The notes beneath the pieces were generated by a model that saw only the letters and a list, made by a program, of their open reading frames with translations, did no database searches and was not told where the DNA came from. Below, in pieces: positions 1-64,000 of a stretch of DNA of 64,000 nucleotides (position 1 is the first letter of the stretch; every line of letters begins with the position of its first letter). This DNA comes from Asparagopsis taxiformis (Eukaryota > Rhodophyta > Florideophyceae > Bonnemaisoniales > Bonnemaisoniaceae): NCBI GenBank assembly GCA_030407315.1, contig JALQPE010003140.1, positions 1 through 64,000 on the forward strand. The letters run 5' to 3'. The position numbers and the translations under genes are program-made.

Positions 1-596
1 CGATGTAACCGTCTTCATCGACTTCCACTCCTTCCGGAACAGTGAATGTAATTGTCACTACTTCGCGGACCCCCTTGCTTTCGACTTGGCCCTCGTCTGC
101 ACCCTGTTTGTCTTCCTCGTCCGAAGCGGTATGGACAGATTCTTGGTTGGAGGGAGTCGCACCAGCACGTTGGTTATCTTGGGGGACAATCTCAACGGCA
201 GAATCGGGGGAACGGGCGGAGTCTTCGTCAACCTCATCACCGGAAGCAGTGGCTTGTTGTTGATCGGTGGGTTTATCAACAACGGCCTGCTCTTCTTCCC
301 CGGCGGATTGTTGTACCACAACCGGCTCTTCTTCCTCGAGGCGTGTGCTCCCCGTCGAGCGAAGTCGCTGTGAACGGCGGCGGATGCCATGCGAAGCAGG
401 CTCATGTTCGACATTCCGCTGCTTCTTTGTGAGTGAGTCTCACATTGGCAGCAGAAGGGCGGCGTTTGCGTCGAGCCTTAGTCTTCTTCTTCAATGTCGG
501 ATTGAAAAACTCTTTCAAGTTCGTTTCCAAATCCTGTAAACGCGTGGTTCTCCGTCGCATTCGAACCTCACTGCTCCGGTCGTCCCCTCTATACAT
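1..596 (-). CDS. Partial gene: basic N-terminus followed by acidic low-complexity region, runs off left edge
   Basis: The family is not recognised. On the minus strand an ATG at 594-596 opens a basic segment (RRRTTRLQDLETNLKEFF, then a lysine/arginine cluster) to about 445. The coding pattern continues in a different frame from about 423 to the window edge as RRRSQRLRS, an EEEEP run and a long Glu/Asp/Gln/Ser-rich stretch ending EVDEDGYI at base 2. The two frames join if 19 bases (about 423-441, GTGAGA...AAAG) are skipped, or if one base is lost. Nineteen bases is far below a normal intron, so a frameshift is the simpler reading. Lengths and function are unknown because most of the gene lies outside the window. 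The next gene (807-2348) is on the same strand. Confidence 0.4.
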
Positions 597-806
597 TGCA
601 ATGGCATTGGTGAGATGCCATTGCAACTCCTTCGGCTGCTTAACCGACCCATTGCCATCTCTGTGCTCAGAAATGACTTGCGCATAATACTCTTTGGGCG
701 CCCAAACGCAGCGTACAGAGAATTTGCTATTGCAGTCACGCGACGGACGTATGTATAAAGTCGTTCACGTCAAAGCGTCCATCCGGACGTCCGCCATGAG
801 CAGGGT

Positions 807-2348
807 TCAAGTACTCCGAAAGACCACGCAAGACGAAGACAAGTTTTCTTCCAGCAACTCGCGCACTATCTTGTGGTCCAGGTGCGTTATCCCAATCTCG
901 TTGCGGCGCTCGGAATTGTTCAGCTCACGCAACACGTCGTCGAGAACAGGATGCTTCAGCGTTGCTATAGCCAAACGCGTCCACCGCCGAGCCGTGTTCG
1001 TCGAATTCATCATCCCCATGAACTGCGCCTCGAACAATGTTCGGATGACATCAGACTCACGCAAGTCGCCAGCGTTTTCCACGTTGTTTGCAACAGCAAT
1101 CGTACGGATGAACTGCTGGATGGACGACAAGATTCGAACCAGGGAGCGCTCCGTCAGTTGCGTCCCAGTCGTATGGTTCGACTCTGCACTCTTGTGGATG
1201 ATCTCATGAGGCTGGAGATCACTGTCGTCCTTGCGGCGAAGGTAGTACACATCCAGAGGCTGAGTAACCCAGCGCAAGCGGTTTGCCTCCTGTGGCAGCT
1301 TGGTTCTGTGCATACGGGTGAGGCGCGTGAAGTCATCCGCAATGCTATGCATAGCATTGAGACGATGCAGTCCGTCGATCACGGTCACGTTCGCATTGGC
1401 ATGGAATTTGCCATTCTGGAACAGACGCGTGTCGGCGGACAAATGCGTGTTCTGCGACCTCAGCACCGTCACAGTGATACGCGAAGAGCTCACATACCCC
1501 ACCGCCAACATATTGTTGCGCAGGTCCTCCACGTGGTCTTCTTTGACATCGCGAAGGGTCACGGCCGGTTCCACTAGCTGCCTCACCACCAACACAGTCG
1601 CTCCTTCTCCGACGTAATCCGACGTCACAAACTTGGGCACCATAATTTGCGTCCCCTGCTGCTCACGAATGCTTTCCGCCACCTCCGGTTCGTCGTCCAC
1701 CTCGGTTACGTCCTGCGTAGTAGCTTCGGTGACGTTGGAGCGAGCAGGGTGCTTCGTGCCTCCACTGGAGGCTCTGGCAGAGCGAGCAGGGCGCTTCGTG
1801 CCTCCCGAAACCGGGACGGAGCGTGCTGGATGCTTCGTACCCCCCGAACCAGTGATTTCGCCTGCTGGACCGGTACTGGGCATCCGTCCCGAGCTGGCCT
1901 GGTTCGTCGCTGCGTTGAAGTTTGACGCTGCAGCAGGGGTACGAATGTCGCTAGAGCCATCCTCCGCAGCGGGGCGCATCATCCGAGTATCCCAAGGGTA
2001 AAACGCCGCGGCGTATGCTCCACCCATCGTCTCCGGCGGTCCCTCGGCGCCATCAAACATGTACGGGAACGGGAGGTCCTTGAACTTGTCCTTAGTCGCA
2101 ATGTTGCGCACGACGATATAGTCGGCCTCGTCGGTTTCCGGCAGCTTGTGGTTGTGCAGCGTGCGCGGAAGGCCAACATCGCCACCAGCAGTGCTCACCG
2201 AAGCCGTCCCAATATGCACAGCCGCACCGTCCACGTCCGCAAACAAGTCGACATCGACGCCGCGCTTGAGTCCGCGCGACTCCGCTGACGCGCTCACTTG
2301 ATCGCCGCAAACCGTTGAAAACAAACTGCTGAAATGCGTATCCGCCAT
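807..2348 (-). CDS. ParB/sulfiredoxin-type N-terminal-domain protein (513 aa)
   Basis: The start is the ATG at 2346-2348 (MADTHFSS, preceded by CAACC); the frame is open further upstream but without ATG. Residues about 1-170 are low-complexity and hold three copies of a GGTK(H/R)PARS motif (DNA about 1735-1860). Residues about 260-340 look like the ParB_N fold: VTLRDVKEDHVEDL, a variable strand, then VIDGLHRLNAMHSI (about residue 325; DNA 1360-1385), which corresponds to the ParB box II D-G-x-H-R. The helical C-terminal part contains HKSAESN and LTERSLVRIL, matching KASNAND and QKRMTFIEYL after the ParB box in the fused protein at 20372-23881. So this gene plus the next one appear to be the split form of that protein. 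The role (DNA binding, NTP-dependent clamp or nuclease) is inferred from the family only. Confidence 0.65.
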   Translation of the reverse strand: MADTHFSSLFSTVCGDQVSASAESRGLKRGVDVDLFADVDGAAVHIGTASVSTAGGDVGLPRTLHNHKLPETDEADYIVVRNIATKDKFKDLPFPYMFDGAEGPPETMGGAYAAAFYPWDTRMMRPAAEDGSSDIRTPAAASNFNAATNQASSGRMPSTGPAGEITGSGGTKHPARSVPVSGGTKRPARSARASSGGTKHPARSNVTEATTQDVTEVDDEPEVAESIREQQGTQIMVPKFVTSDYVGEGATVLVVRQLVEPAVTLRDVKEDHVEDLRNNMLAVGYVSSSRITVTVLRSQNTHLSADTRLFQNGKFHANANVTVIDGLHRLNAMHSIADDFTRLTRMHRTKLPQEANRLRWVTQPLDVYYLRRKDDSDLQPHEIIHKSAESNHTTGTQLTERSLVRILSSIQQFIRTIAVANNVENAGDLRESDVIRTLFEAQFMGMMNSTNTARRWTRLAIATLKHPVLDDVLRELNNSERRNEIGITHLDHKIVRELLEENLSSSCVVFRST

Positions 2349-2693
2349 GGTTGTTGAGTTGGAAAGGAAAAGAGATGGTTGACGTTGACGTATTCGAGTG
2401 ATGTGGATGGTATGTTTCACGTTAAGTTGAAGAATGGTCGTGAACGCCAATCGCTGGAAATAATAACACAATACAACCGAAATTTGTTAGGTACACACCT
2501 ATCGTGACCGCTGGAATGCAAGACAGGCAATCGAGATGTGAGTGTCCGTTCAGAACGGGCCCGAGTCGGGCTCTCGAAACCTGACGAGGTGGCGTGAAGC
2601 AGGCAGTGTCCTTGATGTGTAATGTGTTAAAATTACAGCTGTCAAGCTAGGCGGCTTTTGGGGCGGCTGCGAGCACCCCTTTATCCGGGGAAC
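2349..2693. other. Intergenic, upstream of the ParB-like gene
   Basis: No gene or clear motif is visible. It must contain the 5' leader of the minus-strand ParB-like gene; no unambiguous TATA box was found. Confidence 0.4.
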
Positions 2694-3830
2694 ACCCTGA
2701 TTTGAGTTAAAATTTGGGCTATTCTCAAAAACATGCACATGTGAACATGTTTTTGAGATGGGGGTGTGCCGTACGGCACAATCGACCCGCCCAAATCGTT
2801 GATTTTTTGCAAGATTTTTTGTGCCCGAAATTTTAGAATTTCTGGGCTGGCCAGCAGTGCATCTGAGATGGACATCCACCGGACGTCCATTTCAGGTTGG
2901 TCGTGTGCTGCCTACATCCACGCATTGCAGCAACTAAGCAGGCGGGTTCACTACTAATATAAAGTGCACGGAATATGAGTAACGTGATGGGTGAGTAGTG
3001 TTTCTGTTGAGGGAGTAAGGCGGGACCATGATGAAACACGGAAGAAGATTTCTCCCTAGCATAACTTAGGCTTGAAGCCTGCAATCGGCCCATCTTCCGG
3101 CGCCATTTAGCCTCACAGTTAGTGCTTACAGAAGCCAGTGATGACCCCGCTCGGGGCGGCGGCCGGTTCCTGGGGCCGTTGTGGCCAAATTAGACACCCT
3201 GATTTGAATTAAAATTTGGGCTATTCTCAAAAACATGCACATGTGAACATGTTTTTGAAATGGGGGTGTGCCGTACGGCACAAACGACCCGCTGAAATCG
3301 TTGATTTTTTACAATTTTTTGTGCCCGAAATTTTAGAATTTCCGGGCTGGCCAGCAGTGCAATCGAGCTGGACATCCACCGGACGTGCATTTCAGGTTGG
3401 TCGTGAGAGAGTGGGGTGGGACCATGATGGAACAAGGACCAAGACCTGTCCCTGGCGTATTGAGCCTGAAATTGACCCTTTGTCAGACGCCATTTAGCCT
3501 TACAGTTAGTGCTTACAGAAGCCAGTGACAACCCCACTCGGGGCGGCGGTCGGTTCCTGGGGCCGTTGTGGCCAAATTAGACACCCTGATTTGAATTAAA
3601 ATTTGGGCTATTCTCAAAAACATGCACATGTGAACATGTTTTTGAGATGGGGGTGTGCCGTACGGCACAATCGACCCGCTGAAATCGATGTTTTTTGCAA
3701 TATTTTTTCTGCCCTGAATTGTAGAATTTCTGGGCTGGACAGCAATGCAACTGAGCTGGACATCCACCGGGCGTCCATTTCAACTTGGTCTTGTATTTTG
3801 CATCTGCACGCATAACAGCAACCAAGCAGT
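2694..3830 (+). repeat. Repeat A array, three forward units
   Basis: Units begin at about 2694 (502 bp), 3196 (390 bp) and 3586 (truncated). Each starts CCTGATTTGA(A/G)TT and contains in order: a hairpin with CTCAAAAACATG and CATGTTTTTGAG arms around a 10-base loop, the perfect palindrome TGCCGTACGGCA (2767-2778 in unit 1), a block reading GAATTTCTGGGCTGGCCAGC, a block with ACATCCACCGGACGTCCATT, and a GC-rich end (CTTACAGAAGCCAGTGA, GGTTCCTGGGGCCGTTGTGG). Unit 1 has about 110 extra bases. The same repeat occurs reversed at 7505-7735 and 8820-9390 and forward at 35330-36930. Short open frames here are repeat-derived. Confidence 0.85.
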
Positions 3831-4010
3831 CAGGTTCACTGCTCGGACGAAGTGCACCTAGAGTGTGAACGATTGGTTTTTGACAGGCGAGTACTGCCGA
3901 ATAGGTTTCACCCTGGACTAATGGTGGCTGGACATTCTGCATTATATGATATACTTCAACTCTGGAACGTAGCTTTATTTGTAGTCGAAATGAAAACATC
4001 TTTCGTGACC

Positions 4011-7000
4011 CTAATTCCATGCTCTAAACGCTGTCCCATAATGAACGTAGAGCTCCTGCCCCGGACGGATATCGCGGATTGCACGTACTACAATGATCTT
4101 CGGATTTTCTAGGTCCTTCGCCTTGAGCTTCTTCCCCGTCGAACCGCTGCTGTAGTTCTCGACAAACTCGACGTTGGCCATCCGCCTGGTGTCTTCCGCC
4201 GGAGTGTCCTCACCTCGCAAATACCGCGGGTCGTTGATGAACTGCGCCGAACAGAACGGAGCCGGAACAATCCAAATTGGATGCTCGATGTTTTCGTCGT
4301 CCTCCGCTGTTGCATACAGCTTGATAGCATACATCAAGAATGTTTCCTTCGTTATCGCCATGTGACCCTCTCCGTACGCGAACCTCATCGACTCCTTGCT
4401 CATATCAGAGTACACAACAGTTCCGTAGTATGCACATACTTCGTCACCAACATTAAATGTCTGTTCAGCGAAGAGCCCTCTTCCTGCATTTGGATGCTTA
4501 ATCAGCGATGGTCGAACGCTCAATTTTTTCGCAACACAATCGTGTGCCCGCATCACGCGAGGGTTTTCAGTTTGCAACCAGCGGCGCAGGGAAGGTGGCC
4601 AATAATGTACCGGTTTCTCCATGTGCTCGCGCGACGCAATCGACTCTGGGCACAGCTGCCAGAGGTACTGCCGAATATATTTCGGGAACCTCTGGTACAG
4701 GGGAAGGCCAGGTGGGGGTTCGATGATCCTGCGTTCCCTCTGCGTACGCATCGTGACAGAGGGGGACGCCAAGAACTTCTCAGCACTCTGTTTCGCTTCT
4801 GTCGTGACCCTCATGTCAGTGTTGTTTGAAAGAATTACACGTGACATGACTGCACACAGCTTTGGAAGCGATCGTACCACACACAATTTGTCCATGTCAC
4901 TGCCGACGAAAACACGGTGCTCAGGCAAGCTCATAGCTGCTTTTCCCGTTGCGAAAGTGCCAGAGAATGGATCGACAACAATATCACCAGGCTGTGAATG
5001 CTGGCTGATCAACTCCATCATGAGAGCGACGCTCTTCTGCTCTGCACGAACTCTGACCGTAGCACCGGTTGTGCTCCTTGTTCGCCACACCATCTCATTC
5101 GAATCGATGGCGGGCATATTGATGGTGACGTTGCACCACGCCGGGTACGTGCCGTCCATGTATCCGTGGTTCCTATAGGCCACCATCTCGCTTCCGGTCT
5201 TGAACGGAACACCTCGCTTCCAGAAGTGGATAGCGACCTCTGCCATGTTCATGCGTTGGTACCTCTTCCGCCCCGGCATTTGATAGAGGTGCCCAGGTAG
5301 TCGGACAAACAACAGAGGTACCTCGTCAACGAAGAAAACTGAATTCCGAACGACGTCCTCCTCCTCCTCGTCCTCCTCCTCATCCGCACTTTCTTCGCCA
5401 CTGTGCTGCGATGCTTCGGAGTCCGAATTCATGGACGTAACCTCTTCTTCATCCGACCCGTCATCACTGGCAGCAGTATCGGTTGGGCCTTCTGACTGCG
5501 GTCCTTTGTACGTTTCCAAGTAATGGAACCATTCGTAGAACTGCAAAACCGAGCAGAACACGATGCCGTGGCCACCGGGGCGCAACAGCTCGTCAAACAC
5601 TTCGATGCTAGCCTGCATATCTTCTGCAGTTAGCCTGTCGTACGAAGAGTTGGAATCGTTCCTCTTACGACGAACATTGTAGGGCGGATCAGTCAGAATG
5701 AGCTGAACGTTGCCCGTGATGGGCACGTGTTCTCGGCTCTCGTCGGCACTGACCAAATCTTCGAAAGGGACGTCGTACACCCGGCAATACTGACTCATTT
5801 TCGAAAGAAAGTCCTTTGCGAGAGCCTGCCCTTCACTTTCCTGCTCTTCTGTCGCATGGGGTGACGGTGACGGGGGAGACGGCCCTTGGGCAGTAAGACT
5901 GGTCCTCCCAGGTCCAAGTTGAAGCCTGGTTGTGTGTCTTGTCGACGGAACCAAACCTCTCCCTCCTGTGTTGCGACGAGTGGGAGTGTCATCAACCGGC
6001 TTGGGGACCTTTTCTGCGTCCGCGGCTTGTGGTGCCGGGCGGAGGACAGCCATAACGTCTTCGTCGAGGGTGTCAAAATACGCTGGCAGCTTGTCCGGAT
6101 TTCCGCTTGAGAAGTATATTTCCAGTGCCCCCCAGCGGTCGGACTCCGGCCAGGTGTACAGGTCCGGGTTGACGATAAGAAACTGCAACCGGTCGAAGAA
6201 CTTCCTCACAAGGTCCCTAAATGCACTGTGCTGCGCACTGGTTCTTGTCTCTACTTTTCCACCATATCCATCAGGATGAGATAGGGGAGCTTTGTTGTGG
6301 TAGAGATCTAGCTTCTGCTCCATCGGTGCGAATAGACCTTCATCGAGCACGTCAAACCAATGCTCACTGCTGTCGAAAATGATGTACGGCGCCATCAACT
6401 CTTCGAAGCTGGAAAACTTTGCGGCGTAGGCCACATCGGTCCAAGCATGGTATAAAACTTGAACCACGTAACAAGCTCGATTAGTGCTTTTCCGATGGGC
6501 TGGGACGCGTGCGGCTTCGTTCCCCTCTTCGGCCGCATCTCCTATTCGGCGACGCGGCAGGTTCTTGTTGTGATTTCGGATGATAGACAACGCTTGGAAA
6601 TACATCAATACCTCGAACGTTTCCGGTGGAGCAAGAACGAAGGCGCTTGGTTCCCCGCGCTGCGGCGCCTGTAGTGGCGAAGGAAGCATGTTACATCCAA
6701 TAAGGAAGGTCTGCGGCACGATCCCAGAAAGGATGCAGTGCTCAACCCATTGCCCGATACGCTCATCCTGTCTTGAAAACTCGGCAATGGGTAATGCCAG
6801 ACGAACAATCTGCTTGGCTCGCTCAACGTTCATCTCTGCCATGACGATTTCGGCAACATCCGCCTCGACTCCAGCATTCTTCGAACGACCGCTGAAGGAC
6901 ATGCTGAGTCGACCTTGCAGCGCCACAAATTGTTCTTCCGTGCCCTGCGCAACCCAAGCGCCAAGGTCCGCGTATGTGAAACCTCCCGGCTTGTCCGTCA

Positions 7001-7208
7001 AGTCTGCGAAACTTGAGTGGGCGAATAAATCCAGCAAGAGGCGGAGGAAGTCTTTGCCAGCGAGAGTAGTTTCGCGGGCGGCGCGACCTACGTTTCGACG
7101 TGTACCCATGTCACTAGAATCCTCCCAAGGGCTAGCGGGTTCGCGCAGAATTGGCACGGTTGCGTCGTCAACGATCGGATTGCTGTTGCGCCTGCGCTTA
7201 TTCGTCAT
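4011..7208 (-). CDS. Amino-DNA-methyltransferase fused to a SET domain (1065 aa)
   Basis: The start is the first ATG (7206-7208, MTNKRRRNS). Residues 1-430 form a helical region that matches, in order, the middle of the 20372-23881 protein (for example PYIIFDSSEHW versus PYMVFDSEKFQ). A beta-class N6/N4 methyltransferase follows: motif IV LTDPPYNVRRK at about residue 506 (DNA 5681-5692), RPGGHG, a long acidic insert (about 565-625), HFWKRG, RAEQK, then motif I PGDIVVDPFSGTFAT at about 745. DPPY is more typical of adenine-N6 than cytosine-N4 enzymes, but does not prove it. The C-terminus is a SET domain: AGRGLFAEQ (about 910), YYGTV, FINDPRY, ANVEF and QELYVHYGT (about 1050). No Cys-rich pre- or post-SET is visible. 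The gene is uninterrupted and looks functional. It lies between inverted arrays of repeat A. Confidence 0.85.
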   Translation of the reverse strand: MTNKRRRNSNPIVDDATVPILREPASPWEDSSDMGTRRNVGRAARETTLAGKDFLRLLLDLFAHSSFADLTDKPGGFTYADLGAWVAQGTEEQFVALQGRLSMSFSGRSKNAGVEADVAEIVMAEMNVERAKQIVRLALPIAEFSRQDERIGQWVEHCILSGIVPQTFLIGCNMLPSPLQAPQRGEPSAFVLAPPETFEVLMYFQALSIIRNHNKNLPRRRIGDAAEEGNEAARVPAHRKSTNRACYVVQVLYHAWTDVAYAAKFSSFEELMAPYIIFDSSEHWFDVLDEGLFAPMEQKLDLYHNKAPLSHPDGYGGKVETRTSAQHSAFRDLVRKFFDRLQFLIVNPDLYTWPESDRWGALEIYFSSGNPDKLPAYFDTLDEDVMAVLRPAPQAADAEKVPKPVDDTPTRRNTGGRGLVPSTRHTTRLQLGPGRTSLTAQGPSPPSPSPHATEEQESEGQALAKDFLSKMSQYCRVYDVPFEDLVSADESREHVPITGNVQLILTDPPYNVRRKRNDSNSSYDRLTAEDMQASIEVFDELLRPGGHGIVFCSVLQFYEWFHYLETYKGPQSEGPTDTAASDDGSDEEEVTSMNSDSEASQHSGEESADEEEDEEEEDVVRNSVFFVDEVPLLFVRLPGHLYQMPGRKRYQRMNMAEVAIHFWKRGVPFKTGSEMVAYRNHGYMDGTYPAWCNVTINMPAIDSNEMVWRTRSTTGATVRVRAEQKSVALMMELISQHSQPGDIVVDPFSGTFATGKAAMSLPEHRVFVGSDMDKLCVVRSLPKLCAVMSRVILSNNTDMRVTTEAKQSAEKFLASPSVTMRTQRERRIIEPPPGLPLYQRFPKYIRQYLWQLCPESIASREHMEKPVHYWPPSLRRWLQTENPRVMRAHDCVAKKLSVRPSLIKHPNAGRGLFAEQTFNVGDEVCAYYGTVVYSDMSKESMRFAYGEGHMAITKETFLMYAIKLYATAEDDENIEHPIWIVPAPFCSAQFINDPRYLRGEDTPAEDTRRMANVEFVENYSSGSTGKKLKAKDLENPKIIVVRAIRDIRPGQELYVHYGTAFRAWN

Positions 7209-7504
7209 AATGGAATGAGTGGAAAATTCGGTACAGGATGGCGACCGCTCGGCGAGACAGTCAAATTTGACGACGTATCTCGTGACGTTTGCACTCTTTC
7301 GTGAGGAACACTGGTTGATATCGAACGGAACAGAGTATACGGGTACACAGCACTGGAAAGGTCTTGAAACCCGTAACCGGTGTAGGTAATAAGTTGTGAC
7401 GGATACGTGGTAGAGAAAAAATTTTAAAAAGATTGTGATTCCCTGCCTTTGAGTGTTGTACTGCAAGGCCGCCAGTCACATAGGTTGACACAGGTGCCTC
7501 ACGC
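7209..7504. other. 5' flank of the methyltransferase-SET gene
   Basis: No gene is visible. The open frame of the gene continues upstream to about 7466 but without ATG, so the ATG at 7208 is preferred. Confidence 0.4.
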
Positions 7505-7735
7505 TTACCAGGTGAGCGACATCCGGACGGCCACTGGACGTGGGGATGTCCGACTCAGATGCATTGCTGGCCAGCCCAGAAATTCTACAATTTCGGGCAG
7601 AAAAAATATTGCAAAAAACATCGATTTCGGCGGTCGATTGTGCCGTACGGCACACCCCCATCTCAAAAACATGTTCACATGTGCATGTTTTTGAGAATAG
7701 CCCAAATTTTAATTCAAAGCAGGATGCAGATATTC
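7505..7735 (-). repeat. Repeat A copy, reverse orientation
   Basis: Single partial unit on the minus strand. It keeps the CTGGCCAGCCCAGAAATT block, the TGCCGTACGGCA palindrome and the CATGTTTTTGAG hairpin, and ends at about 7722 with TTTTAATTCAAA. It is inverted relative to the array at 2694-3830. Confidence 0.85.
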
Positions 7736-7987
7736 GTCTTCTACCATTGTCAGAACACATTCGTATAACCACATTTGGAGAACCTGAGCCCAGAGCTATC
7801 GGTTTTGGCGGGAGCTAAGCCATATCTCATATAATCAGTAACTACTTCCCGCCAGCTGAGTGGTGGAACCCCTGCTATTTCTACCAACGAGACATACGGG
7901 GTGTCAACTCGGCAATCGTATATGATTTGGGTGCTAAATTTATTCAAGAGACGAATGGGCTTCGAAAAGGAGCCCAACTACGTCTAC

Positions 7988-8360
7988 TTGTGATCCATGG
8001 GTATAGGACTATTCTATTCTTCTCCAGGCTTCCACCGTAGCCGCCTCCTCCGCCTCCGTTAATGGAAAGAATATCCGAACCGCACCTCAACATGTTCTTC
8101 ATGTGATCCATGGGTACTGACATCTCACATGCTCTCCAGGCTTCCACCGTAGCCGCCTCCTCCGCCTCCGTTAATGGCAACAATATCCAAACTGGACCTC
8201 TACATGTTTTTCTTGTGATCCATGGGTACTGACATCTCACATGTTCTCCAGGCTTCCTCCAAAGCCGCCACCTCCACCTCCGTTAATGGAAAGAATACCC
8301 GAACCGCAGGCTTCCTCCATAGCCGCCTCCACCTCCGTTAATGGCAAAAACATCTCACCG
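7988..8360. repeat. Tandem repeat, ~112-bp unit, about 3.5 copies
   Basis: Units begin with TGATCCATGGGTA at about 7990, 8103 and 8215, with a truncated unit from about 8306. Each contains GGCTTCCACCGTAGCCGCC and CTCCGTTAATGG. Read on the minus strand each unit encodes a glycine-rich stretch (INGGGGGGYGGSLE type) but units are not in one common frame, so a protein is not supported. It may derive from a Gly-Tyr-rich gene segment. Confidence 0.75.
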
Positions 8361-8819
8361 GGCTGAAAACGGACGGACGACATTGGGTTCGTTCCGCTGC
8401 GTAGACGTTTAGAATCTTGTTAGAAAAAAGTAAACGAAAGAGAATGACATCTCATCTCTGTCGCAATATGTTCCATTTTCAAGTTCTCGGGTTCCACACC
8501 CATCAAGGCCTGGATCGAACCCTCTTCGATGGATAGGACAAATAGTGGAAGGCTTTTAAGCCTGTGACCAAGCGGCTATTGATTGGTTGGAGGAAGGAAA
8601 TTACAGAGGAAATTTAGCTGAGTACGGTGCTCGCGATAGCTGTTAGGTTAAAGTCAAATATGTGTTTCGATTATTTTTCGTACGAAAATGTCTTGCAAAA
8701 GACGATGCTTTGTCGTTCTCCTGGAGGGAGTCCGTTGCATTGCACTCAATTCGAGAGCATCGTCATGAAGGAGAGGATTCTTTCTGCTTGTTAGAATCGG
8801 TTTAGAGCACATAGCTAAT
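8361..8819. other. Intergenic, with a tRNA-like A/B-box pair on the minus strand
   Basis: No protein gene. At 8512-8522 the minus strand reads GGGTTCGATCC, a good polymerase III B-box, and at 8561-8578 it reads TAGCCGCTTGGTCACAGG, a weak A-box; spacing is about that of a long-variable-arm tRNA. A convincing cloverleaf could not be drawn, so a tRNA relic or tRNA-derived SINE head is only a possibility. Confidence 0.2.
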
Positions 8820-9390
8820 GCATTACTGGCCAGCCCAGAAATTGTAGAATTTCGGGCAGCAAAAATATTGTAAAAAACCTTGATTTGGGCGGCCGATTGT
8901 GCCGTACGGCACACCCCCATTTCAAAAACATGTTCACATGTGCATGTTTTTGAGAATAGCCCAAATTTTAATTCAAATCAGGGTGTCTAATTTGGCCACA
9001 ACGGCCCCAGGAACCGACCGCCGCCCCGAGCGGGGTCATCACTGGCTTCTGTAAGCACCAACTGTAAGGCTAAATGGCGTCTGACGAAGGGTCAATTTCA
9101 GGCTCAATACGCCAGGGACAGGTCTTGGTCCTTGTTCCATCATGGTCCCGCCCCGCTCTCTCACGACCAACCTGAAATGGACGTCCGGTGGATGTCCAGC
9201 TCGATTGCATTGCTGGCCAGCCCAGAAATTCTAAAATTTCGGGCACAAAAAAATATTGCAAAAAACATCGATTTGGGCGGTCGATTGTGCCGTACGGCAC
9301 ACCCCCATCTCAAAAACATGTTCACATGTGCATGTTTTTGAGAATAGCCCAAATTTTAATTCAAATCAGGACGTCTTCCGGACATAGGGG
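8820..9390 (-). repeat. Repeat A array, reverse orientation, about 1.5 units
   Basis: Units end at about 8985 and 9371 (386 bp apart). They include the reversed GGCCACAACGGCCCCAGG block (about 8992-9012), TCACTGGCTTCTGTAAG, GACGTCCGGTGGATGTCC, the TGCCGTACGGCA palindrome and the hairpin. They could be the left boundary of the element that holds the genes at 9604-15005, with forward copies at 35330-36930 on the other side. Confidence 0.85.
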
Positions 9391-9603
9391 TGCTCGCGGC
9401 CTAGCTCGACAGCTGTAATTGTACCTCATTAAATACTGTTGATGACTGCCTACCGTATACAATCTGGGCTGTTGGCGTATTATCCGGTACTTGACCTGAC
9501 CTGAACGTTCATCGCAGACCGTTGTGGTTACCGACACTATACAGCAATCTTTTTTGTATCTCGTGCAACTCAATCGTTCCATCGCTTCCGGGAAAGCTTC
9601 ATT

Positions 9604-11889
9604 ATGCCGCCGCGTATTGCGAAGAAAGCTCCAAAGCCTCCGGGCCTCCAGAAAACCCGGTCAGCAGCTGCTGTATCGAGTGCCCGACAATCCCGTGCGA
9701 AGAAGCGGTCTGGGCCTACCGGCAGCATTGAACCGCGGTCCGGTAGTCGCAAGACGGACCGGCGCAGAACTGGGGATCCGCAGCGAGAAAGTGAGGAAGG
9801 AGGAACGGCGCGGAGAGAGATGGGGCTTGACCGAGGCAAGCGTGCTCGCAGGGACAGTGAACATCATGATGATGACATGATAGTGGCTCAAAACATGTTG
9901 GAATTGCGGCAGAGTGCTATGGCAAAGGTAGTTCCTCCCGGGTTGGCAGATGCGGAGGTGCTGCAGACGGAGTCCCAGCCGGGGGTTCCCGAGACACTGG
10001 AGGCTGTGACCCCCACTGCGCCAACTATGCCGAGTACATCAGCCCCAGCAGGTAATGCAGTCAGGGACCCGAGGATAGCGGCAAGGGATGTTGTTTCTGA
10101 GCAACGTTCACAGGATGCCAACTATCATCGGCGGTCAGGTGGTACTGAGGGGAGAGAGCAGCCGGAGTGCGGGCCTCGTCACAACAGACTGTCATTGGTG
10201 CCAAATATGCGCGTAACGCCCCCGCGACGTCAGGCTATTGGCGATGGAGGACATCATATTCCCGATAGCGTGGGAGATGGGGGGACGGTGAGGGCAGAGA
10301 GGTTGCATCCGCCGGAATCCATCGATTTAATGGCGAGTCGCATCAATGCGCAGAAGAAGAAGATCGCGGAGCTGGAAAAAAAAGTGTTTAGCCAGGACAT
10401 AGCAAACAAGGCGCTCACCACGGAGATTGTTGCGTTGGAGGCTAAGGTGAAGACTCTGCAGGCGGAAAATGCCAGCCTTACTGCAATTGCGAGAACAGGT
10501 AGAATCAGTGATCACGGTGGCGGTAAGTCGAAAATACAGAAAGCCATTCCTGTGAAATACCTTGGAGTTCTTAGGGCGGTTGAGGAAAACCTGACAAAGT
10601 GGTGCAAGAACGAGACTATGGAGCTGGACCCTATAGCGGAACAAACGCAGAGACGTTGGACTGGACGTACCATCGAGGTAGAGCCGGTAGAAGGGGCACT
10701 TTGGAGCGAAAACGGTGTAGGATATATTGCTACCCCTCCGGGCTATATCATCAAGAATCTGCAGTGGTATACACCTTCGTACAGGGACGAGAGTGATCTG
10801 CTGAATGACTTGGTGCGACACGTACTGCGTCAAAGTCCGTGGTGTGATGTGTTTTCCGATGAGGAGCAGCGTGTGTGCTGTCAAGAGGCTGTGGCGGGGA
10901 GCAAGGAATTGAAAGTGAAGGTGACGCAGAAACTGTCCGACGTGATGAGTGCACGGAAGCGTAATGCGAGGGACAGATTGTTCGGTTCGCTGGGGTACAC
11001 GAAATTAATGTCTAGATGCACGATGCTGACGACGCGAGCTGAGATGGACGAGCGAGAGGAACAAAAGCGCGAAGCGTCTGAGAAGCTTTTGAAACGGGAA
11101 AGTAACGGTGATTTGGATATGGGGAGGTGGCGAACGGCACCGTTCTCAGAGCTGCGATACAGCAAAGGCTTGGTTCCTGACAGCTTCGAAATGGAAGTGA
11201 ATGGTGATGCATGGTTTAACAACCGAGTAGCTGTGAATGTGCTGGACATCTTCAGGGGTTATTCGATACGACCAGAACAAGTAATGGACATAGAGACGAG
11301 CATACTAACGCTGGCGCGCCTGGATGCTTGGCTAGTGACTACTGTGGAGTGTTTGGATGAACCGAAGGGGAAAGGAGGTGCACGGCAGAAGGAGTTTACA
11401 AGGCGGTACAGTCAATATGTGGGGGTAGCTTTTCAGCAATTAGTTGGTATGGTGGTGTACTGCATGTCTTGTCTCCAAGGCTCGCAAGCAAGGGAAGAAA
11501 CGGACGTTGTCGAGAGCGAACAGCGGACTAGTGCACAGTCACGGCATGTGTTTGCAAGCCGTACTGTGACGAGAGAGGCTGTTGAAGTGTGGCAAAGCGG
11601 AGAGGGGTCTGGAATTGTTCATGTCGTTGATGATGTAAACCGCTGCTCATCACTTGTTCTAGTGTCCGAGGATTGGATTCAATCGCATATTACGTCAAAC
11701 CTCGGTGCTGTAATGGATTGTGTGATTGCGCAAGGACTAATTGGCGCAGAACTTTTCGTCGTTGACCCATATGCTGGACACCTGACTGCAAACCTGAATG
11801 TCGAAATCAATGCCCCACAGTATGGGGGCATGGAGCGGCGCCATGCAGCCACTGCTGATAACGGTTTTGGCGTAATGGAGGATGGTTGA
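9604..11889 (+). CDS. Coiled-coil protein, candidate accessory transposon protein (761 aa)
   Basis: The family is not recognised. It starts at the first ATG (MPPRIAKKAPKPP). Residues 1-230 are basic and low-complexity with nuclear-localisation-like clusters. About residues 240-295 form a heptad-rich coiled coil (KKKIAELEKKV, then ALEAKVKTLQAENASL). The helical C-terminal half contains VKVTQKLSDVMSARKRNARD followed by RLFGSLGY, which resembles KVALTKVLGFLNKSREQVR followed by HRFLVELGF in the 507-aa protein at 26629-28152; a DVF motif lies upstream of it in both. It is convergent with the transposase gene, 77 bp apart. By analogy with TnpA of En/Spm it could bind subterminal repeats, but no DNA-binding motif was identified. 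Confidence 0.6.
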   Translation: MPPRIAKKAPKPPGLQKTRSAAAVSSARQSRAKKRSGPTGSIEPRSGSRKTDRRRTGDPQRESEEGGTARREMGLDRGKRARRDSEHHDDDMIVAQNMLELRQSAMAKVVPPGLADAEVLQTESQPGVPETLEAVTPTAPTMPSTSAPAGNAVRDPRIAARDVVSEQRSQDANYHRRSGGTEGREQPECGPRHNRLSLVPNMRVTPPRRQAIGDGGHHIPDSVGDGGTVRAERLHPPESIDLMASRINAQKKKIAELEKKVFSQDIANKALTTEIVALEAKVKTLQAENASLTAIARTGRISDHGGGKSKIQKAIPVKYLGVLRAVEENLTKWCKNETMELDPIAEQTQRRWTGRTIEVEPVEGALWSENGVGYIATPPGYIIKNLQWYTPSYRDESDLLNDLVRHVLRQSPWCDVFSDEEQRVCCQEAVAGSKELKVKVTQKLSDVMSARKRNARDRLFGSLGYTKLMSRCTMLTTRAEMDEREEQKREASEKLLKRESNGDLDMGRWRTAPFSELRYSKGLVPDSFEMEVNGDAWFNNRVAVNVLDIFRGYSIRPEQVMDIETSILTLARLDAWLVTTVECLDEPKGKGGARQKEFTRRYSQYVGVAFQQLVGMVVYCMSCLQGSQAREETDVVESEQRTSAQSRHVFASRTVTREAVEVWQSGEGSGIVHVVDDVNRCSSLVLVSEDWIQSHITSNLGAVMDCVIAQGLIGAELFVVDPYAGHLTANLNVEINAPQYGGMERRHAATADNGFGVMEDG

Positions 11890-11966
11890 AATTAGTGCAG
11901 TAAATGTGACGTTGACTAGAAGGTTTATCATGTAGTACATTATCAATAGAGTGCTGCGATTTAGAT
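11890..11966. terminator. 77-bp convergent intergenic region with overlapping poly(A) signal
   Basis: The two convergent genes are separated by 77 bp. On the minus strand the transposase stop is embedded in GAAGAATAAATC, so AATAAA overlaps the TAA stop codon (about 11962-11970). The 3' untranslated regions of the two genes must overlap. Confidence 0.45.
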
Positions 11967-14900
11967 TTATTCTTCTTCATTATCATCTGTGAATTGGTAA
12001 TCAGTGTTGGTGTAGAAGCGGTTGAGATAGAAACGGTGGTCCGACCAGTGCATTTGTTTCGTAAATGGCTTGACTGGAAAGTTACTTCGTACGATGTGCA
12101 CGGTGCCAGATATAGTAGATGCAGGAATGAGGTCAAACCAAGGACCACCTGCACTGTGGGATGCAGTGTCATTGCTGTCAACGGATCCGTTGTCCGGGTC
12201 CCATGTGGACCACTTTAAACAAATGCACCCAAGTGATTTTTCCACAGCGGTTTTTGGGGCAAAGCAGGTCATATACTGAACGAAAGCGAGTTCTACAGGT
12301 TGAAACAGGTTTGGAGACTGCAGGCGTACCAGTGCCAGGACGCGCCCTACCCATATGGTTCTGTAGTCATCGGCAGTTCCGGAGATGACGACAAAGGAGT
12401 ACTGCGATCTCTTTGCGGGGCCGAACGATGAAGTTGCAAAGACGCGCTGCTGCTTGTGCCTCGACACGTTTGTGGGGCGAAGCATGCCACTGTGCGGGTC
12501 AAAGTCGTCGGCATCTGGGACGTACCCTCCCATGACGTAGGCGGACTTTACCACGGTGACGGAAATGTCCATGTCATGTATTGGAGGGCCTTCTGCCGTG
12601 GCGCGCAGTCTAGCGAGGGTGAGGAACGCTTGTGCAGCTGTGTCACCGAGTTGCTGGAATAGCGTTATGGTGCCAGACGGGAACGAGGAGTTGTGCAGCG
12701 GCAAAAGAGTGGCAGGATCGGGCTGTCCGTCGATATCTGCAACGAGGAGGGTTGCATCGGGCAGCAGGGAGGCAAAGTCGTGCAGTGCAACGGTGAATCC
12801 GTCGCGAACGAGTACTGCACCGTCTGTGGGCGATATCATGCGTGCGTTTCCCAATGTGTTCGATGGGGTATGACCAGTTGGAGTGGCCAAGGAGAATTCC
12901 ATGTGGCGAATAGTCTCTTCCATGGCTGTGGAGCGCCTTCGAGAGGTTTTCCTATAACTCTGTTTGAACAGAAGATGCGAGTGTTCGTAGGGGCCTGCAT
13001 CAATGTGTTCCAGGGCGCCATATCTCTGCAAGTCACCGGGAAGATGGTCTAGAAGATGGAACTTGAAAGTTTTGAGACCTGTGGTGTGGAATGGGCCGAG
13101 GGTGGAGAGCATTGATTGTTTGAAATAGGAAATGGAGTTCTGGAGGCTTTCTAGTTCGGCGGCAGTCCAGTGCTTGATGCGACCGCGTTTCATGACCCAT
13201 GCGACGAGGTCAGAGTATTGCGTGCAGATGGAAGTGAGGGGGGCTGTATCTACTTCGTCACAGCATGTGTCAATGAATGCTGCGATGAAAGGGAACACCA
13301 TGTCGACATGGTGATAGTCTTTGGCTGCGAGCATGCCGCGTATGCCGTCCTCCGTGAAGAGGCCGTTCAAATTGGTGCCCTTCTCACCCTTGGAGAAGTC
13401 GACATGAAGACCGGTGATGTAGTAGTCGCGTTCGATAGCGGACAGAATGCTGTTTGAGCCGGCGAGGATGGATTTTTTCACCTTCTTGAAGGTGCGAGGT
13501 GTCCCGGAATGGGAGGCAGTGGTGGTGAGGTCTGGGGAGCTGAGGCGGTGGACAATGCACTGTTTGATGAGCTTTGAGATGCCGAGGTGGAGATTGTGCA
13601 GAGGCTCGAAGGAGAAAATGTTGTAGGGGTCTAGGGGACTGTTGGTGGGTAAAAGAGCGGTCGATTCGAGGACAGAGTGTTGTTCGAGGAGGGAGAGAGC
13701 TTCGAGCGGAGCAGTTGTATGCTCCTGAGCGCTCTCTTGGCGTGCAGAGCGTGTATCATCGAGGGAGCGGGGCTGGTGTGGCGCGCTGGATTCAAGTTGA
13801 GTGGCGGGGATGTAGCAGCGGTGGCAGGGATGTGTGGTGGTAGTGCTGTTGCGAGTGCATGAGAGCTCTTTGGCCTCTGGAAAGTCGCAGCAATAATTGG
13901 CTAGGATGGGAAAGCATTGGCGGGCAGTTGCAGTGGAGTCTGTGCAGGGGAACCCGGAAGAGAACGCGGTGGATAGGGACGAAAACACTTTTTCGAGTGC
14001 TTTATGAAGAATATCAATTTTGCGAGCGCGACTAGCAGAACTAGAGGTTGTCGGCATTTCATCACCGAACAAGGCGTTGGACGAAGGGTTAACAATGTAC
14101 GGAAGATACCCGACGATGGTGAGGCCGGTACGGATGCAGTGGCGACGGAGGGGGGCGGAGAAGTTGAGCAGTGTGACGTGTATGGGGTATGCGACGATTG
14201 CGGAGCTCTTGAGGCTTGTGCTGCTCTTGTCGGAGTACACTTGGAGGAGGCCGGCAAAGGAGGAAGCGGTGGGATCATTTTCCTCTGCCCATACGACCTG
14301 TGGATCTTCCGAGAGCTGCACGCGCTGTCTAGTAACCTGGTGCAGCGTTTTCGCGAATTCTGTGTGTAGGGGATGAGAAAATATTGCGGTGCCGTCTGGG
14401 GCGGTCTGTGGGGAGGGGTGGAAGAGAGTATTTTGGTCGTTAGCCAGTGCTAACTGCCTGCGGAGCATGTCGACTGGGTCGCGGAGGTACAGCTGTGCCG
14501 AGTACTTACCAGTTTTGTCTGGAATGATGTGGCTCTTGTAACCTTCGGTGCGGAAATGTGTTTCGACCATGGAAGCGGTAACGTGGCGACATTCTTCTAC
14601 GGTGCGAACGGCGCTGTTGAACTTTTCTAGGGAGAATGCGGGGTCTTGTAGGATGGTGATGACTTCGCTCACGCGGCCAGCGCCGGCCTTGTACTCGAGG
14701 GTTGTGAGACTGGCGGCGAGGGATTGCACGAGGAGGTCTGCGCGGGAGGGGGTTGAGGTTGGTGGCAGTGAAGCGTCACAGGGTGAGTCGCTGGAGGAAG
14801 CACGACCAGATTCTGGGTCTGGGGAGCTGGGTTGCGGGGAATCATGGTCGCCGTTTCGAGCAGGCTCATGGGTGACGGCAGGGACACGAGCGTTGTTGAA

Positions 14901-15005
14901 ATGTTGGGGAGAGGGGTTGAAACGGTAGCGACACGTTCGCTCATGCAGCGCGAGCGCATAAGCATCTACGCAGTAGTAGAAGCACCCTTCATACTTGCAT
15001 TCCAT
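11967..15005 (-). CDS. Plavaka/CACTA-superfamily-like transposase (1012 aa)
   Basis: The ATG is at 15003-15005. The N-terminus has a C2HC finger (C3, C8, H21, C25). A Ser/Pro-rich linker follows, then a large region with a CHRC motif (HPCHRCYIP), FSFEPLHNLHLGISK (about residues 468-482), and FKFHLLDHLPGDLQRYG with YEHSHLLFKQSYRKTSRR (about 647-695). The LH...H-LG block and the KFHxLxH...RYG...E block are the landmarks of Tnp2/Plavaka-type CACTA transposases; the catalytic DDE residues were not assigned. The 1012-aa length is in the usual range for this group and the frame is intact. A 20 kb element begins about 80 bp upstream of the ATG and has probably displaced its promoter. Identity rests on motif resemblance only. 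Confidence 0.65.
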   Translation of the reverse strand: MECKYEGCFYYCVDAYALALHERTCRYRFNPSPQHFNNARVPAVTHEPARNGDHDSPQPSSPDPESGRASSSDSPCDASLPPTSTPSRADLLVQSLAASLTTLEYKAGAGRVSEVITILQDPAFSLEKFNSAVRTVEECRHVTASMVETHFRTEGYKSHIIPDKTGKYSAQLYLRDPVDMLRRQLALANDQNTLFHPSPQTAPDGTAIFSHPLHTEFAKTLHQVTRQRVQLSEDPQVVWAEENDPTASSFAGLLQVYSDKSSTSLKSSAIVAYPIHVTLLNFSAPLRRHCIRTGLTIVGYLPYIVNPSSNALFGDEMPTTSSSASRARKIDILHKALEKVFSSLSTAFSSGFPCTDSTATARQCFPILANYCCDFPEAKELSCTRNSTTTTHPCHRCYIPATQLESSAPHQPRSLDDTRSARQESAQEHTTAPLEALSLLEQHSVLESTALLPTNSPLDPYNIFSFEPLHNLHLGISKLIKQCIVHRLSSPDLTTTASHSGTPRTFKKVKKSILAGSNSILSAIERDYYITGLHVDFSKGEKGTNLNGLFTEDGIRGMLAAKDYHHVDMVFPFIAAFIDTCCDEVDTAPLTSICTQYSDLVAWVMKRGRIKHWTAAELESLQNSISYFKQSMLSTLGPFHTTGLKTFKFHLLDHLPGDLQRYGALEHIDAGPYEHSHLLFKQSYRKTSRRRSTAMEETIRHMEFSLATPTGHTPSNTLGNARMISPTDGAVLVRDGFTVALHDFASLLPDATLLVADIDGQPDPATLLPLHNSSFPSGTITLFQQLGDTAAQAFLTLARLRATAEGPPIHDMDISVTVVKSAYVMGGYVPDADDFDPHSGMLRPTNVSRHKQQRVFATSSFGPAKRSQYSFVVISGTADDYRTIWVGRVLALVRLQSPNLFQPVELAFVQYMTCFAPKTAVEKSLGCICLKWSTWDPDNGSVDSNDTASHSAGGPWFDLIPASTISGTVHIVRSNFPVKPFTKQMHWSDHRFYLNRFYTNTDYQFTDDNEEE

Positions 15006-15602
15006 GTCGAGTTTTGACGCAAAAGGGAGGATTGCGAGCTGAACAGGGGAGACTGTGCCGTCCAGATGCGACCAATTTTATTTTTGTGGTGCTTTCGAGA
15101 CTTGGAATGTAACGTGTTCGTAGTTTTTTGGGTAGTAGTTTTGTGCTCACTCCAGCTGACATCCCAACGGTGGAATTTAACCGAGAGTTCAATCATTTCC
15201 AACTGTTACATCACATTGCGTGCTGGCAACGTGTGCATGGAAGGACGAACGACTGCCCTGGGAGATGAATTTTCAATTAATTCATTTGTAATAATAAACT
15301 TTTTTATTTCCAAACTTCGTGGAATCTGAATGTGCTTTACAGCGGATATGCCACAGATCATGTAAGGAAAGCAAATGGATTCTCATATATATGATTATAT
15401 GTTTATATTCGTTGTTCTCGATCCGGATCTCTTTGTTCGGGGAATCAGAGACCATGGCTTGGGCCATACTCAATCTCACTGCCGGCGATGATTTCGAGTA
15501 TGCACAGCAAGACTTAAGCGGACGCAGAAAGCTGTCCGGTCGACGCCGCAGGCTCCACTCCGCCCTCATCACCGACTGATCTTCTTTGACCGACTTTGCT
15601 TT

Positions 15603-15640
15603 GTACGTGCGCGAATCTTGATCAAGATTCGCGCACGTAC
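15603..15640. repeat. Perfect 38-bp palindrome
   Basis: Two 19-base arms (GTACGTGCGCGAATCTTGA and its complement) with no spacer. It lies in the left terminal repeat; no counterpart is seen at the corresponding place in the right repeat. Confidence 0.9.
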
Positions 15641-17259
15641 CTTCGTTCCATCCTCTACCCTCGAGGGTATGCGTTGAGGGAAGCGTGGGTTTTGAGTCTG
15701 ACTATTTCCGTTGATGCGATATTTTTCATGGGAAGCCTGTTGACTGATGGTGTGTATTGAGCGGAGGATGGAAGAGAGGTACGTGAAGTTTTGAAAGTAT
15801 GCTGTGAGGGAAGGTTGATTTTGAGTCTGACTGTTGTGGTTGATTCCGATGTTGTGTAGATGATGCAGGAATGTTGATGACGGAAGGTAAGTTTCATTGA
15901 GTGCCAAGATGTGCTTTGCGAAGATATGGACTGCTGACTATGATTATTGTTAATTGCAAGGTTTTTGGATCATGGTTTGTATTGTGTGTAGGATGGATGA
16001 GAGGTACATTTGCGAGTTCTCAGGGTATGTAGCGAGGGAAACGTTGGTTTTCAATCTGACTGTTGCGATTGAATCCGATGTTGCGTAGGTGATGGAGGAA
16101 TAGTGATGACGGAAGGTAAGTCACATTGGGCGCCCAGACCGGTTGTGCGAAGATGCGGAATGCTGACTACTTTTCTTGGCTACACGATTACGTGATTTAT
16201 GGTTTTTATTGTGTGCAGGATGGAACAGGTAAAGTAAGTGTGCGAGTTTTGAAAGTAAGCAGCGAGGGAAGGTTGGTTTTGAGTCTGACTATTTCCGTTG
16301 ATGCGATATTTTTCATTGGAAGCCTATTGAGTCATGGTGTGTATTGTGTGGAGCGAAGGTAAGTGTGCGAGTTTTGAAAGTATGCTGTGATGGAAGGTTG
16401 GTTTTGAGTCTGACTGTTGTGGTTGATTCCGATGTTGTGTAGATGATGCAGGAATGTTGATGACAGAAGGTAAGTTTTACTGAGCACCAAGACTTGTTTT
16501 GCGAAGATATGGACTGCTGACTTTGATTATTCATTGCAAGGTTTTTGGATCATGGTTTGTATTTTGTGTAGGATGGATGATTCAGTCATCCTCTCGGAGA
16601 GGTAAGTAAGGGAGTTTCTAGGATATCTGTCGTGGTAAGCGTTGCTTTTGAGTCTGACTGTTGTGGTTGATTCTGATGTTGTGTATGTGATGCAGGAGTG
16701 GTGAAGCAGGAACGGCAGGACTGAAGGAGAGTGAAGAAGGGATGTAGGAAGATGGGGAATGAAGCTGTGAGGTGTTTCTGGTATGTGTATATTTTGGGGC
16801 ATACGATAGAAGTGAGAGTGCGTTTCAAGTGGTGTAAGATTTTGCTGACCATGTTCGTGTTTGATGTCTTGATGATTTAATGGGCTGGGGTGGTGTCGAG
16901 GAAAGCGGGGATGGTATTGGGAAGGAGCGTATTTTTTGTAATCTAGGTCGTGAGGGTTCTTGCAGTATGTGCGGATGGTGGTGCATGGCGTTCGGATGGT
17001 AGGGAGAACGCGATAGTGAGGGAGATGGGTGATCGACGATATGCTGACAGGTATTTTGTATTCTGGCTGGATACGTATTTCCTATTCTAACCGGGTATTT
17101 ATTTCCTATTCTGACCAGATATGTATTCCCTATTCTAGAGAGACGTATTGTATACGAGCAGTTTCCTAAATGAGAGAATAAAATACGGTCCGATATGGGC
17201 CCTGAATTTACCATCCGCTGTAATTTCTTCCCTCCCGGTTTTCGCTGATATATTGTATA

Positions 17260-17660
17260 CTGGATGTCGGGTCCTAGTATTCCGCCATATGTACTAGAGA
17301 AAGTGGATGTCGGGTCCTAGTATTCCGCCATATGTACTAGAGAAAGTGGATGTCGGGTCCTAGTATTCCGCCATATGTACTAGAGAAAGTGGATGTCGGG
17401 TCCTAGTATTCCGCCATATGTACTAGAGAAAGTGGATGTCGGGTCCTAGTATTCCGCCATATGTACTAGAGAAAGTGGATGTCGGGTCCTAGTATTCCGC
17501 CATATGTACTAGAGAAAGTGGATGTCGGGTCCTAGTATTCCGCCAAACGTACTAGAGAAAGTGGATGTCGGGTCCTAGTATTCCGCCATATGTACTAGAG
17601 AAAGTGGATGTCGGGCCCTAGTATTCCGCCATATGTACTAGAGAAAGTGGACGTCCGCAT
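17260..17660 (+). repeat. 43-bp tandem array, about 9 copies
   Basis: The unit begins GTGGATGTCGGGTCCTAG and ends GTACTAGAGAAA; starts at 17260, 17303, 17346 and every 43 bases to 17604, with a divergent tenth start at 17647. Copies are near identical. The right terminal repeat holds only about three reversed copies (32430-32575). Confidence 0.95.
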
Positions 17661-17986
17661 CCAAAAAATTTTTATTTTTTTTTGGACGCGGACGTTCATT
17701 TGTTCTAGTAAATCTCGGGGCCGACTAGGACCCGTACTAGAGAGACTGGACGTCCGCGTCCACTTCCGAAAACACAGACGATGTCTTCAAGCAGTCCGTA
17801 GACATGTATGGCTGCAACATGGATCTCGTTTTCATGGCAGACTTCCGTCGCGGCTCGGAGTATCAGCAAAGGTTCATCTTGCTCATAACAGCTCTCTGGA
17901 CACGCATGCGAGATCTGCGTCAGTTGAGTAGGACGACAAGAGGATTTGGTAATCCTTTCGTTCGTGTTTTGATTGAAGTTTTAAAG

Positions 17987-19795
17987 ATGTCCGAGCCGGT
18001 TGCTGCTCACAAAAAGATGGAGCCTCCGCTCGAACATTTCTACTCCGAGCTCAAGAACAATGGGTCAGGAACCGAGACTGTTATAGCGAACAGTATCGCG
18101 GAGACCCTCCTGCACTTCAATACCGACGACAACAGCGGTACGAAGCATGCTCTCGTCTCCGACGAAACGTATGAGCAGCTTCGCTTTTCCACGGGCGTTG
18201 TGGACATGGAAGAAGGCCAAAGGGTCATTGTTCATAATGAACAGCCATCTGAAGATGCGCCGAAGCCATCTGCGCCCCAATCAGATGAGCCTTCTACCCC
18301 TTCTACCCGTTCTGGTCCTACTCCTCCTGCCCCTTCTACCCCTCCTGCTCCTTCTACCCCTCCTGCTCCTCGTGCTCATTCTACCCCTTCTACCCCTTCT
18401 ACCCCTTCTACTCCTGCTCCTACTACCCCTCCTCCTCCTGCCACTTCCGTTCCCGCCCCTTCCACCCCTCCTGCTACCCCTCCTGCTCCTGCCACTTCCG
18501 TTCCTGCAGTTGAGCAGGCTCAAGGAACCCCTGATGCCAGTGTGGCAGGTTCTGAGAAGCAATTGGGATCTGTTCTCCTCCGTCTCCCTCGCAATGCACC
18601 ACCGCTTGCGGTGAATGAGCCAGTCGAGACACTTCGCAGGTCGAAACGGCAGAGAACGGAGAGTCTACGGGTTGGCGGCGACAGTCAGGCAGAGTCGGAG
18701 GTAGAAGAAGAGTCCGAAGAGCCCCTTCCGAAGCGCAGAAGACTGGAAGTTAACCGTACGGTTAAACGTTCAACCGAGGAGATTCCATTGTTCAGCGATG
18801 AGCAGGAAAATCCCCTCCCCGACAGGGTAGTCGATGAACGGATTATGGATATTCTCCCGAACACCATACCGTCAGACTCTAGGGTCAAGTACTATATCGA
18901 CAGCAAGCTGTACGAAACAATCCGACAGGAGATTTTGAGTGCAGCTGCTGCCGATATGAATTGTATAGCGTGCAGTGGTCCAGCTTGCTGTGCAGAGAAG
19001 TTCTTTGCAACAGCTAGGTCAACTCTTAATCTCTTGGGTGCCCATGTACTCAGTGGTATCTTCCGTTCTTCGACTGTGGGCAACGCAGCACATGAACTGT
19101 TCACGTTCTACGCCCAGAAGTTCAAACCTGTTCATTCTTCTGCTGAAGACAGTTCCAATGATCCCTGGCATCAGATTCGAAACAAGGGTGAGGTAACGGC
19201 AGAGCAACAGGCCTCTCGTTTGGGAAGGTTCTCTATCTCAAGGAAGAAGATTTGCGACGATCTCGAGCAGATGGATTAACATCAATTCAAGAACAAGATG
19301 ATTCTCGAGGTCGGCAAAGCAATCTGTGCCGAGCTAATGTACTTGGGCCTAGGAATCCATGAGCCTGTGGCCTTTCCTAAAACCGGTTTACGTCTTTTGC
19401 TGACCTCTGATGGTGCTCCAGATCAAGACTTGCACACAGACCTACCGGTGGTCATCAATGATTCCGATTTCCCACCTGGAAGATCGTACTTTCTGATGGC
19501 AAGCGCGGCTGATGGGTTCTGGCTTCGTGGAGCGTATTTCAGCCACGTCTGTTTGACGCGTGCAGACGCTGAGAAGTACAAGACGCCTGTTATGGACATC
19601 TACGTGCCACCGTATTCTCTCTTCATCGGTCGTGGTGACTTCTACCATGGAGGCAAAGGATTCAGTAGTTCAGCGGAAAATCGCCTAACATATGGTCTTC
19701 CGGTTCGTTCTCATCTCTACCTTTTAAGTGACGAAGAAGAATTGGCGGATGCTATCGAAACAGTCAACTACTGGGATGCACCTAGTGCGCGATAA
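17987..19795 (+). pseudogene. 2-oxoglutarate/Fe(II)-oxygenase-like protein with one in-frame stop
   Basis: The ATG at 17987 (MSEPVAAHKK) is chosen; the frame is open from an ATG at 17804, inside the terminal-repeat border. Residues about 90-180 are Pro/Ser/Thr repeats, followed by basic clusters (RRSKRQR, LPKRRRLE) and a CIACSGPACC motif. An in-frame TAA at 19277-19279 interrupts the gene; the homologue in the inverted-repeat arms has leucine there, so a single TTA-to-TAA change would explain it. After the stop the same frame continues: PKTGLRLLL, DQDLHTDL (H-x-D, about 19425-19445), VPPYSLFIGRGDFYHGG (second His, about 19650) and RLTYGLPVRSH (Arg). This H-x-D...H...R order fits a double-stranded beta-helix oxygenase. 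The substrate is unknown; a methylated-DNA or histone demethylase is an inference from context. Confidence 0.55.
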
Positions 19796-20371
19796 TCTGC
19801 AAGAATACTTCTTTGCCTCTCCCTCTACAGGCAGCATCTGCCAATCCTAAGCTAGCTTCGGTAGTATACTTCCTTTACCACAACTAAATCTACTCCTATT
19901 CATGACTTTGAAAATATTAGCACGGTCAGTCTACTGCACTATTAGAGTTCCTCTACCTCTCACCCCGCATAGCTTATACACCCTACATCGTACAGACTGA
20001 TCTCTTTTCCTTTCCTACATGCATGGCACAGTTTTGCAAGACTGCCACAATTCCACATCACTCGAGTAACCAAGGTCTTGAATTGTTCTTCTTAGTATAC
20101 TAACTATAGTTGAGATGCAAACCTGGCAGCCAATGGAATTGCTGCACCTGGGCTTTGCCATGCCAAAATAATACCCGGTATTATTTTGGCATGGCAAAGC
20201 CCAGGTGCAGCACTATCATTGGACGTGGGCTGACTGGCACCGCTCAGCAAATGAAAGTCTGTTATTATCGCTCAGGTAGATTGTAGTACTACAACGTTGT
20301 ACGAGTTCAGATGCAAGACTTTTTATTGCTGATGGTACTCTTGATATCTGTAATTGGACGCCTAAACTGTC
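19796..20371. other. Convergent intergenic region with a long perfect hairpin
   Basis: Lies between the 3' ends of the oxygenase-like gene and the ParB-methyltransferase-SET gene. No protein-coding signal. It contains the palindrome listed at 20140-20212. Confidence 0.6.
20140..20212. repeat. Perfect 73-bp palindrome (36-bp arms)
   Basis: Arms from TGCTGCACCTGGGCTTTGCC inward, centred on a single C at 20176. The central 23 bases (AAAATAATACC, C, then the complement) recur at 26196-26216 and 26287-26309 in the other convergent gap of the same element. Could serve as a two-way terminator or protein-binding site. Confidence 0.9.
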
Positions 20372-23300
20372 CTACTTCTCTGCAGTCCAGTAGCGCGATC
20401 CATAGTCAACGAATATCTCTTCCCCAGCTCGAACATCTACTACAACCTGCGCTAGGATGAGATCAGGTTTTGCTACTGCATACTTGAAGTCGCAAGTAGG
20501 ATTGACGTCTTTGTGAACTCGGAACTCTGCATTTTTTCTGCGTTGCACATTTGCAACTCTCTCCATTCCGTCAATGGTCCTACTGTCGTTGAGGTAGCTG
20601 CAGACATTGTATTCCGCTGGTACAAGATATATCTTGTCTACCGGTGCTTCTTCTCCGATGACACTGGTCTCCATCTCCATGTTGAAGTTTTGGAATCTTT
20701 CACCAGTACAACCGAACCCGTCCGGTCCGTACAAGCGACTGCGTTGCGGTTCATTCTCCCCAATCTTCCCGTATAAAATTGTCCCATTATACCATCCAAC
20801 AACAGAGCCCCTCTCTAAATCTTCTGCGGCAAAAACCCCCCATCCTCCCTCTCGAACTGTCGATGCAGCAACAATAACGTTGTGAAAGGAGGCATCTACT
20901 GCAAGCATCATCTCAGGGTCAACGGAGAAAACCTTGCCTAAATCTTCTACGCCCCATTCATTCATTGGGACTTCGGCAAGTCTTCGGAGCATGCTTTGAT
21001 CCCGCGCAACAGAGGAGACAAATCGCAACATATGCAGTGGTAGTGAAGATACCGACGGGAATCCATCAGGCGCATCACTTCGATGTCGAAGTCTTTCACT
21101 TCCTACATTGCTCCTTATCGAGTAATTCCATTCTTTGTTAGCGAGAATACTCGATATGTCATTTTTGGTTGCCTCCCCAAAAACTCCATCTCGACCTTGC
21201 CTAACAAAGCAATCCAGCAACAACGGCTGAGCTGATCCATGGCATGTGGCGTCTTTTTCACATCCAATAAACTTGCGATACAGACCATCTCTCATTGTCA
21301 TGCAAGCTATTGCAGTAGAATACGTTCCGGAGAATAGATCTACCACAATGTCTCCTGGCTTTGAAAACCTTGAAATAAGCTCTCGAAGTATGGACAGAGG
21401 CTTCTGCTCCGCACGTAGCCTTTTGTCTTCGAAGTTCAATGACTCACCAGGTCCGAGCTTTGGGCAGTTGTCGATTGCGTTCACGTACCCTGGATGTCGT
21501 GAAAGGTCACGGTTATGCAAAGAATAATCAACCATTTCAAACGCGGCAGCTCCCATCCCACGTTTGAAACTGTGCACAACAAACTCGTGAATGTTGTGTA
21601 ATGAACACGATTTGTTCATTGGGTTTTGGATGAATACGTAGGGACGACGGCTTAGAATGAGAGGAACATCGTCTGTACGCATGGATTGTTCCCCGCTTTC
21701 TGCATTTTGAAGAGCTTCTCCCCACCCAACCAACTGTTTGATACTGGAAAATATCAGGGCATGTCCTCCAGGGCGCAGCATTCGAGAAATGTCCTTTCCA
21801 GTACGAAACATTTGTGCGCTATTGATGTCATCATAGTCTGAATTGGTCTTGCCTTTCTCCCTCCGCGTGTTGAAGGGTGGATCGGTGAGCACAAGTTGTG
21901 CTTGTCCATCAATAGTATTCCCTGAAAGCATGCCAATGGAATCAGTGTTAACCTGGTGCACTAACCTCGAGGCTGTACAGTTGTAAGCCACGCAAAATCT
22001 CTTCATGACCTTTTTCAATTGCACAATATGATCCGGTACCCCCTCTTCCTCACCCACTGCCTCCGCTGACGGTGTATCCTCCGCAACATCTTGCATAACC
22101 GTGTCCATTGCGGACGAAGCCCTCCCATCCATGCTGGATGTATACTGGGATCCAGAGTCATTGGTAGGTTTCCTTCCACCTGTACCTAAACGGCGAGTGC
22201 TGTGCTGCATTGATTCATTCGACTCAAGACGATCTCTTTCTCGAGAAAGAGATCTGGATGCTGCGTTGCGCTGTTCAGTCTCGTAGAGAATTTTCAAGTC
22301 GCAGACATCAACTGGCTTCACACGCATTTCACGGTTCCAGTTCTTCCATACCTTGAGTCTTTCGTGACCATCCAATGCGATGGATTGTTCTATCCTTGCT
22401 TCGATGAAGGCGTTCAATCCGAACCGGTCAGGCTGATGGAAAAATTTAGTGCGCAGCCCTTCCATCTGGTTCGTACTTGATCCGAATACATCAATGCCTA
22501 TCATACAGTCATACACAGACACTAGTACGGCTTCTGTCAAAGACCTCAACCTTGCATCAACAGAGATATCCAAAGTGCCTGGATAACCTGCATTCTCGCG
22601 GAGTTTCACTACCGGGGACGGAAGCAGAAGATCTGAGTAGTGGTCAGGATGTGCCCACCCGTCAGTACGATTAGCAAGACAGATGAATTGGAATTTCTCA
22701 GAGTCGAAAACCATGTATGGGCGACACATCATGTAGGCGCTTTCGAAGCCCAGAATCATCGCTGTTGTATCCCAGGCAGACATGACCCTTTCCAAAACGA
22801 CACCCACAGACTCTCCGTTTGCTCTTGTGCGCTGGAAAGGGGCGAATGTAGAAGTCTCTGTATCCCTCCCAGTTCTACGACGCTTCCTACCCCGGCGAAT
22901 GGGTGCATTTCTGCGTCTAGTGAGGGCAATGTGCACAAATGAAATCATAAACATCAGCCTTCCAAATACTTTGTCTTCTTCTGTTAATGTTCTACCCTGT
23001 GCACTTCTTCCAGAACGAAAATACTCACAGGTGAGGACTTCGCGACACAATGGAGAAGCAATTTCACCACTTGTAGACATCCCAAACAACTGCTCGCCGA
23101 CTGATGCTCTTTTCTCGAGAGATGTGGGAAACTCCTTCATCGCAAAATTGTTCTGAACTTCCACCGGCCTTCCCCATACAATACAGAACAACTGCCACAG
23201 ACAGCGAACCATTTTGGGATTGGGTTCTTCTATGCGACTGTAGGGGCGAAGCACACGAAGAATTGACAAGCAACTCTCGTACTGTGGCTGCCTCAGCACA

Positions 23301-23881
23301 GTTTCTGCCAAATCTTCGCGCTGAGATCCCACGGCGAGCCATCGCCTAATGGATGGCATATTCACGTCGCGAATTGTAACCATGCTTGAGCTTCCTTGTT
23401 TTTCACCTGCGTTTCGCTCCCAGTACCCATCTCTAAGATCCAAAGTAAGATTCAGGTACTCAATGAAAGTCATCCTCTTCTGCCTGGATGCCATATCGTT
23501 CGCGTTTGATGCTTTCACACTATCTAGAAGGAAAGCAGCACTTGTAATCGGAGATATGTCGACTTCTTCTTCAATCATAGGAACAGTGAAATCACGCGGA
23601 AGCTCACCGTTCTCTATGAGCTTGATTACAGCTTTCGAACGATGCGCACCATCCAGCACCTCTACCTCACCGGCAATGATCCGACCGGTAATTGGGTTGT
23701 TGTCATTGTAGCCGTAAACCTGAATGCTCTCGGCAATAACATCGACGTGCCTGTAGTCGATTTCTCGAATCTCGACATATCTTTTGATCTTGAATGGGTC
23801 GATGTGCAATAGCCCATTGCGCCGCTCACCATGAAGGGGACGCCCAGAGGTGCTCGCTGGATTTCTCTTCTCAGAGGCCAT
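20372..23881 (-). CDS. ParB domain + amino-DNA-methyltransferase + SET domain, single polypeptide (1169 aa)
   Basis: The ATG is at 23879-23881 (MASEKRN). Domain order: ParB_N-like domain at residues about 25-130, with VLDGAHRSKAV at about 77; helical region with KASNAND and QKRMTFIEYL; a middle domain (about 200-560) shared with the 4011-7208 protein; a beta-class methyltransferase with motif IV LTDPPFNTRREKG (about 667), RPGGHALIF, VVHSFKRG, RAEQKPLSILRELISRFSKP and motif I GDIVVDLFSGTYST (about 847); then a SET domain with GGWGVFAAEDL (about 1013), WYNGTILYG, YLNDSR and AGEEIFVDYGSRYW at the end. No frameshift over 3.5 kb implies selection or youth. ParB plus amino-methyltransferase fusions are known in bacteria and phages; the SET addition is eukaryotic. 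A perfect 24-bp palindrome (about 22230-22253) lies within the coding region. Confidence 0.9.
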   Translation of the reverse strand: MASEKRNPASTSGRPLHGERRNGLLHIDPFKIKRYVEIREIDYRHVDVIAESIQVYGYNDNNPITGRIIAGEVEVLDGAHRSKAVIKLIENGELPRDFTVPMIEEEVDISPITSAAFLLDSVKASNANDMASRQKRMTFIEYLNLTLDLRDGYWERNAGEKQGSSSMVTIRDVNMPSIRRWLAVGSQREDLAETVLRQPQYESCLSILRVLRPYSRIEEPNPKMVRCLWQLFCIVWGRPVEVQNNFAMKEFPTSLEKRASVGEQLFGMSTSGEIASPLCREVLTCEYFRSGRSAQGRTLTEEDKVFGRLMFMISFVHIALTRRRNAPIRRGRKRRRTGRDTETSTFAPFQRTRANGESVGVVLERVMSAWDTTAMILGFESAYMMCRPYMVFDSEKFQFICLANRTDGWAHPDHYSDLLLPSPVVKLRENAGYPGTLDISVDARLRSLTEAVLVSVYDCMIGIDVFGSSTNQMEGLRTKFFHQPDRFGLNAFIEARIEQSIALDGHERLKVWKNWNREMRVKPVDVCDLKILYETEQRNAASRSLSRERDRLESNESMQHSTRRLGTGGRKPTNDSGSQYTSSMDGRASSAMDTVMQDVAEDTPSAEAVGEEEGVPDHIVQLKKVMKRFCVAYNCTASRLVHQVNTDSIGMLSGNTIDGQAQLVLTDPPFNTRREKGKTNSDYDDINSAQMFRTGKDISRMLRPGGHALIFSSIKQLVGWGEALQNAESGEQSMRTDDVPLILSRRPYVFIQNPMNKSCSLHNIHEFVVHSFKRGMGAAAFEMVDYSLHNRDLSRHPGYVNAIDNCPKLGPGESLNFEDKRLRAEQKPLSILRELISRFSKPGDIVVDLFSGTYSTAIACMTMRDGLYRKFIGCEKDATCHGSAQPLLLDCFVRQGRDGVFGEATKNDISSILANKEWNYSIRSNVGSERLRHRSDAPDGFPSVSSLPLHMLRFVSSVARDQSMLRRLAEVPMNEWGVEDLGKVFSVDPEMMLAVDASFHNVIVAASTVREGGWGVFAAEDLERGSVVGWYNGTILYGKIGENEPQRSRLYGPDGFGCTGERFQNFNMEMETSVIGEEAPVDKIYLVPAEYNVCSYLNDSRTIDGMERVANVQRRKNAEFRVHKDVNPTCDFKYAVAKPDLILAQVVVDVRAGEEIFVDYGSRYWTAEK

Positions 23882-24612
23882 CGAGAAATAGATTCTTCAC
23901 CTCAATCAGCCACCAGCAGAAAACAATCTTCTCTCCTACCTGCCGTTAAAAACCTTCGGCAACAATCTTGATAAACCTTAAATGCACAGTTAAAGAGTTA
24001 ACCTGAATATTTTCAGGTATACTTTGGCTAGGTAGGGTACGTAATGAGGAATAATTAGGTTCTTCGGCGGCCTTTCAATACAATTATTTCGCCAACGGAC
24101 ATTTCCATTTTTGTTTTGAATTTGAAGTCCCCTCGAGAGATTGAGTTTGAAATCTGCCATCGGAGATTTCAAAACCAATCTCTTGAGAGGACTTCATCTT
24201 CTGTTCGAACTTGTAGACTCGTTCTTACAACCAGTATATAAATATACACATTGATTTCACTGCATCATTCTCGATCCCTGCGTCTGTTTATACATACACG
24301 TCTAGGTTCCGTTATATTGCCACAGCGAAAAATACAACCAATCTACTGGTAATGGCTTCGAGCAGCTCGGAATAAGATCTTTATTATATGGTGATGAATG
24401 TTCAAGAGAGATGATCATCACGATGTTGGTCTCCCATGTCGCTTGGGACAGGTGTTAGTAATTTATAACCGTTACGAGTTATGCAAGTATAAAAATAGTA
24501 ACCTACCAATTTTCTCTCTATCATTCCACACGGATACAAGCTGTACAGTTTCGTCATCTTTCCTGTTTCCTCAGTCGATACCTCTTCCATTCTTTTCCTG
24601 GGAATACCCATT
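23882..24612. promoter_or_regulatory. Divergent promoter region with hairpin and TATA box
   Basis: Shared upstream region of the minus-strand methyltransferase gene and the plus-strand Tudor-like gene. TATATAAATA at 24235-24244 is a good TATA box for the plus-strand gene; the leader would be about 340 bases with a seven-codon upstream frame (ATG at 24351). Toward the other gene, CCTGAATATTTTCAGG (24002-24017) is a near-palindrome. The hairpin at 24124-24195 sits between the two. Confidence 0.5.
24124..24195. repeat. Imperfect hairpin, ~32-bp arms, in the divergent promoter
   Basis: Arms GAAGTCCCCTCGAGAGATTG...TTTGAAATCT and their near-complement (AGATTTCAAA...CAATCTCTTGAGAGGACTTC) around an 8-base loop. 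Confidence 0.85.
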
Positions 24613-26021
24613 ATGCAAGACCCAACAGACTTTGTCTCCGAAGGATCAGTCATTGAAGTAGAATGGAGTTTACGAACGAGAGGAAGGAAACAGAAAAAGG
24701 TTTGGTGGGGCGCCAAAGTTTTGAGTACTGCCAAGCCGGACGCGTCCGGAGAACATCGTTTGACTGGAAACTTGTTTGTTACGCTGCAATATCAATCTGA
24801 ACACGGTTTCGACCAGTCAGTCTCTACAGCAAAATTATTCAAGAACAATTCGCTGCTGGACATTGACTCTGGAAACATGCTACGTTGGAGGTTTGGAGAG
24901 CAACTAGCACTAGAGCAGACGATCTCGTCTGCGGGTGAAGACAGTTTCCATAAAAAAGACTGCAAACAAAACTTGTTGAGTCGATCCAAGTCCGAGCCGC
25001 GCTTAGTTTGCGATGAGAGTCCTTTTTTTGCGATGAGAGTCCTCCTGGTCCTAACATCAATGAGGACATATCCAAGCTGTTTCAAAAGGTATCCTACCTC
25101 GAAAGGCAGATTCTCAACTGTCGCGGTTCATCAAGCGCTACTGGACCCATCTTCGGAAACATTGTGTGCGACTACCTGTTCCAGAGAGTTGGCTTAAAAC
25201 TGGACAAACCCTTGTCCTCCAAAATCACGAAGTCTGAAACAGGCCGGGAAGTGAGCTCCTTGGTGCAAGACTATGTGACGGCAAGAGCAGATTGCTCGCT
25301 TGAACAGTTTTCAGAGATTTTCCGGCTATGCGAAGAGAAGAACAACCCAAACACAATTTTCCTGCCGAGCGTCGAGGCGGTTCGAATTTCAACTGGGAGA
25401 GATAAAGAGCTATCGATCCACTTTGGAACATACTCTGACCTCTGCAGTACTTTAGCTCCTTCCATGTATACATTCACTAACTCTACTATTCTGAAGTGGA
25501 AGAAAACACGTCACAATTCTGGCTCTTCTGTCATAAGAGTTTTGGGAACTCTAGCAGACGGTGCTTCCGAAGAGTCTGTTTCGCCTACAAAGGCTGTTCT
25601 TGTTGGTTCCTCTTTATACAGAACATCTGGAAACATGAGGAACACTACCGTTTTGACTCGAGAATCTGATGAGTACGACTATGTCAATTGCAGCTATTCG
25701 TATCCTTTGGAAGCTCGCTTCCTCTCAAGTCGAGAAATGCAGGAGAACTTTGAGCTGCCGGACAGCAAAAATTTCAAACTGGCGAACTCGTTCTCATTGT
25801 CCTGGAAACCTGTTCAGGGTCCTCGTCCATATGGAACTTTCGAGCGCGTTCTCAAGAATGTTGTGTTGGGAACTGCATACTTGAACCTCCCAGCATGCAT
25901 TTTCAGTGGACACACCATCTGCAGCGAGCTAGACACAATTGGACATGACGTTATCGTTGGACAGAATAGTTCTCCTGTAGATGCTCCTCATCCTACCGTA
26001 CACGATGTCGCCTCCGAGTAA
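24613..26021 (+). pseudogene. Tudor-like-fold candidate protein, frameshifted by a 20-bp tandem duplication
   Basis: The family is not recognised. The ATG at 24613 opens MQDPTDFVSEG. Residues about 12-75 (VIEVEWSL, KKVWWGAKVL, LFVTLQYQ) look like a small beta-barrel of Tudor/chromo-barrel type: W-W-x-A-K-V then V-T-L-x-Y. At 25011-25050 a 20-base unit (CGATGAGAGTCCTTTTTTTG) is partly duplicated and shifts the frame; removing one unit restores one reading frame of about 460 codons to the TAA at 26019-26021, including PGPNINEDISKLFQKVSYLE and VCDYLFQRVGLKLDKPLSS. GT-AG splicing does not restore the frame exactly. It is divergent from the methyltransferase gene and convergent with the coiled-coil gene. 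A methyl-lysine reader role would suit the context but is speculative. Confidence 0.5.
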
Positions 26022-26628
26022 AACGTTTTCTATCTTTTCTAGATGGGTCTACAAGACTGTTCAGAGTTAGTCAACCTCGATTAAGTCGATGGTATCCATC
26101 GATACATGCTCCGTATCTTTCTGGCCTGTTCCTTCGTCCAGGGACTGTCTGCATTCTGTAACAATGATTGCCCTCCACTTGGCAAAATATCCCTGAAAAT
26201 AATACCGGGTATTATTCTTAGGTTTCGTCCAGGGATCGCCTGTAGTCGGTACGAATGATTGCCCTCCACTTGGCAAAATATTCCTCAAAATAATACCCGG
26301 TATTATTTTCCGCACTACTCTGCCAGGTGGAGCTACGGCATTGGATGGGACTGCACAGGCCCCGAAGCTACTAGAGGCGTGCTCAATGACAGGGTAAAAC
26401 TCTTAACCGTAGTAGACATGACGCTTTCTAGTCGCAGAGTGAGCTGAAAAATAAGAACGATAGCTATTGTTTCCAGTACACCATGTAGTACGTAGCATGC
26501 TAGGGTGCACCTTTTCCACTCATATCCTAGACAGTTTCATATCTAAAGGTTTCTATTTCTCCTCAGTCTGCCTCGTCGTAATTATTTTACTTCAAAGGTT
26601 ATGAAACTTTACTTATCCGCTTCCATTA
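26022..26628. other. Convergent intergenic region with two copies of the 23-bp palindrome
   Basis: No gene. A segment of about 91 bp containing TGATTGCCCTCCACTTGGCA is tandemly duplicated (about 26160-26310), each copy ending in the AAAATAATACC palindrome also found at 20140-20212. Confidence 0.7.
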
Positions 26629-28152
26629 TCAATCTTCCTCATCAAGGAAAACTTCAACGTAGCTTTCACTCCCATCTTCTTCATTTCCATGTCCGCTACC
26701 CTCCTCAAACGCGGTACTACGCTGTTCCAAGTGTTGTTCATCGAATTTTTCGTTAGTAATTGTCAGTACATCTTCGCAGAGATGCCTCTTACAGATTCGC
26801 TCACTCGGCAACATCGCCTTTCCTAATTGTTTGAGCTCGTCTTGTACACTTTCTTCGAAGGTCTGACCTGATTGTACCTTGAAAATTCCTAGAATCCCGG
26901 AAGCGATTGCATAGACAAATCTGAGTGAATTGCAGGAACGTCGCAGGAAAACCATTCTACTCGTGCATTGAAGGAAAGCAATTGCAGTGTTCAGGGCTAC
27001 CTCCAGGATATTGATTCTCCTTCGAATCATCCTTTTGGCCACACATCCCGATATCTCGACTTCGTACTGAATGATGACAACCATCTCTTTCCGCTCAGCG
27101 ATGAATTGTATCAAGATCTCGGAATTCTTGTCATCCACAACTTTCCGTTCCTCAGGCCTTAGATTTCCGTTGGTCACACGGGTATCGGGGATAACATCCA
27201 TATCTCGAATGAGATCGTGAGTTGGAAACTCGAAAGTGATAGAGGCGTCCGTTTCCAAGACTAGAGCGAACCCCAGTTCGACAAGGAATCGATGGCGCAC
27301 CTGCTCTCTAGACTTGTTCAGGAAACCGAGCACCTTTGTCAGCGCAACTTTCGTAACAGCCAAAGATATTTCACGCTTGCTCAACTGTCCACCATTTCCA
27401 TCTGTTTTCCTCCGCTTCCTAGCCCCTCCGTCAATGCTTCCTGCAGGCTGGTTTCGGCCATCGCCAGTGGCACCATAAACAACTTCTTCGATTATTTTGT
27501 CCGGAATGTACTTGTTCTCCTTCCAGACGTTGAACGCATTCGAATCGCGTCCAGAGCTCGAGCCTTCCACTGTACGGCCTGTACCCGACTTTTCCTTCTG
27601 AATGTTCCGCAGGAGAGACATCACCACTTGGAATCGAAGCTCGATGTTGTTCTTCCCGGTGTTGGATTGGAACACATCCCTCTTGTCATTGCTCTGCTTC
27701 GCAAACATCATTGCAGAGAGCAACCTGCAACCACGGAGGTCGTAGATTCCTTGGTTGGTGTAAATTGTCGCCCCAGCATCAATCTTGTCGACCAGCAAAG
27801 GTACAACAGTTCCAAATACTGCACACAGAAAATTGTAAGAAAACGATAGTTCTGCTGACTGCGAGATGCGCAAACGGTCCCTGTCCTTGTCAGTCATCCC
27901 CTTCTTCGAATTGCCCTGACTCTGCTGTAATAAACCATCACAGATGTCTTTCACACCCTGTAATTCCGTTACTATAAACTCGACGCGACTCATCAGCTTT
28001 TCGATTTGCTGGCGTTGGGACGTTCGATCATCGTCGATTTCATCCATCCTCTCCCCAATACGACGAACTTCCCCAGTCACTGTCCTGAATCCCTCTCGAA
28101 TAATCCCTGCGAGGCAGTCATTTGGATTTTCCTCACGACGCTGAGATTCCAT
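26629..28152 (-). CDS. Coiled-coil nuclear-type protein (507 aa), candidate partner of element mobility
   Basis: The family is not recognised. The ATG is at 28150-28152 (MESQRREENPND). An N-terminal heptad region (about 20-75: GERMDEIDDDR, QQIEKLMSRVEFIVTELQ) suggests oligomerisation. A basic cluster GGARKRRKTDG lies at about 250. The helical core contains KVALTKVLGFLNKSREQVR then HRFLVELGF, similar to a segment of the 761-aa protein at 9604-11889. The tail is acidic (EEGSGHGNEEDGSESYVEVF). The frame is intact. Position at the inner right side of the 20 kb element, on the minus strand, convergent with the Tudor-like gene. Could be a TnpA-like DNA-binding or structural subunit; not demonstrable from sequence alone. 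Confidence 0.6.
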   Translation of the reverse strand: MESQRREENPNDCLAGIIREGFRTVTGEVRRIGERMDEIDDDRTSQRQQIEKLMSRVEFIVTELQGVKDICDGLLQQSQGNSKKGMTDKDRDRLRISQSAELSFSYNFLCAVFGTVVPLLVDKIDAGATIYTNQGIYDLRGCRLLSAMMFAKQSNDKRDVFQSNTGKNNIELRFQVVMSLLRNIQKEKSGTGRTVEGSSSGRDSNAFNVWKENKYIPDKIIEEVVYGATGDGRNQPAGSIDGGARKRRKTDGNGGQLSKREISLAVTKVALTKVLGFLNKSREQVRHRFLVELGFALVLETDASITFEFPTHDLIRDMDVIPDTRVTNGNLRPEERKVVDDKNSEILIQFIAERKEMVVIIQYEVEISGCVAKRMIRRRINILEVALNTAIAFLQCTSRMVFLRRSCNSLRFVYAIASGILGIFKVQSGQTFEESVQDELKQLGKAMLPSERICKRHLCEDVLTITNEKFDEQHLEQRSTAFEEGSGHGNEEDGSESYVEVFLDEED

Positions 28153-28469
28153 CTTCCGTCAAACTTCTCCTCTCGTTCCAATCGCAAAGTGTCACTCCAG
28201 ACGATTTTCCTGCAACAAGAATGCTAGCAATAGTAACAAATAATGCCAACTACTCTACTCATATCCTCGGAAAACGACCGATTTTCTCCTACCTTTTTTG
28301 TAACGGTCATTTCCATGTGACCATGCATCCTCTACACTTCTCACTACTAGTAGCTTCAGAATAGTTTCCTCTCTTCTCTACTTGAACTCACATGCGAACA
28401 CATTGTACAACCCTATCCTGGACAACTATTGCAACATTGAATCTCAGAAAATACCAATCACCAATTACT
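28153..28469. other. 5' flank of the 507-aa gene, no feature seen
   Basis: AT-rich, no coding pattern, no clear TATA box. Confidence 0.4.
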
Positions 28470-28840
28470 ATCAAGGCAGTACTTGCAGGCAGTACAATTC
28501 ACTGCCGGAGCCAGTATATTTTACTGCCTGATTCTAATGCCAGGTCATTTGCCAGGGCAGTACTGTACGGCAGTACATTCCATTGCAGAAATCATCAAAA
28601 ATCACTGCATTGCACTACTGCCCTGTGGTACCAGCAAAAATTACTAGAATTTGCTATCGTACAGTACTGCATTCTGCTACATACCGTACTGCCAGGAAAT
28701 TTTGTATTTTACTGCCTGCGGCACTAGAACTGAAAAAATTAAAATAGTAATTTTACTGCCTCAGGCACTACATTGCTCAGGCAGTGATTTTTACTGCCTC
28801 AGGCAGTAAATTTACTACATTTTTTGATCTCAAACTCAGT
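28470..28840. repeat. Clustered short palindromes of the GGCAGTA...TACTGCC type
   Basis: At least a dozen GGCAGTA or TACTGCC half-sites, several paired as hairpins such as GGCAGTAAATTTACT. They resemble the ACAGTA/TACTGTC subterminal repeats at 37750-38110 and 51430-52190. GC-rich sequence begins sharply after CAGTAGTG at about 28839-28846. Confidence 0.7.
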
Positions 28841-28846
28841 AGTGTC

Positions 28847-30911
28847 CCTCGCCAGGGTCGGTGCGCCGCCGGCGACGGAAGCGTCCGTTTTGCCTGTCGA
28901 GGCTGCAGGGACCGTTGCCCCTGCTGTTGGTGACGCCGCGGCGTCTGTCTCCAGCCCGGAGTCACCGATAGTACCGGAGGTCGTACCCTCAGGTCGCGGG
29001 GTGACGGCGATGGCTGCGGCCACACGTTTACGTCGTTTACGTCGTGCTGAGGCAGCGACGCGCGCCGGAGAACCTCGTCGTGAGGGTTCGCCCGTGGCTC
29101 CCCGCCGGGATTCAACAGGGGCGGACGTTCCCGCGGGAACCGTGGGAACCTCCCTTCGTGATGGAGTCGCACTCGGCGTGAGTTCCCTGACCCACGCGTG
29201 GGCGGCGTTGCCTCGGATGGCTGTGTCGGACGAGGACGTGGCCACGCTGGCCAGAGATCGTTTGGACGCACGCGCGGTGGTCGAATTCATGCGAATCGCT
29301 GAGGACTCGTGGGGGCGTCGTGCCGGGCGTCGTTTCGCCTACGGGCCTGCGGGATCGGCTCGTTACCAGATCCCGGCGTCAATTCGTTGCGACCGCTCGT
29401 GGTTGCGTGACGCCGACGACGCGGTCTACGTAGACCAGATGGACGCGTATCTGTGGTCGGGGACGCCCGCTGAACCGCCGTTCACTACGTTGGCGTCCGT
29501 TTACGTGTGCCCGCGGACATTGACCGAGCGGCAGCGTGCTGAGTGGAAGACTGCGCTGTCGTTGAGCGTCATGTCTAACCGTGTCGTATCGTACGACGAC
29601 TACTTCGCGCTTCGTTACGCCGACGCGGACGACTATCGCGTGTCGCACGCGTCTACCTCGTTAGGTGTGACGTGTGAAGATTACTTCCCGGCGCTGCCCG
29701 ACGTGATGGGCGCGTATCCGTATCCCCGCGGGACATCTACGTTATTACCTCGCGTGGTACATTATATAATGTTTCACCGGCGCGGTGCAGGACGCGCCTG
29801 CGGCGGTGAAGGAACGCTTCCTCACAGCGGTGGACGTCGAGCATGCAGCGATGTTCGCTTGCTCGCTTCACGTAGAACGTCGTGTATTTGGGCGCGCGTG
29901 CCTTCTGCCGGAGTCCACGCTGGACTTCCTGGCAGATTACGAGTTGCTTCGTGCAATGCCGGTCGACGGCTCTGACATGTTCGTTTCCGTCACCAGCGTT
30001 CTGGCGGAGGCTCGCGGCGCCCTCGCGTTGGGACCGGAGTACTACTCTACGATAGTATCGTGTGGCCCTCCCGGATTACGCGACCGGGGATAACCAAGAG
30101 TTCGTCCAGGTACGCAGCGACGGCGCATACGTACCGCGGGACGCTTCCCGAGCCGAACGCCGTCGTGGCAATCGTTCTGGATACTTCGGCGGCCTCGGTG
30201 GCGCCAATCGACCTCGTGGGTCACGTTCGGGTCGTCGCGGCCATCAAGACGAAACGCCGCGTGCGCCGGACCCTCGTGAGCTCGTGCCACGCGAGGCTAC
30301 GGGAGGGGGCGACGTTGCCCATATCGGTCGTCCGGAGGTAGCCACGTTGGCCGAACGTATGCCTCGGTTCGTGAGCTTGGACGACCGCATCTCCGATGAG
30401 GATGCCCGTCGGCTTCTCGGTACGTCGATGGCCGCTCCGCCTCGTGCGGACGGTTGGGTTATTCGTTCCCTTATCACTTCCGTGGCTCGCGCAGCCGAGG
30501 ATTTCAGGGCCCAGACGTTGGACCTGACTGCCCGCTTGGCAACGGAACGCGCGATTTCGGAACGTCTCGCCGCGGCGACTCGTGGTTACGCACCATCCGT
30601 TGGTGGTCGTGACGATCCCTACGGGTATGGGAGTGGCGGTGGCTACGGAAACCCCGTTGGGTATGGCCACGCGGCGGCGTTCCTGCCACGCGACCCCGCT
30701 TCGGCGCGCCCTTCGGATTCGCGCAGTCAAGGGACTGCGGACCCTTACGCTAGGGATCCCGCATCGCGTCGCGAGCGAGCGAGCTCCCGTGGCCACGCAG
30801 ACCGTCGATCCGTACGCGCCGGGCTTCGTTCAGCCCAGTCGCAGCCACGATAGCCGCGGCGAAGGCCCTGGTCCGTATGACCCTGCGGGCAAGCGTTCGC
30901 GTCGCTACTAG
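28847..30911 (+). pseudogene. GC-rich gene of unknown family with three successive +1 frameshifts
   Basis: Not recognised. The first ATG in frame is at 29010 (MAAATRLRRLRR); coding-like sequence starts already at the sharp GC-rich boundary, so the 5' end may be truncated. Frame 1 carries MAVSDEDVATLARDRL and RYQIPASIRCDRSWL to about 29775. Coding continues one base over (QDAPAAVKERFLTAVDVEHA...ALGPEYYSTI) to about 30055, then another base over (ALPDYATGDNQEFVQVRSDG...) to about 30780, then again (VATQTVDPYAPGFVQPSRSH) to the TAG at 30911. The C-terminal third is Arg/Gly/Tyr-rich (GYGSGGGYGNPVGYG), as in RNA- or DNA-binding structural proteins. Base and codon use differ strongly from all neighbours, suggesting foreign origin. 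Confidence 0.5.
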
Positions 30912-32307
30912 GTCGTTCCTAGGTTAGTGCGTAGGCCTCGTAGGCTTTAGCATCGAGCTGCTTCGTAAACTTCGTCTTGTTTTCTGCGTAACTGCATGGC
31001 TCCGTTGAGCTTCGTAATACGTGTTAGCAGGTCGTCTGCAGCGGGGGAGGGGTGAGCGTTAAGCCCCTCCCCACAATTTTTTGTTGTGGCGTCTACCCCG
31101 TTGGGTGTCGTAGAGCTTTCGCAGCTCGTTCTTCGCGTTCGCGACGGCGCGTGCCCGTTGGCAGGTTCGTGTAATTTGTAATTATTCGGCGAAGCGGCGG
31201 CGCGTAGCGGCGGCTTTTCACTGCGAGTGGTACGTTAACCTCGATCGTTGAGCCCGTTGGCGTGCGTAGCATTTATTAACTAACTCGGAAATCGTTTCCG
31301 CTGTCGCTTCTCGTGCGAATAACCCCGTCGGGTGCCGAATTTCGTTGAGCGTACGAGCTCCTAGGCGCGTAGCACGTCGGTGCTAATTTTAATTTGCTCC
31401 GCTGAGCTGGACGGGGACATTTGTTGAACGTCAGGCCGGTGGCACGTGAGTCGGCTTGACGTTCTACGCCGTGGCGTGTACGCGGCAGTGCGTTGCGGTT
31501 TCGTTAACAACGTCGTTGCCGGCGGGCTTGGCTTTTCGTATAGCCGTTTACGTCATTAGCGCCGTCGCGCTTCACGTTTCTGTGGCTTCACGATAGCCAG
31601 TGGCGCAATAATTCCACTGATTCGCTTCGCGCGGTATCGTCGATTCGCTGCGGCGACTGTGGAGCGTTTCGTTCGCTTGCACGTTTCGTGGTGCGACGTG
31701 CACCTGGGCATCCGTAATGCTCGCCCTTACGCCGTTGCGTAATTTCGTTAATTCGCCTTGCGAACCCGACGGGGGCGCGATTGACGAAGTCCTTTCGCAT
31801 GCCCGCGGGCGTTGGAGGCTGCTACGTGAGCCAATTTTTCGCCGGCACGTTGCCTTCAGCTGTGCCGTTTACGTTGGCTACCAGTCTGTACGCCGTTGCG
31901 TGTCGACTTTCGTTCAGTGGGATCGACCCGTTGGGGTGCGTCGTTAGCGTTACGACGTCCGCGTACGCGCTCGTATCCTAGCCGACGTGGCCAGTGGCGC
32001 GCTCGCCTTCGAATTCGAGTGACGTTTAAGCTTCGTTAGCTTATTCAGTTGCGACGCGCACGTGCGCGTCTTAGTCTTTGTGACCGTACGTGGTCAACCC
32101 CTTTCGGGTTTTCTCGTGCGTTTCGACTAGCCGGCGGGCTTTCCATTTTCGCGCGTCGTTCGTTATGCCCGCGTGGCAGGACACCGTTGTGTCGTTTCGT
32201 GGTTGCCGTACGTGGCTGTCGTGTTCGGCGTTGTGCCTTGAGGTAGCGATAACGGTTCGCTGCCACCTCGCTTTCGTGACGTCAGCGTCTTCGTTCGCCT
32301 CCCGTTG
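30912..32307. other. GC-rich non-coding block
   Basis: About 1.4 kb, CpG-rich like the preceding gene, with recurring CCCGTTGG, GTGCGT and CGTTAG phrases but no sustained reading frame. It ends sharply at the inner border of the right terminal repeat (32308). May be the decayed remainder of the same insertion. Confidence 0.6.
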
Positions 32308-35127
32308 TCGTCTGTGTTTTCGGAAGTGGACGCGGACGTCCAGTCTCTCTAGTACGGGTCCTAGTCGGCCCCGAGATTTACTAGAACAAATGAACTTCCG
32401 CGTCCAAAAATAAAAATTTTTTGGATGCGGACGTCCACTTTCTCTAGTACATATGGCGGAATACTAGGACCCGACATCCACTTTCTGTAGTACATATGGC
32501 GGAATACTAGGACCCGATATCCACTTTCTCTAGTACGTTTGGCGGGATACTAGGGCTCGACATCCAGTATACAATATATCAGCGAAAACCGGGAGGGAAG
32601 AAATTACACCGGATGGTAAATTCAGGGCCCATATCGGACCGTATTTTATTCTCTCATTTTACGAAACTGCTGGTATACAATACGTCTCTCTAGAATAGGA
32701 AATACATATCTGGTCAGAATAGGAAATAAATACCCGGTTAGAATAGGAAATACGTATCCAGCCAGAATACGGAATATATATCCAGTCAGAATACGGAATA
32801 TGTATCCAGCCAGAATATGAAATACGTATCCAGCCAGAATACAAAATACCTGTCAGCATATCTTCGATCACCCATCTCCCTCACTATCGCGTTCTCCCTA
32901 CCATCCGAACGCCATGCACCACCATTCGCACATACTTCAAGAACCCTCACGACCTAGATTACAAAAAAATCCGCTCCTTCCCAATGCCATCCCCGCTTTT
33001 CTCGACACCACCCAGCCCATTAAATCATCAAGACATCAAACACGAACATGGTCAGCAAAATCTTACACCACTTGAAACCCACTCTCACTTCTATCGTATG
33101 CCCCAAAATATACACATACCAGAAACGCCTCACAGCTTCATTCCCCATCTTCCTAGATCCCTTCTTCACTCTCCTTGAGTCCTGCCGTTCCTGTTTCACC
33201 ACTCCTGCATCACATACAAAACATCAACCTCAACAGTCAGATTGAAAAGCAACGCTTACCACGCCAGATATCCTAGGAACTCCCTTACTTACCTCTCATC
33301 CATCCTACACACAATAAAAACCATGATCCAAAAACCTTGCAATGAATAATCATGGTCAGCAGTCCATATCTTCGCAAAACACATCCTGGCGCTCAATGAA
33401 ACTTACCTTCTGTCATCACCATTCCTGCATCACCTGCACAAAATCGAAATCAACAACAACAGTCGGGCTCAAAATCCACATGTCCCTCAGCATACTCTCA
33501 AAACTTCCGCACTTTCCTTCGCTCGACACAATACGCACCATGACTGGATAAGCTTCCAATGAATAAATATCGCATCAACTGCAATAGTCAGATTCGAAAC
33601 AAACAGTTCCCTCGATGCATACCCTCAGAACTCACTTACCCTCGTTTCATTCTACACACAATACAGACCAAAAGTCAAAAATCTCACAACCAACAAATGA
33701 AGTCAACATTCCGCATCTTCGCACCACCGGACTGCGCGCTAAATGCAACTTACCTTCCGTCATCACCATTCCTGCATCACCTACAAAAAATCGAAATCAA
33801 CAACAACAGTCGGACTGAAAACCCATGCTTCCCTCGCGGCATACCCTCAGAACTCACTTACCCTCGTTGTATCCTGCACACAATAGAAACCATAAGTCAA
33901 AAATTGTACAAAAAAATGTAGTCAGCATTCCATATCTTCGCGCAACTTAACTAGGCGCTCAATGTAACTTACCTTCCGTCATCACCATTCCAGAATCACC
34001 TACACAAAATCAATATCAACCACAGCAGTCAGACTCAAAACCCACATTCCACTCACTGCACCCCTCAAATGCTCGCCTACCTCCCTTCCACCCTTCAGCA
34101 ATTATGCACCATGAATCACTAAGCTCCCAATAAATAAATATTGCATAAAAGACGACAGTCAAATTCAAAACAAACACTTCCCTCGCTTCATACCCTCAGG
34201 ACGCACTTAACCTCTTCATCTCGTTGCATCATACAAACAATACAACCAATAAGTCACAAATCGTGCAACGAAAAAATGTAGTCAGCATTCCATTTCATCG
34301 CGAAACCTGTCTTTAAGCTCAATGAAACTTACCTTACTTCATCACTATTCCTGCACCACCTATACAACATCAAAATGAACCAGAACAGTCAGACTAAAAA
34401 CCCATGCATCCCTTATTGCACACCCGCGAGACTCACTTACTTACCTGCCTCCCATCGTTCACAACATGCAAACCATGACTCACGAAGCTTCTAATGAATC
34501 AATATCGCATCAACGACAACAGTACGACTCAAAACACACGCTTCCCTCGCTGCATACTCTCCAAACTGGCATACTCACCGTCGTTCTATCCTCTACACCA
34601 AAGAAAGGAAACACGACCAAAGAACCTCAGCCAGTGACGGCGGAGAAGTGGAATTCCACAGGTTAACCTGCGGCGTCGACTGGACAGCTTTCAACGTCAG
34701 CTTAAGTCCTGCTGTGCATACTCCATATCATCGCCGGTATTGAGATTAATAATGACCCAAGCCATGGTCTCTGAACTCCCGAATGATGAGATCCGGATCG
34801 AGAACATCGAAATGGTATAATCATATATATCACAATCCATTTGCTTCCCTTAAATGATCCCTGTAATATCCACTGTAAAGCACAAACTTATTCCATGAAG
34901 TTCGCAATTAATATAATTTTATTATTTCAAATGAATTAATTGAAAATCCATCTCCCACGGCGGTCATTCGTCCTTCCAAGCACACGTTTCCAGCAAAATG
35001 TGTGACCTAGCAGTAGGTGATGATTGATCGCTCAGGCACATTCCACCATTGGGCTGCCAGAAGTGAGCACAAAACTGATACCCACAAAACCACGAGAACA
35101 TTACAAACGAGGTCTCGAACGCACATT
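32308..35127 (-). repeat. Right terminal inverted repeat of the 20 kb element
   Basis: Reverse-complement counterpart of 15085-17781, diverged: three 43-bp units (32430-32575), an expanded block of CAGCCAGAATA repeats (32690-32850), splice-like cassettes reading CTTACCTTCTGTCATCACC on the plus strand (33410-34360), the GATCCGGATC block (34791-34800) and the AATTAATTGAAAA block (about 34935). Confidence 0.85.
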
Positions 35128-35329
35128 TAGAATACAATATAAATACTATACAACAAACTCTACTCGCTATCTCAGACGACGCGGCTCACAAGTGGCGTAG
35201 TCCCAATTTTCCGTAACGCCTTTCCTGGTGCATAAAAGTAAAAAAACACGTCAAAACTTATATCAGAAATGAGTGCAAGAGTTTTCTGCACGGGAGATGA
35301 TGGGCCACCAAATTGACTTTTGGGAAATT
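35128..35329. other. Flank of the nested element
   Basis: No gene. If the nested element is removed, this joins to the 5' flank of the transposase gene and may contain its original promoter. Confidence 0.35.
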
Positions 35330-36930
35330 TTAGAATTTCTGGGCTGGCCAGCAATGCAATTGAGCCGGACATCCACCAGACGTCCATTCTGGGTTGTTCG
35401 TGTGCTGCTCACATCCACGCATTACAGCAACCACGCAGGCGGGCCCACTGCTCATACGAAGTGCACGTAGTATGTGCAGCATGATGGATGAGTAGTGTTT
35501 GTCGTGAGAAAGTGGGGTGGGAGCATGTCGAAACAAGGACCGAAACTTCGCCCTGGCGTATTGAGCCTGAGCCTGGAATCGATCCTTCGTGAGATGTGGC
35601 TTTGCTTACAGTTGATGCTTACAGAAGCCAGCGATGGCCCCGCTCGGGGCGTCGGATGGCTTCTTCTGGGGCCGTTGTGGCCAGATTAGACACCTTGATT
35701 TGAATTGAATTTTGAGCCATTCTCAAAAACATGCACATGTGAACATGTTTTTGAGATGGGGGTGTGCCGTACGGCACTTTCGACCGCCCAAATCGATATA
35801 ATTTTGCAATTTTTTTTCTGACTGAAATTTTAGAATTTCTGGGCTCGCCAGCAATGCAATTGAGCTGGACATTCACCGGACGCCCATTTCAGGTTGGTCG
35901 AGTATTGCATATGGATACAGTTTTGCAGCTATTTCTCAGCCCAACATTTTAGAATTTCAGGGCTGACCAGCAATGTAACCGAGCCGGACTTCCACTGGAC
36001 GTCCATTTCAAGTTAGGCGAGTGCTGCACATTTGCTCGCATCGCAGCAACTAAGCAAGTGTTGAGAGCACCGAGATGCCATGCAGACAAGAGGGAATCGG
36101 CTGCAAACGGCTTCCCTGGTCGGCGGCTGGATGTCTGGATGTGAATGGCTGCAAGCATGGAAATCTTGCTACCGCACGGCGCATACACACTGCAGCAGCA
36201 CATCACTGACGCATGCGAAAGTTGGGTGCTGCAGTGCGTGGTTGTTTGTGTGTTTGTGTGTGTATGACGAACCTTGTGGTATCCCTAGGCGTGCACTGGT
36301 GCAAAAGTTTGGACTGCCCCATCGGTCGTACTTTGACGCATTTACATGCATCGGAGAACGACCAAGGATGTAGAGCAGCAATCGCTGTTGGCTGAGCGTC
36401 CAAACTAGAGGGCTTTGGGCAATGGTTCTATAGCAGTCATTTATAGGACGCCCACCGTTGATGACTGAGATCCACGGTGTGTTTAGCATTCATGGTGTTG
36501 TCCTGCATTGGCGGACGTCGAAGACGAGTACTTCCAGTGAGCGTCCAAGGTGAACAGCTCAGCAGAGGATTATGATGTGGATGTGAAGGCATGGATGAGG
36601 CCAGCAGGAACGTTTCTGCAAGATGGGCGTGAGTGGGTAAGTGAGCGGGGAGGGGCCGCTCGGGGCGCTTGGTAGCTTCTGGGGCCGTTGTGGCCAAATT
36701 AGAATCAAGCCTATGTCCGGCGGACGTCCTGAATTGCTTTATTTTTTGGGCTATTCTCAAAAACATGCACATGTGAACATGTTTTTGAGATGGGGGTGTG
36801 CCGTACGGCACTTTCGACCGCCCAAATCGATGTATTTTTGCATTTTTTTCTGACTGAAATTTTAGAATTTCTGGGCTCGCCAGCAATGCAATTGCGCTGG
36901 TCATTCACCGGACGTCTATATGCGCTCAAG
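35330..36930 (+). repeat. Repeat A copies, forward orientation, interrupted
   Basis: Blocks at about 35330-35700, 35700-35900, 35935-36030 and 36640-36920 match repeat A, with the TGCCGTACGGCA palindrome at about 35766-35777 and 36799-36810. Between 36030 and 36640 is unrelated sequence with no supported gene. These copies are inverted relative to 8820-9390. Confidence 0.8.
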
Positions 36931-37068
36931 CGATTGCTGTCTGCTTCAAATACCTGAGACATTATTGCCCCACACGACATAAAGTCCCCCAACATGCGAC
37001 GCCCATCAAACATAAACAATTTCATCCTCTTACTACATTCTAGTCGCACACATACATCCATATTCCAA

Positions 37069-37738
37069 AAAAATGTCATTTAAACACCACCACTCCCGCT
37101 TCATCGTACGCCAATACCGCCCAGTCGCCCAGCAGACAAGCTAGCCGTGCAGAAAATAAGCACCGCCATCTACGACGGAAACGACTGGATCTCATCATCG
37201 CTCTCAGCATTTCCAACAAGCCCAACATGTTTCCCCTACGTCACCCTGCAAAACGATATCATTGTATACTTCTGCATTCTCCGTCAATTGCATCCATTCA
37301 ATCTGCGCAATGAATTCTTCAATCTCGAAGCCGGCCGGGTTTTCTGCCCATCCTGCAATAAAGGCATTGGAGAAAGTTCTCTAGCAATGGCCACTAAAGC
37401 CTTGATGCAACTACACGGTGCTGATTGCTTCTATCGCTTCCTCAAATCTGTCGACATTACACAACATACCATCCATCCGACACATTTCCAAACTAAACTA
37501 GACTGTTCATTGACAAACTCGTGTGTAGCCCCATTTAGACCACTCACCACTGGTATCTGCTGAGTCACCGCGCACTGCCCTGGTGCTCCCTCCTGAATTC
37601 GCTTGGGCTGTCTCAATACATTCCGTACTATGCCTATGAAGCAGTCCCGTTATGGATCAGCGTTCTGCGTGTTCAGCACATCATCCCCACGGTACCAGAG
37701 CTGCAATTTCTCAGCGGTACGGGTATCATCAATCCTTA
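37069..37738 (+). pseudogene. Unrecognised gene remnant
   Basis: An ATG at about 37073 opens MSFKHHHSRFIVRQYRPVAQ and meets a TAG after 23 codons. Another frame then carries about 137 codons to 37563 (WISSSLSAFPTSPTCFPYV, RVFCPSCNKGIGESSLAMA), and two further frames carry PPEFAWAVS and QYIPYYAYEAVPLWISVL to a TAG at about 37738. The residue mix looks protein-like throughout; the CPSC motif may be a broken zinc knuckle. At least three frame breaks make it a remnant. Function unknown. Confidence 0.4.
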
Positions 37739-37746
37739 GCACAGAT

Positions 37747-38110
37747 CACTACGGTGTTGGGAATGAAAAAAGACAGTAAATTTACTGTCTGAGACAGTAA
37801 AAATTACTGTCTGGCCAAGACAGTGCGCGGAGACAGTAAAATTTACTGTCTGGAAATTTCAGAATACTGCTGCAGCAATAAACTGGCACGAAATCTGGGC
37901 AGTACCAAAAACAGTAAAATTTACTGTCCAGAACAGTAAATTTTACTGTCCGGAAGTGTTGCCGCCAGACAGTATGTGCAGACAGTACATTTTACTGTCT
38001 GAGGCAGTGCATTGTATTGTATTACTGCACTGTCTGGGTAAATCTGTAGACAGTAGTGTAGATAGCAAATTGTATTGTCTGCGGGTAGTACCGTGTATTG
38101 GTTCACAACA
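37747..38110 (+). repeat. CACTA-type element end with subterminal ACAGTA palindromes
   Basis: Begins CACTACGGTGTTG, the same 13 bases (as complement) that end the left inverted-repeat arm at 52178-52190. It is followed by dense ACAGTAAATTTACTGT-type hairpins. Flanking AT before 37747 and AT after 52190 could be a 2-bp target duplication. This is a candidate left end of the element that forms the left arm. Confidence 0.6.
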
Positions 38111-38949
38111 CTGTCTCGTGGAGTGGACTTGAGAGGAAATATGGAGCATAGTGTTGGTGTGAAGGTAAATATTGGAATGGTGTAATGGTGTGTGGTATAC
38201 GAAGATAGTAATTGTGGTCGAGCTTTACAGATATTTGTAGGTAGCGAAGTTAGTACGAGGGAGGATAAATGAAAGAGGATAGCAGATCGACCGACCTAGA
38301 ATGGGATTGAGGTTTCTAGTCTCAGTGAAGCCTATTCTGCCAATAGAGAATAGAATCATGTTTATGTCAGTTGGGATAGGAGATGACACTATCGATTTTA
38401 GTGCGATGACAATTAGAATCGTGCTGAAGGGCCTGCAATCGCTGAGGAATGTGACGTCATATTCCTCAATTTCCGAACGGAAGTTGGGAATAAATAGGAG
38501 TTCACGAATGGGAGCAGCGATGCACAAAATTGGTGCAGAAAGAGCTTTTCGAGCTAATCACTGAGGCTTCCGTGAAGGAACTGAAACAGATACGGAAGAG
38601 TGTTCCATAGTTGATTACTTTCTCAATTCGAGAGCTATTTGCGATCATAGTCGCGATGCGCCGAGTGAACCAAAGCGTAAACAGCTGTTATCTCCTCTGG
38701 TGCCGTCTCCATGTTGAATCCTGCGACTTGTACATGTGTGAGAGATGCTGACAATGTGAACATCGCCAGTATGCGAAACAGCCAATTGTCGAGCAGAACG
38801 TGTGTTGAGACAGCTGTTCGGAAATGGGTTTTTCTGGCGCACAGAAAGGCTGATTGCAAGATTTTCCAAACGCCTCACGCCACAAAACACACGCTTTCAA
38901 CAATATATCCAACAAAAAATTTCATGGATCAAGCCGCCAACCACAATTC
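38111..38949. other. No supported gene
   Basis: An 87-codon open frame at 38301-38564 (MGLRFLVSVKPILPIENRIM) has mixed hydrophobic content but no family resemblance and no supporting context. Confidence 0.3.
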
Positions 38950-39230
38950 ATGACAACCAATCATCAGTTCACTCTCGCCAATGTGCAAGTAGCATTAATG
39001 CTAGTGTGGTCAATTGACCACACTCGACCGTGGCAAACAAGTATCGCAAGCGGATCGTTATCTCATCGCCTTGCGTAGTTGGCAATCCGCACAGTCCATA
39101 CGCACGCAATTGATTGACACCAATGCGACGCCACACGCGCTTCTGTTCGTCGCTACCACGCTGCATCGTCGCTTCCAAACCGATTGGTTGATGTTCACCG
39201 ATGACGCACAGCGCATTGACGCCTTTTGAA
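38950..39230 (+). pseudogene. Fragment resembling the N-terminus of an importin-beta-family receptor (transportin-3/importin-13 type)
   Basis: An ATG at 38950 gives FTLANVQVALMLVWS; after a shift near 39010 the next frame gives QADRYLIALRSWQSAQSI and HALLFVATTLHRRFQTDW to a TGA at 39227-39229. The spacing and residues follow the first HEAT repeats of transportin-3-like proteins: L-x-x-V-x-x-A-L, then A-x-x-[WY]-L-x-x-x-Q-x-S-x-x-[AS]-W, then F-x-A-x-T-L-x-x-K/R. The rest of such a protein (about 900 aa) is absent. The frame break lies in a palindrome, GTGTGGTCAATTGACCACAC (39003-39022). Likely a captured or decayed host gene piece. Confidence 0.35.
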
Positions 39231-39884
39231 TCCCGCTTCTCGCGCTCGCGCTCCCCCTTCACCACCTCCGGGCTCTTTTTCTTCGCGCACGCGTGCCACT
39301 TTGCGATGGCAAATGTGTGATCGTCACTGCGCGACTCTAGGTGGCTCGACCTCCGTCGCGTCTTCTCTGAGGAACACGTGCACATTTTTCACGTCATGTC
39401 GGCGGTCGTGCTCGAGTTTCGACACGCCGAGACACAGCTTTTGCACCGCTTTTGTGCACAAAATGTCCACGTTGTTCTGCAGACCTCCCTGTTTATGCTG
39501 GCCATTTTGCATGTCAATCTTCCCGCCTGTCTCAACCGTGCGGCGTTGCGTAATGCGCGTGCCGTTCTCACTTTTTTGCAAGCCTGGAAGGCCTATTCGA
39601 GCGACCCGGCAGTTCTTCCAACTGTCATTGCAATCCGTTTGTACATGCATCTTTACTGGTCACACCATTAATCTCACACGTGTTATTTCAACGATATGAT
39701 TACGATGTCACTAGTTACGGAAAGATTGATACGTCTGCTCGCTTTCTCACGAGTCAATTCACCCATTTCGGTCTCGTGCCTACTGCCGAAGAGGAGCCTA
39801 GCTTTATGGACAAACATTAGGACTGAAAAATGTATCTAATTCAAGTAAGCTTCCTAGAATTTCACAAGCTATGCTCGATACTAA
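39231..39884. other. Degenerate, possibly gene-derived
   Basis: Short protein-like stretches in different frames (ARAVLTFLQAWKAYSSDPAV at 39550-39610; RYDYDVTSYGKIDTSARFL at 39690-39750) suggest more decayed exonic sequence. No gene model is supported. Confidence 0.25.
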
Positions 39885-40208
39885 GCGAGGGGATGGCGAT
39901 GAGCTCTACACAGTCAACTACGATGACCCCCGATGTGGTTCACATTCGTCACAGTACCAGTCGGGGAGACTCCTACCTCTCAGATGGTGTCCCGGTGACT
40001 CCAAGACGCCACTGCTTTGTCCAATCCTGGTCCTAAGAAGATGACGGGTTACGCTATGTGTGACGTACATGAGTACCATGGAAACGTGAGTGGGAATGGT
40101 GATAGTGGGATTACTGGAGTGATGGGAGATGAGTCTGGGGAGAAATCATACAGTTTCTATACACCTGACGGGTATTGGTGGAATATAATTGAATGGAATG
40201 ATGTGTGA
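39885..40208 (+). pseudogene. Remnant with a Tudor-like strand motif
   Basis: GDELYTVNYDD at about 39895-39930 resembles the Y-x-V-x-Y-D-D strand of Tudor-like barrels. After frame changes, the frame from about 40017 reads GPKKMTGYAMCDVHEYHGN and EKSYSFYTPDGYWWNIIEW to a TGA at 40206-40208. It has no ATG at its start. Possibly related to the reader-type gene at 24613; this is a weak call. Confidence 0.25.
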
Positions 40209-42299
40209 TGTCTGCACCACGTCGACCTCCTCTCTCGCCCCAACATCGCGCAGCACTCTCAATGCAACACAGTGTGCATCTTTGTTGGCGTTACATGTGC
40301 GCCTAGTTCTTGCATCGCTGCTTCCCTCACATCATCATCTAACCGTCTGTAACGCAACAACATGCCACCGCATGTCGCTCACAGTCACATATGTATTTCT
40401 TAATACGCTTGTTGAAACACGGAACGCTCTTATTCACCACAGCGGCAGCTCTACACAAACTAACACTGAAACCAAGATGGAGGCAATATATCGGTGGCAT
40501 TTCATTACAAATGTACTTTTTCTTTCTGCTGCTGGTGTGGCCTTGTGTTTGAAACTTGCTTGCAGGTCCTTTCCAACAGCTTAGTGTCGTAACCATTGCA
40601 GATGCGTTGCTGCTAGAATCACCCGGAGAGCTTCAATCAAATGGTTGTTGTGGACTAGTTGCGCTCGTTGTGAATCAATCGCCAGTGCGTGCATCTGTAT
40701 TTGTGCGTTCGTGTGCGCGCTTACTAGATGCGATGCAATGCAATGCTCACGTACACTGTATACTACTGACTTTTACAAATATAGCTTTGTATGAGAAGCG
40801 TCGGTATGTATCCGACACCTTACCATTGCCTCACTCTGTAAAGCTTCTTTCCCAGTAGCAATTTGTATCGCATTGCACCATGACGCAGGGCAGACTGCGA
40901 GTGAAAGCAACGAGTAAACAAACTTTTCGCTCATCATTCACCACACGCTGTTGTCGTTGAAGTCATAACCATATCCACATCCCATTCTGGAAACTCTTGG
41001 AAGACAGACGAGCCCAGTCCACCACTGGTGCTTGTAGATGTAGCATTTTTAAGCTGTTCGTTTAGATAGTAAGGGATAGATGGTGTAGTGCGCAACACTA
41101 GAGAACAACGCTGTGCAGGACAACATGTTTGTTCGGCGTAAATCGTCATATGTTCCATTTGGACTATTTTGGCAGCTCACATGCATCAACCTGAATATTA
41201 AGACTCTGGACTGGCACACTCAAGTATCTGGATACGCTTGAGCAGTGGCAGGGGCGCAAGAGCCGGTCCAAGTTTTTGTACAAGGCACGTTGACACACTG
41301 CATTCACTTGATTGACACCCGAGTGCAACGACTGGCTCGCTGTCCAGGGATGGGGGACTGCTGCGCAAGTGTTCAATACATCTCAAGATGCAGTTCAAGA
41401 ATAAACATTTCAACGTTATCCGGCTCACGGTCTCAGTTGGTCAAGTCATGGATCACAGGGTGTGGTGAAAAACCTCTTTGTTTACATTGTCTCAATAGCG
41501 AGGTCGACGATATTGCGACCTCGTTACTGGGACGGATTGGCATCACCGAGTGTGACAGACTGGAAGATGTGATTGGGCAGGAGCGAGGTGTGTGTGAAGG
41601 ATAGTAAGAAACAGCGAGGTGGGTGTGTGGAAGGTGCGAATGGCGTCAAGTGATTGGCACAAGGGAGTTGAGCTCATCTGCGGACAGAGTATGGATGGCA
41701 TCGTATGCCCGTTGGGACAGCCCGGGCGGAAGTGATCATGGGAAGCTCGTTTATGTATGTGTGCGGCAGTTGGGATTGGGCGCGACTGGACGGCGAATGT
41801 GGTCGAAGAATGGGCGCGGCGACTATGGTCATGCTAAGTGGACCAACGCGGTGCGAGTCGAACCAGTTGATATATGAGGGATGTCAAGGCAAGGGGGCAT
41901 TTAGACGGGCGAAAGGGTGCGTGTGACGCGAGTGGAAGGCGGTGAGGGAATGCATGCATGAATTGAGCGTGTGGGCGGACGAGGATTTGAGAAAACCTAA
42001 TATGACAGTACATTGCGTGTGTGGTAGGCGCGTTGAAGTGTTACGGCGCATAAATCATCGGCGCCGATGGCTACGTCACAAACGGTGTAATCACCGCTGT
42101 AATCGGCGCCAACAGCATGTTATGGCTGCAGACGCGACAGAATGTCGACTTCATCCTTAGAATGAAGTACGCTAATTAGCCATTCTGCCCAGCACCAGGT
42201 ACGAAACTTGGGACTGGGCACGTCATTAGAGCTCTAGGGTAGGTAACAGAATATAAACTTATGTGGGAGGACGGGTTTTCAGGACAAGCTGTCGGAACT
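40209..42299. other. No supported gene
   Basis: Several open frames of 60-130 codons, mostly without ATG and without family resemblance. At 42040-42110 there is a cluster of short palindromes including ATCGGCGCCGAT. Otherwise nothing recognisable. Confidence 0.35.
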
Positions 42300-42415
42300 G
42301 TAATTACTGTGTTTTCTTACAGCAAAGTCATCGTTAAGGCGGATTTGCTTTCTCAGGACAAGCTGTCGGAACTGCTATTCAGTTTTCTTACAGCAAAGGC
42401 AGTTTACCCCGGTTG

Positions 42416-42601
42416 CTTACAGCAAAGTCATCGTAACGATGACTTTGCTGTAAGAAAACAAAACATTACAGCAAAGTCATCGTAACGATGACTTTGCTGT
42501 AAGAAAACAAAACATTACAGCAAAGTCATCGTAACGATGACTTTGCTGTAAGAAAACAAAACATTACAGCAAAGTCATCGTTACGATGACTTTGCTGTAA
42601 G
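42416..42601. repeat. Tandem array of a 39-bp palindrome (4 copies, 49-bp period)
   Basis: Arm CTTACAGCAAAGTCATCGT (19 bases), one central A or T, then its complement. Copies at 42416, 42466, 42515 and 42564, separated by GAAAACAAAACA. The mirror array is at 63811-63996. Confidence 0.95.
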
Positions 42602-44089
42602 AAACCATGGTAAACCAACTTCTCTGTAAGCATATGAGAGGGACTGATGTTTCTCACTCGGGAAGAAGAAGGAGACGATTTCGGACCTCGCGAAAAAGGC
42701 TGCAAAGTGGTCTGAAACGGTTGGGGTGGTTCTAGGGAGTACTAAAACTTGTTTTAATTGCACTCAAGCTTTCTCGCTTGCGTGGAAGGGTTGGTATAAT
42801 TCATCGATTTTTGGTCATCAGATTCTCACAACTGGAGATGTGATGGTCAAAATGGAACTTTGTCCGAATGATGTGCAAGTGGTCTGTAAGGGTTGGAGTG
42901 GGTCTAGGGAGTACGGAAAGTGTTCTATGAGTTCGTAAAGCTGCTGGCTTGCGCATTAGGGCTGACAGAATGCATCGAGTTTTGGTCACCAGATTCCCAC
43001 AACTGAAGATGTGATGGCCAAAATTGAACTTTGTCGGAACGAAGTGTAAGTGATCCGTAAGGGCTGGAGTGGCTCTAGGGAGTACGGAAAAGTGTTTTAT
43101 GTGTCCGTAAAGCTGTTGAATTGCGTGGTAGGGATTCCAGAATGCATCGACTTTTGGTCACCAGACTCCCACAACTGGAGATGTGATAGCCAAAATTGAA
43201 CTTTGCAAGAACGAAGTGCAAGTGTTCTGGATGCCTTCAAGTGGCCTGGAAGCGTACTCTGGACAAGTTTTCGGACCTTGAAGAGGCTCAACTGCACAAT
43301 GCTGATATTGAAATGAAACATTCATATAGTCCATTTTTAACTAGAACTGCTGGAATGGATTGCGTAGCCTATAGAGGAGCAATGTAGTTATATAATAGAG
43401 CTAGAAGCATGCCTCAACAACCTATCTCTCATGCCTCTAGTTCTCCTTCATCATTCCAGTCTTCCTTCCTGTGACGCACCGCGCCTCTGGTGTCACTTCA
43501 CACGCCCCTCCTGTGCATTAAATACCTGTCTACCACTTCCGTATTCTACTCATACCACCACATTCATTTTACCCCATGCCTACCATCCTATCCTTTACCT
43601 TCTGTCCTTCAGTCCTAGGCTAACCTACTTCATAACCATCGATGTAAGGTGAATATCTAGATTCCTACCTACTTGAGAGTATAGTTTATTATAACGGAAA
43701 ACGGACGGTTTTGTATAGTCAATGTGCTACACAGCACCAGGAGTAGATTTTGCGCACCGATAATCTATGCTTGATATTGGAGAGACCGGCTTCTTGTAGC
43801 CTCGGAAAATGTGCAGGTAGTACCTTTCCAGAGGTCCTGGAGGTGTTCACACCAACTCTAGTCCATTTTAACGAGTTTGAATTTCGACCGCCAGAATCTC
43901 TGTCGTGAGAAAATGGTGGTCGAAATTTACCGTGCTGATCTCCCAATACTGAACTTTTTAGGTAGTTCAGCCCGGGTGAACAAGACACAGATTGCTCTTC
44001 AAAGCCGCCCGAAGCCGTCGAAACCATCCTTCCACAATGTTCCCGACTTCAAAATTCCTATCTCACCCTTCCCAAAGTGAGAGAGGGAC

Positions 44090-44490
44090 CAAGCTCCCAG
44101 CCGCTTACAGCTGAGGCAGTTTACCAGGGATGCTTACAGCAAAGTCATCGTTACGATGACTTTGCTGTAAGAAAAGAAAACATTACAGTGGGCGAAGGAT
44201 TTTACCGGGTGAAAAAATCACCAAGAATTTTTTTACCGGGTAAAAAATCGTGGCTACTGTAATGAAACGTTTTCTTACAGCAAAGTCATCGTAACGATGA
44301 CTTTGCTGTAAGAAAAGGAAACATTACAGTAGGCGAAGAATTTTTACCGGGTAAAAAATCACCAAGAATTTTTTTACCGGGTAAAAAAACGTGCCTGCTG
44401 TAATGTTTTCTTTTCTTACAGCAAAGTCATCGTAACGATGACTTTGCTGTCAGCACCCGCGGTAAACTGCCTCAGCTGTAAGCGGTCTGG
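44090..44490. repeat. Hairpin cluster 1 (nested palindromes)
   Basis: Outer arms CCGCTTACAGCTGAGGCAGT (start) and the complement at about 44457-44485 enclose three 39-bp palindromes and ACCGGGTAAAAAA half-sites flanked by CATTACAG and CTGTAATG. The whole unit folds on itself. Mirror: about 61922-62322. Confidence 0.9.
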
Positions 44491-45164
44491 CTTCACCCTC
44501 TCTCTCATGTCTCTTGTCTTCCTTCATCCCAGCCTATCCCAACCTCCCTTCTATGTCGACTCCGGTGTCACTCCAGCCGACCCTTCAGTGAGTGCAATCC
44601 TTCTCTACCACCGCCATAATCTACTCATACTATCCCCTTCATGTTGCTGCATACCTACCCTCCCATCCTTCCTGATTTTCCTACAATCCTAGGCTAGCCT
44701 ACTTACCAACTATGTTCGTATTGAAGGCAGCTAGATTCCTAGTAACTCAAATCTACAGTCTGCTAAAAAGGGCGATTTGGTGTGGTCACTGTGCCACACG
44801 GCACCAGGAATAGAATCTGGCCACGGATACTCTATGCTTGATCTCAGAGAGAACAGCTGCGCCAATGCTCCGAAAATGTGCTGTCAGTACCTTTCCAGAC
44901 GTCCTGGAGGTGCTCATGCCAGCTCTAGTTCATTTTAGGGAGGTTGAGTTTCGACAATCAGAATTTCACTCTTGAGGAAATTGTGTTTGAAATTTTGTGC
45001 ACTCCTCCCGCCGTACCAGGCAGGGCACCCAGCCCAGACTGGGTTAGCACGACGCAGAGTGCTCCCCAACACCGCTAACAGCCGTCCAAACCATCCCTCT
45101 GCCATGTTTTACGGCTTCACAATTCCTTGCTCACCCTTCCCAAGGTGAGGGAGGGACCAAGCTC

Positions 45165-45390
45165 CCAGCCGCTTACAGCTGAGGCAGTTTACCAGGGATG
45201 CTTACAGCAAAGTCATCGTTACGATGACTTTGCTGTAAGAAAACGTTTTCATTACAGTGGCCAGGAATTTTTTACCCGGTAAAAAAATCATGGCTACTGT
45301 AATGAATTGTTTTCTTACAGCAAAGTCATCGTAACGATGACTTTGCTGTAAACATCCCTGGTAAACTGCTCCGTCTGTAAGCCGTTGGTC
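45165..45390. repeat. Hairpin cluster 2 (nested palindromes)
   Basis: Same design as cluster 1 with two 39-bp palindromes and one TTTACCCGGTAAA centre. Mirror: about 61022-61247. Confidence 0.9.
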
Positions 45391-46509
45391 TCAACCCTCG
45401 ATCTCATGTCTGTTGTCCTCCTTCATCATCTCCACATCCCTTCCTGCTAAGCATCACTTCTCTAGTGCCACTCTACCAGTCCTTTTCGTGCATGAAATAC
45501 TTTTCTACCACTGCCATAGTCTACACATACTATTGCCTCTATACTTCTGCATGCCTACGCTTCAATCTTTCTCTCCCGTGCTAGGCTTAGAGAATATCCT
45601 ACTTCCTGGAGATCATTGTACAGTGAGGCAGTAAAAAGCACTGTCTCACCGTACTGTCTGAGGCCCCCTTTTCAACACCGTAGTGTATAAGGGCTGGAGT
45701 GGCTCTGGGGATTACAGAAAGGTGTTTTATCTGTCCGTAAAGCTTCTGGCTTGCGCATTAGGGCTGGCAGAATGCATCGATTTTTGGTCATCAGATTCTC
45801 ACAACTGCAGATATGATGAATTTCGGCCATGGCCAAAATTCAACTTTGTCGGAACGACGTAGATTTGGACTGGATGCCTCCAAGTGCATGCACTTGAAAG
45901 TGCACTTAGTCCAAAAAATTGTCCAGAGTACGCTCCCAGGCGATGGCCTGGAAGTGTACTCTGGACAAGTTTTTGGACCTGGAAGAGGTTGAATTGCACA
46001 ATGCTTGTGTTGAAATGAAACATTTATATGGCCCATTCTTTACTTGGACAGCTGAAATCCTATCTACTCGAGAGTAAAGTATATAAAAACTGGAAACAGA
46101 CGGTTTTGTATTGTCAATGTGCCACAAGGCACCAAGAGTAGATTTTGCCCTCCGATAATCTATGGTTGATTTCAGAGAGGATAACCGCGTGCAGTCACAG
46201 GACATGTGTTACCAGATCCTTCCCAGAGGTCCTGGAGGTGTTCACACCAACTCCAGCCCACTTTAACGAGTTTGAATTTCGAAAGTCAGAATCTCTGTCG
46301 TGAGAAAATTGAACCATTTCCGACCACGTGGTAGAAATTTCGTACACTCCTCCAACCATACTAGACACAACACCCAGCTCAAACCGGGTGTAAACAACAC
46401 AATGTGTTACCTAATGCCGCCTACAGCCGTCCATACCATTCCTATACCCTGTTTCCTGACTTCATAATTCCTTCCTCACCCTTCCCTAGGTCGGAAAAGG
46501 ACGGAAGTC

Positions 46510-46985
46510 CCTGCCGCTTACAGCGGAAGCAATTTACCAGGGATGCTTACAGCAAAGTCATCGTTACGATGACTTTGCTGTAAGAAAATAAATCATTACA
46601 GCAGCCATGATTTTTTACCCGGTAAAAAAATTCTTGGCCACTGTAATTGAAACGCTTTCTTACAGCAAAGTCATCGTAACGATGACTTTGCTGTAAGAAA
46701 ATAAATCATTACAGCAGCCACGATTTTTCACCCGGTAAAAATTCTTGCTGATTTTTTACCCGGTAAAATTTCTTTGGCCACTGCAATGGAAACGTTTCCT
46801 TACAGCAAAGTCATCGTTACGATGACTTTGCTGTAAGAAAATAAATCATTACAGCTGCCATGATTTTTTTACCCGGTGAAAAAATTCTTGGCCACTGTAA
46901 TGGAAACGCTTTCTTACAGCAAAGTCATCGTAACGATGACTTTGCTGTAAGAATCCCCGGTAAACGGCTTCCGCTGTAAGGGGCT
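46510..46985. repeat. Hairpin cluster 3 (nested palindromes)
   Basis: Four 39-bp palindromes alternate with TTTACCCGGTAAA centres, inside outer arms CCGCTTACAGCGGAAG and complement. Mirror: about 59427-59902. Confidence 0.9.
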
Positions 46986-47399
46986 GAGAGTTCCGTCCCC
47001 CTCCCACCTAGGGAAGGGTGAGCAAGGAATTGGGAAGTCAGGAACATGGCTCAGCAGAACGTTTGTACGGCTGTGAGTGGCTTCCAGGAGCATTCTGTGT
47101 CATGTGTTATCTCAGCAACGTCTCTTATAGTCGAACCTCACGGGTTGTCAAGGTCTAAAACTAGTCCCCCCTACGGTCTAGCTAGTGAAATCATGTAAAG
47201 TTGTAGACTAATACAAAAATGTAGCAATCAATAGGCTTAGTAGCACTAAACTATGACATGAAGGTCAGATGTATAGATGAAAATAGAAAGGTGGGCTAAG
47301 CGAATAATGTTGAGATGAGAAAGACAGAACTTCATAGCAGGGAACAATAGCATAGGTTTTAATACTTCTCGTATGCTATCTATTGCTCCTGTCATACTT

Positions 47400-48832
47400 T
47401 TAATATTCGACGGTGTGGATGTGGTCCGTGAGGACGTCCTTCTCAGTCTTCAAGTAGATGTGGCCGCGCGTGGGCAGACCATAGACTAAATTCTGCTCCC
47501 ACAGGAAGATCTCCTCACCTGAAGCCGACCCCGTAATGGTAAAGGTCACCGCGATCAACTAAGACGGAATAGGGTGGCACATAAAAGTGGTTAACGGGAA
47601 CCTTCCACATGTCGGCGTCCGTATGGACCAGGCATACATGACTATAAGGTGCAGCTACTATAAAGAACCCATCGGATCCGCTCGACATCATGAAATAGGA
47701 TGGGGATTGGGTAGGTCCGACTCCTCAAAATTGGGATACTCAGAAGTCCGTGTGCCCATCCTGGTCCGCAGCCCCATCTGTTTTAAGAAGCAGCCGTAAT
47801 CCTGTCTTCGGGAAAAAGACAGGATCCTCACCCTCCATTCCCAACTTCAAGAAATCCGCACAAACACCAAGAGCAAGCTCTGCCACCAACTTGTTCCTGT
47901 ACATATCCAAATTCCCCTCCTCCAGCTTGTCGCACAATTCACACCGCGGCAGGGGGAGTCGCCCACGACCACCATCTATGCGGTCCTTCGCAGCACCCAC
48001 GTTGTGGATGAAATGCCACGGCGAAGGATCAAAACCGGGCTTGGCGAAATCTGGGGGCTCGTCCTGTGGTTTCCTGTCTTCATAATCAGAATCAGACTGC
48101 TGGGAGGGTTTCTGTGGCTTTTCAACCTCCTCAACCAGCTGGAACTGTCGAGAAAAGTGACTGAAGAGGTCATGCGTCGCGCTACCAGCCGTGGACGACT
48201 GCAAGAGGCCTTCCACAACAACCACCCCCATGTTGTCCAGCAACGCCGCTTCACCGCAAAGTACTATTCCACCACCGAGTCCTCAGCACCTGGCGATGCA
48301 GCTGCCAGGAATGCTGCCGCCTTTATTTCCGCCCGCACCGTCTCTACCGTCGTAATTTCCATGTAGTACTTCATCGGGCTACCAGACGCAATTGCGCTGG
48401 GGAGAACGGCGGCCACATTCTCATCGACGATACTGTCGGGAATAGGATTTTCATGGGCGTCGTCGAACTGGAGAATCGGCTCCCGAGAACGTCCTCTGGA
48501 AGCCGACTTGGATTTCTTTGACGACGACTTTGATGAAGTCTCACTGAGCTTCCTCTTTTAAAAGTACCAAATTTGGTAGAGGGCTCGGGCGTCGCAGAAG
48601 CGGTTTCCCAGTTGCGCTTCCCAAGGATGGAGCTTTTACCCGCATCCTTGGGTGCGCTCTCCAGCTCGACGACCTGAACAGGGCTCGCACCACCCGCCGT
48701 CGCTGTTCCACCACGACCGGAACGACTCTCTTTCAGGCAGGTACTCCTTTTGGGCATCACTTTCCCAGAAGTTTCCACTCCGGACGATGCAGACACGACA
48801 GGGGTAGTGGCAGAAACAGAGGCAGCCTCGGA
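47400..48832 (-). pseudogene. Decayed 2OG-oxygenase-like gene, left-arm copy
   Basis: Reversed duplicate of 57580-59012; see that entry. The same lesions are visible in both copies. Confidence 0.75.
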
Positions 48833-49147
48833 ATAGCTGGAAGAATCTAATTGAGGTGGTACTACCTAAATTGGATTCTTCAAAGGCAAAGGAATGGAGG
48901 ATGAAGGGATGGTCAGGGAAATGGAAGGGGAAGGGATGGCGGAATCATGACCACATGTGACTGGGAGCGCAGCATGTGGGATGTGTGGGTCCACCACGTA
49001 AAATTGTTTCCGCATTTACATGTCGCGGTAGCCAGTTACGCGCAGGAGCATTTTCCTGGCGTCCTTTCAAAACATAGACTTCCGATTGGGAAAGATGTTC
49101 TCAAACTTGGAGCCATTGGGAGGGCCTTCCTTGGGATGTAAGTCCGC

Positions 49148-49574
49148 TCAGAACCCCTTCTTGGGCACCATCAGCGCAAAAACTTCGACAACGCGTGAGT
49201 GAATGTCGAAGCTCTTGCTCGGGTCACCCACGCTGGGAATGGAGCCATCCAGCATCCTCAACACATCCGAAACGTTCCAATACTCGGCCACCTCCTTCAC
49301 GTACCCGAAGATTTCCAACAAACCAGCAATCCATTCCTGCCCAATGGTACCAACCGAGTTCGGTTTCAGCCCGGCCCACCAACGGCTACAAGTGTAGTAC
49401 GCCGTCATCTCGAGGTTGACACAATTTTGGACGTCCGGAGCACCCCTAAACGATCCGTTGAACAAAAATTTCACCGTACACCCAGCCAGATTCTCCGTCG
49501 AAGAGAACTGCACGAACTCTGGCCTGTTCGGAATAGTTTTCTGCAGCCAAATCCGTTTTCAAGAATTGCTCCAT
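49148..49574 (-). pseudogene. Frameshifted copy of the 141-aa frame
   Basis: Matches 56839-57264 in reverse but has one extra A in a run at about 49458-49462 (five versus four), which breaks the frame after the first third. The C-terminal 121 codons remain open. Confidence 0.8.
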
Positions 49575-49591
49575 CGTTGCAGACTTCTTCA

Positions 49592-51440
49592 ACCACTAGC
49601 CAACGACCTCTGATATTCACTTTGCGAGGTTCAACTTGCACTTCAGACGAACTATACTGGGCAATATTGATGCATGTCTCGCTTGCTGAAGGAGATTTAC
49701 TCTTTTCCGCTACTTCTCCGCTATAGTGCAGAATTATATTTCTCCGCCACTAAATTCAACCATTAAGAAACCTTTCCTGGCTTTCATTCGATCCAATGAA
49801 CTGTTTCACCACAATGATTTGTCCTATGCTCATTACTTTATGCACAATGATTGCTATTTCATCCGGGCTCGACCTACTCAATATCGTTTTGCTATCTTGT
49901 ATCGCATTCCCTAAACACCATCCTGGCCAAGACGTATCCACTTCCGTTTGTTACGCAGTGATGCTCTAAGCACTAATACTGAATCTGATTTTCTCATGCA
50001 CGTAGTTCCTACTCGTATACTCTACCATATTCTCGGCCCTATTCACAAGGTGAAAACACGATGTCTCGTTGAATCGTACTCGGTGTGATATCTTAAATTA
50101 GGATACATTTTTATATTGCAATGCAGACTCACTGCTCGCTTGAAACATGAAAATTATAAAAATTCTTCGACACTGCTGTTTCCTAACCGCCACCATCCAC
50201 GTGGCCCGCTTTGACTGCCTGCCAAGTGTACTCGGAGCATACAATGACGTTATCGATATATACCATCCACATCATCACTGGAAGCGCGGACTCCTCGTCC
50301 AGGAAAGTGCGCCATTTTTCTTACTCTTCACCTCCGCCTGTCCTGTAGGCCCCATATGCTAGTGTTTTTCCTATATTTCTGTAGTGATGACGTCATTCTA
50401 GACAATAAAAGGCGGTAGAAGATACGATAATGTGCGCCTCCTCTGCCAGATCATGTGCTTCCAAGCGTAATTCGCAGCCTAGGTATCGTTTTTCTGGGCC
50501 TCCCATCGCACCGCTCCGTTTCAAACTCATCCCTCTATTGTTCTCCTACACGTCATTTCCGCCCGTAGAGTACTACTTAAACGAAAGATTCTGGAAATCC
50601 CTGTTTCCATCTTCATATCCGTCGGAAACAAAGCAACAACCCTGGCCGTGGAAGCCGTATAGATCATCTAAACTGCTTCCAAAGCGTAAGTTTTAGATCA
50701 TCAATACGGCTTCCAAGGCCAAAGTTGTTGCTTTGTCTCCGACGGATATGAACCATGATGGTACGTTTCCACAACTCACGCCACTAACCCAGTTTTCTAT
50801 TCGTTTTCTCTTTCTCAGGTTTCCAGTCGGTGAGTGTTCCACTTCTACTTTCATTTATCTTTCTCTCTTACCACTTCTCCACTAATTTTCTTTTCTGCCT
50901 GTGAGTACATATCTCAATTTGGGATGCAATGGTATTTGTTAAGGTACGTTAGTCTCCTAATCACCATCAATTTCCCTCTCCAATTCAACGTCACTAACTT
51001 GTTTCCTTTCTATACATCATTTTTTCTTCTTCTCTTCATTTCCTAGCTTATTCATGCAGCTCAATCAGTTGATAGATTTCTAGACTTTTCTAGTAGTTTT
51101 AGTTTTACTCGTCGGAATAGTGTTAGTTGTAGTAGCATTTTTAACATAGGGATTGTTTATTCTCAATGTAGCCTGCGCAAATAAACAAATCCAGAGTGAA
51201 GCTTCCCATATCGCACCCTCTTAGATTGCTACCTATCCTACCGCGTATACCTCTCGCTAGCTCATAGTCACTACGAAATAAAAATTCCTAGCCGTACTAT
51301 TCTGTCCATTCCCATATGAATACCGTCCATGCCCCATCCTCATAGCGCTAGAACTGCCTTCCTCTACCCCAGAAAGATGCCCACGACAGCGTGACGCTCC
51401 ATCTCATCCACCACTCCCAGACACCGAATTTTACTATATC
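49592..51440. other. Left-arm interval without a supported gene
   Basis: Short open frames only. It contains the long hairpin at 50612-50752. Confidence 0.4.
50612..50752. repeat. Long single hairpin, ~61-bp arms
   Basis: Arm from TTCATATCCGTCGGA through GCAACAAC and TGGAAGCCGTAT to ATCATCTAAA; the complement follows an ~18-base loop, with few mismatches. Length and shape resemble a microRNA-precursor-like foldback or a small foldback element. Mirror copy: 55660-55800. Confidence 0.85.
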
Positions 51441-51449
51441 AGGACACTA

Positions 51450-51850
51450 CTTTTACTGTCTCCAGGTGCTGCCCAGGGCAGCACGAAATACTGTCTCCAG
51501 GTGCTGCCCAGGGCAGCACAAAGTACTGTCTCCAGGTGCTGCCCAGGGCAGCACAAATACTGTCTACAGGTGCTGCCCAGGGCAGCACAAAGTACTGTCT
51601 ACAGGTGCTGCCCAGGGCAGCACAAAGTACTGTCTACAGGTACTGCCCAGGGCAGCACAAAGTACTGTCTACAGGTACTGCCCAGGGCAGCACAAAGTAC
51701 TGTCTACAGGTACTGCCCAGGGCAGCACAAAGTACTGTCTACAGGTACTGCCCAGGACAGTGAAAATCACTGTCTCCAGGTACTGCCCAGGACAGTGAAA
51801 ATCACTGTCTCCAGGTACTGCCCAGGACAGTGCACCGTGTTGGTTCCATC
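51450..51850 (+). repeat. 35-bp tandem array, about 11 copies
   Basis: The unit contains TACTGTCT(C/A)CAGGT and the palindrome GTGCTGCCCAGGGCAGCAC (in later units GTACTGCCCAGG...). The period of 35 (one unit 34) leaves all three frames open, giving repetitive CPGQ-type frames that are not genes. Mirror: about 54562-54962. Confidence 0.95.
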
Positions 51851-52190
51851 TATTGTCCCAGGCAGCGTATTTCACTATCCGGCCATGTTGCCTTGGCCAA
51901 TACAAAACACTATCCGCCAACACTGCCCAGTACAGTAAATTACATCATATCCAACTATTGAATAAATCATTAATTTTTACTGTCTCCATTCACTGCCTCA
52001 GACAGTACTGTGAGACAGTGTTTTTTACTGTCTGCAGACAGAGTTCCGTACTGTCTGCCAGACAGTGCAAATCACTGTCTCCAAGTGTGGCATTAATTTT
52101 CATTTGCCGCATAGTGATTTTTACTGTCTCAGACAGTAAAAATCACTGTCTCGCAGTACTGTCTGAGGCCCCCTTTTCAACACCGTAGTG
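51850..52190 (+). repeat. Subterminal palindromes and terminal CAACACCGTAGTG
   Basis: GACAGTA/TACTGTC half-sites in many orientations, ending at 52190. Same style as 37747-38110. Mirror: 54222-54562. Confidence 0.8.
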
Positions 52191-54221
52191 ATGTGATACA
52201 GCAGCCGATGCAGGTCAATTTCTAGACTCATAATTTTGCACTCAAGAAGGGAGATCGGTATGGAAATTGTCCAGGCATAACAAACCGCCTGTCCTGCTCT
52301 CCTGCAGAGCAAGCTCCATCGATCCAGTCGATCAGGAACCTGACGACATGTACTCGGCGTTCGTTCCGGACGCGGAAAGGGCAAATTGTTGTGTGGCGTT
52401 TGCAGATTCAGTCGCAACGGGAAGCGATGAAACTTTCCGCATGGCGTTTGACGGCGGTTTATCTGAGACAGACATCGAGCGATCGGTGTTTCTGTCCAGA
52501 TGAAGCTGGAGATCAATGCCGTATTTGAGCTGATAATTGGAGCAAAGATTTGAAACAAATTTTCTCTGCAAATTTACGACGCGACACGGCAGAGGGTGGA
52601 TAACTCAACGTTAGATGTTATTGGTTGAGCCAACATTACAAGACCGTACCGACGACACGCGCAATCATTGATTTTTCGCTCATTGCTTAGAGAGCAAAAC
52701 TGTCCAATGGTCGTATCAAGTTAGACCAGCACATATTTCCGCAACATCTTGGTGGAACGAAGTCGGTGCTCACGAAAGCGTGAGAGCTGCCTTGAGTCGA
52801 GGCTTTTGTACGCCGCCTTATCTGTGGTAGTTTCATACTGCGTTGTTTCACCATTGGACTTGTGCCACGCACACTTGGATCTCTCTCCATACGTACGTGT
52901 AGATAAGATGTGAATTGAGCTACAATAGAATACCAAACTGGAAACCAGTATCTACATGCTTTGTGAGAATATAATGCCTCTTCCTCGAGAAAAGGCCTCC
53001 TTCGGAGTACTAGATTTCATTCAACCATATCCACCATCCATCTCCCATCGCTTCAGCATGAAATCATCACCTTCCATCCATCGCAACGTGCGTCTCTATC
53101 CAAACACCACTCTCCACACATCTCCCCGATCTTTCAGTCCGACCGTACCCGGCGGCGGCCGAGAGTAACGTACTGGCCATTGTTAAAAGTATCTACGACG
53201 GCAATGAGCGCATATATTAAATCCTTCTCTATGTGAACAGAGACCCTGATTGCCTCTCGTTTGTGGCAGAAATCAAACAACAACAAAGTGGGAGGATTTG
53301 TCTTGTTCCGACACCTGTCAAACCCCGATGCGCAGCACCAGGTAATAACACTGGTTTTCGTCTGTACAGAACGTACTTTCGAAACCAGAATCTGAATCTC
53401 TTTCGATGTTGATTGAATGATCATAAGTTGATTGAATTATGGCAATGATATGATGATATTGACTGACTAGGTAGTATTGTGCTAACTGCTCCAAGTTCAT
53501 GACTGCCCTGCTCAATGTGATCGTTTGACAACCTGTCGCAGCTCTGTTCGATGATTTTCGTAACAGCCTGTCGCCACTTTGTTCGTTTCTCCTTTCAAGT
53601 TGGGCTGCAACCGTATTGGTAGTTCTTAAGGCATTTTGATCATATCAGAATCGGTACTAAGTATAAATAACTGAATTTGTTTTATAACAAATGTTATGTG
53701 CGCCGTGTTTCTAGTTCTCATGTTTCCGCCATGTACACTCACGCACACTTAAGTAGAAGGGGTAATGGTGGCGGCGGCATCTGCAACTTGAAATTACGAA
53801 CTACTCAATGTGCAAGGGATAGATGCTTAACCAGCTTTCGTATGGCCAGCTCGGAGGTGTCACAATATGTCTCAGACTGTGGAAATTAGTAGCAATAGTG
53901 TTAACGATCGTTGCATATGATATGAATCCCATGTCGGTCGGTCATCGATCATTTCTCACTTTGCTCTGCGTCACCATAATGTCGCATCAGATGGGTTCCA
54001 TTGCTTTGACACCCCCGTCCTCAAACCGAGCTAGAATTGCGCTTGCTTCCACACCTTTTCCTTCTGATATACTAGTTTTCGACACGATAGCGAAGTTCGT
54101 CGGTTAGCATCAACAACGTCCCGAGACCTCTCCATTAGCAAATGCGTGTTAGAATCACAAACGCTTAACAAAGAAAGAGAACAAATTGGCGGTTTGGTCA
54201 GTCCAAGCAAACACATATCTT
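52191..54221. other. Spacer of the giant inverted repeat
   Basis: Single-copy sequence in this window. No recognised gene. Open frames at 52267-52503 (+, DPVDQEPDDMYSAF) and 53134-53424 (-, GQYVTLGRRR end) have protein-like composition but no ATG-plus-family support. It may be the pre-insertion locus sequence between two oppositely oriented elements. Confidence 0.5.
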
Positions 54222-55659
54222 CACTACGGTGTTGAAAAGGGGGCCTCAGACAGTACTGCGAGACAGTGATTTTTACTGTCTGAGACAGTAAAAATCACTA
54301 TGCGGCAAATGAAAATTAATGCCACACTTGGAGACAGTGATTTGCACTGTCTGGCAGACAGTACGGAACACTGTCTGCAGACAGTAAAAAACACTGTCTC
54401 ACAGTACTGTCTGAGGCAGTGAATGGAGACAGTAAAAATTAATGATTTATTCAATAGTTGGATATGATGTAATTTACTGTACTGGGCAGTGTTGGCGGAT
54501 AGTGTTTTGTATTGGCCAAGGCAACATGGCCGGATAGTGAAATACGCTGCCTGGGACAATAGATGGAACCAACACGGTGCACTGTCCTGGGCAGTACCTG
54601 GAGACAGTGATTTTCACTGTCCTGGGCAGTACCTGGAGACAGTGATTTTCACTGTCCTGGGCAGTACCTGTAGACAGTACTTTGTGCTGCCCTGGGCAGT
54701 ACCTGTAGACAGTACTTTGTGCTGCCCTGGGCAGTACCTGTAGACAGTACTTTGTGCTGCCCTGGGCAGTACCTGTAGACAGTACTTTGTGCTGCCCTGG
54801 GCAGTACCTGTAGACAGTACTTTGTGCTGCCCTGGGCAGCACCTGTAGACAGTATTTGTGCTGCCCTGGGCAGCACCTGGAGACAGTACTTTGTGCTGCC
54901 CTGGGCAGCACCTGGAGACAGTATTTCGTGCTGCCCTGGGCAGCACCTGGAGACAGTAAAAGTAGTGTCCTGATATAGTAAAATTCGGTGTCTGGGAGTG
55001 GTGGATGAGATGGAGCGTCACGCTGTCGTGGGCATCTTTCTGGGGTAGAGGAAGGCAGTTCTAGCGCTATGAGGATGGGGCATGGACGGTATTCATATGG
55101 GAATGGACAGAATAGTACGGCTAGGAATTTTTATTTCGTAGTGACTATGAGCTAGCGAGAGGTATACGCGGTAGGATAGGTAGCAATCTAAGAGGGTGCG
55201 ATATGGGAAGCTTCACTCTGGATTTGTTTATTTGCGCAGGCTACATTGAGAATAAACAATCCCTATGTTAAAAATGCTACTACAACTAACACTATTCCGA
55301 CGAGTAAAACTAAAACTACTAGAAAAGTCTAGAAATCTATCAACTGATTGAGCTGCATGAATAAGCTAGGAAATGAAGAGAAGAAGAAAAAATGATGTAT
55401 AGAAAGGAAACAAGTTAGTGACGTTGAATTGGAGAGGGAAATTGATGGTGATTAGGAGACTAACGTACCTTAACAAATACCATTGCATCCCAAATTGAGA
55501 TATGTACTCACAGGCAGAAAAGAAAATTAGTGGAGAAGTGGTAAGAGAGAAAGATAAATGAAAGTAGAAGTGGAACACTCACCGACTGGAAACCTGAGAA
55601 AGAGAAAACGAATAGAAAACTGGGTTAGTGGCGTGAGTTGTGGAAACGTACCATCATGG

Positions 55660-55800
55660 TTCATATCCGTCGGAGACAAAGCAACAACTTTGGCCTTGGA
55701 AGCCGTATTGATGATCTAAAACTTACGCTTTGGAAGCAGTTTAGATGATCTATACGGCTTCCACGGCCAGGGTTGTTGCTTTGTTTCCGACGGATATGAA
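55660..55800. repeat. Long hairpin, right-arm copy
   Basis: Reverse duplicate of 50612-50752. Confidence 0.85.
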
Positions 55801-56838
55801 GATGGAAACAGGGATTTCCAGAATCTGTTCGTTTAAGTAGTACTCTACGGGCGGAAATGACGTGTAGGAGAACAATAGAGGGATGAGTTTGAAACGGAGC
55901 GGTGCGATGGGAGGCCCAGAAAAACGATACCTAGGCTGCGAATTACGCTTGGAAGCACATGATCTGGCAGAGGAGGCGCACATTATCGTATCTTCTACCG
56001 CCTTTTATTGTCTAGAATGACGTCATCACTACAGAAATATAGGAAAAACACTAGCATATGGGGCCTACAGGACAGGCGGAGGTGAAGAGTAAGAAAAATG
56101 GCGCACTTTCCTGGACGAGGAGTCCGCGCTTCCAGTGATGATGTGGATGGTATATATCGATAACGTCATTGTATGCTCCGAGTACACTTGGCAGGCAGTC
56201 AAAGCGGGCCACGTGGATGGTGGCGGTTAGGAAACAGCAGTGTCGAAGAATTTTTATAATTTTCATGTTTCAAGCGAGCAGTGAGTCTGCATTGCAATAT
56301 ATAAATGTATCCTAATTTAAGATATCACACCGAGTACGATTCAACGAGACATCGTGTTTTCACCTTGTGAATAGGGCCGAGAATATGGTAGAGTATACGA
56401 GTAGGAACTACGTGCATGAGAAAATCAGATTCAGTATTAGTGCTTAGAGCATCACTGCGTAACAAACGGAAGTGGATACGTCTTGGCCAGGATGGTGTTT
56501 AGGGAATGCGATACAAGATAGCAAAACGATATTGAGTAGGTCGAGCCCGGATGAAATAGCAATCATTGTGCATAAAGTAATGAGCATAGGACAAATCATT
56601 GTGGTGAAACAGTTCATTGGATCGAATGAAAGCCAGGAAAGGTTTCTTAATGGTTGAATTTAGTGGCGGAGAAATATAATTCTGCACTATAGCGGAGAAG
56701 TAGCGGAAAAGAGTAAATCTCCTTCAGCAAGCGAGACATGCATCAATATTGCCCAGTATAGTTCGTCTGAAGTGCAAGTTGAACCTCGCAAAGTGAATAT
56801 CAGAGGTCGTTGGCTAGTGGTTGAAGAAGTCTGCAACG

Positions 56839-57264
56839 ATGGAGCAATTCTTGAAAACGGATTTGGCTGCAGAAAACTATTCCGAACAGGCCAGAGTTCG
56901 TGCAGTTCTCTTCGACGGAGAATCTGGCTGGGTGTACGGTGAAATTTTGTTCAACGGATCGTTTAGGGGTGCTCCGGACGTCCAAAATTGTGTCAACCTC
57001 GAGATGACGGCGTACTACACTTGTAGCCGTTGGTGGGCCGGGCTGAAACCGAACTCGGTTGGTACCATTGGGCAGGAATGGATTGCTGGTTTGTTGGAAA
57101 TCTTCGGGTACGTGAAGGAGGTGGCCGAGTATTGGAACGTTTCGGATGTGTTGAGGATGCTGGATGGCTCCATTCCCAGCGTGGGTGACCCGAGCAAGAG
57201 CTTCGACATTCACTCACGCGTTGTCGAAGTTTTTGCGCTGATGGTGCCCAAGAAGGGGTTCTGA
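56839..57264 (+). CDS. Unrecognised 141-aa open frame, intact in the right arm only
   Basis: The ATG at 56839 gives MEQFLKTDLAAENY; the frame includes VLFDGESGWVYGE, YTCSRWWAGLKPNSVGTIG and FDIHSRVVEVFALMVPKKGF and stops at 57262-57264. Composition is that of a soluble protein, but no family is recognised. The left-arm copy carries a one-base insertion. It lies 350 bp upstream of the oxygenase-like pseudogene, same strand, and could be a companion cargo gene or an upstream exon. Confidence 0.45.
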   Translation: MEQFLKTDLAAENYSEQARVRAVLFDGESGWVYGEILFNGSFRGAPDVQNCVNLEMTAYYTCSRWWAGLKPNSVGTIGQEWIAGLLEIFGYVKEVAEYWNVSDVLRMLDGSIPSVGDPSKSFDIHSRVVEVFALMVPKKGF

Positions 57265-57579
57265 GCGGACTTACATCCCAAGGAAGGCCCTCCCAATGGC
57301 TCCAAGTTTGAGAACATCTTTCCCAATCGGAAGTCTATGTTTTGAAAGGACGCCAGGAAAATGCTCCTGCGCGTAACTGGCTACCGCGACATGTAAATGC
57401 GGAAACAATTTTACGTGGTGGACCCACACATCCCACATGCTGCGCTCCCAGTCACATGTGGTCATGATTCCGCCATCCCTTCCCCTTCCATTTCCCTGAC
57501 CATCCCTTCATCCTCCATTCCTTTGCCTTTGAAGAATCCAATTTAGGTAGTACCACCTCAATTAGATTCTTCCAGCTAT

Positions 57580-59012
57580 TCCGAGGCTGCCTCTGTTTCT
57601 GCCACTACCCCTGTCGTGTCTGCATCGTCCGGAGTGGAAACTTCTGGGAAAGTGATGCCCAAAAGGAGTACCTGCCTGAAAGAGAGTCGTTCCGGTCGTG
57701 GTGGAACAGCGACGGCGGGTGGTGCGAGCCCTGTTCAGGTCGTCGAGCTGGAGAGCGCACCCAAGGATGCGGGTAAAAGCTCCATCCTTGGGAAGCGCAA
57801 CTGGGAAACCGCTTCTGCGACGCCCGAGCCCTCTACCAAATTTGGTACTTTTAAAAGAGGAAGCTCAGTGAGACTTCATCAAAGTCGTCGTCAAAGAAAT
57901 CCAAGTCGGCTTCCAGAGGACGTTCTCGGGAGCCGATTCTCCAGTTCGACGACGCCCATGAAAATCCTATTCCCGACAGTATCGTCGATGAGAATGTGGC
58001 CGCCGTTCTCCCCAGCGCAATTGCGTCTGGTAGCCCGATGAAGTACTACATGGAAATTACGACGGTAGAGACGGTGCGGGCGGAAATAAAGGCGGCAGCA
58101 TTCCTGGCAGCTGCATCGCCAGGTGCTGAGGACTCGGTGGTGGAATAGTACTTTGCGGTGAAGCGGCGTTGCTGGACAACATGGGGGTGGTTGTTGTGGA
58201 AGGCCTCTTGCAGTCGTCCACGGCTGGTAGCGCGACGCATGACCTCTTCAGTCACTTTTCTCGACAGTTCCAGCTGGTTGAGGAGGTTGAAAAGCCACAG
58301 AAACCCTCCCAGCAGTCTGATTCTGATTATGAAGACAGGAAACCACAGGACGAGCCCCCAGATTTCGCCAAGCCCGGTTTTGATCCTTCGCCGTGGCATT
58401 TCATCCACAACGTGGGTGCTGCGAAGGACCGCATAGATGGTGGTCGTGGGCGACTCCCCCTGCCGCGGTGTGAATTGTGCGACAAGCTGGAGGAGGGGAA
58501 TTTGGATATGTACAGGAACAAGTTGGTGGCAGAGCTTGCTCTTGGTGTTTGTGCGGATTTCTTGAAGTTGGGAATGGAGGGTGAGGATCCTGTCTTTTTC
58601 CCGAAGACAGGATTACGGCTGCTTCTTAAAACAGATGGGGCTGCGGACCAGGATGGGCACACGGACTTCTGAGTATCCCAATTTTGAGGAGTCGGACCTA
58701 CCCAATCCCCATCCTATTTCATGATGTCGAGCGGATCCGATGGGTTCTTTATAGTAGCTGCACCTTATAGTCATGTATGCCTGGTCCATACGGACGCCGA
58801 CATGTGGAAGGTTCCCGTTAACCACTTTTATGTGCCACCCTATTCCGTCTTAGTTGATCGCGGTGACCTTTACCATTACGGGGTCGGCTTCAGGTGAGGA
58901 GATCTTCCTGTGGGAGCAGAATTTAGTCTATGGTCTGCCCACGCGCGGCCACATCTACTTGAAGACTGAGAAGGACGTCCTCACGGACCACATCCACACC
59001 GTCGAATATTAA
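57580..59012 (+). pseudogene. Decayed 2OG/Fe(II)-oxygenase-like gene, right-arm copy
   Basis: Collinear with the gene at 17987-19795 but split over several frames: basic Ser-rich N-terminus (MPKRSTCLKESRSG), then ENPIPDSIVDENVAAVLPS and SPMKYYMEITTVETVRAEIK (matching ENPLPDRVVDERIMDILPN and RVKYYIDSKLYETIRQEIL), a TAG at about 58146, then LDNMGVVVVEGLLQSSTAGS, CDKLEEGNLDMYRNKLV, FFPKTGLRLLLKTDGAADQD and HTDF followed by a stop at 58672. Beyond it are FYVPPYSVLVDRGDLYHYG and LVYGLPTRGHIYL in shifted frames, ending TAA at 59010-59012. The H-x-D and second His are still readable. Several lesions make it non-functional. Confidence 0.8.
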
Positions 59013-59436
59013 AAGTATGACAGGAGCAATAGATAGCATACGAGAAGTATTAAAACCTATGCTATTGTTCCCTGCTATGAAGTTCTGTCTTTCTCATCTC
59101 AACATTATTCGCTTAGCCCACCTTTCTATTTTCATCTATACATCTGACCTTCATGTCATAGTTTAGTGCTACTAAGCCTATTGATTGCTACATTTTTGTA
59201 TTAGTCTACAACTTTACATGATTTCACTAGCTAGACCGTAGGGGGGACTAGTTTTAGACCTTGACAACCCGTGAGGTTCGACTATAAGAGACGTTGCTGA
59301 GATAACACATGACACAGAATGCTCCTGGAAGCCACTCACAGCCGTACAAACGTTCTGCTGAGCCATGTTCCTGACTTCCCAATTCCTTGCTCACCCTTCC
59401 CTAGGTGGGAGGGGGACGGAACTCTCAGCCCCTTAC

Positions 59437-62400
59437 AGCGGAAGCCGTTTACCGGGGATTCTTACAGCAAAGTCATCGTTACGATGACTTTGCTGTAAGA
59501 AAGCGTTTCCATTACAGTGGCCAAGAATTTTTTCACCGGGTAAAAAAATCATGGCAGCTGTAATGATTTATTTTCTTACAGCAAAGTCATCGTAACGATG
59601 ACTTTGCTGTAAGGAAACGTTTCCATTGCAGTGGCCAAAGAAATTTTACCGGGTAAAAAATCAGCAAGAATTTTTACCGGGTGAAAAATCGTGGCTGCTG
59701 TAATGATTTATTTTCTTACAGCAAAGTCATCGTTACGATGACTTTGCTGTAAGAAAGCGTTTCAATTACAGTGGCCAAGAATTTTTTTACCGGGTAAAAA
59801 ATCATGGCTGCTGTAATGATTTATTTTCTTACAGCAAAGTCATCGTAACGATGACTTTGCTGTAAGCATCCCTGGTAAATTGCTTCCGCTGTAAGCGGCA
59901 GGGACTTCCGTCCTTTTCCGACCTAGGGAAGGGTGAGGAAGGAATTATGAAGTCAGGAAACAGGGTATAGGAATGGTATGGACGGCTGTAGGCGGCATTA
60001 GGTAACACATTGTGTTGTTTACACCCGGTTTGAGCTGGGTGTTGTGTCTAGTATGGTTGGAGGAGTGTACGAAATTTCTACCACGTGGTCGGAAATGGTT
60101 CAATTTTCTCACGACAGAGATTCTGACTTTCGAAATTCAAACTCGTTAAAGTGGGCTGGAGTTGGTGTGAACACCTCCAGGACCTCTGGGAAGGATCTGG
60201 TAACACATGTCCTGTGACTGCACGCGGTTATCCTCTCTGAAATCAACCATAGATTATCGGAGGGCAAAATCTACTCTTGGTGCCTTGTGGCACATTGACA
60301 ATACAAAACCGTCTGTTTCCAGTTTTTATATACTTTACTCTCGAGTAGATAGGATTTCAGCTGTCCAAGTAAAGAATGGGCCATATAAATGTTTCATTTC
60401 AACACAAGCATTGTGCAATTCAACCTCTTCCAGGTCCAAAAACTTGTCCAGAGTACACTTCCAGGCCATCGCCTGGGAGCGTACTCTGGACAATTTTTTG
60501 GACTAAGTGCACTTTCAAGTGCATGCACTTGGAGGCATCCAGTCCAAATCTACGTCGTTCCGACAAAGTTGAATTTTGGCCATGGCCGAAATTCATCATA
60601 TCTGCAGTTGTGAGAATCTGATGACCAAAAATCGATGCATTCTGCCAGCCCTAATGCGCAAGCCAGAAGCTTTACGGACAGATAAAACACCTTTCTGTAC
60701 TCCCCAGAGCCACTCCAGCCCTTATACACTACGGTGTTGAAAAGGGGGCCTCAGACAGTACGGTGAGACAGTGCTTTTTACTGCCTCACTGTACAATGAT
60801 CTCCAGGAAGTAGGATATTCTCTAAGCCTAGCACGGGACAGAAAGATTGAAGCGTAGGCATGCAGAAGTATAGAGGCAATAGTATGTGTAGACTATGGCA
60901 GTGGTAGAAAAGTATTTCATGCACGAAAAGGACTGGTAGAGTGGCACTAGAGAAGTGATGCTTAGCAGGAAGGGATGTGGAGATGATGAAGGAGGACAAC
61001 AGACATGAGATCGAGGGTTGAGACCAACGGCTTACAGACGGAGCAGTTTACCAGGGATGTTTACAGCAAAGTCATCGTTACGATGACTTTGCTGTAAGAA
61101 AACAATTCATTACAGTAGCCATGATTTTTTTACCGGGTAAAAAATTCCTGGCCACTGTAATGAAAACGTTTTCTTACAGCAAAGTCATCGTAACGATGAC
61201 TTTGCTGTAAGCATCCCTGGTAAACTGCCTCAGCTGTAAGCGGCTGGGAGCTTGGTCCCTCCCTCACCTTGGGAAGGGTGAGCAAGGAATTGTGAAGCCG
61301 TAAAACATGGCAGAGGGATGGTTTGGACGGCTGTTAGCGGTGTTGGGGAGCACTCTGCGTCGTGCTAACCCAGTCTGGGCTGGGTGCCCTGCCTGGTACG
61401 GCGGGAGGAGTGCACAAAATTTCAAACACAATTTCCTCAAGAGTGAAATTCTGATTGTCGAAACTCAACCTCCCTAAAATGAACTAGAGCTGGCATGAGC
61501 ACCTCCAGGACGTCTGGAAAGGTACTGACAGCACATTTTCGGAGCATTGGCGCAGCTGTTCTCTCTGAGATCAAGCATAGAGTATCCGTGGCCAGATTCT
61601 ATTCCTGGTGCCGTGTGGCACAGTGACCACACCAAATCGCCCTTTTTAGCAGACTGTAGATTTGAGTTACTAGGAATCTAGCTGCCTTCAATACGAACAT
61701 AGTTGGTAAGTAGGCTAGCCTAGGATTGTAGGAAAATCAGGAAGGATGGGAGGGTAGGTATGCAGCAACATGAAGGGGATAGTATGAGTAGATTATGGCG
61801 GTGGTAGAGAAGGATTGCACTCACTGAAGGGTCGGCTGGAGTGACACCGGAGTCGACATAGAAGGGAGGTTGGGATAGGCTGGGATGAAGGAAGACAAGA
61901 GACATGAGAGAGAGGGTGAAGCCAGACCGCTTACAGCTGAGGCAGTTTACCGCGGGTGCTGACAGCAAAGTCATCGTTACGATGACTTTGCTGTAAGAAA
62001 AGAAAACATTACAGCAGGCACGTTTTTTTACCCGGTAAAAAAATTCTTGGTGATTTTTTACCCGGTAAAAATTCTTCGCCTACTGTAATGTTTCCTTTTC
62101 TTACAGCAAAGTCATCGTTACGATGACTTTGCTGTAAGAAAACGTTTCATTACAGTAGCCACGATTTTTTACCCGGTAAAAAAATTCTTGGTGATTTTTT
62201 CACCCGGTAAAATCCTTCGCCCACTGTAATGTTTTCTTTTCTTACAGCAAAGTCATCGTAACGATGACTTTGCTGTAAGCATCCCTGGTAAACTGCCTCA
62301 GCTGTAAGCGTCTGGTACCTTGGTCCCTCTCTCACTTTGGGAAGGGTGAGATAGGAATTTTGAAGTCGGGAACATTGTGGAAGGATGGTTTCGACGGCTT

Positions 62401-63996
62401 CGGGCGGCTTTGAAGAGCAATCTGTGTCTTGTTCACCCGGGCTGAACTACCTAAAAAGTTCAGTATTGGGAGAGCAGCACGGTAAATTTCGACCACCATT
62501 TTCTCACGACAGAGATTCTGGCGGTCGAAATTCAAACTCGTTAAAATGGACTAGAGTTGGTGTGAACACCTCCAGGACCTCTGGAAAGGTACTACCTGCA
62601 CATTTTCCGAGGCTACAAGAAGCCGGTCTCTCCAATATCAAGCATAGATTATCGGTGCGCAAAATCTACTCCTGGTGCTGTGTAGCACATTGACTATACA
62701 AAACCGTCCGTTTTCCGTTATAATAAACTATACTCTCAAGTAGGTAGGAATCTAGATATTCACCTTACATCGATGGTTATGAAGTAGGTTAGCCTAGGAC
62801 TGAAGGACAGAAGGTAAAGGATAGGATGGTAGGCATGGGGTAAAATGAATGTGGTGGTATGAGTAGAATACGGAAGTGGTAGACAGGTATTTAATGCACA
62901 GGAGGGGCGTGTGAAGTGACACCAGAGGCGCGGTGCGTCACAGGAAGGAAGACTGGAATGATGAAGGAGAACTAGAGGCATGAGAGATAGGTTGTTGAGG
63001 CATGCTTCTAGCTCTATTATATAACTACATTGCTCCTCTATAGGCTACGCAATCCATTCCAGCAGTTCTAGTTAAAAATGGACTATATGAATGTTTCATT
63101 TCAATATCAGCATTGTGCAGTTGAGCCTCTTCAAGGTCCGAAAACTTGTCCAGAGTACGCTTCCAGGCCACTTGAAGGCATCCAGAACACTTGCACTTCG
63201 TTCTTGCAAAGTTCAATTTTGGCTATCACATCTCCAGTTGTGGGAGTCTGGTGACCAAAAGTCGATGCATTCTGGAATCCCTACCACGCAATTCAACAGC
63301 TTTACGGACACATAAAACACTTTTCCGTACTCCCTAGAGCCACTCCAGCCCTTACGGATCACTTACACTTCGTTCCGACAAAGTTCAATTTTGGCCATCA
63401 CATCTTCAGTTGTGGGAATCTGGTGACCAAAACTCGATGCATTCTGTCAGCCCTAATGCGCAAGCCAGCAGCTTTACGAACTCATAGAACACTTTTCCGT
63501 ACTCCCTAGACCCACTCCAACCCTTACAGACCACTTGCACATCATTCGGACAAAGTTCCATTTTGACCATCACATCTCCAGTTGTGAGAATCTGATGACC
63601 AAAATCGATGAATTATACCAACCCTTCCACGCAAGCGAGAAAGCTTGAGTGCAATTAAAACAAGTTTTAGTACTCCCTAGAACCACCCCAACCGTTTCAG
63701 ACCACTTTGCAGCCTTTTTCGCGAGGTCCGAAATCGTCTCCTTCTTCTTCCCGAGTGAGAAACATCAGTCCCTCTCATATGCTTACAGAGAAGTTGGTTT
63801 ACCATGGTTTCTTACAGCAAAGTCATCGTAACGATGACTTTGCTGTAATGTTTTGTTTTCTTACAGCAAAGTCATCGTTACGATGACTTTGCTGTAATGT
63901 TTTGTTTTCTTACAGCAAAGTCATCGTTACGATGACTTTGCTGTAATGTTTTGTTTTCTTACAGCAAAGTCATCGTTACGATGACTTTGCTGTAAT
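59437..63996. repeat. Mirror set of hairpin clusters and terminal palindrome array
   Basis: Clusters at about 59427-59902, 61022-61247 and 61922-62322 and the four-copy 39-bp palindrome array at 63811-63996 repeat, reversed, those at 46510-46985, 45165-45390, 44090-44490 and 42416-42601. An internal CACTACGGTGTTG lies at about 60727. Confidence 0.9.
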
Positions 63997-64000
63997 GTTT

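What the first reader, a model, noticed from the sequence alone, without database searches (positions are those of the whole stretch)
20372..23881. One polypeptide joining a ParB-type domain, a DNA amino-methyltransferase and a SET histone-methyltransferase-type domain
All three signatures are in one uninterrupted 1169-codon frame: DGAHRSKA (ParB box), LTDPPFN plus GDIVVDLFSGT (beta-class methyltransferase), and GGWGVFAAED...YLNDSR...EEIFVDYG (SET). ParB plus amino-methyltransferase is a known bacterial/phage design, and captured bacterial N4C methyltransferases linked to chromatin readers are known in rotifers. A direct covalent link between a DNA amino-methyl writer and a SET writer, on a transposon, would be a new architecture as far as I know. 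It would allow DNA and histone marks to be laid down together.
Basis: partly seen in the sequence, partly recalled or inferred. Interest (0 to 1): 0.92.

Follow-up and report, generated by a model that had tools for sequence, protein, structure and literature searches.

The report
Transposon enzyme joining DNA and histone methyltransferases
A large jumping DNA element, present in dozens of near-identical copies in what looks like a red alga, encodes one protein that appears able to methylate both DNA and proteins such as histones, so the element may chemically mark its own chromatin.

Summary
On the minus strand, window 23881-20372 is one uninterrupted 1169-codon frame with a ParB-type box, a beta-class DNA amino-methyltransferase and a C-terminal SET domain. 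Pfam and profile-versus-PDB searches support the two catalytic domains; ParB support is weaker (PHROG match plus motif).

It is not a one-off: at least 40 near-identical intact copies lie in the host's 141-Mb genome, and methyltransferase-SET is kept in all 8 sequences aligned (query plus 7 relatives, down to 22% identity). Three such families are in this genome.

The gene sits in a ~23.7-kb CACTA-type transposon (CACTACTG termini, repeat-rich ends) that also encodes a transposase-like protein and two ParB-box proteins with a dioxygenase-like HxD...H...R signature (motif only). The window copy is truncated on one side. The host is most likely a red alga; no C5-cytosine methyltransferase was detected there.

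ParB-methyltransferase proteins on algal transposons are in print, and so are SET genes on transposons. I found no report of the two joined, but the most relevant red-algal paper could not be read. Best reading: a transposon-borne dual writer that marks the element's own chromatin. Activity is untested.

The parts
20372..23881 (-). ParB-box / amino-methyltransferase / SET fusion gene, 1169 codons
   Evidence: ORF and translation; at least 40 intact near-identical copies in the genome
23489..23851 (-). ParB-like N-terminal region (residues 11-131)
   Evidence: PHROG_4272 E 1.6e-6 and PHROG_1033 E 6.3e-5; no Pfam or PDB profile support
23639..23653 (-). DGAHR ParB box (residues 77-81)
   Evidence: DGxHR motif; 12 of 1000 shuffles of this protein have one by chance
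22262..23014 (-). partly conserved middle region of unknown fold (about residues 290-540; e.g. W370, P388 invariant)
   Evidence: alignment A1
21227..21910 (-). beta-class DNA amino-methyltransferase domain (residues 658-885)
   Evidence: Pfam PF01555 E 1.2e-13; PHROG_67 E 2e-23; profile vs PDB: DpnA 1.4e-14, CcrM 1.4e-8
21869..21883 (-). DPPFN catalytic motif (residues 667-671), upstream of the SAM-binding motif: beta order
   Evidence: sequence; D667, P669, N671 invariant in A1
21323..21334 (-). FSGT SAM-binding motif (residues 850-853)
   Evidence: sequence; F850 and G852 invariant in A1
20399..20845 (-). SET domain (residues 1013-1161)
   Evidence: Pfam PF00856 E 2.6e-6; profile A5 vs PDB: KMT2D 1.5e-7, KMT2C, SETD7, EZH2, KMT5A
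20402..20404 (-). codon of SET tyrosine Y1160 (FVDYG)
   Evidence: aligns with the tyrosine of the EELxxDY stretch of KMT2D/KMT2C; invariant in A5
17777..19792 (+). 5'-truncated, interrupted remnant of ORF beta (dioxygenase-like C-terminus; its ParB-box part is missing here), convergent with the fusion gene
   Evidence: 10 of 10 copies compared run on beyond 17777; in-frame stop at 19277-19279 not seen in 12 other copies read there; uninterrupted full-length copies exist
25017..26018 (+). element ORF of unknown function
   Evidence: ORF; no Pfam
26632..28158 (-). element ORF of unknown function
   Evidence: ORF; only sub-threshold Pfam
28345..28844 (.). right subterminal region, rich in GCAGTA/TACTGC
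   Evidence: 12 occurrences in the last 500 bases against a mean of 0.22 per 500 away from the ends; motif chosen after looking
28835..28844 (+). right terminus CTCAGTAGTG (inverted CACTACTGAG)
   Evidence: same end in 9 of 9 other copies whose end is readable, with different sequence after it in each
4011..7466 (-). paralogous MTase-SET gene of a second element (no DGxHR box), 1151 aa from an in-frame TTG; true start not known
   Evidence: Pfam N6_N4_Mtase 4.1e-15 and SET 1.1e-6; 24% identity; 40 of 40 scored genomic matches without stops
807..2471 (-). separate ParB-box ORF (VIDGLHRLNA) near the paralogue
   Evidence: motif only; no PHROG match, no Pfam
11967..15005 (-). Plavaka transposase of the second element
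   Evidence: PF18759 E 1.6e-24

Best explanation
It is a bifunctional epigenetic writer carried as an accessory gene by a giant CACTA-type DNA transposon of a red alga. The ParB-like module and the middle region bring the protein to the element's own DNA, plausibly to the GCAGTA-rich subterminal repeats (inferred). The beta-class domain then methylates an exocyclic amino group, more likely N6 of adenine (inferred from DPPF and from matches to adenine enzymes). The SET domain methylates lysines of nearby chromatin proteins, probably histones (inferred). The joint mark most likely keeps the element expressed or fit to move against host silencing, helped by two co-encoded ParB-box proteins with a dioxygenase-like C-terminus that may remove or alter marks (motif only). 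Shown: frame, domain order, key motifs, copy number, element ends, gene neighbourhood, conservation of the MTase-SET pair. Not shown: expression, catalysis, targets, benefit to the element.
For: Domains. Motifs kept: DPP[FY]N in 7 of 8 aligned sequences (P0009 has DSPWN); SET GxG, N1098 and Y1160 in 8 of 8. Copies: 40 of 40 scored have an open 1174-codon frame. Element: right end in 9 of 9 readable copies; left end CACTACTGTG found in one (C2634) of two copies followed to the left, giving ~23.7 kb with a possible 2-bp duplication. GCAGTA/TACTGC crowd both ends: 10 and 12 in the terminal 500 bases against 0.22 per 500 elsewhere. Transposase-like 1247-codon ORF with a weak local match to the Plavaka protein (E 1e-4). 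ParB-box, dioxygenase-like ORFs alpha and beta. MTases with SET form one side of the tree, 100/100, against 4 non-SET MTases of the same genome. That ParB-MTase proteins of algal transposons may bind and mark their own element is proposed in PMC12477816 (passages).
Against: No expression or methylation data. ParB support is modest, and 5 of the 8 aligned MTase-SET sequences have no DGxHR box, so a fused ParB module cannot be the general way of targeting. SET has Asp where classical SET domains have His in the NHxC motif (motif recalled; YLNDSR seen), so activity or substrate may differ. PDB profile hits do not tell H3K4 from H3K27 or H4K20 enzymes. The dioxygenase assignment has no Pfam, PHROG, PDB or homologue support. 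The 8 sequences were mostly gathered with the full-length query, which favours proteins that carry both domains. Near-identity of copies shows a recent burst, not by itself selection on this gene. A second, wider homologue search returned only the query itself.
Confidence: 0.5

Rival explanations
1. The MTase is the working part and serves transposition directly: it marks the element's ends or newly replicated copies so that the transposase acts only at the right time or on the right DNA, and the SET domain acts on the transposase or another element protein rather than on histones.
For: Transposase-like ORF in the same element; GCAGTA-rich repeats crowd both ends; SET substrate class not resolved by the profiles. 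Effects of DNA methylation on transposition are discussed in PMC3627910 (passages).
Against: Does not explain why SET stays joined in 8 of 8 aligned sequences or why two non-SET MTase families of the same genome end in Cys/His-rich tails instead.
Confidence: 0.2
2. The protein represses its own element (self-restraint): it writes a silencing mark to hold the copy number at a level that the host tolerates, like the 4mC/H3K9me3 loop of bdelloid rotifers.
For: In rotifers a captured bacterial amino-MTase fused to a chromodomain is proposed to work with SETDB1 variants to silence transposons (PMC8885841, abstract).
Against: In that case the enzyme is a host gene; here it is carried by the element, and at least 40 near-identical copies point to successful recent spread.
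Confidence: 0.15
3. The SET domain is a dead or non-enzymatic chromatin-binding module and only the DNA methyltransferase is active.
For: Divergent SET (28 bits); Asp in place of His after the conserved Asn.
Against: GxG, N1098 and Y1160 invariant in all 8 aligned sequences down to 22% identity.
Confidence: 0.13
4. Chance or artefact: fortuitous read-through, mis-assembly, or bacterial contamination.
For: None found.
Against: Intact at 40 of 40 scored genomic places; same order in 8 of 8 aligned sequences; SET fused to the MTase in one frame; host nuclear genes and a plastid-like contig in the same assembly.
Confidence: 0.02

Closest known systems
ParB-like + amino-methyltransferase accessory proteins of algal transposons (Ectocarpus Sola1-1_Ec32, 1104 aa; similar proteins cited for green and red algae)
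   Same: ParB-like domain plus 4mC/6mA-type MTase in one large protein, on the strand opposite to the transposase, on a giant DNA transposon (PMC12477816, passages).
   Different: No SET domain mentioned in the passages seen; our element is CACTA-type and also carries two ParB-box, dioxygenase-like genes. The cited sources (Iyer 2011; Petroll 2025) are not held and were not read.
SET-carrying transposons (HarbingerS and MuDR families of Phytophthora)
   Same: A SET histone-methyltransferase gene captured by a DNA transposon (one sentence in PMC12730594).
   Different: No fusion to a DNA methyltransferase is described in that passage; other superfamilies and hosts.
TET/JBP-encoding fungal transposons (KDZ, EnSpm, Plavaka and others)
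   Same: DNA-modification enzyme on EnSpm/Plavaka and other DNA transposons (PMC12730594, abstract and section 3.2).
   Different: Those are oxygenases; our dioxygenase-like ORFs have no sequence match to a known family and stand beside an amino-MTase.
Bdelloid rotifer N4CMT (chromodomain + bacterial amino-MTase)
   Same: Bacterial-type amino-MTase fused to a chromatin module in a eukaryote (PMC8885841, abstract).
   Different: There a histone reader fused to a DNA writer, in a host gene; here a putative histone writer fused to a DNA writer, on a transposon.
Bacterial beta-class adenine MTases (DpnA, CcrM, MboIIA, RsrI)
   Same: MTase domain by profile.
   Different: No ParB or SET; the best phage and plasmid matches that cover the domain are 23-28% identical.

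Membership tests
Beta-class DNA amino-methyltransferase (PF01555) | score over Pfam gathering cut-off | tested here: met
   52 bits vs 26.7; 8 of 8 aligned sequences match at E <= 0.01
Beta-class DNA amino-methyltransferase (PF01555) | catalytic DPP[YF] N-terminal to SAM-binding FxG | tested here: met
   DPPFN 667-671, FSGT 850-853
Beta-class DNA amino-methyltransferase (PF01555) | methylates a DNA amino group (6mA or 4mC) | not testable with these tools
   needs an assay or native long reads
SET-domain lysine methyltransferase (PF00856) | score over Pfam gathering cut-off | tested here: met
   28.2 vs 22.4 bits; 8 of 8 aligned sequences match at E <= 0.01, although the database's precomputed Pfam listed SET for only 4 of 7 hits; KMT2D 1.5e-7 by profile
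SET-domain lysine methyltransferase (PF00856) | GxG, Asn of the NHxC motif and catalytic-position Tyr kept | tested here: met
   invariant in A5; Tyr aligned to KMT2D/KMT2C
SET-domain lysine methyltransferase (PF00856) | His of NHxC (motif recalled) | tested here: not met
   Asp in 7 of 8 aligned sequences, Gly in P0007
SET-domain lysine methyltransferase (PF00856) | lysine methylation of a histone | not testable with these tools
   needs an assay
ParB/Srx-like domain | profile match | tested here: inconclusive
   PHROG matches E 1.6e-6 and 6.3e-5; 1.7e-5 in P0004, none in P0005; no Pfam, no PDB profile hit
ParB/Srx-like domain | DGxHR box | tested here: met
   residues 77-81; 12 of 1000 shuffles by chance
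CACTA/EnSpm-type transposon | CACTA..TAGTG inverted termini | tested here: met
   CACTACTGTG / CTCAGTAGTG: left end in one of two copies followed, right end in 9 of 9 readable copies
CACTA/EnSpm-type transposon | subterminal repeats (recalled as typical) | tested here: met
   GCAGTA/TACTGC 15 in the left and 12 in the right terminal 1000 bases, shuffle means 0.47 and 0.42, 0 of 500 shuffles as high; motif chosen after looking
CACTA/EnSpm-type transposon | 2-3 bp target duplication | tested here: inconclusive
   possible AC in the one copy with both ends; a 2-bp match is weak
CACTA/EnSpm-type transposon | recognisable transposase of this group | tested here: inconclusive
   1247-codon ORF; no Pfam for its first 908 residues nor for the matching C-terminal piece of another copy; weak local match to the Plavaka protein, E 1e-4
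2OG-Fe(II)/TET-JBP dioxygenase (ORFs alpha, beta) | HxD...H...R signature | tested here: met
   HTD 251-253, H323, R341 (numbering of L017:4351-5460) shared by alpha and beta
2OG-Fe(II)/TET-JBP dioxygenase (ORFs alpha, beta) | profile or fold match | tested here: not met
   no Pfam, PHROG or PDB match; no Tet_JBP in the genome, but that search rang in no control either; fold prediction unavailable
Plavaka transposon (this element) | PF18759-type transposase in the element | tested here: not met
   (first 908 residues of the ORF); the neighbouring element does have it

The most novel reading that the evidence does not exclude
The mobile elements of this red alga run their own chromatin code: DNA amino-methylation and lysine methylation are written by one fused enzyme and trimmed by co-encoded dioxygenases, in a host with no detectable C5-cytosine methyltransferase, so that transposons rather than the host own the main DNA-modification system.
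Probability: 0.2. Interest if true: 0.92.

Novelty: new variant of a known kind. Interest (0 to 1): 0.72.

Why it matters
A covalent DNA-writer/histone-writer would couple two epigenetic layers in one step, which eukaryotes are usually thought to do through separate proteins. Finding it on a multi-copy transposon makes it directly testable whether a mobile element marks its own chromatin, and whether amino-methylation of DNA is a real, functional mark in red algae. It also offers a natural scaffold for dual epigenome editing. A fusion that has diverged to 22% identity while keeping both sets of key residues suggests that the coupling itself is useful.

Tried and rejected
Rejected: chance read-through or contamination. 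Rejected: a fungal host, my first guess from the Plavaka hit; the plastid-like contig with phycobiliprotein genes points to a red alga. Rejected: the inverted repeats at 16-17.4 and 32.4-34.5 kb as the element's ends; genome copies put the right end at 28844 and show the window copy truncated at 17777. Led nowhere: viral-contig scan; phage and plasmid tblastn (only MTase-domain matches); homologue search with the 370-aa dioxygenase-like frame; homologue search with alignment A1, capped at 8000 candidates, which returned only the query itself; PDB profile searches for ParB and the dioxygenase; Rfam and tRNA scans; shared ancestry of the ORFs 26632-28158 and 9604-11889.

Literature seen: PMC12730594 (abstract, outline, section 3.2, passages); PMC12477816 (passages and some reference entries); PMC8885841 (abstract and outline); PMC3627910, PMC13297926, PMC8566409, PMC11244446 (passages). 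Not held, not read: Petroll et al. 2025 on Bostrychia, and Iyer et al. 2011. 'Not found in print' rests on the listings, in a library of open papers only.
Full report
WHAT IS THERE. The 3510-base stretch 20372-23881 is an open frame on the minus strand from ATG (23881) to stop. Pfam finds N6_N4_Mtase (PF01555) at residues 662-879, E 1.2e-13, and SET (PF00856) at 1013-1161, E 2.6e-6, both above their curated cut-offs. PHROGs add a phage DNA-methyltransferase family (PHROG_67, E 2e-23) and, for residues 11-106 and 38-131, PHROG_4272 (E 1.6e-6) and the 'ParB-like partition protein' PHROG_1033 (E 6.3e-5).

HOMOLOGUES. A search of 5.8 billion proteins returned 7 proteins at E <= 1e-3, from the 7994 candidates scored: one identical to the query and six others. 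With the second copy-type in the window (4011-7466, 24% identity) the query and these make an alignment of 8 sequences; the other seven are 22-44% identical to the query. All 8 match both PF01555 and PF00856 at E <= 0.01, although the database's precomputed Pfam listed SET for 4 of the 7 hits only. The full-length query favours relatives with both domains. DPP[FY]N is kept in 7 of 8 (P0009 has DSPWN), and SET GxG, N1098 and Y1160 in 8 of 8. The DGxHR box is in 3 of these 8 only, so ParB is an optional part and MTase-SET the constant core. A profile of the 8 sequences matches, in the PDB, DpnA (1.4e-14), CcrM (1.4e-8), RsrI and MboIIA. A profile of the SET parts matches KMT2D (1.5e-7), KMT2C, SETD7, EZH2 and KMT5A, and its C-terminal stretch aligns Y1160 with the tyrosine of the EELxxDY stretch. 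Which histone residue, if any, is the target cannot be read from this. Asp (Gly in one) stands where classical SET proteins have His in NHxC (that motif is recalled). A second homologue search with the alignment returned only the query itself.

HOST. The window lies in G000, 141.5 Mb in 3156 contigs. Contig C469 holds 11 of the 13 phycobilisome-family (PF00502) matches and one of the RNA-polymerase beta matches. The assembly also has eukaryotic RPB2 and beta-tubulin in long uninterrupted frames.

COPIES AND ELEMENT. In that genome 40 of 40 scored matches to the protein have an open 1174-codon frame without stops at 99-100% identity, out of 3787 first-look candidates, so 40 is a lower bound. 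Over the gene, 7 of 7 copies compared differ from the window copy at 3 bases (2 synonymous codons, 1 not), against 8-9 mismatches and 40-42 gap columns in the 1500-base 5' flank: a recent burst. Ten copies were fetched with flanks. In 9 of 9 copies whose end is readable the shared DNA stops at ...CTCAGTAGTG (window 28844) and is followed by different sequence; the tenth runs into a contig end. On the other side 10 of 10 run on beyond window 17777, so the window copy is truncated there. The left end was sought in two copies. In C2295 none was found in 12.3 kb; that side runs into a Ty1/copia-like element. In C2634 it is CACTACTGTGTCTGAAATC, giving an element of about 23.7 kb (C2634:70129-93869) with a possible 2-bp AC duplication. 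Such CACTA termini are those of CACTA/EnSpm elements. GCAGTA or TACTGC occurs 10 and 12 times in the left and right terminal 500 bases, against 0.22 per 500 bases in the parts read away from the ends (the motif was chosen after looking at the sequence). Order in the full element: left end; transposase-like ORF of 1247 codons (no Pfam for its first 908 residues; weak local match to the Plavaka transposase next door, E 1e-4); ORF alpha (+); ORF beta (+); the ParB-MTase-SET gene (-); ORFs at window 25017-26018 (+) and 26632-28158 (-); right end.

ORFS ALPHA AND BETA. Alpha is one frame of 1101-1184 codons in 9 of 10 copies; beta is one frame of at least 967 codons in 5 of 10, and 33 of 56 listed genome matches of beta are full-length without stops. 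Both carry a DGxHR box in their first fifth and end in a domain sharing HTD, H and R in a spacing like that of 2OG-Fe(II) dioxygenases (spacing recalled). In the window, beta is truncated and interrupted, and alpha and the transposase are absent, so of these genes only the ParB-MTase-SET gene is whole.

A WIDER PATTERN. The genome has 2605 first-look candidates for PF01555, of which 150 were scored; all 150 exceed the cut-off. Of five places sampled from that list, one encodes the P0004 family, with SET (504 residues, 1 mismatch to P0004). The other four (three families, since C2216 and C2077 are nearly the same) show no SET in the 2400 bases read. The two read in full (C609, C197) have a DGxHR box, the MTase and a short Cys/His-rich tail. 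In a tree of 8 SET-bearing and these 4 non-SET MTase domains the SET-bearing ones form one side with 100/100 support, as expected from one fusion; with 12 rows and a midpoint root this is suggestive only. Three MTase-SET families (P0001, P0004 and P0002 types) are thus in this one genome. For SET, 150 of 1661 first-look candidates were scored: 10 have E <= 3e-11, the other 140 score 33-36 bits, and many of these coincide with P0002-type copies (for instance C68, C110, C480). No C5-cytosine methyltransferase (PF00145) was found although the search rang in 10 of 14 controls. Absence in a draft genome searched exon by exon is not proof, and DNA methylation has been reported in a red alga (Gracilariopsis chorda; PMC8566409, passages).

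MECHANISM. The best reading is a self-targeting dual writer: ParB-like region and middle region for targeting, DNA amino-methylation, lysine methylation, in favour of the element. Binding and marking of their own element by ParB-MTase proteins of algal transposons was already proposed in PMC12477816. Rivals are direct roles in transposition, self-restraint as in rotifers (PMC8885841, abstract), and an inactive SET module. Sequence alone cannot decide between them.

NOVELTY. Known: ParB-MTase on algal transposons; SET genes on oomycete transposons (PMC12730594, one sentence); TET/JBP on fungal transposons (same paper); a chromatin reader fused to an amino-MTase in rotifers. Not found in my searches: a ParB-MTase-SET fusion. 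The red-algal paper most likely to mention it was not held, so I call it a new variant of a known kind.

Noticed in passing
window 42417-63995: Giant inverted repeat: arms of 6554, 1606, 1121 and 395 nt at 100% complementarity around a centre near 53.2 kb, with 24 listed copies of a short palindromic unit (TTACAGCAAAGTCATCGT..); a foldback element or an assembly artefact.
   Followed up: no
window 3500-9100: The segment with the second MTase-SET gene lies between inverted repeats and is flipped relative to two other genomic copies (L024, L026).
   Followed up: partly
L034+L039 (C609) and L036+L040 (C197): Other MTase families of the same genome: DGxHR box + N6_N4_Mtase + C-terminal Cys/His-rich tail that may be a zinc finger, no SET seen.
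   Followed up: partly
whole genome G000: No match to the C5 DNA methyltransferase family PF00145, against 2605 first-look candidates (150 scored, all over the cut-off) for the amino-methyltransferase family.
   Followed up: partly
window 28824-30853: G+C-rich ORFs just outside the element's right end (up to 61.5% G+C in 30-32 kb); no family found apart from a sub-threshold hit.
   Followed up: no
window 17175-17741 and 32430-32659: 43-bp tandem repeats beside the truncated end of the element, with an inverted copy 15 kb away.
   Followed up: no
L029:3-4253: A Ty1/copia-like element lies at the left side of the transposon copy in contig C2295, next to a transposase ORF cut short there (RVT_2 E 5.6e-24).
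   Followed up: no
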